A stretch of DNA of 64,000 nt from Deroplatys truncata (Eukaryota > Arthropoda > Insecta > Mantodea > Mantidae), in the NCBI GenBank assembly GCA_030765065.1, contig CM060977.1:99093795-99157794 (forward strand), given 5' to 3'. The position numbers and the translations under genes were made by a program. The notes below the pieces were generated by a model. It saw only the letters and a list, made by a program, of their open reading frames with translations, was not told the origin of the DNA and ran no database searches. Shown here one piece after another: positions 1-64,000 of the stretch. Numbering within the stretch: position 1 is the first letter of the stretch; each line of letters starts with the position of its first letter.

Positions 1-545
1 AGCGATAACTCTGCTTACCAGCCTCAACACTGGACGCGCTATCGGAAGATAACTAGAACTTTCTGGAAGAATTATCCCCCCCTCCAGAAAGCGTGTCGAA
101 ATGGTTCTAAAACGTTCGAGAATCTTTTGTGAAGGATTCCACTGACTCGCTTCTCGCGCAGTCGAATCAGATATGATATAGTTGCAGTCAGTGCGTATCG
201 AGTTGCGTGTCTAGTGCGACAGAGTGGAGTTGAGTCAGTCAGTGTGCGACGAGTTAGCGTCTGCGATTCTGGTGTCACATTAAGAGCGAATTCTGCGAGC
301 CAGTTGGTGACGATTGTTGTGACGTGCAGCGTAGGCTACGGTGGAGCGATGGTTTGTAGACGTCTGGTTTTCGACTCCCGAGTGAGGTGAACCGTCCGGC
401 GCGAAGAGGCTACGTCACGAAGGAAGTGAGCTGACACAATAAAACTAGTTCACCTTAGTGAAGTGAACTCCCATGAAAGTGAACTAAGAAAACATTGACA
501 ATGAGCAACAATTGAAAAACTGGACAAACTCACTATATTAACACC
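1..545 (+). repeat. Promoter-bearing dispersed repeat, family P copy 1
   Basis: This stretch is similar to 5,945-6,410 and 60,880-63,540. Shared landmarks, in order, are a 'cgcgctatcggNagataact' block, a C-rich run, 'gtcgaaatNgttctaaaac', a promoter-like segment with TCAGT, a 'gttggtg..gactNttgtgacgtgcag' block, and a 3' end near 'aaaaactggacaaactcac'. Near its 3' end it carries a single copy of the ~75-bp monomer (about 430-530) that is tandemly expanded in the copy at 61.3-63.5 kb. There is no ORF. It could be a solo LTR or a 5' piece of a larger retroelement. The window edge may truncate it. Confidence 0.55.
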
Positions 546-556
546 AGAGTATTATA

Positions 557-950
557 ACCGAGCGAGGTGGCACCACAGTAAAGTGTGCGACTCACATTCA
601 GGAGGTCCCGGTTTCGATCCCTAACGAGCGTTCACTCTGGCTCATCTGTTTCAAGGTTGTAGGACCAGGCGACGCTGTTCGGCTGGTTGTGGCTGGACGG
701 TGTGTGATTGCTTCGTAGAGGTGTATTCCCTGTTATCGGTCGGGACCCCTTCTGAAGTGGGCCCCACCAGGGAAACCTCCGTGGTTTAGAGGCACCTGGG
801 TGGATTCTGGTAGCGTGGATGCGTTCTATCTGGAAATGTTAAGGGCTGCGTCCATGCTCGTGCCCCTTCCAGCTTTTCTCATCCCTCCCTCCCAGGGATG
901 CATTAGAAGCAATTAGGGCCATTGCGGCCTATTTGCGGTGATCTGCCCAT
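557..950 (+). repeat. tRNA-derived SINE
   Basis: The head (about 557-625) resembles a tRNA gene: a box A-like 'gaggtggcaccacagtaaa' is followed about 35 bases later by a box B-like 'ggtttcgatccc'. The body after it has no coding potential and runs to a variable AT-rich boundary near 950. No cloverleaf with paired acceptor arms can be drawn, so this is a SINE head and not a tRNA gene. The 3' limit is approximate. Confidence 0.5.
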
Positions 951-964
951 AATATATATTTACA

Positions 965-1075
965 TTCACCTTTCCTGGAGCTAAACTCCCACTCCGTTAG
1001 CTGGGATTCGAATCCGGGACTTTTAGATTAAGAAACCAGAATGCTAACCACTCTTCTGCATTGTTGAGTGAATAA
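965..1075 (-). repeat. tRNA-derived SINE fragment, minus strand
   Basis: On the minus strand the order is 'agtggttagcattctgg' (box A/D-arm-like) and then 'cccggattcgaatcccag' (box B). The tRNA-like part lies at about 1,000-1,065. Only the head is recognisable, and no intact acceptor stem is visible. Confidence 0.45.
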
Positions 1076-1615
1076 ACAACATATATGTAGCGTTACTAAC
1101 TTATTAGTTCACACGCCTAGTTACTTCAATTCCTTGCATTAATATCTACGGACAAAAAGTATTTCAAAGAAGGTATATGATCCTAAGGATTTGTCTTTAT
1201 TTAAAACATCCTGTATTAGATTTCTTACAAGTTTATATTGCATGAGCTATATGTTATACATGTTTGAACTTTCAAAACAGAAACTTTGGATTTCAATCTA
1301 GTTGATGGCTGTGTTATAAAGTTTAATACTGCTTCTAACGCTGGAATTTCGCTAAATAATAATTAGTTATTAACAAGTTTACTTGAAACATTACGCTTTG
1401 GTGATGTTGAGAGATTTACTTCGAATACGAGGCTTATTATCGTTTGAGAGTCGACCTCAGATGCTGTTCGGATTCGCCACTAATCTCATTTTAATGAACA
1501 TTTTTGGAATTACAATAGAATCCCGCTTAAATGTAGGGGTAGAGCCACTTTGGATAATAGTAATGATGATTTAACCAGTGAAAGGAATAAAGTAACTGTA
1601 TTTTATGTAATACTG
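1076..1615. other. AT-rich stretch, nothing recognised
   Basis: There is no convincing ORF, RNA or repeat boundary. A short 63-codon ORF on the plus strand (1,383-1,574) has no recognisable similarity and lacks an ATG start. I regard it as chance. Confidence 0.5.
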
Positions 1616-2285
1616 TTTTTAAAATCTCACTTTCTCTACCCTCTATCTCTTATTATGGGTAGGTATACAAACTATTCTTAATCAAGCTTATTTTTCTGTC
1701 TACTACATTCTTATCCAAATAAGCCTTTGCAGAAATAGCTACATTATACAAAGGGAACAGTGATAATCAAATGTTTAAGAACTGGACGCTATATGCTGGC
1801 CTTGAAATTCCATACTGTTTCATGGAATCGCGAGAAACAGCTGAATGTTGAAAGGACATTAAGAGAATGACCAAGAGCTGAACAATCCCAGCTATTAATT
1901 ACAGATATGTTAGAAATCGCCTATGTTTTAAAGAGATCTACATGTTTTGTGTAGTAGGTTTTCGTCTATCCCTCAATGTTTACCAGTTATACAAGATTAC
2001 ACAAAATTTCTTCCAAATGCATACTTCAAAGGTTGTTCCCAGAACATTCAAAACATACATTTTATTTGTCATGTAAATATCTTTAATATAAAGTATTTTA
2101 ATCAAAATCCTTAGAGCAACCTTTTAGAAAATCAAAATTTTAAAAAATTATCAACGTAAATGGTAGCTAGGGTGGGATACTTTCTTGAATATCTTCGAAT
2201 CGCATCCATGGAAGATGTTCCAAGTATATACCAAGTTTGGTTCTTAGCAAAATTTTCGTTTTTGAGATGTTTTTGTATTATTATT
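1616..2285 (+). repeat. Family A dispersed repeat
   Basis: This is one of many copies of a non-coding ~0.8-kb repeat. The consensus order of landmarks is 'cacatgactttctctac' (head), 'tttgcagaaatagctacatt', 'gatagtcaaatgtttaagaactgg', 'attccatactgtttccatgcaat', 'gagatctacattttttgtgta', 'ttcccagaaaattcaaga', 'ttttcttgaaaatcttcgt', 'aaataccaagtttggta', and 'gtagagaaagtaaaaa' (tail). This copy starts at the head and is cut off just after the 'cgtttttgag' landmark, where SINE-like sequence begins. The element class is not determined. Confidence 0.7.
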
Positions 2286-2309
2286 TATCGTCCCATTATA
2301 TATTAGGTG

Positions 2310-2490
2310 TAAATGAGCGGAAATTTTGCTCAGAGGCCTCTTTATCAGGCTTGGGGTTCCTTTACGTGCCGTAAATCTACGACACGGGGCCACTTGCTTT
2401 ACCTCCCTTCCGACGGAAGCAATGCTAAGGATTTTTACGCCCGAAAAAGTCCATCGCACTCCGTCGGGTTTGCATCCGCGACTTCAGAGG
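2310..2490 (-). repeat. SINE-like repeat shared with 15,270-15,610
   Basis: The segment from 'gctcagaggcctctttatcaggctt' through 'ctacgacacggg' to 'tccatcgcactccgtcgggttt' matches 15,297-15,560 in the same order. In the second copy, the minus strand of 'cgggtttgaacccgcggcc' gives a box B-like sequence. The internal part of the longer copy is missing here. Overlapping short ORFs in this region are by-products of the locally higher GC content. Confidence 0.5.
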
Positions 2491-2745
2491 CTAGCATGGC
2501 AATTAAAGTACTTATGGCATTGTAAGTCGCCATTGAGGCATGTCATCTCAAAAGAGCAAGGAATTTCAAGGTCATCACATAGTTTCCCCCTTTTATCAAT
2601 GTACTATCGCTATAGCTGCTGTATTCTTCTTATACCTACAAGGAAATGCCTAGGTGTGCAATGGAAACTATAAGTTGAAGTAGATAGAATTTTTTTTCAG
2701 ATCTGGTTGTGGTTTACTGCAAGTCAGCTGGGAAATTTAATGTCC
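2491..2745. other. Unassigned, with a short block shared with ~28,300
   Basis: A block around 2,620-2,665 ('attcttcttatacctacaag') recurs at 28,309-28,345, so it belongs to a repeat fragment of unknown class. Nothing else is recognised. Confidence 0.35.
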
Positions 2746-2747
2746 TA

Positions 2748-2925
2748 CCGGATCGTTGCTGAGCTGGTTAGAGCAACCTAAAGGAAACCAGAAGATCCAT
2801 GGTTCAAATTGCGGCTATGGCATTAAATTTTTCAGTCCCCTGATTCTCCTTTTCTACCTTGACTTACACACGGCTTGTGTGGAAGAACAATTAACTCCAA
2901 AAAGTTTTTGTGTAATTGACAGTGT
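2748..2925 (+). repeat. tRNA-derived SINE, family C copy 1
   Basis: A box A-like 'tgctgagctggttagagca' is followed by a box B-like 'gatccatggttcaaatt' and then by the body 'ggcattaaatttttcag...cttacacacggcttgtgtgg'. The same head and body recur at 28,785-28,905 ('tagctcacttggttagaga', 'gatctgtggttcaactt', 'cttatacacggcatttgtgt'). Two copies sharing both tRNA-like head and non-tRNA body support a SINE family. Confidence 0.6.
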
Positions 2926-3303
2926 CATAAGGGAACATTTCCTTTAAGATTTGAATGCGAATTTATAGTACTTATTACCTGTAATGCTTGGACCCCCCCC
3001 CGCTGTAAACTCGAGTTTCTGTTTAGGGTTTATTACAACATACTTTCTTTTCGCTGACATCATAAATCGCAAATAAACCACACTGACTAAGACTAATAGT
3101 AAAACAACACTGGGCCTCCTTATGCAAATAGTTAACACTTCCAATAACAGTAGAATATTTCTTGAAATGTGGGGCAGGGGTGAGGTTTAAATGTATACAA
3201 TACCAAGTACCTGTATTGGAATTTAGGGTTGTGGGCAAAAGAACGTTGCCAATTGTCGCAGTAACGTTGCCAGTGCTAAACTGAGCATTGCGTATTTTAA
3301 AGT

Positions 3304-3342
<39 letters not shown>

Positions 3343-3639
3343 GACTTTCTTTTGTACTTTGACCCCACCCACTGCTTCGGTAAGCGCAATTGGATTAAGA
3401 GGGTGGAAGTATAAATACATTTTACAATTAAGCATTAATTTCTGTTCAGCCATTTTAGGTTTAGTCTTAAATTATGTTTTGAATCCCGATGAAGTTATTA
3501 AATATTTTATCTGTTATAATATTGCTTAATGCTCGTCTCCATCCTATATCTTTATTTCCTAAACTTCCACTATGGTATGACGTGTTTATAAATGCACTGA
3601 TTGCCTGCTCAAATCTGCTAATAAAATTCACAGAAAAAA
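2926..3639. other. Non-coding, unassigned, with a TTTC microsatellite
   Basis: There is no recognisable gene. It contains a C run at about 2,992-3,001 and a (TTTC)n microsatellite at about 3,304-3,342. Short ORFs reading through the microsatellite are low-complexity. Confidence 0.5.
3304..3342. repeat. (TTTC)n microsatellite
   Basis: Nearly perfect tandem TTTC units. Confidence 0.9.
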
Positions 3640-4640
3640 TTCTGATGTGTTAGTTCATATGCCTTTTACTACTCAATTCTCTATGAGATTTTCTTACAAA
3701 AACTTATTCTATTATCTACTTCCAGTTAATATAGATGCACCTTTTCATTGCACGTTTAAATATTTCCTTGTAAAAATTAGAAGAATACAGTAGCTGAAGC
3801 GATAATACATTTTTAAAAATCTGCTGTGTTACACTCACATGACTTTCTCTAATCTTGTACAGACTATTTTTGTGAACGCTTATTCTCCATCGACTTCATA
3901 TTAATCCAGATAAAAATTTGCAGAAATTATGTTTTTGCTAATTTTCCAGCAGGTGCAAGGGAAAATGGTAGTATTTAAGCGATAGTCAAATCTTTTAAGA
4001 GCTGGTTGCTATGTAGCGCATTCTATTCTCTTTGTATGTCCAGGACATAAAATAAATGAATAACGAATTTCCATTTGAGAAAAAGTATTGGAAAATTTAA
4101 GGGAATAACAAGCAATATCTCCAAAATGGTTTACTCAACAAAAAAAAATTATATGACATAAATTGCGTATTTTAACGCGATCTACATTTGTTGTGTAGTA
4201 AATTTTGTCTATCTCTTATGGTTTACCAGTTATGTAAAAGTCGTTCACAATGAAGAATACTTTTGTAGACATTCCTAGAAAATTCGAGATATACATTTCA
4301 TTCGTCATGAAAATATCTTAAATATATGATATTTTAATAGCTTCAGTTGAGAACAAGTTTTTTCCGGAAGAAAGTAGAGGAATGAAGGAGAGTAAGTTAA
4401 CTTCTAATCATCCATTAATGAATAACTTCCAATTAAAAAAACAAAAGATAATAAAATTAAGGCTAATCTTACCTCCAAAATAGTTAGACCCAATTTTGAG
4501 AAAACTAAATTAGAAAAATGTTTAATATCAAGGATAATCTGGGGTGTGGGATTTTCTTGAAAACCTTCGTGTCACATCTCTAGAAGATACTGAACCTAAA
4601 TACTAAGTTTGGTGTTTACTATACGTAGTAGAGGAAGTAA
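3640..4640 (+). repeat. Family A dispersed repeat, head fragment plus near-complete copy
   Basis: A diverged head lies at 3,640-3,825. A second head follows at 3,828 ('gtgttacactcacatgactttctct'), and this copy runs through all landmarks to the tail 'tacgtagtagaggaagtaaaaa' at about 4,640. It is roughly 0.8 kb long with no ORF. Confidence 0.7.
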
Positions 4641-5228
4641 AAAACAAATAACAATTCTCATTTGAGAAAGGTATAAGTACTAGAAAATTCAAACAAATAA
4701 CAAGGAATATCCCGGAAATGGTTCACCCGAGAAAAAAATATAAATGGCATAAATTGTATATTTTAACGAAATCTACATTTTTTGTGTAGTAAAATTTTGT
4801 CCATCTCTTACAGTCACTAGTTATGCAAAAGTCATCCAGAATGAAGATGACTTTTGGAGACTTTCTCAGAAAACTCAAGATATACAATTCATTTGACATA
4901 AAAATATCTTAAACATAGGATATTTTAATCAAAAGGGTTAGTACCCTTTTTGAGAAAATAAAAATTTTCGAAAAAGATTCCATGCGAAGGGTAGTCTGGA
5001 TTGGAGAATTTTCTTGAAAATCTTCGTGTGGCATCGTTCGAAGATACTAAACTTGAATACCAAGTTTGGTACTTATCGGGCTTGTCGTTTTGCTGTTCGC
5101 AGACTAACAGACACGTGTGCTTTATTTGGATTGAAGACACCTCAAAAAACATAAAATTTTGGTATACTTTTGAGTTGAATGCAATACTTTCCCTACTTAA
5201 TATACCTAGTAGAGAAAGTAAAAAGGGA
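4641..5228 (+). repeat. Family A dispersed repeat, 5'-shortened copy
   Basis: It begins within the middle landmarks ('acaaataacaaggaatatcccggaaatgg') and ends at 'tagtagagaaagtaaaaag' near 5,222. It sits head-to-tail behind the preceding copy. The 82-codon ORF inside it is repeat-derived and not a gene. Confidence 0.7.
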
Positions 5229-5254
5229 TCTGTATGTGATGGCTTTTAAATTCC

Positions 5255-5915
5255 TTGCTCTTTTATGACCAGGAGAAGCGAATAACGACTTACCACCCGA
5301 AAAGTTTAATTATTTGAAAATTCAAAGCCATAAAAATGTTTATGTCGAAAATGGCTAGCTCCACAAGCAAGTTTTATTTAATATAAATTATGCATTTTAA
5401 ATAGATCTGTACGTTGTTGTGTACTAAGATATTATCTATCTCTTATGTTTACCAATTATACAAAAGTCATTCAGAATGAAGAGGGCTTCACAGACTACTA
5501 CCAGAAAATTCAACATATACATCTTATTTGTCACGAAAACATCTTAAATATAAGAAGTTTTAATCCAAATCGTTAGAGCCATTTGTGAAATTAAAAATAG
5601 ACGGAGCTGTTTCCATGTAAAGGTTAGTTTGGGGTGGGGGATTTTCTTGAAAATCTTCGTTTTACATCTTTGGAAGATGCTGAAGTCAAATGTCAAGTTT
5701 GTATTTAAGCGGATTTTCGTTTTTGAGTTATGTGGTTCAAAGACACACATACCACAAATAAAGACACGCTTACATTAGCAAACGTGTTTTTTTTATTCAG
5801 GGAGAATTAAAAGGTGCATTTCCGGTAAAATCATGGTATCGAATGTTTGGTAGGAATGCAATACTTCCTCTGCATATTATAGTTATGTAATAGTGGAAAA
5901 TAACATTTAACGATT
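5255..5915 (+). repeat. Family A dispersed repeat
   Basis: It carries the middle-to-tail landmarks: 'gatctgtacgttgttgtgta', 'gaagagggcttcacagacta', 'gattttcttgaaaatcttcg', and a diverged tail near 5,870-5,905. It provides a useful empty-site homologue of the sequence into which the palindromic element at 33,851 inserted. Confidence 0.65.
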
Positions 5916-5944
5916 AAATAAATTATTAATGCTGTGAAACAGCG

Positions 5945-6410
5945 ACGATGCTCTTAAGTTTTTGGGAGGTCGGCTCCGGGCGGTTAAGCAAACAACGATA
6001 ACTACCACTCCCCAGTACACACCGGCGCGCTATCGGCAGATAACTACAATGTTCTTGAAGCTTCTTCCCCTCCCCTGTCCCAGGAAGTTTGTCGAAATAG
6101 TTCTAAAACTTCCGAAAACCTTGTAAAAATATTCTATTGGCTATATAAGCGAACGTTCTCGCGAGTTGTGACCGTCAGTGAGCGAGCGAGCGAGTTAGCG
6201 AGTGCGACATCAAGGGCGATTCTCCGAGTGCGTTGGTGTCGACTTTGTGACGTGCAGCTAGTGCTACCGCGGAGAGATGGTTGTGGAGGTCCTGTGTTCG
6301 ACTCTCTTAGTGAAGTTTAACAAGATAAGAACTTACAACAGTGACAACGAGGACATAGGGAAGTTACAGTTGAAAAACTGTCTAAAGTCACAATATTATT
6401 GATACTCTGT
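5945..6410 (+). repeat. Promoter-bearing dispersed repeat, family P copy 2
   Basis: This is the short form of family P. It has the 'gcgcgctatcggcagataact' block (about 6,032), a C-rich block, a promoter segment (6,142-6,178), the 'ttgtgacgtgcag' block, a single degenerate monomer (about 6,300-6,370) and the 3' end 'gttgaaaaactgtctaaag'. There is no ORF. Confidence 0.6.
6142..6178 (+). promoter_or_regulatory. Pol II core promoter of family P (TATA + initiator)
   Basis: TATATAAG starts at 6,142 and an arthropod-type initiator TCAGT lies about 31 bases downstream, followed by GAGCGAGCG repeats. The same TATA/TCAGT pair at the same spacing occurs in the copy at 61,056-61,090. That conservation argues the pair is functional or recently was. 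Confidence 0.55.
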
Positions 6411-6979
6411 TTATTGATCCAAAACCTAAAGAATAAAACAAACAAAATTAACCAAAGGAAGCGGAATATATTAAGAGTAAGAGAAGAAAGTCACTAATGC
6501 TACCATCTGTCCCAAATGCAATTCTTAATAATTTTCCGTACATTCTTTCTATTTCCCTGACCCGCCACCTTTAATTTTGTTATAATACCAAATTTCCTGC
6601 AATTCTCAGTTATCGACGGTAGCAGATGCAGCCCCTACAAAAATTGAGGCAGGATTAAAAACGCTATCTCGCCAATGTTACATTTTCTCAATTCATGAGT
6701 CATTATCTCAGAAATGATTTATCATATCAGATTGAAATTTTACAGAATGTTGACGCTTGTCTTGTAAGTTAACTGATGAACATTTAACCAATATGCTTGT
6801 TTATTATTAAGACAGGATTATTATATAACTATACCATATTTTGATTAAAATGTTTCAGCAATGATTTAAAAAAACAACGAAATAGTTTCAGAACAGCAAT
6901 TAGGATTGTTTTTATCACCCTAAAACTTATGTTAGCTGTCAATTGTTTGTCAGAAAATAGGCCATTTATACTATAAAAA
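6411..6979. other. AT-rich, nothing recognised
   Basis: No gene or repeat boundary is seen. A family A head begins at about 6,980 and is interrupted by the LTR element. Confidence 0.45.
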
Positions 6980-6991
6980 CCTGATGTGTTA

Positions 6992-6995
6992 CATT
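6992..6995. repeat. Target site duplication CATT, left
   Basis: CATT directly precedes the 5' LTR and is repeated at 11,237-11,240 after the 3' LTR. Joining the two flanks at CATT gives the family A head 'gatgtgttacattcaca', seen elsewhere in the window. Confidence 0.8.
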
Positions 6996-7970
6996 TGATG
7001 CAGTAATTTGTATCACAAATTACTTAAATGTAAATAATGATTGTAATATGAATATGCATTTTTATGTGACATTGATTTGAGATGTTTATTGATTGTAATT
7101 ATTGTTGGGAAGTAAGTTTATACGACCTTACTGAAACTGTCAATAATAGCGCGCAATAATGCAGCGAGGGGGTGAGCTGTTTATCATTATTGGAAACGAG
7201 GAAGTTACGTAATGTTGGCGCGTTTTTCCGTTGAGAACCTTCTGGAATATTTCCCTAGAGCATATGTATTCATAATTTTCATTGGATATTAAACTAGACG
7301 CTAATGTTGGCGCGTTTTATTAGCCAATTGCAGTTCAGTTATAATCTTTAGGCATATCGGGGAGTGGGTGTATAAAAAGCCAAGTCAGAGGTAGATCGCG
7401 GGCAGTTCATCGAAAATCTCAATACATTACACGTCGCCTTCAGTCGTTCAGTTCATCAAAAATCTGTGTACACTACACGTCGTCTTCAGTCAGTCAGTTC
7501 GGCAAACGTCGGGTATCGATTCACAAGTTACGCGCAGCAGAATTATGAAAGATCTAAAGTATGGTAAAGTTAATTATACAAAAGATTGAAGTACGTGGAT
7601 TAAAAGAATTATCAGTAAGAAGTTGTTATAACAGTTTCAGTTTGGCGAGTGTTAAGATCAATGTATAAATGTGATAGTTAACGTGTTCGACAATAAATAT
7701 GTAAAACAAATTTCTTCATCAGTGTTATCTTTGGATAAAAGATTCCTTTCCGTTTACACAACCTTGATCAAGAGACATGTTCGACCGAGAAATAATAGCT
7801 AGCCGGAGGACAGTAAACAAAATTTAAAATTCTTTCAAACACTAATACTACCACAAATTGCTAACAATAGATGGAGCTACAAACCGAACAAATAAATGAC
7901 GTCACAAGATGGCTTCACATGAAGTAAACACACATACACAAACATCAACATTATAAGTAATACCACCGCA
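6996..7970 (+). repeat. 5' LTR
   Basis: Starts TGATGCAG and ends CCACCGCA. It includes a TATA box (TATAAAAA at 7,370), a probable start site near CAGTTC at 7,403, and a polyadenylation signal AATAAA at 7,692. That gives a U3-R-U5 layout with a long U3. Confidence 0.9.
7370..7408 (+). promoter_or_regulatory. LTR core promoter
   Basis: TATAAAAA starts at 7,370, with 'gcagttcatc' about 31-33 bases downstream as the likely initiator. The same sequence is present in the 3' LTR (about 10,636). Confidence 0.6.
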
Positions 7971-7973
7971 AAT

Positions 7974-7991
7974 TGGCGCCCAACGTGGGGC
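7974..7991 (+). other. Primer binding site, tRNA-Lys type
   Basis: TGGCGCCCAACGTGGGGC begins 3 bases after the 5' LTR. As I recall the animal tRNA-Lys(CUU) 3' end (…CCCCACGTTGGGCG plus CCA), this is a full 18-base complement. Degenerate copies follow at 8,061-8,083 and 8,125-8,146. Confidence 0.8.
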
Positions 7992-8060
7992 AGTTAAAAT
8001 TATGTAACCAAACAAAACAAAAGCAGCACAATATAAGATCTAATAAGTAAAACTACTTCA

Positions 8061-8146
8061 AATTGGCTACCAAAACGTGGGGCTACAATAATGTTAAATA
8101 AATAAACAACATTAATACTATTACAAATTGGCGTCCAACGTGGGGC
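8061..8146 (+). repeat. Two extra degenerate primer-site copies
   Basis: 'aattggctac...acgtggggc' (8,061-8,083) and 'aaattggcgtccaacgtggggc' (8,125-8,146) repeat the LTR-end plus primer-site sequence. Each is preceded by a variant of 'aagtaataccaccgca'. Spacing is about 90 and then 65 bases. A 21-bp tandem repeat ('taaccaggaaagtagcagaat') follows at 8,167-8,226. Confidence 0.65.
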
Positions 8147-8514
8147 AAAGTGACGAAAGGGGCAAAGTAACCAGGAAAGTAGCAGAATTAACCAGGAAAG
8201 TAGCAGAATTAACCAGGAAGGGGCGAATGGAGAAGTGAACTGAACTACTAGACGCAGATTCCAGAAACAACAAAAGGGACGACAGACTACGTGGATGATT
8301 GGACATCGTAATTCCGAGATTAAAAGGCAACAGGGGAAGTCAATAATACAACGCAGAAGCGACATATAATCTAGGAGAGAGGGGCAGAAAGCTGGACATC
8401 AAAGCAACATCAGCAGATACCATCAGAAAGGTTAGAAACGTCTGATTTTTATTCTAAAAAAAAGGGGTAAAATTTTTTTTAATATACCTTAGGAGCGGTA
8501 GGATAAAGAAAACA

Positions 8515-9537
8515 ATGGCTAATAATAATACAAAAGAAATAATTATGAAGGGAGAAAATGTTAGTGCAGAAAGTCAGAATAGAATAGCAGGAAATGTTAA
8601 TCTTGATGCTAGTATGATGATGGAAATGCTGAGAAAATTTATAGATCAAAACAGGGAAGATATGAAAAAGAATAATGAGAATATGGAAAAGAATATAGAG
8701 AAATTAGAAAAGAAAATAGATCAAAATAGGGAAGATATGCAAACGAATAATAGGGAATTAAGGGAAGATATTAGTAAGAGTTTAGAACAAAAACTAGATC
8801 AGAATAAGAAAGAATTAAGAGAAGAAATTGGTAAGAGTAATGCGAAATTAGAGCATAAATTAGATCAAAATAGGGAAGAGATTGAAAAGAAATTCATGGA
8901 GCTAGAAAATAGTATGATGAGAATGAGAAATGAAAATCAGGAAATGATAGCAAATGAAATAGGTGAAGTTTCAAAGAAAATATTAGACATGAGCAGGGAA
9001 ATATCTAACCAAAAAAGTGAGGTTAATAATAAAATAGAGCATGTTGATATAAAATGTACAGAGTTAGGTAGCCGAATGAGTAGCATTTCAAGTGAGTTAA
9101 GAGAGATGATGGAGGCTACAAATGCAGATTTAATTCAGGTGCAAGTTAATTTCAGAGGGGAAATATCTGAAATTCAGAAGGAGTCAGAAACACAGAGAAA
9201 TAAATTGTCTGAAGAAGTTAAAGATTTGCCTGTAAATAATCAAAAGCTAACTTCTGAAATTAACAAGTACCAAGCTGTTCAGAATGAAAACTCCAGTCCA
9301 GTACAGTTTATTACAGATTTGTCAGAGTACTTTCAAATTAATGAAATAGTAGAAGAATTGAGAATGACAATTGTTAAAAGATGTGTTGTTCAGGAAACTT
9401 TAGATTGTTTTCAAATTATATCATGGGACGAAATATCATATGAATCCTTTAAGAGGCGATTCATGAACAAATTTTTGAAGGTTAGGATACGGCTACGAGT
9501 AATGTTTAGCCACACACAATTTGATCCAGGAGGGTAA
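8515..9537 (+). CDS. Gag-like coiled-coil protein of the LTR retrotransposon
   Basis: 340 codons, starting at an ATG in a good context (aacaATGG). Residues ~40-145 are a long charged coiled coil built on a repeat of 22-26 residues that begins with I/L-D-Q-N (four copies). A second heptad-rich region reaches ~residue 250. The last ~80 residues contain 'PVQFITDLSEYFQ' and 'SYESFKRRFMNKF', the pattern of the arthropod retrotransposon Gag (capsid-like) segment. The protein stops soon after, with no zinc knuckle and no protease frame. It probably forms or joins particles of an autonomous relative. It is truncated relative to a full Gag-Pol. Confidence 0.7.
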   Translation: MANNNTKEIIMKGENVSAESQNRIAGNVNLDASMMMEMLRKFIDQNREDMKKNNENMEKNIEKLEKKIDQNREDMQTNNRELREDISKSLEQKLDQNKKELREEIGKSNAKLEHKLDQNREEIEKKFMELENSMMRMRNENQEMIANEIGEVSKKILDMSREISNQKSEVNNKIEHVDIKCTELGSRMSSISSELREMMEATNADLIQVQVNFRGEISEIQKESETQRNKLSEEVKDLPVNNQKLTSEINKYQAVQNENSSPVQFITDLSEYFQINEIVEELRMTIVKRCVVQETLDCFQIISWDEISYESFKRRFMNKFLKVRIRLRVMFSHTQFDPGG

Positions 9538-10261
9538 ATAGCAATGAGATGTAAAGTAAATGCTGGATAGTTAAAGACGAAATGCAGAGAAATGTATTGG
9601 AACGTAAGAGGGTTAAATAAATATGTACGTCATGTGAAAGGAGAAATAAAATTTTGGACATAATTAAATTTTTTTAAAAGGAAAATAAACATTTTTTTTG
9701 TAACTGTAACAGTATTTGAAATTAAGAATGTAAAGATTGAAACTTAATATGATATTAAAGTAAAAGTACGTAAATACAATTCCAAGAGTATTGTTAAAAT
9801 AAAGTACAAAATAACAAAAATGGGTAAAAATAATTAAAAACAAATACTTATGCAGCAAACAGAAAATGTGAAACAGTACTTAGATTTAAGAGATGTAAAT
9901 ATATTTATGTAAAGGGTGAATATTTTTTGGTAAATTTGTGTAATAATTACAAAATTCTTAAATGCACAAATTTTTGTTAACAATATAAGAAAGTAAATCA
10001 ATTTTGTAACAGTAACTAAATAATTCAGAGTACAGTATTTGCTATAAAAAAATTTGTAATGTCAGATTAAAGTCTAAACACATTAAACCAGAGCCAGTAA
10101 GTAGTGGCAAGATAGAGGAAAAACATGTCGTGTGTTAAATACGTGTGAAGTGTTAAGTGAAAGTGATAGCGTGTGTTCCAAGATTTAGGAGACTAAAAAC
10201 CCAATTATAAAATTTCCAAACAAGTTGTAAATATTTATAATTATGTTTCTAGTGGGGCATA
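9538..10261 (+). other. Non-coding 3' interior of the LTR element
   Basis: Very AT-rich with no ORF of note. A short purine-rich stretch 'ctagtggggcata' just before the 3' LTR at 10,262 is the likely polypurine tract. The pol genes of an autonomous element would lie here and are absent. Confidence 0.6.
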
Positions 10262-11236
10262 TGATGCAGTAATTTGTATCACAAGTTACTTAAATGTAAA
10301 TAATGATTGCAATATGAATATGCATTTTTATGTGACATTGATTTGAGATGTTTATTGATTGTAATTATTGTTGGGAAGTAAGTTTATACGACCTTACTGA
10401 AACTGTCAATAATAGCGCGCAATAATGCAGCGAGGGGGTGAGCTGTTTATCATTATTGGAAACGAGGAAGTTACGTAATGTTGGCGCGTTTTTCCGTTGA
10501 GAACCTGCTGGAATATTTCCCTAGAGCATATGTATTCATAATTTTCATTGGATATTAAAATAGACGCTAATGTTGGCGCGTTTTATTAGCCAATTGCAGT
10601 TCAGTTATAATCTTTAGGCATATCGGGGAGTGGGTGTATAAAAAGCCAAGTCAGAGGTAGATCGCGGGCAGTTCATCGAAAATCTCAATACATTACACGT
10701 CGCCTTCAGTCGTTCAGTTCATCAAAAATCTGTGTACACTACACGTCGTCTTCAGTCAGTCAGTTCGGCAAACGTCGGGTATCGATTCACAAGTTACGCG
10801 CAGCAGAATTATGAAGGATCTAAAGTATGGTAAAGTTAATTATACAAAACATTGAAGTATGTGGATTAAAAGAATTATCAGTAAGAAGTTGTTATAACAG
10901 TTTCAGTTTGGCGAGTGTTAAGATCAATGTATAAATGTGATAGTTAACGTGTTCGACAATAAATATGTAAAACAAATTTCTTCATCAGTGTTATCTTTGG
11001 ATAAAAGATTCCTTTCCGTTTACACAACCTTGATCAAGAGACATGTTCGACCGAGAAATAATAGCTAGCCGGAGGACAGTAAACAAAATTTAAAATTCTT
11101 TCAAACACTAAAACTACCACAAATTGCTAACAATAGATGGAGCTACAAACCGAACAAATAAATGACGTCACAAGATGGCTTCACATGAAGTAAACACACA
11201 TACACAAACATCAACATTATAAGTAATACCACCGCA
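10262..11236 (+). repeat. 3' LTR
   Basis: Same length and ends as the 5' LTR, with about 8 single-base differences. It is followed directly by CATT (11,237-11,240) and the continuation of family A. Confidence 0.9.
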
Positions 11237-11240
11237 CATT

Positions 11241-12075
11241 CACAGGACTTTATCATCTATAGCTTATTATTAGTGGGTATACAAATTATTCTTACAAAAA
11301 TTTCTTTTCCTATCTGCTTCATTTTATTCGAGATAAATGTTTGCAGAAACTGCAACATTACACATTTTGTTATTAACACAGAGAGAACTGCGATAGTCAA
11401 ATGTTTAAGAACTTAACACTGTATACTGACCTTAAAATACTCCTTCCATAACATCGCGAGGGATAGATAATTATGGTCAGGACTTTATAAGAATTACAAA
11501 GAATTTTAGAATTATAACCATTAATAACGGATAAGTCGGAAATGGCTGATACTACAGAAAAAGTTATTTGAAATAAATTGTATGTTTTAAAGAGATCTAC
11601 ATTTTTTGTGTAGTACAGTTTGGTCTACCACTGATAGTTTAGCATTTATACAAGAATATACAAATTTTATTCCGGATTAAGAGGGCTTAGCAAGCTATTC
11701 CCCACAACAAAAAGAACAGAGTACCATTCTATTTCTCATGTAAATATTGTTAATATATATTGTTAGAGCATTTGTTAGAAAATAAAAGCATTCCAAAAAG
11801 TTTCCTTGTAAAGGGTAGTTTGAGGAGGGGGATGTTTTCTTGAAAACCAGTGCAACATCTTTGGAGACTTCTGACCTTAAATACCCAGTTTGATATTTAT
11901 CCGTTATTTTGTTTTTGAGCTACCTATTCACAGAAACACACACAACCTTTCTGAAAGGTTCTTTTTATTCATGGGGCTTCAAAATATGAGTTTTCGGTGA
12001 CTCTCGATATCGAATTTTTTGATAGAATGCAATGATCTATCTTCCAACTTTGTATGTGATAGAGAAAGTAAAAAT
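11241..12075 (+). repeat. Family A copy interrupted by the LTR retrotransposon
   Basis: The head lies at 6,980-6,995 and resumes at 11,241 ('cacaggactttatcatcta'). All landmarks follow to the tail 'gatagagaaagtaaaaatt' at 12,073. This gives a clean empty-site reconstruction for the LTR insertion. Confidence 0.75.
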
Positions 12076-12109
12076 TCCATTCAGAGAAGAAGATGTCAAT
12101 GCAAAAATG

Positions 12110-13010
12110 GAGAAGATAAATTGAGGCAGTATTTTTAACACTAAAATGATTTCAGTCTAATTATATAATACATAAATTCAATAACAGCCCGCCTTGAAGA
12201 AAATATGTATATGTAATAATTTGTAAAAATGAATGCAACAGTCATTGTATATGTTTGTATTATTGTATCCATGTGCAATATTGTTATGTGAATATATTAC
12301 GTAATTTAATAATGTAGGAGCTGTGAGAATAATAGGTTAAAAGTTGCTAACAATGAGGTAACAATGAGGTAACGTTGAAGCAATAATGAATTTGAAAGTT
12401 TAAATGCTACTAGTCATTACTGGAGCAGCAATAATGTAAACTGTGAGACATTTTAAACATACCCAATCAACAACCCCAAAAAAAAAGCTTTAGTTAAAAG
12501 AAGGTATTCTATTGGATTAGCAATAGTCAATCAGAGACTTAAAATATAGAAATTTAGAAGTTTAGGCGGTTTGAAAGTTCAGTTGCCTGCAAACAGTGTT
12601 CCTAACCGGACGCGAGACACATCCTCAAGAGATTTAATACGTATTCGTGTGAGACGAAAAATAGTTTACGTGTTAAAAAGTGCAAGTAATTCATAAGAGA
12701 ATCCCACAGTTCTCTATATCAGTGAACTGTTATTTAAATCGTATCAAGTATTAATAAAAAGAGTGAAGTAAAATTATAATCTGTGTAAGCCTACATTCTT
12801 GTCGGACCACAACCCTGCTAAGAGAAACGTGTCTCTAACAAATACTGACGCAGCCGAGGCAAACATAAATATATAATATTTAAAGAAACAGTAAAAATAC
12901 ATTTGGCGCGAAGCCTACCGAAAATATTTACTATATGTAAGGTTGCAACTACTACAAGTTCGGCTCCCCAGCAGTCGAAATACGATACAACGCCTTCTAA
13001 AATATTCCTT
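12110..13010 (+). repeat. LTR-like dispersed repeat, family B copy 1
   Basis: Homologous to 16,880-17,440. Shared blocks include 'atgatttcagtctaattatata', 'aacagcccgcctt', 'aatgtaggagctgtga', 'gctaacaatgaggtaac' and 'caatcagag'. It ends near 'acatttggcgcgaagcc', which resembles a primer site starting TGGCGC just after an LTR. It is probably a degraded LTR plus the start of the interior. No coding sequence remains. Confidence 0.45.
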
Positions 13011-13238
13011 TCTCAATGTTTGCAAAAAAAAATAAAGAAAGAAAGAAAGAAACCACATTGCTTGAGCGCACAGAAGCTGTTATAGTTTAAAGTATCATAA
13101 ATTTTTGGAGCTAAAATTTCCCTAAATTATAAGATATAGTTTACCACTCTACTCCAAGGTGTGAATGTTTTTTTTCTGTGAAGTGATGCACAATTCACAT
13201 TACAGAATGACAAACGCAGTACCATTTTTAAAAATATA

Positions 13239-13604
13239 TTAAAATATACGTGTTATGTCTATAAGTATAGGGGGAATTAAAGGAAAATTCCAATTAATAA
13301 GAGAGCTCAAAAAATGTAATCCTTTTGCCAATTTCCACCTTTTAATCTCCCCTGGAAGCAATTCTTGAATCAACGCTGTTTTCACTTTTGCCGCCATCTG
13401 TACATCGCCATATGGTGTATGAGTTATTTTCTTATTTTCCTTCTCTCTCAATAACTCCAGAGGGATGACTCCATGTCTGGAGTCCTTCGGAGTGTCTGGT
13501 TCTAGTATTGGATTCTGTTCTCTCAAGACGTGGAAGTATTGAACTATCTTATGAAGTTCGGTGATTATCTGGGTCATGTCAGTTGAGATGCAGGGAGCTT
13601 CCAA
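13239..13604 (-). CDS. Unrecognised ORF or exon, 121 codons
   Basis: This is the most protein-like unassigned ORF in the window. Its composition is balanced (segments such as 'THTPYGDVQMAAKVKTAL' and 'LLPGEIKRWKLAKGL'), with no low complexity. I recognise no domain. It lies outside the family A landmarks, between family B and a minus-strand family A copy. No promoter is visible. It could be an exon of a host gene, a processed pseudogene or a chance ORF. Confidence 0.25.
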   Translation of the reverse strand: MEAPCISTDMTQIITELHKIVQYFHVLREQNPILEPDTPKDSRHGVIPLELLREKENKKITHTPYGDVQMAAKVKTALIQELLPGEIKRWKLAKGLHFLSSLINWNFPLIPPILIDITRIF

Positions 13605-13739
13605 GATATAATTCTAGCAAGGTGATGGTTCCATACACGAATACTAAGTCTAATTCCATAGCTAGCTTTGTATGTCTTATTTAACCACACTGGGACTTCA
13701 TATGATAAACATCTGAAGTGCCACATTCACATCACTTTC

Positions 13740-14600
13740 TCTCCCTACTATCCTTTATTACTTTCTCTTCCACCCAAACATTCTATACCGAGGTTTTACT
13801 GGAAATACATGCTTAGAGGCCTCCTGAATAAAAAAAAAGTAAAGCATTACAGAAAAAGTCTGTGTGTGTATGTGTCTGTGTTTGTGTGTGTCTGTGAAAC
13901 AGCATAGCTCAAAAACGAAAAGTCAGATAAATACCAAAGGTGGCACTTAAATTCAGTATCTTTCAAAGATGCGACAAGCGGATTTTCAATACATGCTTCA
14001 CCCCAAAACCATCCTTAACAACAACATTTTTTCGAAATTTTTTATTTTCTAAAAATGCCTCTAATAATTTAAAGATAATGCATACAAAATGTATATGTTG
14101 AATTTTCTGGGAACAGCCAATGCGATCCTCTTCATTCGGAAGGAATTTTGTACAATCTTTTATAACTGCTAAACGTCAAGCGATAGACGAAGACGTACTA
14201 CACAGAAGCTTTAGGTCCCTTTAAAATACAGAATTTGTGTCAAATTAATTTTTGTGGCATAAGCCATTTCTGAGATATCTACTATTGCTTCAAATTGTTC
14301 ACTACTTGATTATTCTTTAAAAGTCCTGTGAACATTCAGATGTTTCACGCGATTGCATCGAAACGGTATGGAGTTTTAAGGCCAACATAAGCCTCCGGTT
14401 CTTAAACATTTGACTATCGCTGTTCTCTTTGTATCTGTAACGAAATGTGTAATACAGCTATTTCTGCAAAGGCGTATCTCGATTAAAATGTAGTAGATAG
14501 AAAAAATAAGCTTTAGTTAGGATTAGTTTATATACTCACTAATAAACAATAGAAGTTAAGAGAAAGTCAGGCGAGTCAGTCACGTCAAAATGTTTAATAG
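13740..14600 (-). repeat. Family A dispersed repeat
   Basis: A nearly complete minus-strand copy, read from the tail side ('ataccgaggttttactggaaatacatg') to the head ('gagaaagtcaggcgagtcagtcacgtc'). It contains a TG-rich stretch at 13,860-13,905, typical of the family's internal 'cacacacac' segment. Confidence 0.7.
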
Positions 14601-15005
14601 CTTCTACAAACTATTCACTATCTTAATGTTCCTTCCAAGTACTTCATGTTGCTCAAGATAAACCTTTATAGAAAAGTGGTAATATAATGTCTTTAAAATT
14701 CCATATTCTTTCCATAAAATCGCGAGAAACAAGTTAATAGAGACAGCTTTTTTAAGAAACGGTAACGTATTGAAAGATTGAGCCAGTGACAGCGAATATC
14801 TCGAAATTAGCTGATACCACAAAAATTACTTGAAATAAATTGTGTTATTTTAAAGAAATCTACAGTTTTTGATTCAAGTTTTTGTCTATGTCATATTATG
14901 AGATTATGCAAAATTCCTTTCGAATAAAACGGATTTTACAGGCTATTCTGAAAAAAAATCAGGAGATACATTTTATTTACCGTGTAAATATCTTAAATAT
15001 ATGGT
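14590..15005 (+). repeat. Family A dispersed repeat, inverted relative to the preceding copy
   Basis: Plus-strand head-to-middle landmarks ('aattccatattctttccataaaat', 'gaaatctacagtttttg', 'gtaaatatcttaaatatatgg'). The 3' half is missing. Confidence 0.6.
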
Positions 15006-15269
15006 TATCTTCTGACGGAAATAGGCTTCCGCACTGGGAATACAGTGTATGTTCAGCGCTAGGCACCCCATGATTGGTTGGAGAGAAAGCCAGAGTAGGG
15101 TAGGGACTCTCGACTAAGAAGGCACCCGGAAGGCTAAAATGTAAAGTATGCCGAAACTCCGAGACCTCACATGCCTTCAGAGGTATATGAAAGCAAAAGT
15201 GCTTAGTTACATTCACAAAATTGAGTGTTATTTATGAAATCTCTATTACTGCTATGTCCTTAGCGTCCG

Positions 15270-15610
15270 ATTCTATATTGGGCGTGAACGACAGCGGAGT
15301 TTGCTCAGAGACCTATTTATCAGGCTTGAGGCTCTTTTACGTGCGTGAATCTACGACACGGGACGACCGGCTTTACTTCCCTTTGGTTTTGAAACGGCAA
15401 CTCTAGGCCGAGCCCGTGCTATAGAATTATTAATAATTTGGGTATTTACTTTATAGTGAAATTAAATTATGCTATGTACAGCTATTTTTCTATTTACTGT
15501 CTGTGTAAGCCATGGTAGCGATGTTTACGTCCGAATAAAATCCATCGCCCTCCATCGGGTTTGAACCCGCGGCCTCGGAAATCAGAAGCCAACATGGTAC
15601 TTCTAGACCA
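15270..15610 (-). repeat. tRNA-derived SINE-like repeat
   Basis: On the minus strand, 'ggccgcgggttcaaacccga' is a clear box B. The flanking blocks match 2,310-2,490 in order. About 100 bases between the two shared blocks are present only here. Confidence 0.5.
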
Positions 15611-15639
15611 CACGGATGACGACTACTTCCACAAAATTG

Positions 15640-16050
15640 TTGTTGTGACCCACTGCCGGGAGTTGTTTACTCCGTGAGTTCTGCGGGATGAGCATTGTGT
15701 TTGACGCATTAGTCAATGTTAGAAAGAGTAAAGAGGTTAGAAGGGGAGTGTTGTGAACGACCGGAAGAGAAGGAAGTCTTGTGTTCGGCAATTCAGTGAG
15801 CGACCAGAAGACAGAAGGAAAGTCCAGTGTTTGGCACTAAAGTGAGGAACGTAAGAGAAAAGTCCTATGTTCATTTAAGTGAGCGACCGGAAGAGAGGAG
15901 AGAAGTACTGTGTTCGGCATTTAAGTGAGCGACTGGAAGAGAGAAGATTCTGTGTTCCGCATTTAATTGAGCGACCGGAAGAGAGAAGAAAAAAGTAAAA
16001 ACTGACTATAGAGAAGGTGGACAAACTCACTACGCTATGTTATATATTAT
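15640..16050 (+). repeat. Tandem repeat related to the family P 3' end
   Basis: About five degenerate ~45-50-bp units carry the motif 'gagcgaccggaagagagaag' plus 'tgtgttcggca(t)ttaagt'. The stretch ends in 'aaaaactgactatagagaaggtggacaaactcacta', which closely resembles the 3' end of family P copy 1 (about 510-540). It is probably a related element with a different internal monomer. Confidence 0.5.
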
Positions 16051-16879
16051 ACATAATTTATATTAAATTATTACTTAACACCAACATTAATTTAATATTT
16101 ATACCTTTCCTGGTTGTTCATTAATATTCTTATTTAATTTTAGTATTTAAAATCACAATATGGTTTACGTAATTTATTTCAACAGATATACCGTTGTTGT
16201 GATGATATCAGGATAAATGTTATTTCTCCATTTTAATTCGTAGTGTTTATAAATTCTTATAAATGGTCATAAATAAAATTACATAATCAGAATAATTATG
16301 ATATAGAGTGATACATTTGGTAATGCATTTTTCTTAGCACTGTTTGTCATGGAGAATGCAATGCATCCGTTTTTCACAACAACCTAGCACGTCCTGCTTT
16401 TGTGAACTTGTCAAAACGCATCACAACAGGACGAAAGCTGTCTCGGGCAGGGTGCACAAAATCCCTGCATAGTCGTCAGCACCATGAGCAGATCTAACCT
16501 ACCTTCAAGTCGATGATACTTGCTTTACAGATAGAATACATGAACAGCGGTTCGAAATCGCTTCGTACCATCGTTAAAACTCTAATTACATTATATGACT
16601 CACAAGTATTCTCTTTTGTAGTGAAGTGGAACAGGTATCCTTTAGCAACAACTCTGCAATCAAAAAATCAAGTAACAAGTAGACGTTTTACCTCTGTTTA
16701 TAACACAGTTGAACATCTAGTGTCAACTTGTTAATTGAGATAGACTTCGTTACACACTTACAGCTTTTTTAAAAATTGGATCGCTACGCTACGTCTAACA
16801 TTCCATGCTCTGTGTATGACCAAGAGGAAAAAGAGGAAATAAAAAAAACAAATCCCATACAACTGTATACCGCAAAAAT
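16051..16879. other. Unassigned AT-rich sequence
   Basis: No recognised gene, RNA or repeat. A 73-codon ORF at 16,513-16,734 shows no similarity that I can identify. Confidence 0.4.
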
Positions 16880-17440
16880 AGTAAATCCTCTAACTGAGGC
16901 AATATTTTAAACACTTAAATGATTTCAGTCTAATTATATAACAAATAAAATATAGTAACAGCCCGCCTTAAAACAATGTGTATAAATAATATATATATAT
17001 ATATATATAAAATGTATGTTATGGTCATTGTATTATGTTTATATTATTATGTGCATGTTTAATAATGTTATGTGAATGTATTTCCTAACTTAACAATGTA
17101 GGAGCTGTGAAAATAGAAGCCGAAGATTGCTAACAATGAGGTAACTTTGAGACTACAATAAATTAGAAAGTTTAATAATGCTACTAATAATTCTTGGAAC
17201 GATACTGTAATATTTAAAACAGTTTATAAATAGTCAATCAAAAGCTAGAAAAGCTGAAAGTTAAATAAAATTATTCTATTGGAGTAGGATTAGCCAATCA
17301 GAGCCTTGACATAGAGAACGTGGAAAAGTGAACGTGGGGCGAAGGCCACAGGAAACTTTGTACCATATGTGGGGCAGTTACTTCATCAAGTTTGGCTCTC
17401 CAACAGCACCAATACATCTACTTCAATTAATAAATACTTC
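16880..17440 (+). repeat. LTR-like dispersed repeat, family B copy 2
   Basis: Shares ordered blocks with 12,110-13,010 and has an (AT)n run at about 16,990-17,010. It ends near 'gtggggcgaaggccacagg', which corresponds to 'tttggcgcgaagcctaccg' in copy 1. Confidence 0.45.
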
Positions 17441-17459
17441 GTTATTCTATAAAGTTCCG

Positions 17460-17995
17460 TCGACATATATCTTTTTCTTGCGATTGCATGGAAACCGTTT
17501 GAAGTTTTAAGGCCAGCTTTCAGTTATTAAACATTTGATGTTGCTGTTCTCTTTGTAACTATAACGAAATGTGTAGTGCAGCTATTTCTGAAAAGATTTA
17601 TCAATTAAAATTAAAAAAGATAGAAAAATAAGCTTTCTTAGGAGTAATTGTATGCCTGCTAATAAACAACAAAGGATAAAGAAAGTCATGTGAATGTAAC
17701 AAATTATATTTATTTTATTCAAGGAGCCGCATAATATGCGTTTGTGACAAATCTGGATATCGAAGTTTTGAACAGAATGCACTACTATACATAAGCAGTA
17801 GATACAGTAAAAATGTGATATGTTGCACTCACATGACTTTCTCTCCTCTGTAGAACCTACTTTTATAATCGCTTACTGTCCATCTACACCAAGTTAATCG
17901 AGATAAAAATTAATAGAAAGGATCTTATTGCTAATTTTCTTGTACGTGCAAGGGGAACATGGTAGGCTTTAAACAATAGTAGAGAAAGTAAAAAT
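17460..17995. repeat. Family A fragments in both orientations
   Basis: A minus-strand head part lies at 17,460-17,705 and a plus-strand tail fragment at 17,706-17,812. A plus-strand head runs from 17,813 ('gatatgttgcactcacatgacttt') to 'gtagagaaagtaaaaatacg' at about 17,995. The tail-to-head junction 'gtaaaaatgtgatatgttg' recurs at other loci. Confidence 0.6.
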
Positions 17996-19824
17996 ACGAC
18001 TGTAATGGAGAAAGTCATGTAGATCGTATAACATGTCACAATATTAAAATCGATAAGAAATAAATAGCAACGGGAGGACTCTAAAGGTACTAGTAATTCA
18101 GAGGCCTTCACTTACTACATCAGATGTTTACCATTAACTCAAATTACCATTTGAGAATAGTAAGTGAGGGCATCTCTTACAAGAGGCCATGTTTGTTCTC
18201 GCGAGCGTCAAAAAGCACTTGTTCGATCAATTACTATTGCCACCACCCGATAGTCGCATGCCAGCAAGGGTTAGGTACAAGTTAAATGGGAATTCTGTTG
18301 ACTCAGCGAAGAGTTAAAGTAGTACCAAATAACCGATTGGAACAGATCAAGAGCGGGTGGGGGGGCGAATTTCCGATAGCTACAACAGTGTGGTAGGACC
18401 ACTCTTTGTCGATTAGCTTCGGTTCAACCACCCTCTCTCACCCTGTTCCAAATGTCAAGCTTTCCACTGAACACAATTCTGCCTGAGCCCAGTCCATTTG
18501 TTCCAAGTTAGAGGCACTCTACAGGCTTCCATAAAACATTACATCTTAGCGAGTGCCACTGTGGGTTTTAAGTTTCAGCGTATGTGCCTATGATACAACT
18601 CCTACATACCTATAGTTTTAACAAATATGCTGCATTATGCTGCTTATGAAAACCGTTTCATCATAACTACTTTTGAAATTACTTCTAAAAATTTAAGCAG
18701 GTGTTTTTATGACCCATGGTATTTTCTGTGGCCTTCCGATCGTTAGGCGAATTCTGGATGCTTTCTTTCATCAATTGAATTTCCTATCCCTCCATTTCGA
18801 CCTATGCATTATTTCAATCATCTTTCGCCCCGCTAGGATCCTTTAGAGTGGGAAGTGTCGACGATGGTGTTTCGGTGCAGCATGGCTTTCGGCTTGTTGC
18901 CCAGGGTAAACGGACCGTCCCTTCGGAGCATGGTATTGGATCCTCTAGGTGAGACGGGGGTCTCCGTTCTGCCAGTCCGACTGTCGAGGCGTCTCAATTT
19001 CAAAACTGTAGGGATCCTGTCATTGTTGTACCGTCACATCTGTCTCCGGTCGCCCGGTGTCTCCTCACCTTCTCCTCACTCCTGGGTTCGTATTTACAAT
19101 ATCCTCACTGAATCCGTGCCGAGTGCTCTCCGATACTCAGGAAAACAAAGCAATTGTTTAAATTGGAAATGTGTCATTTCCTTCATTATAAACTTTTGCC
19201 TTGGATCATAAACCAAATCCACATTCAAACTTATACCATTGTCAAGGTACACTGTATTAAAATTACTAACACTAAAATTGAATAGGGTATTCTAATATGG
19301 ACTTGACTTCTAAAAGAAAATAAAAAATAGTTACGGGGGAGAGATAAAAAAAACACCTTTTCTTTCAAACTGAAATACAATTTTAAGGTTTGTGACTGTA
19401 AACAATTCAGCCGACTAACTTTTAGAGGTTACAAAAGGATGGCAGAGGAAATACTTAATACAGGACACCTAGGGTCTGTAACGACTAACTTTCACTGGTT
19501 ACAGAGGGATGGTATAAGAACACGTTTATATAGGACAGCTATGGTCTGTGATGACAAACTTTGAAGTTACATAATGATTTTTCGTTTGAATATTTGTACT
19601 GGTACGTACAAATTAATAAATAGATAAATAAAGGGTTACTACGAATGCAGTAGTGATTTCACTCTAAAATAGTTAATTTCTTATCCACAAGCGCGAAGAT
19701 ACTACCATTTTTGGCACTTTCAAAATGCTATGTCAGTAAGGGCCAGTGCATCACTGATAACCCAACTTTCACATAGGGAATCATACGTACCATAGAAACC
19801 ACCACCAGCTTAAGTAAGAGCGCA
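17996..19824. other. Unassigned region
   Basis: No recognised gene. A GC-richer patch at about 18,830-19,210 holds a 118-codon plus-strand ORF that matches nothing I know and has no promoter. Nothing else is supportable. Confidence 0.35.
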
Positions 19825-19885
19825 GTCATTGCGGTGCTCGGTTGGCAATCTGGTGGTGCTGGGTTCAGACCCGTCCAAGTAATAA
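19825..19885 (+). repeat. Possible tRNA-like head of a SINE
   Basis: 'gcggtgctcggttggcaatctgg' is followed by 'gctgggttcagacccgtcc', a box B-like sequence with paired arms. There is no cloverleaf, so this is a weak call. Confidence 0.25.
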
Positions 19886-20816
19886 GCATCTTTTTTCATC
19901 CAGCAACGAATGGCGAGCTTTTGGAGCGAATCCAATTTTAATTTCCGGCGTTTACTTCAAAGTTTGGGTTGATGTTACGGAGATATTCATATGGAATGGC
20001 CACAATTACACGCAACAAGCAGCAACTCACTGGCGTACTGGCTTGTTGTTGAGCTTTCTGTATTACAAGCATCCAGGAACTCAGAGACCATAACTATCCT
20101 ACATCAAAATGTTTGCCTAAAATCCCTCTGCGACCACTGAATCTTTGTCGGTTTAATTCTGTACCACTACACACTCACACACACATATTTGTGACGTAAG
20201 ATCACTTTACCCAAACCAGCGCCTATACAATAGGTGACGGGAACGGGGACGTAGCTCAGGGATGTCATCGAGAAGGTTATAGGTTGTGGGTAGCTGGAAG
20301 GAATATAAAAGGGTGACATTATTATACGTGTAATTCTCTTACCAAGAGAGACTTTAATCTATCTAATAAATAATCTAAACTACATTGCAAAATATTTTTG
20401 AGTTTACTTGGTAGTTGGAAGAAGTCTAGCGTTTTTTCGATGCCTAGGGTCTAAGTCGAAGTTTTAAGCCAACAAAAAAATAAAAAGATGACCGTCGCAG
20501 AGTTCCGCTGTCAAGTGATAGGCAGGCGTCAAAAACTTGTGTTTAAATACCCAAGAAATATGCTAACTAGTGCTTTAGTCAGCACTGAAGTAAGCGGGTG
20601 TCAGCATGATTTGCATAATCCACCCATGTCTAGAACATGAGGCGACTATTACTCTAAAAATCATAAGCATTGGGGAAATCACTCACAGGAACTAAAAAGC
20701 CAATTTAATGGGTTTACTTTAATACTTTCTGTCCTGAATACCTCGAAATTCATAAGGTTATATTCATCACATTCTTGTAAAATAAAACTAACACAGCAAC
20801 TATGCAGGTTAGATAA
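19886..20816. other. Unassigned region
   Basis: No gene or repeat boundary can be supported. Confidence 0.35.
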
Positions 20817-21441
20817 TTTAAGTTGAAACTGTACAATATTTCCAAAACTAAGCGTTGTAGAAAGAAATGTCTTGAATAAAAGTTGCTTGATATTATGGCG
20901 GAAAGTAAATGCCATTAGTCGTGTTTTGTTTGGAGGACGTTATGGTGGTCATTTTAGATTAAATTTAATCTTGTTTTATTGGGAACCTGCATTTTGTATG
21001 TGTTTTCTCATTAGAAAAGGGTTTATAAAAAGCTGTTTAAATTGTAATAAGAAATAAGGAAAAAACACAGAAAATGTTGGTTCCCAATTACGAAATGCAA
21101 CTGGGCTCTCCAATGACAATCCATGGATGGTCCAACATTCATTGCGCTCTTCGTACACGGCCATTCAGAGTTTTCGTTGATATTTACGTTGGTTTAAGAA
21201 CAATTGTAAAGTGCTTTATACAAATGATGTTTAGTTTTTAATGAGGAGTGAGAAAACAACATAAAAATGTATGTTCCGATTTAAAAAAAATTAAATTGAC
21301 CCTAGAATAACCATCACAGCGTTCTCCAAATAAAACACGACTAATAGCATTTACTTTCCCCATAATATCAAGCAACTTTTATTCAAGACATTTATTTCTA
21401 CAACGCTTAGTTTTTGAGTTATTGTACAGTCTCAACTTAAA
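20817..21441. mobile_element. Fold-back element with ~200-bp inverted arms
   Basis: Left arm 20,817-21,013 and right arm 21,241-21,441 are inverted copies. The outer ends are 'tttaagttgaaactgtaca' and its near-complement, and the inner ends are near 'tgtgttttctcatta'. Arms are roughly 85-90% identical by eye and are separated by ~227 bp of unrelated sequence. No target duplication is obvious. It may be a MITE or two inverted copies of one repeat. Confidence 0.6.
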
Positions 21442-21489
21442 TGGTCCAGCCTGATATTATATATACACACCAAGATTCACTTTATTAGA

Positions 21490-21620
21490 CTATATCGTTT
21501 TACCGTCTCTTCTACGCACTAACAATAAGTAGAGAAAATATTGTATTCCACCCAAAATGTCGATGTTACGATTTTACCGGAAATACACATTTTGCGGTCC
21601 CCTGAACCCATGAAAAATAC
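21490..21620 (-). repeat. Family A tail fragment
   Basis: 'aataagtagagaaaatattgtattccaccc' followed by 'accggaaatacacattttgcgg' is the minus-strand tail of family A. Confidence 0.5.
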
Positions 21621-21837
21621 ATTTATAAAAGGGTTCGTGTGTATCTGTAAGTGCGCCTGTGAACAGCATAACGCAAATTTGCCTACATGCTGTGCTGTGC
21701 AGTGCTGTTCTCCAGTTACTGGAACCCTCCGTCAGAATACTCCTAAATATAGGCTTTTACTGTTGGTTTATATCGATTTTCATTCACGAAAATTTCCTTC
21801 CAGACTATGTGGAAGTTAGGGAATAATTCTACTTAAA

Positions 21838-21915
21838 GAAAACTTCCACCGCCCCAACCAGGAATCGAAACCTGATCTGGTTTGACAAGCCAGAACGCTG
21901 ACCAAGGTGAACTTT
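21838..21915 (-). repeat. tRNA-derived SINE head, minus strand
   Basis: On the minus strand, 'ccttggtcagcgttctgg' (box A side) precedes 'atcaggtttcgattcctgg' (box B). The acceptor pairing is poor, so it is not a tRNA gene. Confidence 0.45.
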
Positions 21916-22455
21916 TCATTCTAAAACAACTTTAGTTTGACCTACATTTCCTTTAACAGGGCGCGTTTCTTAGCCTTGAGGTCTGAGGTATTTTTCATCC
22001 GCTTCCTCACTGTTTTACGGCTTCTTATTGCTCTCATCAGATCGCGTTAGCGTTCATGCATCTCTTCCTTCATCCACTCCTCTTTATCAGCAATAGCTCC
22101 CTCTCTTCCCACGCACAGAATCCCTCTCGAAAGCGAAACAAACAATCCTGCGCCACAGACACGCTGGGTTTTAGCCTCCCCGCTATCCCCGCCTACACTC
22201 TTGTCAGTTTCGCTATTGAACGATACATGAATGCCAGAGTGGGTTGTGTTTTTTAATCTCTTTGTTCATGGAGCTTGATGAGCATGGATGTTCGACAATG
22301 ATGCACAGATGGAGAGATAAGACACGTCCTAGTACCAGGATTGCTTTTGCAATACACGCAGTCTATAATATTTAAACTTGTACAGTATTTAATCTGTACA
22401 TATCATCTCATATTCTCAAAACATTGGTTTAAGGATGTAAATGAAGGTATTTAGA
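21916..22455. other. Unassigned region
   Basis: Nothing recognised. Confidence 0.35.
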
Positions 22456-23470
22456 CATTGTTTAGAAAAATTTCCGATATGAAACATCCACATGACTTTC
22501 TCTGCCCTCTATCTTTATTAGTGGATATAAAAAGTATTCTTACTAAAGCTTATTTGTTTATATATTTACATTTTAATCCAAATAAATCTTTGCAGAAATA
22601 TCTACAATACACATTTTGTTATAGATACAAGGGTAAGGTGACATTCAAATGTTTAAAAATGGCGCTATACACTTGCTTTAAAATTCCATACTGTTTCCAT
22701 GCAATTGCAAGAAACAGCTGAATTTTCAAAGGACTTCAAGATAATGACCAAAAAATTAACAATTCGAACATTTAATAACGGATACCTAAGAAACGGCTTA
22801 TGCTACAAAAACATATTTTAAATAAATGGCGTGTTTTAAGGAAATCTACATTTTTTATGTTGTACGTTTCGTCTATCGCTTAACGTTCAACCAGTTATGC
22901 AAGATTGTACAAAATTCCTTCCGAATGAAGGAATAGGTAATTCCCAGAAAATTCAAGATATATATTTAATTTGTCATGTAAATATCTTTAATGAATGTAT
23001 TTTAATCAAAATCGTTATGGCCATTTCTTTTAGAAAACAAAAAATGTTCCATGCAAGGGTTGTTTTGGGGATTTTATTGAAAATCTTCGTATCGCATCTT
23101 TGGAAAATATGAACCCAAATACCATCTTTGGTATTTATCCGACTTTTCGTGAGTTATGTTGCTCACAGATACACACACGGACCTTTCTCCATATAGGGGA
23201 TCTCAAAACATGTATTTCCGGTGAAATCTCGGTATCGAATTTTTGGGTGGAATGCAATACCTTCTCTATCGACTATGTACAGGGTAGAGAAGGTAAGAAT
23301 GTTCTGATATGTTACTTTTACATGACATTCTCTACCCATTCTTCAGCAAAGCATTCTTACAAAGGATTATTCTTCTACCTACTTCTTGTTAATTCAGAAA
23401 AACCCGCACTACTCGTTTACTTGTTTTCTTGTAAACATGGGAAGAATACAGCAAGATAAAGCGATAGGTC
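22456..23470 (+). repeat. Family A dispersed repeat, complete copy plus following head
   Basis: One of the best full-length copies runs from the head at ~22,480 ('ccacatgactttctctgccctct') to the tail 'gggtagagaaggtaagaatg' at ~23,300, about 0.82 kb. A second head follows immediately ('ttctgatatgttacttttacatgac'). ORFs of 92-119 codons here lie inside the repeat and are not genes. Confidence 0.7.
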
Positions 23471-24485
23471 GAGGTGATTCAACTTATGAGGGCTCCTCGT
23501 GCGCTGAGACCTGCACAGATCTATCGTGCCTACCATCTCTCAAGAGGAATGCATCAAAGGAACCACGGAGGCTACAGGCCGCAGACAGACGGGCCACAGA
23601 GAAGTTCCTAACATTTCCAAGCTCGCAGACTCCTCCGACTGCTGGCCGCCGAGAGAGAGGGTGATGAATAACACACCAATCAAACAGCATTAAACGTGCA
23701 TGCTGACCATCTGTCCGGTTCCGCTATACATCATGAAACCTTGAAGCAGAAGTTTTATCGAAGGTCTACACGGAGACGAATTTCTTCTAAAAACCAGGGA
23801 AAGGTGTCAGTCGAGTGACTCTCCCTCCCGTGGGGTTTCTCATGGGGCCAATAACTTTGAGTCTAAAATGACCCCATGCTTATGCAAGGTTAGAAGTGGA
23901 TACGCTACTTACGCGCGTCAACCCCGAAGACAACACTACCGATAACCTCGGTAGAGCCGACAGTGACCTAGCACGCCGTCTACCAGCTCCCTAGGTTGGT
24001 GTCGGGGAACTTTGAGTCGTCTGACAACCCCGTCTGGGCGTTTCCAGTCAGACGTGACCAATCTCCCAAGGGTATCGGTACCACTGCACCGTCGAGTCCA
24101 AAACAACCCAAACAACTTGCTTTTCGGGAGGGCTCAGATGTTCGACCCGATGTTCTTCTAGTAATGTCAGAAGTGCCAAGACTGCTAGGGTCAGACAGCT
24201 AAAGGGGTCAGAACCCCTCTCTTACGGGGAAGCACACCTGAAGGATTAGAAGGAAACGAAGCAAAGAAAATCGTGGTAGAAAAGAAACCATTCCAGAATT
24301 CGCCTGTCGACCAAGGGAAACCGCGAAAAAACCCATCAGTCAGAATGGGCGGTGGCATGGGATAAAAACCAGGACTATAGTAAAATCTTTTCAAAACCGG
24401 TCGCTGTAAGGGCTTTGAAATTTTGTTCTCCTTGCACGAATATGAAAAAAAAGCGAAAGACAGAAAAAAAAGAAAAAGAGTGCAG
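23471..24485. other. GC-richer unassigned segment
   Basis: Base composition differs from the AT-rich surroundings and several short ORFs overlap on both strands. None has a recognisable domain. It may be part of a repeat not otherwise represented here. Confidence 0.3.
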
Positions 24486-24489
24486 CTGA

Positions 24490-25745
24490 GAGCAGTATAA
24501 GGTATTTGAAAATGCAAACTAATAACCAAGAATATCTCGGAAATAGTTAAGGCAATAATAAAGGTTATTTGACATAAACTGTGTTGCTTTAAGACGTTCT
24601 ACATTTTTTTAGTAGCAAGATTTTTTTGTCTCTAAGGATTTATTAATTTTTAAAAGTGATTCCCAGAAAATCAAAGATATACGTCTATCCCCATGAAAAT
24701 AGCTTAAAATATATGATAATAGCTATCAAAGTCGTTAAAGCCTTTTTGAGGAAATGAAAAATTGAAAACAATTTCCATTTAAGGATAGTTTGGAATAGGG
24801 GATTTACTTCAAAATCTTCGTCTCACAACCTTGAAAGGTCTTGAACTGAAATACCAAGCTCGGTGTTTAACGAACCTTTCGTCTTACTCTCCTTCTACTG
24901 CGTATAGTAAGAGAAGTATTGTATTCCACGAGATTTCGTCGGAAATATATGTTTTGAGGCACCCTTAATTAAAATAAGGCATTTTTGGAAACCTGTCCGT
25001 GTGTGCATGTGTGTCCGTGTGTCTGTAAACATCATAATTAAAAAACGAATAGTCACATAAATACCAAATTTCGTACCTATTTAATTTCAATATCTTGCAG
25101 GGGTACATGAAGATTTTCAAGAAAATCCTGTCCCCACAACTGCCCCTTACATAAAACATTCTTCGAAATTGTTGATTTTCTAAAAAGTGGCTATAACGAT
25201 TTTGATTAACATACAATATTTTAAAGATATTTACATAACAAATAAAATGTATATCTTGATTTTTCTGGGAATATCCTGTGAAGTCATCTTTATTCGGAAG
25301 GATTTTGTATAATGTTGTATAACTGGTAAACGTTAAGCAATAGACGAAAACGTGCTATACAGGAAATGTGGATCTCTTTAAAACAAAATTTATTTTAAAT
25401 AATATTTTTGTGGCATTAGCCTTGATGATATATCCGTTATTAATTGCTCGAGCTGTATATATTTCTCGTTCATTCTTTAAGGTCCTTTCAATATCCAGTA
25501 GTTTTTCGCGATTGCATGGAAACTACAGAATTGTAAGGCCAGCATATAGCCTTCAGCTCTTAAACATTTGACTATCGCTGTTCTCTTTGTATCTATAACG
25601 AAATGTGTAATGTAACTATTTCTGCAAAGGTTTATTTGATTTAAAATGCAGCAGATATAGAAATAAGCTTTAGTAAGAATAGATTGTATACTCAGTAATA
25701 AATAGTAGAGGGTAGAGAAAGTCACGTGAATGAATCACATCAGAC
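24490..25745. repeat. Family A inverted pair
   Basis: A plus-strand half lies at 24,490-24,925. A full minus-strand copy lies at 24,890-25,745, running from tail 'agaagtattgtattccacg' to head 'gagaaagtcacgtgaatgaatcacatcag'. Confidence 0.65.
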
Positions 25746-25959
25746 TTTTTTATATCTACTACTTCTGTTTTCAGTCGCTTATAGCGTCACCGCCGAAAAA
25801 CACCGTTATAAGTTGACCGTTGCGCTCACGGCACAGATCAGCTTGCGTTGTTAAAACACTGCTGCGAAGGTACATGAAATCTTCAGATTGTCACATAATC
25901 TGGGGATGACATTTTTTTGTCCACGTGTGTAGCTATATATTTTATTGTGTCAACTTGTT

Positions 25960-26104
25960 TCCAATCTTCATTATTTTACTTTTATTTCTATTTATTTTCA
26001 CGCCTCTATGTTCAAGTGTACCTGCCCACTCCATTATCCCTAGTTGAAGGTCCTGAGCATTGCTACTAATTACTAGTATATCGTCAGCATAGACAAGTGA
26101 TTAT
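25960..26104 (-). pseudogene. LINE reverse transcriptase fragment (YADD motif)
   Basis: The minus strand reads 'LVYADDILVISSNAQDLQL' followed by an 'HRGVK'-like stretch. This is the catalytic palm motif (YADD) and the adjoining helix of a non-LTR reverse transcriptase. About 48 codons are recognisable, with no start or end. It is an isolated relic between family A copies. Confidence 0.65.
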
Positions 26105-26173
26105 AAATATATAGAAAGACGTATTCAACGACATCTTACAACACAAGAGATGTAGATCTCTTTAAACGATACA
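26105..26173 (-). repeat. Family A copy interrupted by the half-LINE (left part)
   Basis: The minus-strand middle of family A ('gatgtagatctctttaaa') resumes at 28,174 ('aatacaattttttatggcattaatc') and continues to about 28,440. Removing the insert and one target duplication restores the family order. Confidence 0.6.
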
Positions 26174-26184
26174 CATTTATGACA
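26174..26184. repeat. 11-bp target site duplication, left
   Basis: CATTTATGACA, repeated exactly at 28,163-28,173 on the other side of the LINE. Confidence 0.85.
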
Positions 26185-26216
26185 TGATGATGATGATGAT
26201 GATGAGATACGGCTTA

Positions 26217-26249
26217 AGGGCGCTAAACTACTAAGGTCATCAGCGCCCT
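26217..26249 (-). other. 3' stem-loop of the LINE
   Basis: AGGGCGCT and AGCGCCCT pair perfectly around a ~17-nt loop, close to the (TCA)n 3' end. Structures like this at LINE 3' ends are known to be recognised by the element's own reverse transcriptase. Here it would explain mobilisation in trans. Confidence 0.7.
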
Positions 26250-26362
26250 AACAATGTATAAAATATAGTCAAAATATAAAACAACCGCATAATTAAAAAC
26301 GGGACACAAACCCGCGATGTCCAAAAGCTAAAAACAATACAACAATCCTAAAAACGATCACA

Positions 26363-27520
26363 CTAAAAGCATAGGTTCTGGGTGGCGATGGGTGAGGGGT
26401 GCCGCTGAGCGCGGCTTGTCCCAGGACCTTCCTGGGACAGCGACCTCCGAGGAGGAGAAGGTGAACTTTTCTTACCGCGTGCACGCGGAGGGTCCTTCAG
26501 AAAATCTTCCCTACGAAGTTTCTGCTTGGGTTTCTTTTCAGCGACTTGCGACTTCGTTGACTTTGGACCAAGTTTATAGGGCTTGGTAACAGTGACTTTA
26601 ATGGACGGCCGGATGGTAGTGGCGGTTAATCCAGTCATGGTCCAAGTGTGAGTTTCGGCATCTACTCGTGGTACTGGCGAGGCAACAACAGAACTAAATG
26701 TGCCAGATCGCAGGAGTGAAGATTGGCGCGCATGGTAACGCCTCCGGGCTTCAGCGAAGGAGAGTTTTTCCTTTACCCGGATCTCCTGGATCGCCTTCTC
26801 GTCCAAGTACCGCGGACAGTCGGCAAATGACGCAGAATGGGACCCTTTGCAGTTAACGCAGACGGGGACTGTGGAACAGGTACCTTCGTGTGACGGCTGG
26901 CTACATGAGGCACAGATGGTAACAGCACTCTTACAGGAGACTTGCGTATGCCCAAAACGTTGGCATTTGAAACAACGCAGAGGTCTAGGTATATACGGTC
27001 TCACAGAAATCCGTTCGTACCCTGCGGAAATGCTCGTGGGCAGATCGATGCCATCAAATGTTAGAAACAGGGTACGAGTGGGTACCAATACGCCGTCGCG
27101 TTTGGCCTGCACTCGATGGACCGCTGTCACCTTCTGGTCTGCAAGATATTCTACCAGGTCCTCGTCCGATATACCTTCGAGGCTATGGGTGGTAATGACG
27201 CCTCGACAGGAATTCAATGTGCGGTGCTTCTCGACACGGATGGGATAGCCGTGGAGAAGCGTAGCGCGCAACAAGGTCTTACTTTGCTGATCGGATTTCG
27301 TTTGAGCTAATAAGGAACCATTCCGTAGACGAGTGCAGGACTGAACCGCACCAGCAATAGCATCAATGCCCTTTTGAATGATGAAAGGGTTCACCTTCTC
27401 AAAACTTTGTCCTTCTTCGGTTCTTGAAATGACCAAGTAACAACCAGTTGTCAGTGGTGTCACTTCTGTTACATAAACTTTTCGGCGCTTGTTGGTAGTA
27501 ATGGAGGAAGGGTGCTCCAT
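26363..27520 (-). CDS. LINE ORF1 (Gag-like, three CCHC zinc knuckles), Jockey-type
   Basis: 385 codons from the ATG at 27,520. An in-frame upstream stretch reaches 27,547 but lacks an ATG. The N-terminal ~190 residues hold RNA-binding-like folds ending in 'RPYIPRPLRCFKCQRFGH'. Three knuckles follow: C-x2-C-x4-H-x4-C, C-x2-C-x4-H-x3-C and C-x2-C-x3-H-x6-C. The segment 'EIRVKEKLSFAEARRRY' after them is typical of Jockey/X-element ORF1 proteins. The basic, proline-rich C-terminus is probably disordered. The protein should bind the element's RNA in cytoplasmic particles. The frame is fully open, so the copy is young or selected. Confidence 0.8.
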   Translation of the reverse strand: MEHPSSITTNKRRKVYVTEVTPLTTGCYLVISRTEEGQSFEKVNPFIIQKGIDAIAGAVQSCTRLRNGSLLAQTKSDQQSKTLLRATLLHGYPIRVEKHRTLNSCRGVITTHSLEGISDEDLVEYLADQKVTAVHRVQAKRDGVLVPTRTLFLTFDGIDLPTSISAGYERISVRPYIPRPLRCFKCQRFGHTQVSCKSAVTICASCSQPSHEGTCSTVPVCVNCKGSHSASFADCPRYLDEKAIQEIRVKEKLSFAEARRRYHARQSSLLRSGTFSSVVASPVPRVDAETHTWTMTGLTATTIRPSIKVTVTKPYKLGPKSTKSQVAEKKPKQKLRREDFLKDPPRARGKKSSPSPPRRSLSQEGPGTSRAQRHPSPIATQNLCF

Positions 27521-28162
27521 AGCGAAATAAATCCTCCACCATTGCAATCGTCTCCGACCTCGGGCTCTGACTTCCCGGGCGTTACCCCGGCTTGGGTGAG
27601 TGGCCTATCTATACCAGACTCACCCCAGGGTCACACCTTCCAGAACATAGACAGAGGGACCCAATCGCCGTCGGAAGCCAGCAGCTCATGCAATGACCCC
27701 CCCCCGCGGGACTGCAGTTGAACAGCGGATAGGAACACATACCCTACATGACGACCCCGGGTGGTGGGGATGACGCCATTACCCACTCACCCAGCTGCGC
27801 ACCCCGTGCGCGGGTATCCGTCAGGCTGTGTCCACGGAGGATTTAAATAAAAGGATAAAAGAAACTAAAACTGTGTGGGCGTTTCGCACGCAATGTAGGC
27901 CGGCGAAGAAGTAAAATAGAGGCGTAAATGAATGAACGTGGGGCGAAATGCGCAGAAATAGAGGAGAAGAAAGAAACGATAGTGAGGTGCGGTATGAATG
28001 TGATGCAAAGAACGCACGAGAGCCTACCTTGTGTCCACCGGTCACGAGAAGAACCCACCTCGACCGGATGGGGGTGAGGGGATGAATGTGGCGATGATTG
28101 GCTCGGGAACCCACTGGGTGCGCCAAAATCCCGTACTCACATAAGGTGAGCCCCTGAGGGGG
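27521..28162 (-). other. 5' UTR of the half-LINE
   Basis: GC-richer than its surroundings. It likely contains the internal promoter, because non-LTR elements are transcribed from within. I cannot place the start motif. ORFs here (e.g. 114 codons at 27,821-28,165) are not convincing. Confidence 0.5.
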
Positions 28163-28173
28163 CATTTATGACA
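28163..28173. repeat. 11-bp target site duplication, right
   Basis: CATTTATGACA, identical to 26,174-26,184. It directly abuts the LINE 5' end, so the copy is full length at its 5' side. Confidence 0.85.
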
Positions 28174-28440
28174 AATACAATTTTTTATGGCATTAATCAT
28201 TTTCGAGATACTTTTGTTATTGGTAAGAAGTTTCAAACACATACCTTTTTCATTGTCATGCAAACAGCATAACATTTCTAAGCCATTCACATAGTGTTTA
28301 GCCCACCATATTCTTCTTATACCTACAAGAAGTATGTAAATGTGTAACGAAAGTTTGTCTGTATACAGAAATAAGCCTTTGCAGGAATAGGTTTTAGAAA
28401 GGTAATAAAGGAAGGTCACGTGAACTCATCATATCAGATT
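28174..28440 (-). repeat. Family A copy interrupted by the half-LINE (right part)
   Basis: Continuation of the minus-strand copy: 'ttttatggcattaatcattttcgagata', ending in a diverged head 'ggtcacgtgaactcatcatatcag'. It contains the block at 28,309-28,345 shared with 2,620-2,665. Confidence 0.55.
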
Positions 28441-28599
28441 TGCCTTTGTTCCTTAGCAAACATTTCCAATTAAGTAAGACGTGTTTAGTTACAACAGTAT
28501 TCAAACGTTTATTCCTCGTAATAAGGTCTCGCAGTGGCAAGAAATGAAAGGGGATAAGCAAGAACGGCGAACTTTCAAGCATGGCCTCTAGATGAGTAT

Positions 28600-29330
28600 T
28601 TCTACATGGGATATTTCAAAAACTTATAACACTAAAAAATGAAAATGTGTATTTTAATCATCGCCATATTTTTATTGTGGTTAGTTTTGGTCTAGCTTTG
28701 AAGGATTCCCTGCAATTATACATAATTCAGTCAAATAAAGGAGGGTAATGTAAAACAGTTGGTGAGTTTAATATCGTATCATCATGTTCACGTTATAGCT
28801 CACTTGGTTAGAGAAATGGCGGCGAATTCCGAAGATCTGTGGTTCAACTTCCAAGCATGATATTGAATTTTCAACTTATACACGGCATTTGTGTAAGAAA
28901 TATTAATTATCAGATGAAGAATACTTTACATTATATTCATACATATTTTAAATATACATTTTATTTTTCATGTTATAATTTAGTCATATGAGATTAATAA
29001 TCAAAATCATTTGAATGATTTTTAAGAAAGTAAAACATAACAAAAACTTTGCCATATAAAGGTATTTGGGTGAAGGAATCAACCATGAAGGACACCGGAC
29101 CTAAACATCCAGTTTGGTATTTAACTGACTTTTCGCTCCGAGTTATTCATTTCACAAACAGACAGGCAGAGAAATGCTCGCGCGCGCGCCTTCATAACGC
29201 ACACACAAATATTGGTGAGCTTCGTCTAAAATACTTTTTATCCAGAGGACCTCAAAACATGTAATTCCCGTGAAATATTCGTATACAATATTTTTGTGAG
29301 TACAATAAGACAAACTATAGTGGTTTATGT
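28600..29330 (+). repeat. Family A copy with an inserted SINE
   Basis: Diverged plus-strand middle and tail landmarks ('aattatacataattcagtcaaataaag', 'catgtaattcccgtgaaatattcgtat') flank a SINE C copy at 28,785-28,905. Confidence 0.5.
28785..28905 (+). repeat. tRNA-derived SINE, family C copy 2
   Basis: Box A-like 'tagctcacttggttagaga', box B-like 'gatctgtggttcaactt', and body 'tattgaattttcaacttatacacggcatttgtgt'. It matches 2,748-2,925. Confidence 0.6.
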
Positions 29331-29756
29331 GTTTAGTAACCATTTGATAGGCAATAAGACATTGTTCAGAAAATAAGAACAAAATCACTTTTGAAAAGAA
29401 TTTAATTCTTAACTTCCGTGCTTAATAGTGAAAGCGTGTACTTTTATTTGTCGGCTACTGTGCGCTTATTCTAAAAATATCCTTATCTCGTGTTTAGCCC
29501 TTAGGTTTCAATTTAACGTTTCATTCAAATAATTAATTGCTGTTTTATAACTCAAATAGCCTCTTTGTGTTCCGTTGGATATACATTCCGACGAAGTTTT
29601 CCAACCCCACAAGGCTTTTAGTTATTGCCTTATTTTTTTATTTGAAATAACCGATACTTCACTGCAATGGTTTAATTGAATCAGAACCTCGTTCCAAAGC
29701 ATATTTCTGCTTAATGATGATTATTGGTGTGACAATAAGTAATAATCCTGGTCACA

Positions 29757-29822
<66 letters not shown>

Positions 29823-30030
29823 TGCAAAACATATTTAGAATAGGATACCTGCTAAAAGCTGCTGTATTCCAAAGAGTATAAAAAAATGAAAAAAAATCTA
29901 ATGTAAACATGCACATTACTTTCTCCACCCCATTACTATTTCAGTTAAATTCTGTATCCTCAAGTTAAAAAAGTCAGTTAATATCGGCATAGAAATGGTT
30001 TCAGCTAATTGGTAGTTGTGAGACAAGACA
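29331..30030. other. Unassigned, contains an AAT microsatellite
   Basis: Nothing recognised apart from the (TAA)n run at about 29,759-29,822 and a short family A head-like piece at 29,905-29,960. Confidence 0.4.
29759..29822. repeat. (TAA)n microsatellite
   Basis: About 21 uninterrupted TAA units. Confidence 0.95.
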
Positions 30031-30032
30031 TA

Positions 30033-30743
30033 CGAGGGCAGTTCAGAAAGTCCCAGACGTTTTGGCCTATTGTGGCTATGAGTAGGGCTAGAACCGCCAT
30101 TTTGGTGTCGGAACGTTCCTACATTCAGTACGCATCCAGCTGTGGTAGCGTGAGGGCTGTGCCTTCCTTACTGTTAAAATGTTCGCTGCAATAGAAAATC
30201 CCGCCACTTGTGAAGTGCGTTTGGCTAAAAATAACAAACCAATTAAAATTTAACGTCAACTTTGTGATGTTTACAGGCAGGGAATAATTTGTGAAGCCGA
30301 ATCAGGCAATGGTGCATTGATTTTAAAAATGGCCGTACCAATACTCACGACGTCGATCGCAGTGGTATGGCTAGCCTTATCACTGATGAACTGTCAATGC
30401 AAATCAACAACGAAATTCGTGAAAATCGTCGTTTCACGATTACAGAACTTTCGGAACATTTTCCCCAAATTTCCCGGTGTTTGGTGCATCAAATTGATGC
30501 TTTGATACTGACACTGAACTGCATGCCGGTGTAAACCAGTGGTTGAAGTCGCAGGCGGCGTATTTCTACAGAGAGGTTATTGAAAAACTTGTGTCACGGT
30601 ATGATAAATGCCTCTATTTGAATGGCGATTATGTAGAAAAATAGCTTAAGAGTGTATCTTTTAAATGTAGATAATAAACGTTGATATTTTCATTTTGTTA
30701 ATTGTTTATTTCAAAACGCCTGGGACTTTCTGGATTACTCTTG
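30033..30743 (+). mobile_element. Internally deleted mariner element
   Basis: TA (30,031-30,032) and TA (30,744-30,745) flank imperfect ~30-bp terminal inverted repeats sharing CAGAAAGTCCCAG and GCGTTTTG. The inside carries an N-terminal transposase remnant ('TDELS/M..INNEIRENRRF' region and a helix-turn-helix part), which jumps directly to a C-terminal remnant ('WLKSQAAYFYREVI', 'KLVSRYDKCLYLNGDY'). The catalytic DDD core is missing. At 711 bp against ~1.3 kb for a full mariner, it is a deletion derivative and could only move in trans. Confidence 0.85.
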
Positions 30744-31089
30744 TAAATAAGTCGAACAGCGATCTGCAGAAGAAATGTATACTTCATAATTTTCACAGGC
30801 GTTTTATTTGTAGGGATTTTATGGACACATAAGCAGATAACGTTGCAAAATAAACAAAACAATAAGAGCAAACAAATTTTATATAACAGGCATTAAACTC
30901 CTAACAGAAGAAAAAACGCATAGTATGCTGGATGTCCCAAAGCACCCGTATCATTCATTTTTCTCTAAAACCATAATATTCTTGTTGTTCGCAAAAACAA
31001 TTTGATAATCGAAACCTATGTAAAGAATCGATTGGTGGCATTTCCATTTTACGGAACAAACCGTAAGTATTCGTGGTCAACTTTGAAAT

Positions 31090-32062
31090 TTTAAATGGGA
31101 ACGTAGGTTAAGTTATCATTGGATAGCACTTTTAAATTGAAACAACCTTTACTATTACTTTTTTTTCCTATTTTCTAATGTTTACCAAATGAACGATAGA
31201 CTTCCGCGTCATTTTGCACCAGTTGGTGGTGTTCCTCTAGCTGAACGGTTACCGATGTAGCTTCAACTCTATGGCTGTCCAACTCACTTTTCACTTAGGC
31301 TCGGTAATTTCTTGACCAGTTGTTATTCTGGACGGTGGATTGGACGAGGAGGACCAGTACGTTGGCAGATACAATCCCCTAACCTAACCGAACGACTTCT
31401 TCTTATGGGGGAGAATTAAAGACACTGTCTACCAGGTGCATCTTGCAACTAGACAAGATATAAAGGAAATGCGTAAGAAGAAGTTTAAGCTAAAATGAAA
31501 GACAAATGTAAACAAATTAATGCCATCTTCTTAGAAATGCTGTACGTACCGATGGTAATGTTTGCGAACACTCACTCTAAATGTTCAAAATTTCAACCAC
31601 CCTGTGCAACACAACGCTGTGATCTACTCCTAACATCACTGATGGCACGGAGAAGTTCATTACCGCTGAGAGACGCACAGGCTGCTAGAATTATTTCTTT
31701 CATTGGTAGACAATGTCTTTAATTCGCCCCATAATAAGAAGTCGTTTGGTGTTAAGTCAGGAGATCGTGTCTGCCAACGTACTGGTCCTCCTCTCCAATC
31801 CACGGTCCAGAAAATAACTCTTCAAGAACTTGCCGAGCCCTAAGTGAAAAGTGAACCGAACAGCCGTCCTGTTGAAGCTACATCCGTAACCACACAGCCA
31901 GAGGAATACCTCAAGCAACAGGTCGAAAATGTTGACAAGGAAGTCTATAATTTATTTATGAGTAAACATTAGAAGGTAGGAAATAAGTTTTGGTAAAAGT
32001 TGTTTCATTTTAAAGGTACTGTCCCATGATAGTTTAAACAAGTTCCCATTTAAAATCTGATT
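31090..32062. repeat. Inverted pair of Tc1/mariner-like transposase remnants
   Basis: Arms 31,090-31,435 (+) and 31,700-32,062 (-) are inverted copies, ~80% identical by eye. The minus strand of the right arm reads 'RWQTRSPDLTPNDFLLWGEL' after a 'VIFWTVDWRGG'-like stretch. This is the conserved third-acidic-residue region of IS630/Tc1-mariner-type transposases (SPDLTP.DFFLWG). Both arms have stops and frameshifts. The ~265-bp spacer may hold the continuation of one copy. Confidence 0.6.
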
Positions 32063-32519
32063 ATAAAAGGAGGATTACGTCTGTAGCTGTAACACTGTTG
32101 GTTTCGTCATCATAACTCATTAAGTTCTCAAAAGCAAGTGCAACTGTTACTTCTGCATCGTGCATCCCTCTTGCATTAAGCTGGGTGGATCAAACAACTA
32201 GTACATTGACCATTCTTAATAAAAACTATAGATTTGACTGTGCAACAAATACACCGTACCGTAATGTTGGGAAAACTTTTCTATCCCACTGCCTAAATCC
32301 CTAAGTATTTCCCATTTAATTCAAAATTAACTGTCCCTGCATTGCAGGTTACTTTTACATCATCAAATAGAATATCCTGCAGCCATCACCAGTGCACAAA
32401 TAAGGTGGATATAGTACAATATCCACTATAATTTGAAATTCATTTCAGTGTAAATCACTACCTAAATAAGGAGTTTTATCAATTACGAAAACTAAGTACC
32501 AATCATTTTTTAAAAAAAT

Positions 32520-33162
32520 AACAGAACATTATTTTCCAAATACTTTATTATTATATACTATCTTACACCTTACACTACTGCGCCACATAGTCACCTCCGC
32601 TATTCAGGCAATTGTAACGGGAATCTAGTTTTTGTATGCCATCGTTAAAGAATGATGCTGCCTATGATGAAACCAAGCCTGCACTTCTTATTTCATATCA
32701 TCGTCGTTGAAACGTTTCCCACCAAGGAATATCTTCAGATAAAGAAAGAGATGAAAATATTTTTTTTACAAATCCGGACTTTAGGAAGGTGGTCGAATTG
32801 TTTCTAACCAAATGATGCTATCAGATCTTGAGTTTGTTTGGCGTGTGTCTAATCCACTTACTCACTGTTCCATCACTCATTGATGTTTATCCATAAACCT
32901 CACACAATTGGCGATGAATGTTTGCTGGCGTAACATTTTTTGCCTTCAAAAACAATATTTCCAAACGCTCTAAAACAGGAAACACAAAGTGACGATCGCT
33001 AATAGCTGCATTTGTCTTCCTATTGTATGGAGGAAGTGATCGCGCATACTCATAATGGCAACTGCTCGGCAAAAGATTAAAACTGTACTTTAAAATCTCT
33101 TCTCGTACAACAGAACTCCAAGCATTAACCTTTATCACAGATGGTAAACATAACGCCATCAC
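32520..33162 (-). pseudogene. Mariner transposase remnant
   Basis: Minus strand, N-terminal part at 32,887-33,000: 'FLKAKNVTPANIHRQLCEVY', the mariner N-terminal helix-turn-helix start. Further on, 32,580-32,740 reads 'FLGGKRFNDDDMK' and a degraded 'VQAWF' segment, the mariner C-terminal region. The catalytic middle is lost or too diverged. The ORF's first ~60 codons before this are unrelated. Confidence 0.6.
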
Positions 33163-33589
33163 CGAGTAACTTGAATACTGAATGTTTGTAATCTCACCAA
33201 ATATATTATTATTATTTTAGCTAAGTGAACCACCAATCACTTAGACCATTTTCAAGGAAAAACAGTTCTAAGATTAAAGTTGGTTCGCTTCTTACTAGGC
33301 ATTCTGGAAAGTTTTATAATACAAACCGAAAACAAAACAACAAAATGAAACAAGAAGAAACGCTTAAAATAGTATTATAAGAAAATATAAATTAAACTTA
33401 AAATGAAACAGTCTTGCGAAATTCCTTCAATCAGCACTCCCTCAAAGCTGAAGGAAAATTAGCATGCTATATCTTTAATTATCACAGATGTTTTAATTTG
33501 AACACAAAATCAAATTAGTAAATTGATTTCTTATTATAAACAAAAGTTCATAGTTACAAGAAAAGAGGCCCTCATTCAAATGTTTCTTT
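33163..33589. other. Unassigned AT-rich sequence
   Basis: Nothing recognised. Confidence 0.4.
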
Positions 33590-33844
33590 AGTGGGAACAA
33601 GCGCTTGCAATGAAACGAAAGAAAGATAAAAAAGAAATAAAGAAGAATTGCAAAACTTCATGCATGTCTTTAGACGACACAATTAGAAAAGGTTTAAAAT
33701 TACAACATGGATGTTTCGAAAATGCCTAACGCTACGAAGAAAATTATTTGACATAGAATGGTGTTTTAAGGTGCTGCACATTTCTTCTGTAACACGTTTT
33801 TTTTATCTGTTTTCTTAGTTATACAAACTTATTTGGTCAAATAA
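33590..33844 (+). repeat. Family A copy interrupted by the palindromic Polinton (left part)
   Basis: The middle landmarks of family A ('aatgcctaacgctacgaagaaaattatttgacata', 'agttatacaaacttatttggtcaaataa') stop at the ATGGGA duplication. They continue on the other side of the element at 51,046 with 'cttcactagctattcccagaaagttcaac'. Confidence 0.7.
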
Positions 33845-33850
33845 ATGGGA
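33845..33850. repeat. 6-bp target site duplication ATGGGA, left
   Basis: ATGGGA immediately precedes the element's terminal AGTAGG and is repeated at 51,040-51,045. Six bases is the Polinton/Maverick duplication length. Confidence 0.9.
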
Positions 33851-33884
33851 AGTAGGTTATTTAGGACAGACCTGGCACAGTTTT

Positions 33885-34920
33885 TTGCGTTTATATGGGA
33901 AAAGTTAGGGAAAACGAGGGTAGATGCTAGGCTAGGAGAGCATCCAAGGAGGAAAAATGCGTTTATATGGGGGAGATAGGGAATATGAGGTTAGATGTCG
34001 ACTAGACAGGGTTTGAAAGGTCTGAATATACGCTTTATAAGGGAAAGGATAGGGAAAACGATGGGAGATGCTAGGTTGAGAGAGTCTTCATAGAGGAAAA
34101 TGAGTTTATATGGGGAGGGAGATAGGGAAAACGAGGGTAGATGCTAGGATAGACAGAGGTTGAAGTAGGAGGAATGTGCTTTATATGAGAGTGGCAGGGA
34201 ATACGAGGAGAAGCGCTAGGATAGTCAGAGGTCGAGTAGAGTATGGTTTATATGAAAGGTATAGGAAAACGAGGAGGGGTGTTAGGCTAGACAGAGTTGA
34301 AGGGTAGAGCATGTCTTTTATATGAGAGGGGTAGGGAACAGGAGCAGGGGTGTTAGGCTAGACAGAGGTCAAGAAGTAGAGTAGGGTTTATATGAAAGGT
34401 ATAGGAAAACGAGGAGGGGTGTTAGGCTAGACAGAGTTGAAGGGCAGAGCATGTCTTGTATATGAGAGAGGTAGGGAACAGGAGCAGGGGTGTTAGGCTA
34501 GGCAGAGGTCAAGAAGTAGAGTATGGTTTATATGAAAGGTATAGGAAAACGAGGAGGGGTGTTAGGCTAGACAGAGTTGAAGGGCAGAGCATGTCTTGTA
34601 TATGAGAGGGGTAGGGAGCAGGAGCAGGGGTGTTAGGCTAGACAGAGGTCAAGAAGTAGAGTAGGGTTTATATGAAAGGTATAGGAAAACGAGGAGGGGT
34701 GTTAGGCTAGACAGAGTTGAAGGGTAGAGCATGTCTTGTATATGAGAGAGGTAGGGAACAGGAGCAGGGTGTTAGGCTAGGCAGAGGTCAAGAAGTGGAG
34801 TATGGTTTATATGAAAGGTATAGGAAAACGAGGAGGGGTGTTAGGCTAGACAGAGTTGAAGGGCAGAGCATGTCTTGTGTATGAGAGAGGTAGGGAACTG
34901 GAGCAGGTAGATTCAGGGTA
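33885..34920. repeat. Subterminal tandem repeats, left arm
   Basis: At 34,246-34,920 there are ~5 copies of a 140-bp unit (starts at 34,246, 34,386, 34,526, 34,666, ~34,805). Each unit is a dimer of related ~70-bp subunits carrying 'gtttatatg', 'gtagggaa' and 'gttaggctagacagag'. More diverged single ~65-75-bp subunits extend outward to ~33,885. The mirror array is at 49,970-51,005. Confidence 0.85.
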
Positions 34921-35084
34921 TTTATATAGGTTTCAGAATATTTCGAGTGTTTTATAATGTTTTTAAGGTATTCTGACAATTTTCAAGACGTTTTCAAAGC
35001 TCGTGCTAGGAGTGTTTATGGCTCTTTAAAGGTATTTTAGGTTATGGATGTGGCATAGGCACAGACCATTAAGAGTTCCTGAAG

Positions 35085-35245
35085 GGGCTTTTGGATAAGT
35101 GTAGTGGCTGTTTTATCGGCTTTTGGAAAGTGCAGTGGCTATTTTATCGGCTTTTGGATAAGTGTAGTGACTGTTTTATCGGCTTTTGGTAAATGTAGTG
35201 GCTGTTTTTATGGACATTTGGAAAGTGCAGTGGCTATTTTTAAGC
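35085..35245. repeat. ~33-bp tandem repeats, left arm
   Basis: About five units of 'gtagtggctgttttatcggcttttgga'-type sequence. The 83-codon ORF covering them is a repeat artefact. Mirror copy at about 49,645-49,805. Confidence 0.75.
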
Positions 35246-35666
35246 CATTAGAGTTCCTGGTGGGCTTTTGGGGAAATGGTTTTCAGGCATTCTCTCTTGT
35301 TTATAGAGTTTTTCTCTTGTATTACACAGGTCTTATGATCTATAACCATTTCTAACGTTTTTTACAGTCATATCAGATCCTTTTATGACCTTCTCAATAT
35401 TCTAATGCTAGCATGTGTAAGTATGTAGAGATGCCTTTTATAACCCGACCTTAAGCTCTGTTAGTAATATTATTGTTTTATTCAGCTTTTCTGTTTTTGT
35501 ATGGTTAATTGGGGTTAGGTGTATCGTCTTTACCAGTTAATTGATGCTTTATTAGATAAGGATTGTAAGGGTAGGCGCCTCTCCCCTTTTATCTAGGCTT
35601 GAGACTAGCACTAGGATTTGCTCCTAATGGCAGGGTTACCACCTCCCTTCCACATTCTTATTTTTA

Positions 35667-35672
35667 TTTATT
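35667..35672 (-). terminator. PolB polyadenylation signal, left arm
   Basis: AATAAA on the minus strand about 100 bases after the polymerase stop codon. It overlaps a second AATAAA-like run. Mirrored at 49,218-49,223. Confidence 0.5.
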
Positions 35673-35770
35673 CTTAGGTGTCTGCTAGATGTATACACAG
35701 TACATGGCAAACTTCCACTTTTTAAAGTTGTAGAATCACGAGAAAATTATCATCTAAGGATTAGATTCTC

Positions 35771-38700
35771 TTAGGCACTGCTTGTAATGCTGTAATGGTC
35801 ATATGCATATGTCGTTATTCCATCCTCAGCAACGACTCTTTTATCGTATGGAGTCAATGCAATTTTATTCACTTGCACTGTGGTAACAGTATGTTTTCGT
35901 GACAGGATCAGATTCATGGGTGTCCTTATTATTTCTCGGGCTTTAAGACAGTCTGTATAACTGTCGAATGTGATGTGCTGCTTAATAGCGCCACGTTTTA
36001 TACCTTTAATCTTTTTTATGATTGAGCCGTGGATATCTAGCGCATACATCTTAGGTCGCAGTCCGACAAAGCGTTGGATGATTTTACCATTAGCCTCATC
36101 TTTAAATTTTCCAAGCACTTTCTTGTTTAGAGCTGAATAGCATATATGGTTTTTAGGATAATCAGCCGTATCCAGATGCTCAAGAAAACGTAGCTTGTCC
36201 TTGTACACATCTTCAGTTGTAACTTGATGGATGAATGAATCAGTATCCATATACATCAGCTTCAGGTTTTCAACTCCATAATGCGGTAACAACACATCAT
36301 AATGATAGTGATACATTAATGTCTTGGAGATGTCCAACACACTCATTCCAATGTATATAGGCTTGTTGAAGACGATCTGTCGGGAGGCCATATGCACAGC
36401 AGCTAGATTGGTAGCATATATTGTTCGATCGATAAACGTAGGCTTTGCAATTAACTTTTCCAGAGTCTTCTCGTTTACCACCAACCGTATATCCACACGA
36501 TTACGAAGGTTCTCCATTGTTTTTCCAAACATAGCATTGTTGAACAGTTTGTAGAGATCCTTCTCAAAATCATTTGCAGCCTTTTGTCGTAGTCTGTTGT
36601 TAAATTACACATACGGTTTTAACCACTGTGACTGTCGGAATTGTAGCACACGATGGATTTTTGTTAGTCGTAGTCCATGACTAAGAGCTTGCTTCAAAGT
36701 CATGTAATGCACTACATACTTCTTTCGTAATCCAAGGTGAGGAATTAACTTCTTTGTAGTAGACTCCTTTGGTTTCAGACACTCAGGCAGGAATGGTAAA
36801 TCATTATGCAGATCATGGAGTTCAGCAGGATACTCGACATCAACTTCTAATATGTATCCATGAGGATCATCTTCTTCTAGGCTTTGTAAGTTTATTTCTT
36901 CAGGTGAAACCCACTGAAATCCACCAAAAGGAAGGGCGTGACACATTGCCCACCCATATTGGTTATTAGCGTCCTCATATGTGATGAATTGGGTTGGTCT
37001 CGACGAATCAAACTTTTCCATGTAAGTGTTATTAGCCTCTGCATACCGATGGGACACTTGGCATAAACCTCCTCTTATGCCGGATTCCACCATGAGTAGT
37101 TGATCATAATCCTGTAACAGTTCCAGTTCGATTCCAGTATACAGTAACATGGCGTCCCATGTAAGTCCTGGAGAGGTAAAATAATGTGCCGGATCAACTT
37201 TGTGCGTTTTGAGAGTTTGCTCTCTGAATGTCTCAAAGACATCAGCTAGAAGAAGATCATCAGATATTAAGTAGAGGTCGCTGTATTCACCCAGGTTTCT
37301 CACATTGAACAGTCTCCATACATTTGTAGCATGTTCGTAGTCAGCATCACTAATTTCTTCTTCATTCAGTTTATTGTAGAAGCAATTCTTAGGAGGCAGA
37401 CAGGTTTCGTTCAAGACGTTCCATGAAGTGACGTAATCATAGGGAAATACACCCTTACGTGTCATCAACTTCATCTTGTCTTCTCCGAAGTACTTCAATG
37501 TTTCAGGGTACGATGTCAGATTTTTTACCAGCTTATCCAAGCTTGTACTCAGGAACCGAAAACTATCTACAAAACGGAGCTTTATATCTCCTACATACTT
37601 GGAGAATGAGATATAGCTTTCTTCAGAGCTAGGAATTACCTCCACACGGTCACTTGTACATCCCAACTCCTTAACAATGAAGTGTGAGTCATACCCACTG
37701 AGGTTGTGCATGAAGACTGGAATATATTTAGGCGTTTTACAGGCTAAATTGCATTCATTATGAAGACTTCCCCGATATTCACCACTGATGTGATCATGGT
37801 CGCGTACTTTGTAGTTCTCTTCAGTAAAGGTTTTTCCACACAAGTAGCATACTATAGAAGACTCAAAATCCTTCTGCTGTTGATCTGTAAGTTTCAGGGG
37901 CATGACAGATTTGTATATATTATTAATCTCCTTTGCAAGGAATGACAGGTATTCCATAAACTTCTGAGCAGCATCATAACCACGATATACATAGGGTTGC
38001 TTAGGAAGACCTGTTTCGAGGTGTTCAACGCTGGTTGATGGTTTAACGTAAACACAGAAGCTCATTGCTGTATGCTCTTGATAAGGGGTTGTATAAGAAG
38101 TTTCAGGACTGGGTATGCATGTATGAAATGGAGCGAGAATGCTTTCAAAGTCTGCATAGATGACGTAAGGTAGTTTCAACATCCTTTCAAAATTTTTAAA
38201 CTGTACAATTGATTTCTCCTTTGTAGGCATAACTACCCTTGCAACACCATGCTGATTACAGATGGATGCATGTTCTTGCAGCTTTTCCAGTCCACTTCGT
38301 CCATATCGATCGTCAAAATGTGTAAAGCACCGCTTACAGGTATATATCACTCCATCATGCTTAGTTTTCTGACGTCGAACGAGCTTCTCAAAATTCTTGA
38401 TATATACATAGTGATGTTTTCCACTACTGTCACTCAATAGTAGGAGGTCACGGTGGTCAGATAGCTCAGTGTCAGCAACCTTTATCGGATACACTTCATG
38501 CTTCTCATCCAGACCGAAAACGTTGATAGACATCCTATTAAGCTTCTCAAATTTAGGTATTTGAGAAAGTGGAGTAGGATAGGATACGCAGCTGAAGTCG
38601 TACTTATCTTGAAGCTGTTTGTATTTACTCACACGCTGTGCATTCTTCTCGACGAATTTGGCTAGTACAGAATATATGAAGCATAGCTCATCAGTTAAAT

Positions 38701-39421
38701 TCTGGATGTTAATGCATGCTTTCATTGCTTCAATAGATGGCGGTAGTGCTATGTAGCTGCTTCCTCGTAAGGGTTTGTACTTGTTAATACGAAGGCGCAC
38801 CCCTTCCACAGCAAGCAGAGCCCAGCTGCTTCCCTTTAATTGTGACTCCTCCATTTCAGTAACCAACTTCTTCATTTTCGTTTCCAGCATAGAGTCCAGA
38901 TCCGTTTCTAAGAAAGCAGCTTGATTCCGTGTTTTAAATGGTTTGTCACAGGTTTCTCCGATACTGTTTACAAATCGGCACTCAACCACCAGATTAATTT
39001 TCACACTCTTGTGAATACCAAGCTCTTTATGCACTGCCTGGATTATTCGTTGTTTGGCCTCATGCAGGTACATATTCAAGTCCTTAGATGAATCGCATCG
39101 TATAAAATACGATTTCAATCGTCCTTCGAACGCTGTCTCGTATTCTTTCATGTCACAGTCCTCCATTGTGGATAATATGTGATGTTTGGTAGGCTCCAAT
39201 CTGCTTTTCTTCTGAGGACTGCTTATTTCACATACGTCTTCGTGCCGCTGTCCCTTGTAACCATCATTAAAGGTTACATTACAATGTTTACATTGGAAGA
39301 GCTTCTTGCAGCTCATCTCGTGTCTTCTCTTGTCATAACTTCGGAGGAATTCCTTTCTACATTTACTACAAGCGTATCCAGTAGCGCTTGGAATAATATC
39401 CTTATACGCTGAGTTATTCAT
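35771..39421 (-). pseudogene. polB: Polinton-type protein-primed family B DNA polymerase, left copy (in-frame stop)
   Basis: From the ATG at 39,421 the frame is open for 938 codons to a TAA at 36,607-36,605, and then continues in the same frame to 35,771. Features in order: two N-terminal C2HC fingers (residues 18-38 and 44-64); another Cys/His cluster ~360-400; exonuclease motif I (D424-F-E426); an HNH/endonuclease VII-like insert with Cys/His ligands (~525-560); exonuclease II (NLSGYD578); exonuclease III (Y717-x3-D721); polymerase motif A (D817-ANNQYG). After the stop come motif B (NNAMFGKTMEN) and motif C (YMDTDS). All catalytic motifs are present, so only the TAA between motifs A and B breaks it. 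Residue 722 is Asp here and Val in the right copy. Confidence 0.88.
36605..36607 (-). other. In-frame TAA in left PolB
   Basis: It separates palm motif A from motif B. The same TAA at the same place is in the right arm (48,283-48,285). The downstream frame stays open for 277 codons, which implies a point nonsense change and no larger decay. The context does not resemble known leaky-stop contexts. Confidence 0.85.
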
Positions 39422-39580
39422 CTTTATTCTTGATGCAATAACGTATGAATCCTTCTTCAAGGGAAATGTAGACCTTTTTGCCTTGATAACACTTTAGAAA
39501 GCTGATTATTCTTGGAGAGAACACGATGTTAACACCGCAAGACTAATTAGCGCAATGAAGTCCAGTGTCCGCGGTCACCC

Positions 39581-39588
39581 TATTTATA
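39581..39588 (-). promoter_or_regulatory. PolB TATA box, left arm
   Basis: TATAAATA on the minus strand, ~160 bases upstream of the polymerase ATG, with a plausible start ~30 bases downstream. Mirrored at 45,298-45,305. Confidence 0.55.
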
Positions 39589-39755
39589 GAGGTAGCACGA
39601 ACCTTTTAGATCAATTATATACTGAATTTTAATAATAAAACGATGATTAAGCGTCTAAACTCTTATATCTCAATACGTTACACAGGTATTCGGACGTTTC
39701 CGTAGGTGTTCGAACATGTTCGTGTGTTTGGAGAGGTGCTCGAATGTGTTGTATA

Positions 39756-40600
39756 TGTCTGCGTATGTATCTGTGTGTGTGTGTGTTTTGAACTGTCTCG
39801 GGGTGTGCGCGTCTGTGTGTGTGTATCTGTGCGTGGCCGTGTGTATATCTGTGTGTGTGTATCTGTGTGTGTGTGTCGGTGTGTGTGTGTCGGTGTGTGT
39901 ATGTCTATGTGTGTGTATGTCAGCGTGTGTGTATATGTCTGCGTGTGTGTGTGTGTCTGTGTGTATGTGTGTGTGTGTATCTGTGCGTGTGTCTGCGTGT
40001 GTGTATGCCCGTGGGGGTGTGTCTGCGTGTGTGTGTATGTCCGTGTGTGTGTATCTGTGCGTGTGTTTGTATGTGTGTGTATGTCCGTGTGTGTGTGTGT
40101 CCGCGTGTGTGTGTGTGTGTCTGTGGGGGGGTGTGTGTGTATGTGTGTGTCTGTGTGTTTTGAACTGTCTCGGGGTGTGTATGTCTGCGTGTGTGTGTAT
40201 GGCCGTGTGTGTATCTGTGCGTGTCTGTGTGTGTGTGTGTATCTGTGTGTGTGTGTATGTATGTGTCTGTGTGTTTTGAACTGTCTCGGGGTGTGTATGT
40301 CTGCGTGTGTGTATATGGCCGTGTGTGTGTATCTGTGCGTGCCTGTGTGTGTGTGTGTGTATCTGTGTGTGTGTGTCGGTGTGTGTGTGAGTCTGGGTGT
40401 GTATGTCTATGTGTGTATGTATGTCAGCATGTGTGTATATGTCTGCGTGTGTGTGTGTGTGGGTGTGTGTGTGTGTATCTGTGTGTGTGTGTCTGCGTGT
40501 GTATATGCCCGTGGGAGTGTGTCTGCGTGTGTGTGTGTGTGTGTATGAGATTGTGTGTTTATGTCTGTGTATGTGTGTGTGCAGGGGTGTGTGCTGATCA
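39756..40600. repeat. GT-rich minisatellite block, left arm
   Basis: Impure (TG)n with embedded units such as 'tgtatgtctgcgtgtg', plus three copies of the unique marker 'gttttgaactgtctcggggt' (about 39,784, 40,155 and 40,272). All six-frame ORFs here are Cys/Val or His/Thr low complexity. The mirror block is at 44,283-45,128. A purine-rich tail (GAAA-type) follows at 40,600-40,685. Confidence 0.85.
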
Positions 40601-40744
40601 AGAAGAAGAAAGGAATAAAGTAGAAAGGAAGAAGGAAAGAGAGAAAGAAGATAAAAAAAACAGAAGAAAGAAAAAAAGAAAGAAAATTAAGAATTTTAAT
40701 TCAGACCTGAGGATACTTAAGTATACTTATAAATATATGGGTTA

Positions 40745-42120
40745 AACACTTTTTATTCCAGCCGTATATGTCTCCTAGTTTAATATTTATGAACCAGTAA
40801 ATTTTTTATAAGATTCGAACAAGGACCATAGGCTACCTAAGTACGTATCACGGTTTAACACTGATAATGTATTACATCTAATAAACACATTTTTGATCCG
40901 CCCATACAACTCCCTTAGTTTAATAGCTATTAATCATTAAATATTTTGCTCTAAGATAATAGTAAAAATTTAATCCTTAAATAGCTTGATTATAAGTATT
41001 TTCTAATGATACCTGAAAAGTCTTTCACTAAGTCTCTTTGTGCTATAAACTTATTCTGTTTTACTATATTTGTCTAAGTCTTTTAACTCATTAAGAATTA
41101 ACCATTTAGGTTTTACCGATTCGAGGTCGGATATGAACTTCGGACTCCTAAATAGCCTGTTCAGAGAATCTATCCACTGCCATCAATTTAATGTAATTTG
41201 TTCAAAGAGTCTAGCTGCCCTACTTCGGGAATAATGAAACATCAAAGTTTTTAACTCTGGCGAGAGTCGAACTCCGGACCCTAGAGATATCTTTCCGTAA
41301 CTAATCAATAATACAGGACTATGTGAATCCTTGCTGATGCTAAAAGGGCATAAAGTTAGTAGTATACATTTGAATGTGAAGTATCAATTCTTGGTAGCAA
41401 TATTTATTTGTAGTTCTAGTTATTAAAATTATTTTCTTGGTAAATATCGGCGTTTTTAGAACGCTTCGGAGAACTGTACGCAGGACCTTTTAACAAGACA
41501 TGTGGAGAAACCGCTTATGCGAAGGGTGAGTCAATAGCCGCTAAATTGTATACAGAAGGGAGACAGCGTATCGATCTTTCTCCCAGGCAATAACATGCGG
41601 GGGCTGTATGCTCCAAAAATTGGTATACAGAATTTCTAATCCATGTATGCCACTAACAGAAGGTTTAGCGTTCTTATCAGGGTATTTAAGTAAAGAGTGA
41701 CGCTTGTTAACCTTTAAAGCTAAATATTCCAATATTTTTTCATCGCTTGTGATTCCACTCTGCAAAATTTCTCATTGTAATAAAGAGGTGTGCTTTAGTT
41801 AGCGAACATCGTATACTAGCCATTTCTACGATATCTTTCAGAACCCTCCTGTTGCATTTTAGCGGATAACACAAGCGTGTTATCGACCCAGTTCAAAGCA
41901 ACAAGTCCCGGTAGGATGGTTTTCACTCGTTAGACGTGCTCGCCACAAAAATTGAAACTTGTATTTTTTTATTTGATGTATATGATTAGAATTAACGCTG
42001 TGTACTTTATAGGGGTGAATCATGTCTCATAGCTGACTGGAAATGCAGACATTATTTTGATTACCTCCTCCCACCCAAAGCCGAGGAGGAGGGACGAGCC
42101 TTTAAATGCTTCAACTAAAT
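40745..42120. other. AT-rich inner segment, left arm
   Basis: No recognised gene. An ATG-less 74-codon ORF (41,541-41,765, minus) is preserved in the right arm (43,119-43,343), but identity between arms is near complete everywhere, so that is no evidence for coding. A tRNA-like 'ggagttcgactctcgcc' lies at about 41,263-41,279 (minus). This is where other Polinton genes might be expected, and none is visible. Confidence 0.5.
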
Positions 42121-42199
42121 GTCACCACGTGGCCGGGAATGATAAACTGTCAACTCGCCAGTAACCATTAATATATCCAGAAGACTCATGCACTATAGG

Positions 42200-42690
42200 T
42201 CCCCTTTGCCCGAAAGACCAATTGAACCATGCGAACCAATTAAAAAGCCATAAATTGATACAGAACGTACCCGTTACTTGGGTCGTCTTTGCCCGAAAGA
42301 CCAATTACAGCCAATTTAAATCAATTAAGCCAATTAAAAAGCCATAAATTTATATAGAACATACACGCTACTTGGGTCGTCTTTGCCCGAAAGACCAATT
42401 TAAATCAATTAAGCCAATTAAAAAGCCATACATTTGTATTTTCTATATCAATTTATGGCTTTTTAATTGGCTTAATTGATTTAAATTGGTCTTTCGGGCA
42501 AAGACGACCCAAGTAGCGTGTATGTTCTATATAAATTTATGGCTTTTTAATTGGCTTAATTGATTTAAATTGGCTGTAATTGGTCTTTCGGGCAAAGACG
42601 ACCCAAGTAACGGGTACGTTCTGTATCAATTTATGGCTTTTTAATTGGTTCGCATGGTTCAATTGGTCTTTCGGGCAAAGGGGACCTATA
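42200..42690. repeat. Palindrome centre: ~95-bp repeats and 23-nt turnaround
   Basis: Units containing 'tttgcccgaaagaccaatt' and 'ccaattaaaaagccata' occur three times on the left of the centre and three times inverted on the right. The pairing stops at 42,430 and resumes at 42,454. The 23 bases between (catttgtatt/ttctatatca/att) are not self-complementary. They look like the continuation of the right-arm unit, which places the switch point inside a repeat unit. Confidence 0.85.
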
Positions 42691-42761
42691 GTGCATGAGT
42701 CTTCTGGATATATTAATGGTTACTGGCGAGTTGACAGTTTATCATTCCCGGCCACGTGGTG

Positions 42762-44135
42762 ACATTTAGTTGAAGCATTTAAAGGCTCGTCCCTCCTCCT
42801 CGGCTTTGGGTGGGAGGAGGTAATCAAAATAATGTCTGCATTTCCAGTCAGCTATGAGACATGATTCACCCCTATAAAGTACACAGCGTTAATTCTAATC
42901 ATATACATCAAATAAAAAAATACAAGTTTCAATTTTTGTGGCGAGCACGTCTAACGAGTGAAAACCATCCTACCGGGACTTGTTGCTTTGAACTGGGTCG
43001 ATAACACGCTTGTGTTATCCGCTAAAATGCAACAGGAGGGTTCTGAAAGATATCGTAGAAATGGCTAGTATACGATGTTCGCTAACTAAAGCACACCTCT
43101 TTATTACAATGAGAAATTTTGCAGAGTGGAATCACAAGCGATGAAAAAATATTGGAATATTTAGCTTTAAAGGTTAACAAGCGTCACTCTTTACTTAAAT
43201 ACCCTGATAAGAACGCTAAACCTTCTGTTAGTGGCATACATGGATTAGAAATTCTGTATACCAATTTTTGGAGCATACAGCCCCCGCATGTTATTGCCTG
43301 GGAGAAAGATCGATACGCTGTCTCCCTTCTGTATACAATTTAGCGGCTATTGACTCACCCTTCGCATAAGCGGTTTCTCCACATGTCTTGTTAAAAGGTC
43401 CTGCGTACAGTTCTCCGAAGCGTTCTAAAAACGCCGATATTTACCAAGAAAATAATTTTAATAACTAGAACTACAAATAAATATTGCTACCAAGAATTGA
43501 TACTTCACATTCAAATGTATACTACTAACTTTATGCCCTTTTAGCATCAACAAGGATTCACATAGTCCTGTATTATTGATTAGTTACGGAAAGATATCTC
43601 TAGGGTCCGGAGTTCGACTCTCGCCAGAGTTAAAAACTTTGATGTTTCATTATTCCCGAAGTAGGGCAGCTAGACTCTTTGAACAAATTACATTAAATTG
43701 ATGGCAGTGGATAGATTCTCTGAACAGGCTATTTAGGAGTCCGAAGTTCATATCCGACCTCGAATCGGTAAAACCTAAATGGTTAATTCTTAATGAGTTA
43801 AAAGACTTAGACAAATATAGTAAAACAGAATAAGTTTATAGCACAAAGAGACTTAGTGAAAGACTTTTCAGGTATCATTAGAAAATACTTATAATCAAGC
43901 TATTTAAGGATTAAATTTTTACTATTATCTTAGAGCAAAATATTTAATGATTAATAGCTATTAAACTAAGGGAGTTGTATGGGCGGATCAAAAATGTGTT
44001 TATTAGATGTAATACATTATCAGTGTTAAACCGTGATACGTACTTAGGTAGCCTATGGTCCTTGTTCGAATCTTATAAAAAATTTACTGGTTCATAAATA
44101 TTAAACTAGGAGACATATACGGCTGGAATAAAAAG
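42762..44135. other. AT-rich inner segment, right arm
   Basis: Mirror of 40,745-42,120. No gene recognised. Confidence 0.5.
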
Positions 44136-44282
44136 TGTTTAACCCATATATTTATAAGTATACTTAAGTATCCTCAGGTCTGAATTAAAATTCTTAATTT
44201 TCTTTCTTTTTTTCTTTCTTCTGTTTTTTTTATCTTCTTTCTCTCTTTCCTTCTTCCTTTCTACTTTATTCCTTTCTTCTTC

Positions 44283-45128
44283 TTGATCAGCACACACCCC
44301 TGCACACACACATACACAGACATAAACACACAATCTCATACACACACACACACGCAGACACACTCCCACGGGCATACACACACGCAGACACACACACACA
44401 GATACACACACACACACACCCACACACACACACACGCAGACATATACACACATGCTGACATACATACACACATAGACATACACACCCAGACTCACACACA
44501 CACCGACACACACACACACACAGATACACACACACACAGGCACGCACAGATACACACACACGGCCATACACACACACGCAGACATACACACCCCGAGACA
44601 GTTCAAAACACACAGACACATACATACACACACACAGATACACACACACACAGACACGCACAGATACACACACGGCCATACACACACACGCAGACATACA
44701 CACCCCGAGACAGTTCAAAACACACAGACACACACATACACACACACCCCCCCACAGACACACACACACACGCGGACACACACACACACGGACATACACA
44801 CACATACAAACACACGCACAGATACACACACACGGACATACACACACACGCAGACACACCCCCACGGGCATACACACACGCAGACACACGCACAGATACA
44901 CACACACACATACACACAGACACACACACACACGCAGACATATACACACACGCTGACATACACACACACATAGACATACACACACAGACTCACACACACC
45001 GACACACACACACACAGATACACACACACACAGATATACACACGGCCACGCACAGATACACACACACAGACGCGCACACCCCGAGACAGTTCAAAACACA
45101 CACACACACACACAGATACATACGCAGA
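44283..45128. repeat. CA-rich minisatellite block, right arm
   Basis: Mirror of 39,756-40,600, with the three 'accccgagacagttcaaaac' markers at about 44,590, 44,701 and 45,077. Overall length matches the left block, although single CA units differ locally. Confidence 0.85.
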
Positions 45129-45297
45129 CATATACAACACATTCGAGCACCTCTCCAAACACACGAACATGTTCGAACACCTACGGAAACGTCCGAATAC
45201 CTGTGTAACGTATTGAGATATAAGAGTTTAGACGCTTAATCATCGTTTTATTATTAAAATTCAGTATATAATTGATCTAAAAGGTTCGTGCTACCTC

Positions 45298-45333
45298 TAT
45301 AAATAGGGTGACCGCGGACACTGGACTTCATTG
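45298..45333 (+). promoter_or_regulatory. PolB core promoter, right arm
   Basis: TATAAATAG at 45,298, then a probable start near 'cttcattg' ~30 bases downstream. The ATG is at 45,465. The two arm promoters are divergent. Confidence 0.55.
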
Positions 45334-45464
45334 CGCTAATTAGTCTTGCGGTGTTAACATCGTGTTCTCTCCAAGAATAATCAGCTTTCTAAAGTGTTAT
45401 CAAGGCAAAAAGGTCTACATTTCCCTTGAAGAAGGATTCATACGTTATTGCATCAAGAATAAAG

Positions 45465-48400
45465 ATGAATAACTCAGCGTATAAGGATATTATTCCAAGC
45501 GCTACTGGATACGCTTGTAGTAAATGTAGAAAGGAATTCCTCCGAAGTTATGACAAGAGAAGACACGAGATGAGCTGCAAGAAGCTCTTCAAATGTAAAC
45601 ATTGTAATGTAACCTTTAATGATGGTTACAAGGGACAGCGGCACGAAGACGTATGTGAAATAAGCAGTCCTCAGAAGAAAAGCAGATTGGAGCCTACCAA
45701 ACATCACATATTATCCACAATGGAGGACTGTGACATGAAAGAATACGAGACAGCGTTCGAAGGACGATTGAAATCGTATTTTATACGATGCGATTCATCT
45801 AAGGACTTGAATATGTACCTGCATGAGGCCAAACAACGAATAATCCAGGCAGTGCATAAAGAGCTTGGTATTCACAAGAGTGTGAAAATTAATCTGCTGG
45901 TTGAGTGCCGATTTGTAAACAGTATCGGAGAAACCTGTGACAAAACATTTAAAACACGGAATCAAGCTGCTTTCTTAGAAACGGATCTGGACTCTATGCT
46001 GGAAACGAAAATGAAGAAGTTGGTTACTGAAATGGAGGAGTCACAATTAAAGGGAAGCAGCTGGGCTCTGCTTGCTGTGGAAGGGGTGCGCCTTCGTATT
46101 AACAAGTACAAACCCTTACGAGGAAGCAGCTACATAGCACTACCGCCATCTATTGAAGCAATGAAAGCATGCATTAACATCCAGAATTTAACTGATGAGC
46201 TATGCTTCATATATTCTGTACTAGCCAAATTCGTCGAGAAGAATGCACAGCGTGTGAGTAAATACAAACAGCTTCAAGATAAGTACGACTTCAGCTGCGT
46301 ATCCTATCCTACTCCACTTTCTCAAATACCTAAATTTGAGAAGCTTAATAGGATGTCTATCAACGTTTTCGGTCTGGATGAGAAGCATGAAGTGTATCCG
46401 ATAAAGGTTGCTGACACTGAGCTATCTGACCACCGTGACCTCCTACTATTGAGTGACAGTAGTGGAAAACATCACTATGTATATATCAAGAATTTTGAGA
46501 AGCTCGTTCGACGTCAGAAAACTAAGCATGATGGAGTGATATATACCTGTAAGCGGTGCTTTACACATTTTGACGATCGATATGGACGAAGTGGACTGGA
46601 AAAGCTGCAAGAACATGCATCCATCTGTAATCAGCATGGTGTTGCAAGGGTAGTTATGCCTACAAAGGAGAAATCAATTGTACAGTTTAAAAATTTTGAA
46701 AGGATGTTGAAACTACATTACGTCATCTATGCAGACTTTGAAAGCATTCTCGCTCCATGTCATACATGCATACCCAGTCCTGAAACTTCTTATACAACCC
46801 CTTATCAAGAGCATACAGCAATGAGCTTCTGTGTTTACGTTAAACCATCAACCAGCGTTGAACACCTCGAAACAGGTCTTCCTAAGCAACCCTATGTATA
46901 TCGTGGTTATGATGCTGCTCAGAAGTTTATGGAATACCTGTCATTCCTTGCAAAGGAGATTAATAATATATACAAATCTGTCATGCCCCTGAAACTTACA
47001 GATCAACAGCAGAAGGATTTTGAGTCTTCTATAGTATGCTACTTGTGTGGAAAAACCTTTACTGAAGAGAACTACAAAGTACGCGACCATGATCACATCA
47101 GTGGTGAATATCGGGGAAGTCTTCATAATGAATGCAATTTAGCCTGTAAAACGCCTAAATATATTCCAGTCTTCATGCACAACCTCAGTGGGTATGACTC
47201 ACACTTCATTGTTAAGGAGTTGGGATGTACAAGTGACCGTGTGGAGGTAATTCCTAGCTCTGAAGAAAGCTATATCTCATTCTCCAAGTATGTAGGAGAT
47301 ATAAAGCTCCGTTTTGTAGATAGTTTTCGGTTCCTGAGTACAAGCTTGGATAAGCTGGTAAAAAATCTGACATCGTACCCTGAAACATTGAAGTACTTCG
47401 GAGAAGACAAGATGAAGTTGATGACACGTAAGGGTGTATTTCCCTATGATTACGTCACTTCATGGAACGTCTTGAACGAAACCTGTCTGCCTCCTAAGAA
47501 TTGCTTCTACAATAAACTGAATGAAGAAGAAATTAGTGATGCTGACTACGAACATGCTACAAATGTATGGAGACTGTTCAATGTGAGAAACCTGGGTGAA
47601 TACAGCGACCTCTACTTAATATCTGATGTTCTTCTTCTAGCTGATGTCTTTGAGACATTCAGAGAGCAAACTCTCAAAACGCACAAAGTTGATCCGGCAC
47701 ATTATTTTACCTCTCCAGGACTTACATGGGACGCCATGTTACTGTATACTGGAATCGAACTGGAACTGTTACAGGATTATGATCAACTACTCATGGTGGA
47801 ATCCGGCATAAGAGGAGGTTTATGCCAAGTGTCCCATCGGTATGCAGAGGCTAATAACACTTACATGGAAAAGTTTGATTCGTCGAGACCAACCCAATTC
47901 ATCACATATGAGGACGCTAATAACCAATATGGGTGGGCAATGTGTCACGCCCTTCCTTTTTCCCACTGGATTTCAGTGGGTTTCACCTGAAGAAATAAAC
48001 TTACAAAGCCTAGAAGAAGATGATCCTCATGGATACATATTAGAAGTTGATGTCGAGTATCCTGCTGAACTCCATGATCTGCATAATGATTTACCATTCC
48101 TGCCTGAGTGTCTGAAACCAAAGGAGTCTACTACAAAGAAGTTAATTCCTCACCTTGGATTACGAAAGAAGTATGTAGTGCATTACATGACTTTGAAGCA
48201 AGCTCTTAGTCATGGACTACGACTAACAAAAATCCATCGTGTGCTACAATTCCGACAGTCACAGTGGTTAAAACCGTATGTGTAATTTAACAACAGACTA
48301 CGACAAAAGGCTGCAAATGATTTTGAGAAGGATCTCTACAAACTGTTCAACAATGCTATGTTTGGAAAAACAATGGAGAACCTTCGTAATCGTGTGGATA

Positions 48401-49119
48401 TACGGTTGGTGGTAAACGAGAAGACTCTGGAAAAGTTAATTGCAAAGCCTACGTTTATCGATCGAACAATATATGCTACCAATCTAGCTGCTGTGCATAT
48501 GGCCTCCCGACAGATCGTCTTCAACAAGCCTATATACATTGGAATGAGTGTGTTGGACATCTCCAAGACATTAATGTATCACTATCATTATGATGTGTTG
48601 TTACCGCATTATGGAGTTGAAAACCTGAAGCTGATGTATATGGATACTGATTCATTCATCCATCAAGTTACAACTGAAGATGTGTACAAGGACAAGCTAC
48701 GTTTTCTTGAGCATCTGGATACGGCTGATTATCCTAAAAACCATATATGCTATTCAGCTCTAAACAAGAAAGTGCTTGGAAAATTTAAAGATGAGGCTAA
48801 TGGTAAAATCATCCAACGCTTTGTCGGACTGCGACCTAAGATGTATGCGCTAGATATCCACGGCTCAATCATAAAAAAGATTAAAGGTATAAAACGTGGC
48901 GCTATTAAGCAGCACATCACATTCGACAGTTATACAGACTGTCTTAAAGCCCGAGAAATAATAAGGACACCCATGAATCTGATCCTGTCACGAAAACATA
49001 CTGTTACCACAGTGCAAGTGAATAAAATTGCATTGACTCCATACGATAAAAGAGTCGTTGCTGAGGATGGAATAACGACATATGCATATGACCATTACAG
49101 CATTACAAGCAGTGCCTAA
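45465..49119 (+). pseudogene. polB: Polinton-type protein-primed family B DNA polymerase, right copy (frameshift + in-frame stop)
   Basis: Same gene as the left copy, with ATG at 45,465. The frame is open to 47,990 and carries both zinc fingers, exonuclease I-III and motif A (GAC at 47,913). A net +4-base change at ~47,961 shifts the frame just after motif A. The original frame resumes in another phase up to the shared TAA (48,283-48,285) and then through motifs B and C (YMDTDS at 48,637-48,654) to 49,119. Six residues differ from the left copy before the shift. The normal enzyme would copy linear DNA from a protein primer. This copy cannot make it without bypassing two lesions. Confidence 0.88.
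47957..47980 (+). other. Template-switch insertion in right PolB
   Basis: The right arm reads CCCACT-GGATTTC-AGTGGG, a perfect 6-bp stem around a 7-nt loop. The left arm has GGT in place of the seven bases TCCCACT. The new bases are the complement of the AGTGGG that follows. This is the signature of quasi-palindrome correction by strand switching, and it causes the frameshift. Confidence 0.8.
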
Positions 49120-49217
49120 GAGAATCTAATCCTTAGATGATAATTTTCTCGTGATTCTACAACTTTAAAAAGTGGAAGTTTGCCATGTACTGTGTATACA
49201 TCTAGCAGACACCTAAG

Positions 49218-49223
49218 AATAAA
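49218..49223 (+). terminator. PolB polyadenylation signal, right arm
   Basis: AATAAA ~100 bases after the stop codon, followed by AATAAAAATAA. Confidence 0.5.
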
Positions 49224-49969
49224 TAAAAATAAGAATGTGGAAGGGAGGTGGTAACACTGCCATTAGGAGCAAATCCTAGTGCTAGTCTCAAGCCTAGATA
49301 AAAGGGGAGAGGCGCCTACCCTTACAATCCTTATCTAATAAAGCATCAATTAACTGGTAAAGACGATACACCTAACCCCAATTAACCATACAAAAACAGA
49401 AAAGCTGAATAAAACAATAATATTACTAACAGAGCTTAAGGTCGGGTTATAAAAGGCATCTCTACATACTTACACATGCTAGCATTAGAATATTGAGAAG
49501 GTCATAAAAGGATCTGATATGACTGTAAAAAACGTTAGAAATGGTTATAGATCATAAGACCTGTGTAATACAAGAGAAAAACTCTATAAACAAGAGAGAA
49601 TGCCTGAAAACCATTTCCCCAAAAGCCCACCAGGAACTCTAATGGCTTAAAAATAGCCACTGCACTTTCCAAATGTCCATAAAAACAGCCACTACATTTA
49701 CCAAAAGCCGATAAAACAGTCACTACACTTATCCAAAAGCCGATAAAATAGCCACTGCACTTTCCAAAAGCCGATAAAACAGCCACTACACTTATCCAAA
49801 AGCCCCTTCAGGAACTCTTAATGGTCTGTGCCTATGCCACATCCATAACCTAAAATACCTTTAAAGAGCCATAAACACTCCTAGCACGAGCTTTGAAAAC
49901 GTCTTGAAAATTGTCAGAATACCTTAAAAACATTATAAAACACTCGAAATATTCTGAAACCTATATAAA

Positions 49970-51005
49970 TACCCTGAATCTACCTGCTCCAGTTCCCTAC
50001 CTCTCTCATACACAAGACATGCTCTGCCCTTCAACTCTGTCTAGCCTAACACCCCTCCTCGTTTTCCTATACCTTTCATATAAACCATACTCCACTTCTT
50101 GACCTCTGCCTAGCCTAACACCCTGCTCCTGTTCCCTACCTCTCTCATATACAAGACATGCTCTACCCTTCAACTCTGTCTAGCCTAACACCCCTCCTCG
50201 TTTTCCTATACCTTTCATATAAACCCTACTCTACTTCTTGACCTCTGTCTAGCCTAACACCCCTGCTCCTGCTCCCTACCCCTCTCATATACAAGACATG
50301 CTCTGCCCTTCAACTCTGTCTAGCCTAACACCCCTCCTCGTTTTCCTATACCTTTCATATAAACCATACTCTACTTCTTGACCTCTGCCTAGCCTAACAC
50401 CCCTGCTCCTGTTCCCTACCTCTCTCATATACAAGACATGCTCTGCCCTTCAACTCTGTCTAGCCTAACACCCCTCCTCGTTTTCCTATACCTTTCATAT
50501 AAACCCTACTCTACTTCTTGACCTCTGTCTAGCCTAACACCCCTGCTCCTGTTCCCTACCCCTCTCATATAAAAGACATGCTCTACCCTTCAACTCTGTC
50601 TAGCCTAACACCCCTCCTCGTTTTCCTATACCTTTCATATAAACCATACTCTACTCGACCTCTGACTATCCTAGCGCTTCTCCTCGTATTCCCTGCCACT
50701 CTCATATAAAGCACATTCCTCCTACTTCAACCTCTGTCTATCCTAGCATCTACCCTCGTTTTCCCTATCTCCCTCCCCATATAAACTCATTTTCCTCTAT
50801 GAAGACTCTCTCAACCTAGCATCTCCCATCGTTTTCCCTATCCTTTCCCTTATAAAGCGTATATTCAGACCTTTCAAACCCTGTCTAGTCGACATCTAAC
50901 CTCATATTCCCTATCTCCCCCATATAAACGCATTTTTCCTCCTTGGATGCTCTCCTAGCCTAGCATCTACCCTCGTTTTCCCTATCTTTTCCCATATAAA
51001 CGCAA
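49970..51005. repeat. Subterminal tandem repeats, right arm
   Basis: Mirror of 33,885-34,920: five 140-bp units and outer ~70-bp subunits. Confidence 0.85.
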
Positions 51006-51039
51006 AAAACTGTGCCAGGTCTGTCCTAAATAACCTACT

Positions 51040-51045
51040 ATGGGA
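51040..51045. repeat. 6-bp target site duplication ATGGGA, right
   Basis: Follows the terminal ...CCTACT directly. The sequence beyond it is the continuation of family A and not the complement of the left flank. Confidence 0.9.
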
Positions 51046-51420
51046 CTTCACTAGCTATTCCCAGAAAGTTCAACAAATACATTTCATTTGTCATGTAAAT
51101 ATATTAAATATGTGGTATTTTAATCAAGGTCTTTAGAGCCATGTTTTACAAATTAAAAATATTCGAAAAGATATGTATCTAAAATGTAGTTAGGAAAATA
51201 CTGAATGCACCTTTGGAAAACACTGAACTGAAATACCAAATTTGGTGTTTAACCGAATTTTTGTAGATATATGATTAACACACACATATACACATTTGTT
51301 TCTAAAAGTTCATTTTTTTCCCAGGGAGCCTCAAAACGTATACTTCCACTGAGATCACGATATCGAATTTTTGGTTAGAATACAATACTTCCTCTGCTTA
51401 CTACAAGTACATAAGTTGTT
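51046..51420 (+). repeat. Family A copy interrupted by the palindromic Polinton (right part)
   Basis: Resumes with 'cttcactagctattcccagaaagttcaac' and proceeds through 'gtcatgtaaatatattaaatatgtgg', 'aaataccaaatttggtg' and the tail region near 51,410. Confidence 0.7.
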
Positions 51421-52199
51421 GAAAATATAAGCACACTAACTAAGGCAAGAATTTTGTTGGATTGTAATAAGGGGCGAGGAAGTAGATTTACCAACTTCCC
51501 CCCTGCACGGCTACATGAGGAGGAGTTAAGTACACGTCATCTCACTACTAGGTCGTCATTAGTACACCTACTGCTGGGATGTACATTAGCGCAGAACGTC
51601 ACAAGAAGAGCGGATGTGTTTATAGCACTGGTCGTGGAAATGGAATCCCAAGCCGCTGGTCTAGAAAGGATACCCAGAAATATGAACCAGCGTTTTATAT
51701 GTCACATAAATATAGAACTACAGGAAAACACTGAATATATTTTTATTTCTTCCCAAACAACTGAGAGATATACTTAAGTAAATAGTAACGTATTCAACTT
51801 CCCTATTAATTATTTTAGGTCGTTTTAACCACATGGTCATTCCGCTCATCCCTATACCATACCAACTTGCTTCGTCACATGTCCACAGAGGCATGTGCTT
51901 AGCAACGTACCTACCTCTGCTTCTGTAATGGGCATATGGCAAGCTCGACACGTGTACATAGAAGCATGCGTATAACTATACTTCTGCTTCTACACCTGCC
52001 GGACAGATGGCAACCATCTATTTTTCATTTTTACCATTTCTTAATTTTGAAGTGGAGCATTAGAATCATGGTACTAAATATCCATTCCGGTATTTATTCA
52101 ACCTTTTGTTGTTCATTTTCGCTGATCAGTAAATATACTATACAAAGCACTGATAAAAAATAAACTAACGTAACAATGAAACAATATATGTGGTTGGTC
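51421..52199. other. Unassigned region
   Basis: A 107-codon ORF at 51,454-51,777 begins without an ATG and has no recognisable domain. Nothing else is seen. Confidence 0.35.
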
Positions 52200-52210
52200 A
52201 AATTGATTCC

Positions 52211-52815
52211 GACTCCACTTCAACCATTCAGGCTCTCTGCTCGCAAGGAAACCAACATGAGGACGATCTGGTCACTGAATGCCAAGACAGACTGCATAAA
52301 CTGCAAGAATTGACATAAGTTCGTTTGCAATGGGTCCCGGGCCACTGCTACCTTGACGGAAATGAGAAATCCGACGCTTTAGCCAAGGAAGGATGCTCAA
52401 TGGAGCAGCCAGTTGTACCAATGACATACTCAAACATCAGTAGCGTCATAACATCTCGAATCAAAGGAGCAATTGTAGACTCTCGGAAGGTAGCGGCAGC
52501 TGATACAAGATGGGAAATGCTTGCTTCAAACCCCATCCCCAACAACCTGCCCCGAGAGCTGGCAGTAGCCACCTTTAGGATGACTTCAGGGCACGATTAT
52601 TTGCAAAAACACCAGCATAGAATCGGTGTGGTTGATAGCCCAATTTGTCCCCTCTGCTTGCAAGAGGAAGGCACTGCTGACCATTTGGCCTCCTGCACTG
52701 CCCTGCAGACTGTTATAGTGGAAGATTCTATGGAAGAAAGGTCACGACTGTACTGGGAGGCAAGGCGTTGAATGGCAGACCAGCCAAGGACAGGCGTTGG
52801 CCGAAGAAGAAGAAG
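52211..52815 (+). mobile_element. 5'-truncated LINE, ORF2 3' end
   Basis: A 605-bp insertion bounded by the 11-bp duplication AAATTGATTCC (52,200-52,210 and 52,816-52,826). The 3' end is a short (GAA)n tail. It holds only the end of ORF2, so it is a typical target-primed, 5'-truncated copy. Confidence 0.75.
52220..52771 (+). pseudogene. LINE ORF2 fragment: RNase H end and C-terminal zinc motif
   Basis: 'LQWVPGHCYLDGNEKSDALA' is the RNase H C-terminal signature (WVPGH..l.GNE.aD.lA) found in I/Jockey-group LINEs. 'CPLCLQEEGTADHLASC' is the terminal Cys/His motif. An in-frame stop lies just before the WVPGH segment (at ~52,314), so the upstream RNase H part is separated. It is non-functional. 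Confidence 0.75.
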
Positions 52816-52849
52816 AAATTGATTCCACTAGCAATAAATCAGGAATTAA

Positions 52850-53400
52850 AAATGATTGTATAAAGTTATAACAATTATTGCAATAGTTAACAAATTAACA
52901 CTTGTACAATGCCTGAGGGTGTCTTCAGTAGAATGTCCTGTGGTAATTTCCTCTTTAGTCTTGTTCAAAGAAGGATTCTTGATCTTAGTTTGTACACCAT
53001 TGCTCATGGGACATCAGCCAGATTGGAATAAAAGGATTGATCCGATGTAGGTACTGTTTAACTGTAAAGGTTCCAAGGTACCTTACAAACCAAGGAACTC
53101 TTGTTGTTGCTCTGAGAAATTTGTTCTTAATATTTTGAATTCTGTGAATGTGTGTGTGTGTGTTCCTTCCTGCTCCCCATATAGGAGATCCACACATTGA
53201 CAGAGGTCCTATTACACATTCCTAAAGAAGAATAGAACATTCCAAAGCTAGTTTGGAGCGCTTGTTTATTAGAGAATATAATTTAGTTATCCTGGAAGCT
53301 GCAAGTGTTGCAATGTATTATTCAATGTGACCTTCTCCAGGTCATTTGCTAACAAATTGCACTCCAAGCTATTCAATCGGTCTTGAGAGAATAACCATTT
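52850..53400 (-). pseudogene. Jockey-like LINE reverse transcriptase, C-terminal fragment
   Basis: The minus strand reads 'SPIWGAGRNTHTHIHRIQNI' and 'KNKFLRATTRVPWFVRY', the conserved end of Jockey-group ORF2 (PvWG.a...hi.klQ..QNk.LR...apwfvrn). It continues upstream on the other side of the mariner at 54,716-55,300. Confidence 0.7.
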
Positions 53401-53402
53401 TA
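53401..53402. repeat. Mariner TA target duplication, left
   Basis: TA directly before the terminal CGGGGGTCATCC. It is matched by TA at 54,716-54,717. Confidence 0.8.
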
Positions 53403-54715
53403 CGGGGGTCATCCAGAAACTAAGTTCCGATCGCGTCCAGAGATGGTACCACCAGTCGGATAAGAATGCGCATGCCAGGAGTAGAGAGGAAGTATGTGGG
53501 AATAATGCAGCACAGTTTCAATCTTGTGACGGCTGTGGTTTATGGCACAGTGATCGGAAAAAATGGCCGCCCTAATCTTGTCTCCCGCTAACAGCGAGGT
53601 TCGTGCAGTCATCCAATTTTTGCACTCTCGAAAGCAATCTCCAGCAGAGATCCATCGCCAATTGTGTATCGTATGTATGGACACGACATTATGTGCGACA
53701 GTATGGTAAGATGATGGTGCAGGCATTTCACTGAAGGACGAACCAATATTCACGACGAAGACCGTAGTGGCCGACCATTCCTGGTGACGCCAGAACTGAT
53801 GAAAAGTGTGCGGCAAGCAATTGTGCAGAACCGGTGCATCACAATTTCAGAACTCTCTTGTAAATTCCCCAAGATGTCTAGCTCGCTTCTGCACGAAATT
53901 GTCTCCCGGTGGCTTGGTTTTCACTTAGTGTGTGCAAGATGGGTGCCAAGGCAACTGACTAATGAAAACAAAACGAAACGTCTGGCCGCAGCATTGACAT
54001 TCCTACAGCGATACGCAGAGAAAAGGGACGAGTTTCTCAACAGTATTGCCACAGGAGATGAAACATGGTGTCGCATGTCACATCAGAGACAAAGCAACAA
54101 TCAATGCATTAGCATCATAGTGGCTTACCTGTGAAGACCAAATTGAAACAGACAACCTCTGTCAAAAAATTATGCACACTGTCTTCTGGGATCGAAATGT
54201 TGACCTATTGTGTCAGTTCTTACCGCGAGGGGAGACTTTAAACGCTGATTGATATTGTCAGTCATTAATAAACTGAGGAGGACAATCCAGAACAAGAGTC
54301 TGGGATGTTGACAAGAGTCACTACGCTATTGCATGACAATGCAAGACCCCATACAGCCAACGCCACAATGTGTTGAATCAGTTTGGATGGGAGATCTTCG
54401 ACCATCCACCCTACAACCCGATCTCGCCCCAAGCGAGCTTCATCTCTTTCGTCTCATGAAGCGTTTTCTGACAGGAAAACCTTTCCACAATGGCTCTGAA
54501 GTGCAGAATGAACAGACTTCGTGGCTTCGGACATTGGCGGCAGACTCCTATGACTTGGGCATACAATCGATGATGCACCGTTACGATAAGTGCCTTAACA
54601 ATGGTGGTGACTATGTTAAAAATATCCAATGAAGTGATTATTGCAATAAATATCCCTTACTTAGTGATAATTTTGATCTCTTTATCGCTCATCGTTAGTT
54701 TCTGGATGACCCTCA
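53403..54715 (+). mobile_element. Mariner transposon nested in a LINE
   Basis: 1,313 bp with ~20-bp terminal inverted repeats sharing GGGTCATCCAGAAACTAA and TA target duplications. This is full length for the mariner family. It sits inside the minus-strand Jockey-like LINE, whose two halves (52,850-53,400 and 54,716-55,300) flank it. Confidence 0.9.
53563..54632 (+). pseudogene. Mariner transposase, frameshifted
   Basis: Recognisable from the ATG at 53,563 ('EVRAVIQFLHSRKQSPAEIH', helix-turn-helix 1). It continues through 'SRWLGFHLVCARWVPRQLT' and the first catalytic segment TGDETW (54,051-54,068). The second is 'HDNARPHTAN' (about 54,334-54,363), and the third is 'PDLAPSELHLF' with the closing 'MHRYDKCLNNGGDYV'. 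This is a mariner D,D34D-type enzyme. Several frameshifts and stops (e.g. after HDNARPHTANATMC) separate the pieces, so it is inactive. Confidence 0.85.
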
Positions 54716-55300
54716 TAATTGTACTGTGAAGAGGACAATGGAAAGTCATTATGAAAGGTGTTGGTGAGAATATTTTAGCTTTCCTTTTTACTAATATTGA
54801 GAGAGATACGCCGTACTGAAAACCATTTGCTGAGTAGGTATAGACGGAGATATATTAAGAGAGCTAGTACTTCTAACTATTTTGAATTCGCATTCATATT
54901 TGTGCAAATCGGTTGTACTTCATGAATATCATGAGTAAAAATATTAAATAACAAAGATACAAGAACCAATCCTTGTGGAACTCTAGCAGATATTGGTTGG
55001 ATTTATTTATTTTTAACCATCATTTCGAACCAAAACTGGGTCCTGTTATGAAGTTAGAAAGTATTTGGATAAGGTAGTCTGGTAGTCCAGTACTGCATAA
55101 TTTCAGCAGTATTCCTTCATGCCACACATTGTCGAAGGCCTGAGAAATATCTAGAAATACAGCTGCAGTATATTCTTATTTTCAAAGCCATTAATGATAG
55201 ACTGAAGTAAAATCTGAAGCTATTGGAATGTTTGGGACGTAAACCAAGTTAAAAATCTGGAATAATATGTTTGCAGATTAAGTTGAAACACGTTTCAGTA
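54716..55300 (-). pseudogene. Jockey-like LINE reverse transcriptase, central fragment
   Basis: The minus strand reads 'AAVFLDISQAFDNVWHEGIL' followed by 'LCSTGLPDYLIQIL' and a degraded 'GVPQG'-like region. This is the RT palm start (LD.s.AFD.VWH). Stops are frequent. It is the same relic as 52,850-53,400. Confidence 0.75.
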
Positions 55301-55469
55301 CGATTTTGATAAACAAATTTTTAAAAAATGATTGGATGATAACTGAATGGTAAGTGTTTCGGTTTGCCATGTTTGTGAAATACGAACATTTTAATAAACT
55401 TTTATGCTTGTGGAAAGTATCCAGTGCTTAACGAAGCGCTGAAAATCTGAACCAAGTGACTTAAAGTAT

Positions 55470-56170
55470 TCTTTGTTAAATCTTTAGTACAAATACACAG
55501 ACTATCACTCGGATAGATACACACAGGCTCGTTTTTTTCCCTAAAAATCTTCTTTGTTTTTATTAAACAAATCTTCAAAAATATATTTCCGGTAAAATCT
55601 CTACATCGAAGATTTGGTAGAGCAGACTACTTCCTCTTTTTACTCTAAGTACGCAGCACAGTGAGCAAATAAGCCTCCTTACTTTCTTTAGCACGTACAT
55701 GTTTAGTAGAAAAGGTAATGCATTCCACCCAAAGATTCAATACCGATATTTCACCATAATCACATGCTTTGACGTCCAAGCTGTCCTTAAGGCCAGCGTA
55801 TAGCGTCCAGTTCTTAAACATTTGACTATCGCTGTTCCCTCTGTATCTATAACAAGATGTGTAATGTAGCTAATCCCGGAAACGTTTATCTGGATTAAAA
55901 TGAAGTAGATAGAAAAATAAGCTTTCTTAGGATAAGTTTGTATACCCATTAATAACTTATACATGGTAGAGAAAGTCATGTGAATGTAATATATCAGATG
56001 TTTTTAATACAACGCACGGACTAAAACAGAGATACAAACACGGCCTTTTTCTAAAAATGGACTTTTTGCTTTGAGATCGCTAGACATGTATTTCCGTTAA
56101 AGTCTCGACATCGAAGTATTGGCACAATACAGTACCTCCTCCAATTACTCTAAGTACATAGTATATATTA
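55470..56170. repeat. Family A fragments, mixed orientation
   Basis: Tail pieces at 55,490-55,640 (+) and 56,020-56,165 (+). A minus-strand head part lies at 55,720-55,990, with 'ttaaacatttgactatcgctgttc' and 'gagaaagtcatgtgaatgtaat'. Confidence 0.55.
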
Positions 56171-57849
56171 AAAATACTTTTTGTATTCAACGGACCTGAA
56201 AACATGTATTTAAAGTTAAATCGCAACATTGAAACTTTAAATGTAATACAATGTGATCTTTAAGTACTAGTTTTCAAAGTCCAGATTACCGTTTCAGGAT
56301 ACTGTTAACAATTTAATAAATACATTTCCTGTGACTGGTTCTGCTTATGACGTTGCAAGAAGTGGTAGACCACGATTATTTCCTTTAGGTGCAGCAAAGT
56401 CAACAATGTATACAGACAAATCCGAAAACAATAGATGAAGTGAAATTGGCAATAATAAATTACACTAACTCGTTGACCAAATAAGCGTTAATATAAGTGT
56501 TTTACAATAAAAGTAAACGTGTAAATCTATTCCTTCAACAAAATGGGGGACATTTCCAATAGTCTTTGTAAATGGATGAGGTAATTATGATTTTTCTTTA
56601 TTTGTTTCCTCTTGTACTGCTTTCTTCAAATTCATTCCAACCAAATCATCATTTTATGGCAAGGGGCGAAAATGCCTTTCTTCCTTGAGTCATCAAATAT
56701 GCAACACGCATTACACCACTCAGCAGCATATGGAAAACAAATGAATAAACGGCTAGTAAAGGAGTTGCGCCTGTGAGTCACACTGCCTCGGGAGTCGCGT
56801 TTTCGCCACCAATGCTGTATGGCATCAGGGTTACCACCACATTCCAATATTTCGCTTATTCCCACACTGTGGAGGGACTAAAATATCACACTTTATAATA
56901 CTTCCTCTTATTTACTATAGGTAGCTGACAGAGCAAATAAAAAGTATTCTTGATATGTAGTTACATTATATTTATTTATAAACCAGGTGGTTTACAGGAC
57001 ATTTCATGATTAGCTTTTTAAACAAGAGTGACGGGTTTAATTAATTTACCTTTTCCCGTTCTTTATGATATTATTTTATTATGATCAGGCTGAGGGGTTT
57101 TAGTAAATAAGTAGATCAATCGTGTTACCGAATATAAGTGACTAGGTAGTGTGACAGACACTACCCAACCCAACTCAATAGACGTTTCGTTGCATGTTTC
57201 ATTCACTTAATGCATATTGTATAGACCCGTGGAGAATTGTAGCAGCATGTTTAAAGTAAAGAATATTTCCCACACAAAAAACATCACCACAATAAACATC
57301 GTTTGTGGGAGAAATCATCATGGAACACCACCACAAATAGCGAAACCATCAGATGTAATATAAGTAACATATAACATAATTAGAAAGGGGATTTTCAAGC
57401 CCCAAACATGCACTGGAATGTTTCGAAGATCTGTGTCATACGTTAATAAGAATAGATATTAATTACAGAAATGTATACTTTCCTATGTAAAGGAAAAGTG
57501 CAACGTAACTCGGATTTCTGTATATTAATACTTTAATTACATCTTAATAACTTTATTGCCTACTATCAATAGCTAAACATGCATTTGTTTTATTTCTTTC
57601 TTCTAATATTCATTAATTCTGGTCTACCTGCTGTCGAAGTACGGTACCTACTGGCTCCAAATGGACATCATATTTGTTAACAGAGAGCACTGCAAGGTCA
57701 CAATCTCGTCCACATTCTCTCAATACAAAGCCCTCAGAACTTTATGGTTCACCAACCAAAACTCTTCTGTCCGATTATGTTTAAGAGAATTTATATGGTG
57801 AAATTCATTCCTTCATTCATTATCTGTTTACCCTCCTCTTATGTAGGAC
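56171..57849. other. Unassigned region, ~1.7 kb
   Basis: AT-rich, with no ORF that carries a recognisable domain and no repeat boundary I can support. Confidence 0.4.
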
Positions 57850-58185
57850 TTACACCCCCAGGACTTACAGGCGGGTGCCTGGGGTCAGAGACCCGTCGAG
57901 GAGCAGACACTCATGGATCAGACAGAACATCCAGGATGGGTGATCAGCCCGATGCCTGGTATGGGATGAAGGAAGTAGATGAAATGTGGGTGAAATGGAT
58001 GGAAGGAAAGGAGATGATGGAGCAGTTGGTGGAATGAATGGCGGGGAAACCGGAAAACCCGGAGAAAACCCACCCAGACGCCGCTTCGTCCACCACAAAT
58101 CCCACATGCAAGTCCCTGGGATTGAACCCGGGCCACCTCGGTGGGAGGCGAACGGTCTAACCACTCGGCCACGGCGCCGCCTTAT
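57850..58185 (-). repeat. tRNA-derived SINE, minus strand
   Basis: The minus strand starts with 'gccgtggccgagtggttaga' (box A and D-arm of a Ser/Leu-like tRNA), then 'cccgggttcaatcccaggg' (box B), then a body with 'gggttttctccgggttttcc' ending near 57,850. It is an insect-type SINE with an unusually well-preserved tRNA head. ORFs on both strands here are incidental. Confidence 0.75.
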
Positions 58186-58424
58186 ATGATGAAATTACTG
58201 CTTATAAATGTAGTTTCATACAACTCCGGATATTTCTAATAACGGATGAAAAATCCCATGATGTTCACACAAAACGATGTGAAACATCCGCGATACGTTT
58301 GATTTCCTTACTTACCCTGATAGACTTCCAAGTTTTGGAAATTCTACATAAATTAAGTACTTTTGGCGCCAGAAGAATCATCGGTCGCAATGGTCGAGCA
58401 ATTTTTACACCCTCTACAGTAACC

Positions 58425-59890
58425 TGGGGAAGTATTGCATTCCACCTAAAACTTCGATACCAAGATTTCACAGGAAATAAATATTTTGAGGTGCCCTGAA
58501 TCCAAATAAAGTATTAGTGGAAACATGGCTGTGTGTCGGTCTTTGAACAGCGTAACTCAAAAACGAAAAGTCGGATAAATACCAAACTGGGTATTTAGGT
58601 TCAGTATCTCTCAATGATGTGACTCAAGGATTTCCAAGCAAAAATCCCCAAGACTGCCCTTTATATGGAACCGAAGATTTCGATTTTCTCAAAAATAGAT
58701 ATAACGATTTTGATTAAAATATTATATAAGACATTTTCAGGAGAAATAAAACGTATATCTTGACTTTTCTAAGAATCTTCCCCATTTTTTTCCGAATGGA
58801 TTTTCCATAACTGTTAAACCGTAAGAGATAGACAACATCTTTGTACACAAAAATGTAGAGCTCGTTAAAACACAAAATTTATGTAATATACAGCTATTTT
58901 TACTTTCTCTACTACGTATAGTAAGTAGGGGAAGTATTGTATTCCACCGAAAAATTCGATACCGAGATTTCACCGGAAATACATGTTTTGAGATCCTCTA
59001 AATAAACAAAAAGCATTTTTGGAAACATGTCCGTGTGTGTCTGTGTGTGTGTGTGTGTGTCTGTCTGTCTGTCTGTGTGTATGTCTGTGAACAGCATAAC
59101 TCAGAAACGAACAGTCGGATAAACACCAAACTTGGTATTTAGGTTCCGTATCTTCCAGAGATGCGACACGAAGGTTTTCAAGAAAATCACCCACCCCAGA
59201 TTACCCTTTATATGGAAAATTTTTCGAAAACTTTAATTTTCTCAAAAATGGCTCTAACGATATTGATTAAAATATCCTATGTTTAAGATATTTTCACGAC
59301 AAATGAAATGTATATCTCGAATGTTCTGGGAATGTCTCCAAAAGTATTCTTCATTGTGAAAGACTTTTGCATAACTGGTTAACCATAAGAGATATACAAA
59401 ATTTTACTACACAAAAAATGTAGATCGCGTTTAAATACACAACTTATGTCATATACATTTTTTTTATGTTGAGTGAACCACTTTCGAGATATTGCTCGTT
59501 ATTCCCTTGAATTTTTCAATACTTTTCTCAAATGGGAATTTGTTATTCTTTTTTTGTCTTGAATATGCAAAGAGTATTAATCTGTGGCAAAGAGAATGGT
59601 GCTGCACATAGCAACCAGCTATTACGAGATATGTCGATGCTTAAAGGCTACTGTATTTCCATATTGCCCTTGCAATTACAAAACAAGGGGAAGATAGTAC
59701 GCCTTAAGCGATAGTCAAATATTTTTAGAACTGGTCGCTATGTGTAAAATGTAATTTTCTTTGCATGTCAAAAGATCGTTTGTGTAAATGTTTATCTCGA
59801 TTAATATGAAATAGATGGAGAATAAGAGTTTGTTAAAATAGTTTCTACAAGAGTAAGGAAAGTCATGTGCGTTTAACACATCAGATTTTG
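58425..59890 (-). repeat. Two tandem family A copies
   Basis: Minus-strand copies: tail-to-middle at 58,425-58,890, then a full copy at 58,905-59,890 (tail 'ttactttctctactacgtatagtaagtagg' to head 'gaaagtcatgtgcgtttaacacatcag'). The tail holds its own hairpin, TACTTTCTCTACT against AGTAGGGGAAGTA. The internal TG/CTGT-rich stretch is at 59,028-59,095. Confidence 0.65.
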
Positions 59891-60195
59891 TTTTTGTTGA
59901 GTGAAGCATTTCAGAGATACTCCTGGCTATTTGTTTGAATTTTCTAATAATTATATTTTCCTAAAATGAAAACTTCGATATTGTTTATTTTAATGTCCTG
60001 GATATCCAAAGAGAATGTACTAGCAACCAGCTCAAAGGATTTCACCACCGCTAAAAGCGTACCATATTCCTCTAGCACATACAAGAAAATTAGCAATAAT
60101 AACATCTCGATATCTCGTTTAACATGAAGATGGGGAACATGCGTTTGTAAACATATTTTGTACAAGAGCATAGAAAGTCATATGAGTGCAACACA
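59891..60195 (-). repeat. Family A head-side fragment
   Basis: 'gagatactcctggctatttgtttgaattt' through 'agaaagtcatatgagtgcaacacatcag' matches the head side of the variant copy at 3,828 in inverse orientation. Confidence 0.5.
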
Positions 60196-60879
60196 TCAGA
60201 TTTTTTAGATAAGCATAGCAAGTGACATTTTGAACCACTGCATCTTCTCTTTGGTTCCGTAATCATGTAATAATATAAAAGCTACACATTTTTCACATAA
60301 TAAAGAAACGTTTAACATATACAACAATTTTGGGACAAAACTGGTGAATATGAAGCTTTCGAACTCCCAGGCCACCAAGTTAGCCTCTTTGTAAAACACA
60401 CATAGTCTGCGACTATCTAGAAAAGCGACGTGTGTTGTTAATTAAAAAATACCAGTTCAGTGACTTTTAATGTTAACAATTTTTCTCTCTTAATACAATT
60501 ATTTAGTATACCCTGTTAACGGACTTGATTAGAATATACGTACAAAAGAAACAAAGTAAAGCTTTCTTACATGATGGTTATTAAAAATCTTGGCATTGGC
60601 ATCACATGCATATCCTCGCGTTATAAGCAGATTCGATTCTCTTTTGTTTTGCGTGACTTAATTGCTGAATGATGACCATCCACGCATATTTGCTTCGCAT
60701 TATATCCTCGTCATTTGTCTTATTGCAGTAGCACCAACTATTTTTGGCTCAATGGAATTTTCAAATAAAATCAAAGGCCATCTTCACAAGCATTTTCTTT
60801 TGTAGTGCTAATGTGTTCGTATTCAATTACAAGATCTTTGTAAACTCTTGTTAATATTTTGACGCGGCGGCTATGGCCC
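60196..60879. other. Unassigned AT-rich sequence
   Basis: Nothing recognised. Confidence 0.4.
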
Positions 60880-61055
60880 AAGGTTATTGTGAGGTTGGCA
60901 CCGGACAGAGATAAAAATGAGTCGCGCTCTCGCCTGACATAAACACAAGAAGCGCTATCGGCAGATAACCAGTATCCTCTGAACGTTTCTTTCCCTCCGG
61001 CTCAAGAACATGTCTCCAGATAGTTCTAATATATTCTGTGGAACGTTCCACGGGC

Positions 61056-61090
61056 TATATAAGGCGGATTCTCCAGTTTGCCAGTCAGTG
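61056..61090 (+). promoter_or_regulatory. Pol II core promoter of family P copy 3
   Basis: TATATAAGG at 61,056 and initiator TCAGT at ~61,085. It sits directly upstream of the tandem array, so a transcript would run through the array. Confidence 0.55.
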
Positions 61091-61299
61091 AGTGGGAAAT
61101 CGAGTTGATGAACGCATTTCTGCTACATCAAGTGCGGTTCTCCGTGAGAGTTGGTGACGACTGCTGTGACGTGAACTGAATACTACTGCTGAGCGGGAGA
61201 TTGCAGAAGTTTTGTGTTTGACTCCCCAGCAAATGAACTGTCCGGAAGAAGAAGCTACCTCATGAAGAAGGTGAAGCGACGGCGAAATTGAACTAGTTC

Positions 61300-63500
61300 A
61301 CATAAGTACAACGATAGTGTGAAATAACTGAAATCCCAGTGAAGGTTGAACCAGATCAAAACAGTGCCAGCGTGAACTGAGAGAAGTGACTGTATGAACT
61401 TAGTAAGTCCCAGTAAAAGTTGAACCAGATCAAAACAGTGACGTGAGTACTGAGAGAAATGACAGTGTGAAATAAGTCAAGTCCCAGTGAAGGTTGAACC
61501 AGATCAAAACAGTGACATGAGTACTCAGTGAAGTGACAGTGTGAAATAAGTCAAGTCCCAGTGAAGGTTGAACCAGATCAAAACAGTGACATGAGTACTC
61601 AGTGAAGTGACAGTGTGAAATAAGTCAAGTCCCAGTGAAGGTTGAACCAGATCAAAACAGTGACGTGAGTACTGAGTGAAGTGGCAGTGTGAAATAAGTC
61701 AAGTCCCAGTGAAGGTTGAACCAGATTAAAACAGTGACAGTGAGAACTGAAGGAAGTGACAGTGTTAACTAAGTGAAGTCCCAGTGAAAGTTGAACTAGA
61801 TCAGAACCAGATCAAAACAGTGACATGAGTACTGAGTGAAGTGACAGTGTGAAATAAGTCAAGTCCCAGTGAAGGTTGAACCAGATCAAAACAGTGACGT
61901 GAGTACTAAGAGAAGCGGCAGTGTGAACTAAGTGAAGTCGTAGTGAAAGTTGAGCCAGATCAAAACAGTGACGTGACTACTGAGAGAAGCGGCATTGTGA
62001 ACTTAGTGAAGTCGTAGTGAAAGTTGAACCAGATCAAAACAGTGACGTGAGTACTGAGAGAAGCGGCAGTGAACTAAGTGAAGTCGTAGTGAAGGTTGAA
62101 CCAGGTCGAAACAGTGACAGCGAGAAGTGAGATAAGCGGCAGTGTGAACTAAGTAAAGTTCCAGTGAAAGTGGACCAGATCAAAACAGTGACAGTGAGAA
62201 CTGAGAGAAATGACTGTGTGAACTAAGTGAAGTCCCAGTGAAAGTTGAACCAGATCAAAACAGTGACAGTGAGAACTGAGAGAAATGACAGTGCGAATTA
62301 AGTGAAGCCCAGGTAAAAGTTTAACCAGATCAAAACAGTGACAGTGAGAACTGAGAGAAATGACACTGTGAACTAAGTAAAGTTCCAGTGAAAGTGGACC
62401 AGATCAAAACAGTGACAGTGAGAACTGAGAAAAATGACTGTGTGAACTAAGTGAAGTCCCAGTGAAAGTTGAACCAGATCAAAACAGTGACAGTGAGAAC
62501 TGAGAGAAATGACAGTGCGAATTAAGTGAAGCCCAGGTAAAAGTTTAACCAGATCAAAACAGTGACAGTGAGAACTGAGAGAAATGACACTGTGAACTAA
62601 GTAAAGTTCCCGTGAAAGTGGACCAGATCAAAACAGTGACAGTGAGAACTGAGAGAAATGACTGTGTGAACTAAGTGAAGTCCCAGTGAAGGTTGAACCA
62701 GATCAAAACAGTGACAGTGAGAACTGAGAGAAATGACAGTGCGAATTAAGTGAAGCCCAGGTAAAAGTTTAACCAGATCAAAACAGTGACAGTGAGAACT
62801 GAGAGAAATGACACTGTGAACTAAGTAAAGTTCCAGTGAAAGTGGACCAGATCAAAACAGTGACAGTGAGAACTGAGAGAAATGACTGTGTGAACTAAGT
62901 GAAGTCCCACTGAAAGTTGAACCAGATCAAAACAGTGACAGTGAGAACTGAGAGAAATGAAATTGCGAATTAAGTGAAGCCCAGGTAAACGTTTAACCAG
63001 ATCAAAACAGTGACAGTGAGAACTGAGAGAAATGACACTGTGAACTAAGTAAAGTTCCAGTGAAAGTGGACCAGATCAAAACAGTGACAGTGAGAACTGA
63101 GAGAAATGACTGTGTGAACTAAGTAAAGTTCCAGTGAAAGTGGACCAGATCAAAACAGTGACAGTGAGAACTGTGAGAAATGACACTGTGAACTAAGTAA
63201 AGTTCCAGTGAAAGTGGACCAGATCAAAATAGTGACAGTGAAAAATAAGAGAAATGAAAATGTCAACTAAGCGAAGTCTCAGTGAAAGTTGAATTAGTTC
63301 CAAATAGTGACATTGAGAACCGAGAGAAGTGACTGTGTCAACTAAGTGAAGTCCCAGTGGAAGTTGAACCAGATTAAAACAGTGACAGTGAGAACGGAGG
63401 GAAGTGACAGTGTGAACTAAGTGAAGTCCCAGTGAAAGTTGAACCAGATCAGAACCAGATCAAAACAGTGACCGTTAGATCGGAGGGAAGTGACAGATGA
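61300..63500 (+). repeat. ~75-bp tandem array (about 29 monomers) with a 224-bp higher-order unit
   Basis: The monomer contains 'ccagatcaaaacagtgac', 'gtgaactaagtgaagtcccag' and 'tgaaagttgaa'. From ~62,070 to ~63,050 three monomer types alternate in fixed order, making a 224-bp trimer repeated about four times: the 'gcgaatta' marker is at 62,291, 62,515, 62,739 and 62,963. The outer monomers are more diverged. No ORF spans it. Confidence 0.85.
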
Positions 63501-63565
63501 AAACCTGGACAAGCTTATAATATTTTAGTAGTTTGTGAAATGAAATTAGAATATTTTATAGACCT

Positions 63566-63588
63566 ATGTCCGTCAGAAAGACGGACAT
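63566..63588. other. Perfect hairpin near the family P 3' end
   Basis: ATGTCCGTC-AGAAA-GACGGACAT: a 9-bp perfect stem with a 5-nt loop. It could be a transposon-end or RNA structure. Only one copy is seen in the window. Confidence 0.6.
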
Positions 63589-64000
63589 CTTAATATATAA
63601 AAGTAAGTTTATATATATGTACCTTGAAGGGTTCTGCATCGTAGCACCGATTTTGACCAAACTTGGCACAGATATCATTTGACACAAGATAAAAATTACT
63701 GTATAACTTAGAATTCGAAATTCCGCCGTATTTGACGGGATTAGTTACTTAGTTTTATGTGACGCCTGCAAAAGCTCGCAAGGCCATGTATATATTTCCA
63801 ATGATAATCCTAATCGGTCAAATATTGCCAACATAAGAAAAATAATTATTTAGACCTTCACGGCCTCACAGAGTAATAAAAGAACGAGTTCAGATATTAT
63901 TCGTTGATTCGTCTCTGACATTGATCATGGAATAATAGCACAGTGAAATAAATAATTACAACTGCTATGTCACCTGTTGCTATGATTACGCAAAAGGTAA
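63589..64000. other. Unassigned sequence to the window end
   Basis: Contains 'accgattttgaccaaacttggca', a phrase of the sort found in dispersed repeats. No gene is recognised. Confidence 0.35.

What the first reader, a model, noticed from the sequence alone, without database searches (positions are those of the whole stretch)
33851..51039. A 17.2-kb, fully palindromic Polinton-like element integrated as a unit
Seen: two ~8.58-kb inverted arms, AG...CT ends, an exact 6-bp duplication (ATGGGA), and different flanks that rejoin into a family A repeat. Known: Polintons make 6-bp duplications and have AG ends, but normally have a unique multi-gene interior and much shorter terminal repeats. Here the terminal repeats are the whole element. 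I know of no described palindromic PolB-only Polinton. Inference: an inverted-dimer (snap-back) replication product was integrated, comparable to defective inverted-dimer genomes of protein-primed DNA viruses.
Basis: partly seen in the sequence, partly recalled or inferred. Interest (0 to 1): 0.95.

Follow-up and report, generated by a model that had tools for sequence, protein, structure and literature searches.

The report
Mirror-image Polinton transposon family
This stretch is one copy of a family of virus-like jumping elements that are almost perfect mirror images of themselves; the gene-bearing copies read carry only a DNA-polymerase gene, once in each half, and the elements appear to spread in that mirrored form, which suggests that one half serves as the template for the other.

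Summary
33851-51039 is a near-perfect palindrome (arms 8,580/8,586 bp, 23-bp loop, 99.4% gapped identity) with AGTAG...CTACT ends, an exact 6-bp duplication (ATGGGA) and flanks that rejoin into a dispersed repeat. The arms carry a Polinton-type PolB and no other Polinton gene recognisable with one relative.

In the host genome (4.29 Gb), 11 of 11 other copies compared half against half are palindromes, and 6 loci tested in part agree. Exact 6-bp duplications: 14 of 17 loci sought at both ends. Of 49 scored PolB matches, 34 have open frames of 1,220 codons or more, and 40 form 20 pairs, all back to back. One PolB comparison gives dN/dS 0.12. A copy's two arms are each other's closest relatives (7 of 7 by the inner region, 9 of 11 by the ends).

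Best reading: a Polinton derivative that propagates as a palindrome, its arms probably templating each other during protein-primed replication. Integrase is presumed to come in trans; genome-wide integrase search never ran. New variant of a known kind.

The parts
33851..51039 (.). whole palindromic element, 17,189 bp
33845..33850 (+). target-site duplication ATGGGA, left
51040..51045 (+). target-site duplication ATGGGA, right
33851..42430 (+). left arm, 8,580 bp, begins AGTAGG
42431..42453 (.). central loop, 23 bp, not palindromic as a whole (one mismatch then 3 further pairing bases at its edge)
42454..51039 (-). right arm, 8,586 bp, ends CCTACT
36605..39493 (-). PolB, left arm, first open piece (962 codons; zinc-finger-like N-terminal part, endonuclease VII-like stretch, exonuclease and first polymerase motifs, motif names recalled); ends at an in-frame stop codon
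35771..36604 (-). PolB, left arm, second open piece in the same frame (277 codons, contains YMDTDS)
45465..47990 (+). PolB, right arm, first piece; loses its frame near 47966
48286..49119 (+). PolB, right arm, second piece after the same in-frame stop as in the left arm; identical to the left arm's
34099..34907 (+). subterminal tandem array (about 70/140-bp unit), left
49983..50791 (-). subterminal tandem array, right
39745..40605 (+). GT-rich array, left (approximate); holds most of the other arm-arm differences
44275..45140 (-). GT-rich array, right (approximate)
42236..42680 (.). 94-bp tandem repeats on both sides of the turnaround

Best explanation
It is one copy of a family of palindromic, PolB-only derivatives of Polintons (Mavericks). 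The element has two near-identical Polinton-type ends and, in PolB-bearing copies, a polymerase gene in each arm, pointing outward. Shown: every copy compared has inverted arms; most copies examined carry their own exact 6-bp duplication around the whole palindrome; PolB was kept by selection between the two copies compared; the two arms of a copy are each other's closest relatives wherever the tree can resolve them. Inferred: PolB starts copying from the ends by protein priming; the displaced single strand is self-complementary, folds into a full-length hairpin, and one arm is corrected or re-made from the other, so the palindrome is renewed each cycle; a Polinton integrase acting in trans inserts it. 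Also inferred: perfect centres are unstable and decay by one-sided central deletions into versions with a 0.3-1.2 kb single-copy centre.
For: Palindromy: window; A, C, D, E, F, G, H, I, K, L, M: 12 of 12 in full; centres of B-left and C8, C4 and J; outer 3,146 bp of two PolB pairs. Exact 6-bp duplications at 14 of 17 loci sought at both ends. PolB: 49 of 49 scored matches (the window's left copy among them) are 96-100% identical over 938 aa; 20 of 20 neighbouring pairs have -/+ orientation; 34 of 49 frames are at least 1,220 codons without a stop. dN/dS 0.117, dS 0.50, over 938 codons between the window's left copy and copy M (one comparison). Arms of one copy are sisters in 7 of 7 (inner region), 9 of 11 (terminal 250 bp) and 2 of 3 (PolB). 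Arm-arm divergence 0.14-4.5%. L and M differ at the centre by a one-sided 430-bp stretch. PolB identity: full-length 35-43% match to PolB beside an rve integrase and A32-type ATPase on a metagenomic Polinton, and BFVD matches to bidnavirus-type and adintovirus polymerases. Ends and 6-bp duplications fit published Maverick ends (PMC8097293, section 7 read).
Against: No integrase, ATPase or capsid gene was found in any stretch read (tested with one diverged relative), and the genome-wide integrase and ATPase searches never ran, so the source of integrase is a guess. Arm equalisation could also come from gene conversion after insertion. L (terminal region and PolB) and M (terminal region) do not group as arm pairs, because L and M are nearly identical to each other. 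Nine of the twelve copies read in full gave no PolB match, so many copies would depend on others; the window's own PolB is broken in both arms. Copy I has about 2.7 kb between its aligned arms. Pfam and NCBIfam name no polymerase domain in this PolB, and both structure models were poor. The purifying-selection figure is a single pair. No reads or replication intermediates were seen.
Confidence: 0.7

Rival explanations
1. The palindrome arose rarely, and arms of each inserted copy are kept alike by ordinary gene conversion in the chromosome, as in Y-chromosome palindromes (recalled), not by fold-back copying during replication.
For: Arms within a copy are sisters where resolved, which conversion also predicts; arms lie next to each other in the chromosome.
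Against: Arm divergence differs widely between copies (0.14% to 4.5%), like insertion ages rather than a steady conversion level; the three PolB-bearing copies measured have the most alike arms; two nearly identical copies at different loci both have nearly identical arms.
Confidence: 0.25
2. One reading: each copy is an independent snap-back accident of an ordinary, non-palindromic Polinton, integrated once.
For: At least three different centre classes; fold-back-like turnaround with a 23-bp loop.
Against: Many copies share one centre: window, A, C, E, F, H, K, B-left and C8 turn or end at arm position 8584, or close to it (8515 in H, 8574 in K); L and M share another. No non-palindromic parent was met among the 18 loci examined, though 16 of these (all but C8 and C4) were picked because facing ends or facing PolB genes had been seen, or are the window itself.
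Confidence: 0.1
3. The element belongs to a bidnavirus-like or other PolB lineage rather than to Polintons proper.
For: Best BFVD matches of the PolB model are bidnavirus/parvo-like polymerases, with an adintovirus PolB at rank 5; published work derives bidnavirus PolB from Polintons (PMC4061559, passages).
Against: 6-bp duplications and AGTAG ends are Maverick features (PMC8097293); the best full-length sequence relative sits on a contig with rve integrase and A32-type ATPase. No PolB tree was built.
Confidence: 0.1
4. Assembly artefact: long terminal repeats with a collapsed unique middle.
For: Long palindromes are hard to assemble; no reads were available.
Against: Arms carry private differences; 11 of 11 other copies are palindromic, several with shared, sequence-specific centres; single-copy centres of about 1 kb did assemble in 8 copies.
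Confidence: 0.02

Closest known systems
Polinton / Maverick transposons (polintoviruses, adintoviruses)
   Same: Ends AGTAG...CTACT close to the published (AGT)2//(ACT)2, 6-bp duplications, PolB with an endonuclease VII-like stretch (also reported in Spodoptera Maverick POLB, PMC5803895, passages), overall size 17 kb.
   Different: Published intact vertebrate Mavericks have TIRs of 46-1,447 bp (mean 402) and eight conserved ORFs (PMC8097293, section 7 and passages). Here the TIRs are nearly the whole element and PolB, twice, is the only recognised gene.
Polinton-like viruses with long TIRs
   Same: Many contigs are described as having long TIRs (PMC4642659, passages; lengths not seen).
   Different: Those with TIRs encode mCP and packaging ATPase (same passages); none found here.
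Bidnaviruses
   Same: PolB of Polinton descent plus inverted termini (PMC4061559, passages); several of the top BFVD matches.
   Different: Parvovirus-derived capsid protein and helicase by that paper; no search for these was made here beyond Pfam scans of a few ORFs.
Palindromic defective adenovirus genomes (SYREC; recalled, not found) and AAV snap-back genomes (PMC8235507, start of abstract in a search listing)
   Same: Fold-back genomes with one end duplicated at both termini; adenovirus is also protein-primed (recalled).
   Different: Those are defective by-products; here the palindrome is the heritable, chromosomally integrated form of a family with many open PolB frames.
Foldback (FB) elements of Drosophila (recalled)
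   Same: Very long inverted repeats with little or no unique middle.
   Different: No PolB, not Polinton ends; recalled only.
Teratorn (PMC6431247, passages)
   Same: Virus-derived large mobile element with long inverted repeats.
   Different: Herpesvirus/piggyBac fusion with 18-bp TIRs of its own type.

Membership tests
Polinton/Maverick | 6-bp target-site duplication | tested here: met
   Exact at 14 of 17 loci sought at both ends; 5 of 6 bases at D; right end missing at F; right end not found at the predicted place at C16:624.97
Polinton/Maverick | AG(T)-type ends in terminal inverted repeats | tested here: met
   AGTAG at both ends in 13 of 15 loci with both ends read; D and E have one changed base at one end
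[quoted passage not shown]
   Homology to PolB of a Polinton contig and to viral PolBs, though Pfam and NCBIfam name no polymerase domain; protein priming itself not testable
Polinton/Maverick | Retroviral-type (rve) integrase | tested here: not met
   One relative's integrase finds nothing in the window, in 22 halves of 11 copies, B-left (118), C8 (125) or the outer ends of two PolB pairs (140). Therefore filed as a Polinton derivative, not a complete Polinton
Polinton/Maverick | Packaging ATPase and capsid genes | tested here: not met
   Same searches with the relative's ATPase and capsid-like ORF; sensitivity limited to one diverged relative
Polinton/Maverick | Unique multi-gene interior between short TIRs | tested here: not met
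   Arms make up most of the element in the 12 copies read in full; the least in copy I
Bidnavirus | Parvovirus-type capsid and helicase | not tested
   No such query was made; Pfam scans of some window ORFs named none
Snap-back defective genome (adenovirus SYREC type) | Single non-heritable by-product of a complete parent | tested here: not met
   Palindromes at every locus compared, many with shared centres

The most novel reading that the evidence does not exclude
A eukaryotic mobile element with an obligate palindromic life cycle: only one arm's worth of information is inherited, and the other arm is re-made from it at each replication by fold-back copying. Mutations and deletions are therefore fixed in both arms at once, the gene is always present twice, and arm-arm divergence dates each insertion as LTRs do for retrotransposons. 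Such PolB-plus-ends cassettes would also be the kind of module from which bidnaviruses are thought to have acquired their polymerase.
Probability: 0.4. Interest if true: 0.92.

Novelty: new variant of a known kind. Interest (0 to 1): 0.88.

Why it matters
Long perfect palindromes are normally unstable and selected against (recalled), yet here a virus-derived element of about 10-18 kb is found as a near-perfect palindrome at locus after locus, with many open PolB frames in facing pairs. That makes two questions directly testable: how protein-primed elements replicate and correct their ends inside a eukaryotic nucleus, and how chromosomes tolerate and trim long palindromes (one-sided central deletions can be read off copy by copy). 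It may also give a natural dating system and a plausible source for PolB capture by other viruses.

Tried and rejected
Led nowhere: the large protein database was switched off, so that query could not be made; PDB and NCBIfam named no polymerase in this PolB; the P0002 model was useless (pLDDT 30) and the 539-residue model weak (47.6), so its Foldseek hits (TM-scores at most 0.25 in the significant BFVD rows) count as sequence-driven support only; single-protein scans of viral contigs found no relative; the element's first 22 bases have no match there; the phage search gave short matches, in the 20 rows listed all to the endonuclease VII-like stretch and its surroundings.

Considered and rejected: tail-to-tail joining of two complete elements (in the centres I read by eye, of the window and M, no terminus stands in the required orientation); a sequencing-error origin of the arm differences (the transversion excess of 1:8 became 3:9 under a uniform method against 455:375 in 11 other copies, so it is at most a mild oddity). 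A terminus-like stretch in the loop of copy M was noted but not tested for significance.

Not done: genome-wide integrase and ATPase searches, a PolB tree, true copy-number counts (40 of 6,705 and 49 of 25,454 first-look candidates were scored), host identification.
Full report
Observation. Window 33851-51039 aligns to its own reverse complement as one match of 17,217 columns at 99.41%. The arms are 8,580 and 8,586 bp with a 23-bp loop at 42431-42453. Outside the GT-rich array and the loop the arms differ by nine substitutions and one 2-for-6-base change. ATGGGA flanks the element on both sides. Joining the flanks with one ATGGGA gives a continuous dispersed repeat: four other window copies (25419-25162, 5475-5902, 4142-4338, 14904-15005) align across the junction without an inserted stretch there. 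This is a unit insertion with a 6-bp duplication.

Contents. Each arm holds an outward-facing polymerase gene. In the left arm it lies in two open pieces of one frame (36605-39493 and 35771-36604, minus strand), divided by an in-frame stop codon that both arms share; the right arm has a further frame loss near 47966. This copy's PolB is therefore broken. Two amino-acid differences could be polarised with relatives, one derived change in each arm, so both arms look like real, separately decaying sequences. All six coding substitutions between the arms (before the right arm's frame loss; the second piece is identical) change an amino acid, as expected of a copy no longer under selection.

What the gene is. 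Pfam sees only an endonuclease VII-like stretch worth the name (E 5e-5, just below the curated cut-off in the left copy), a domain also reported inside Spodoptera Maverick POLB (PMC5803895, passages). A pattern scan brought one IMG/VR contig whose PolB matches the two pieces at 35% over 921 columns (E 2e-151) and 42% over 250 columns (E 1e-58). That PolB stands beside an rve integrase (E 6e-8), with an A32-type ATPase (E 5e-11) and a weak capsid match (E 0.03) on the same contig: I take it for a genuine Polinton. The exonuclease and polymerase motif residues (motif names recalled) are kept. A weak model of 539 residues (pLDDT 48) finds in BFVD ten matches at E below 0.001; nine are named polymerases of bidnaviruses, parvo-like viruses, an adintovirus or a MELD virus, and one 'structural protein' of a densovirus. 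In PDB phi29 polymerase ranks first but is not significant (E 0.056). None of the other 11 ORFs of the Polinton contig matches the window.

The family. The host genome (unnamed, 4.29 Gb, 818 contigs) first answered. The terminal 1 kb has 102 matches, from 40 scored of 6,705 candidates; by eye I found 13 facing pairs elsewhere. I read both halves of 11 of these (A, C, D, E, F, G, H, I, K, L; M) and parts of the other two (B-left; J). All 11 are palindromic, with aligned arms of 3.5-8.8 kb at 93.5-99.6%. Copy I is the least so, with about 2.7 kb between its aligned arms. Inverted arms also flank the centres of B-left and C8 and of C4 and J. Facing ends were a selection criterion for most, but palindromic interiors were not; C8 and C4 came in by a single scored end. 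One more single end, C16:624.97, had no terminus at the place where I predicted its partner, and its interior was not read.

Duplications and ends. Exact 6-bp duplications: window ATGGGA, A ATTAGG, C GATGCA, E CATGTA, G TATGGG, H TATTCG, I TATCCC, K GGCCTC, L TTGCTT, M CATCTC, C4 CGTGTG, J GTGGTT (read from the flanks printed), and two PolB pairs CAGGAG and GCGAGT. D has 5 of 6 bases; F lacks its right terminus; C16:624.97 as above. So 14 of 17 loci sought at both ends. AGTAG stands at both ends in 13 of the 15 loci with both ends read; D and E each have one changed base at one end.

PolB across the genome. The first 938 residues match 49 scored places (of 25,454 loose candidates) at 96-100% identity; 34 of 49 have frames of at least 1,220 codons without a stop, 4 have a stop inside. 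Forty of 49 fall into 20 pairs within 20 kb, and all 20 pairs are minus-then-plus, as in the window, with 1.6-5.1 kb between the matches. The nine unpaired include the window's own left copy, whose right partner is frame-broken. Two pairs followed outward end in the family's termini, with outer arms 99.94 and 99.97% alike over 3,146 bp; the other 18 pairs were not followed. Between the window's left PolB and that of copy M, dS is 0.50, dN 0.058, ratio 0.117 over 938 codons (my own Nei-Gojobori count, one comparison). PolB has thus been under purifying selection between these two palindromic lineages. Of the 12 copies read in full, window, L and M carry PolB; the other nine gave no PolB match.

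Arms evolve together. In a FastTree of the inner region, the two arms of a copy are sisters in 7 of 7 copies; for the terminal 250 bp in 9 of 11, the exceptions L and M being nearly identical to each other; for PolB in 2 of 3, L being the exception. Arm-arm divergence runs from 0.14-0.16% (window, L, M) through 0.25-2.4% to 4.5% (I), with GT-rich stretches masked. The nine copies without a PolB match lack it in both halves. The simplest account is that the arms are made equal at or near each insertion and then drift apart.

Centres. The window turns at arm position about 8584 with a 23-bp loop inside 94-bp repeats; the loop's edge shows 3 bases of pairing after one mismatch. Copies A, C, E, F, H, K, B-left and C8 have a single-copy centre of about 1.0-1.2 kb that runs to about 8584 (8515 in H, 8574 in K); where I mapped it, the inverted arm resumes at about 7513-7539 (7520 in B-left; not mapped in C8): the expected result of a one-sided deletion beside a window-type centre. 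L against M shows the like directly: L lacks 430 bp at M's centre on one side, leaving a 325-bp spacer. That these are deletions rather than additions is inferred from symmetry. D and G share a 400-bp stretch with each other and have spacers of 207 and 235 bp; J has 673 bp. There are at least three centre classes (window type, L/M, D).

Mechanism. Shown: unit insertion, palindromic form at every locus compared, selection on PolB in the one comparison made, arms that are each other's closest relatives where resolved, one-sided differences at centres. Inferred: protein priming at both ends, fold-back of the displaced strand, arm correction or re-synthesis, integrase in trans. The main rival for arm equality is gene conversion after insertion; I lean against it because copies differ widely in arm divergence, but cannot exclude it.

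Literature. Intact vertebrate Mavericks have TIRs of 46-1,447 bp (mean 402), (AGT)2//(ACT)2 or (AG)3//(CT)3 ends and 6-bp duplications (PMC8097293, section 7 read; passages). Those aimed at palindromic, snap-back or nonautonomous Polintons gave no paper that by its listing describes a palindromic Polinton: 'nonautonomous Polinton' and variants 0 papers; 'palindromic transpos' 0 occurrences in the 25 listed of 146. Subscription papers and Repbase were not searched, so absence from print is not shown.

Noticed in passing
window 6992-7975 and 10258-11241: Two direct repeats of about 983 bp, 99% alike, TG...CA ends, a TGGCGCC primer-binding-like site after the first (motif recalled) and a 340-aa coiled-coil-like ORF between them: looks like a short LTR-retrotransposon-like element; no reverse transcriptase was named in its one long ORF.
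   Followed up: partly
window 61316-63455: Satellite-like array, 74-bp unit with a 224-bp higher-order period.
   Followed up: no
window 32500-33220 and 53700-54650: Translated fragments resemble mariner-type transposase, and 52319-52768 a LINE RNase H end (recalled resemblance; fragments).
   Followed up: no
L032/L033, centre of copy M: The roughly 100-bp loop and its edges hold a terminus-like stretch (AGTAGTAG...GACAG..CTGGCACAG) in direct orientation with the outer end, which might be a buried second end.
   Followed up: no
window 33851-51039: Differences between the window's arms are transversion-rich (3:9 transitions to transversions) against 455:375 in 11 other copies.
   Followed up: partly
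L003 (contig labelled uncultured Legionella bin): A 1,298-codon PolB of the same kind on a 5-kb contig binned as a bacterium; possibly a misbinned eukaryotic or viral contig.
   Followed up: no
host genome C16:624970986 onward: A family terminus without a partner at the distance I predicted.
   Followed up: no
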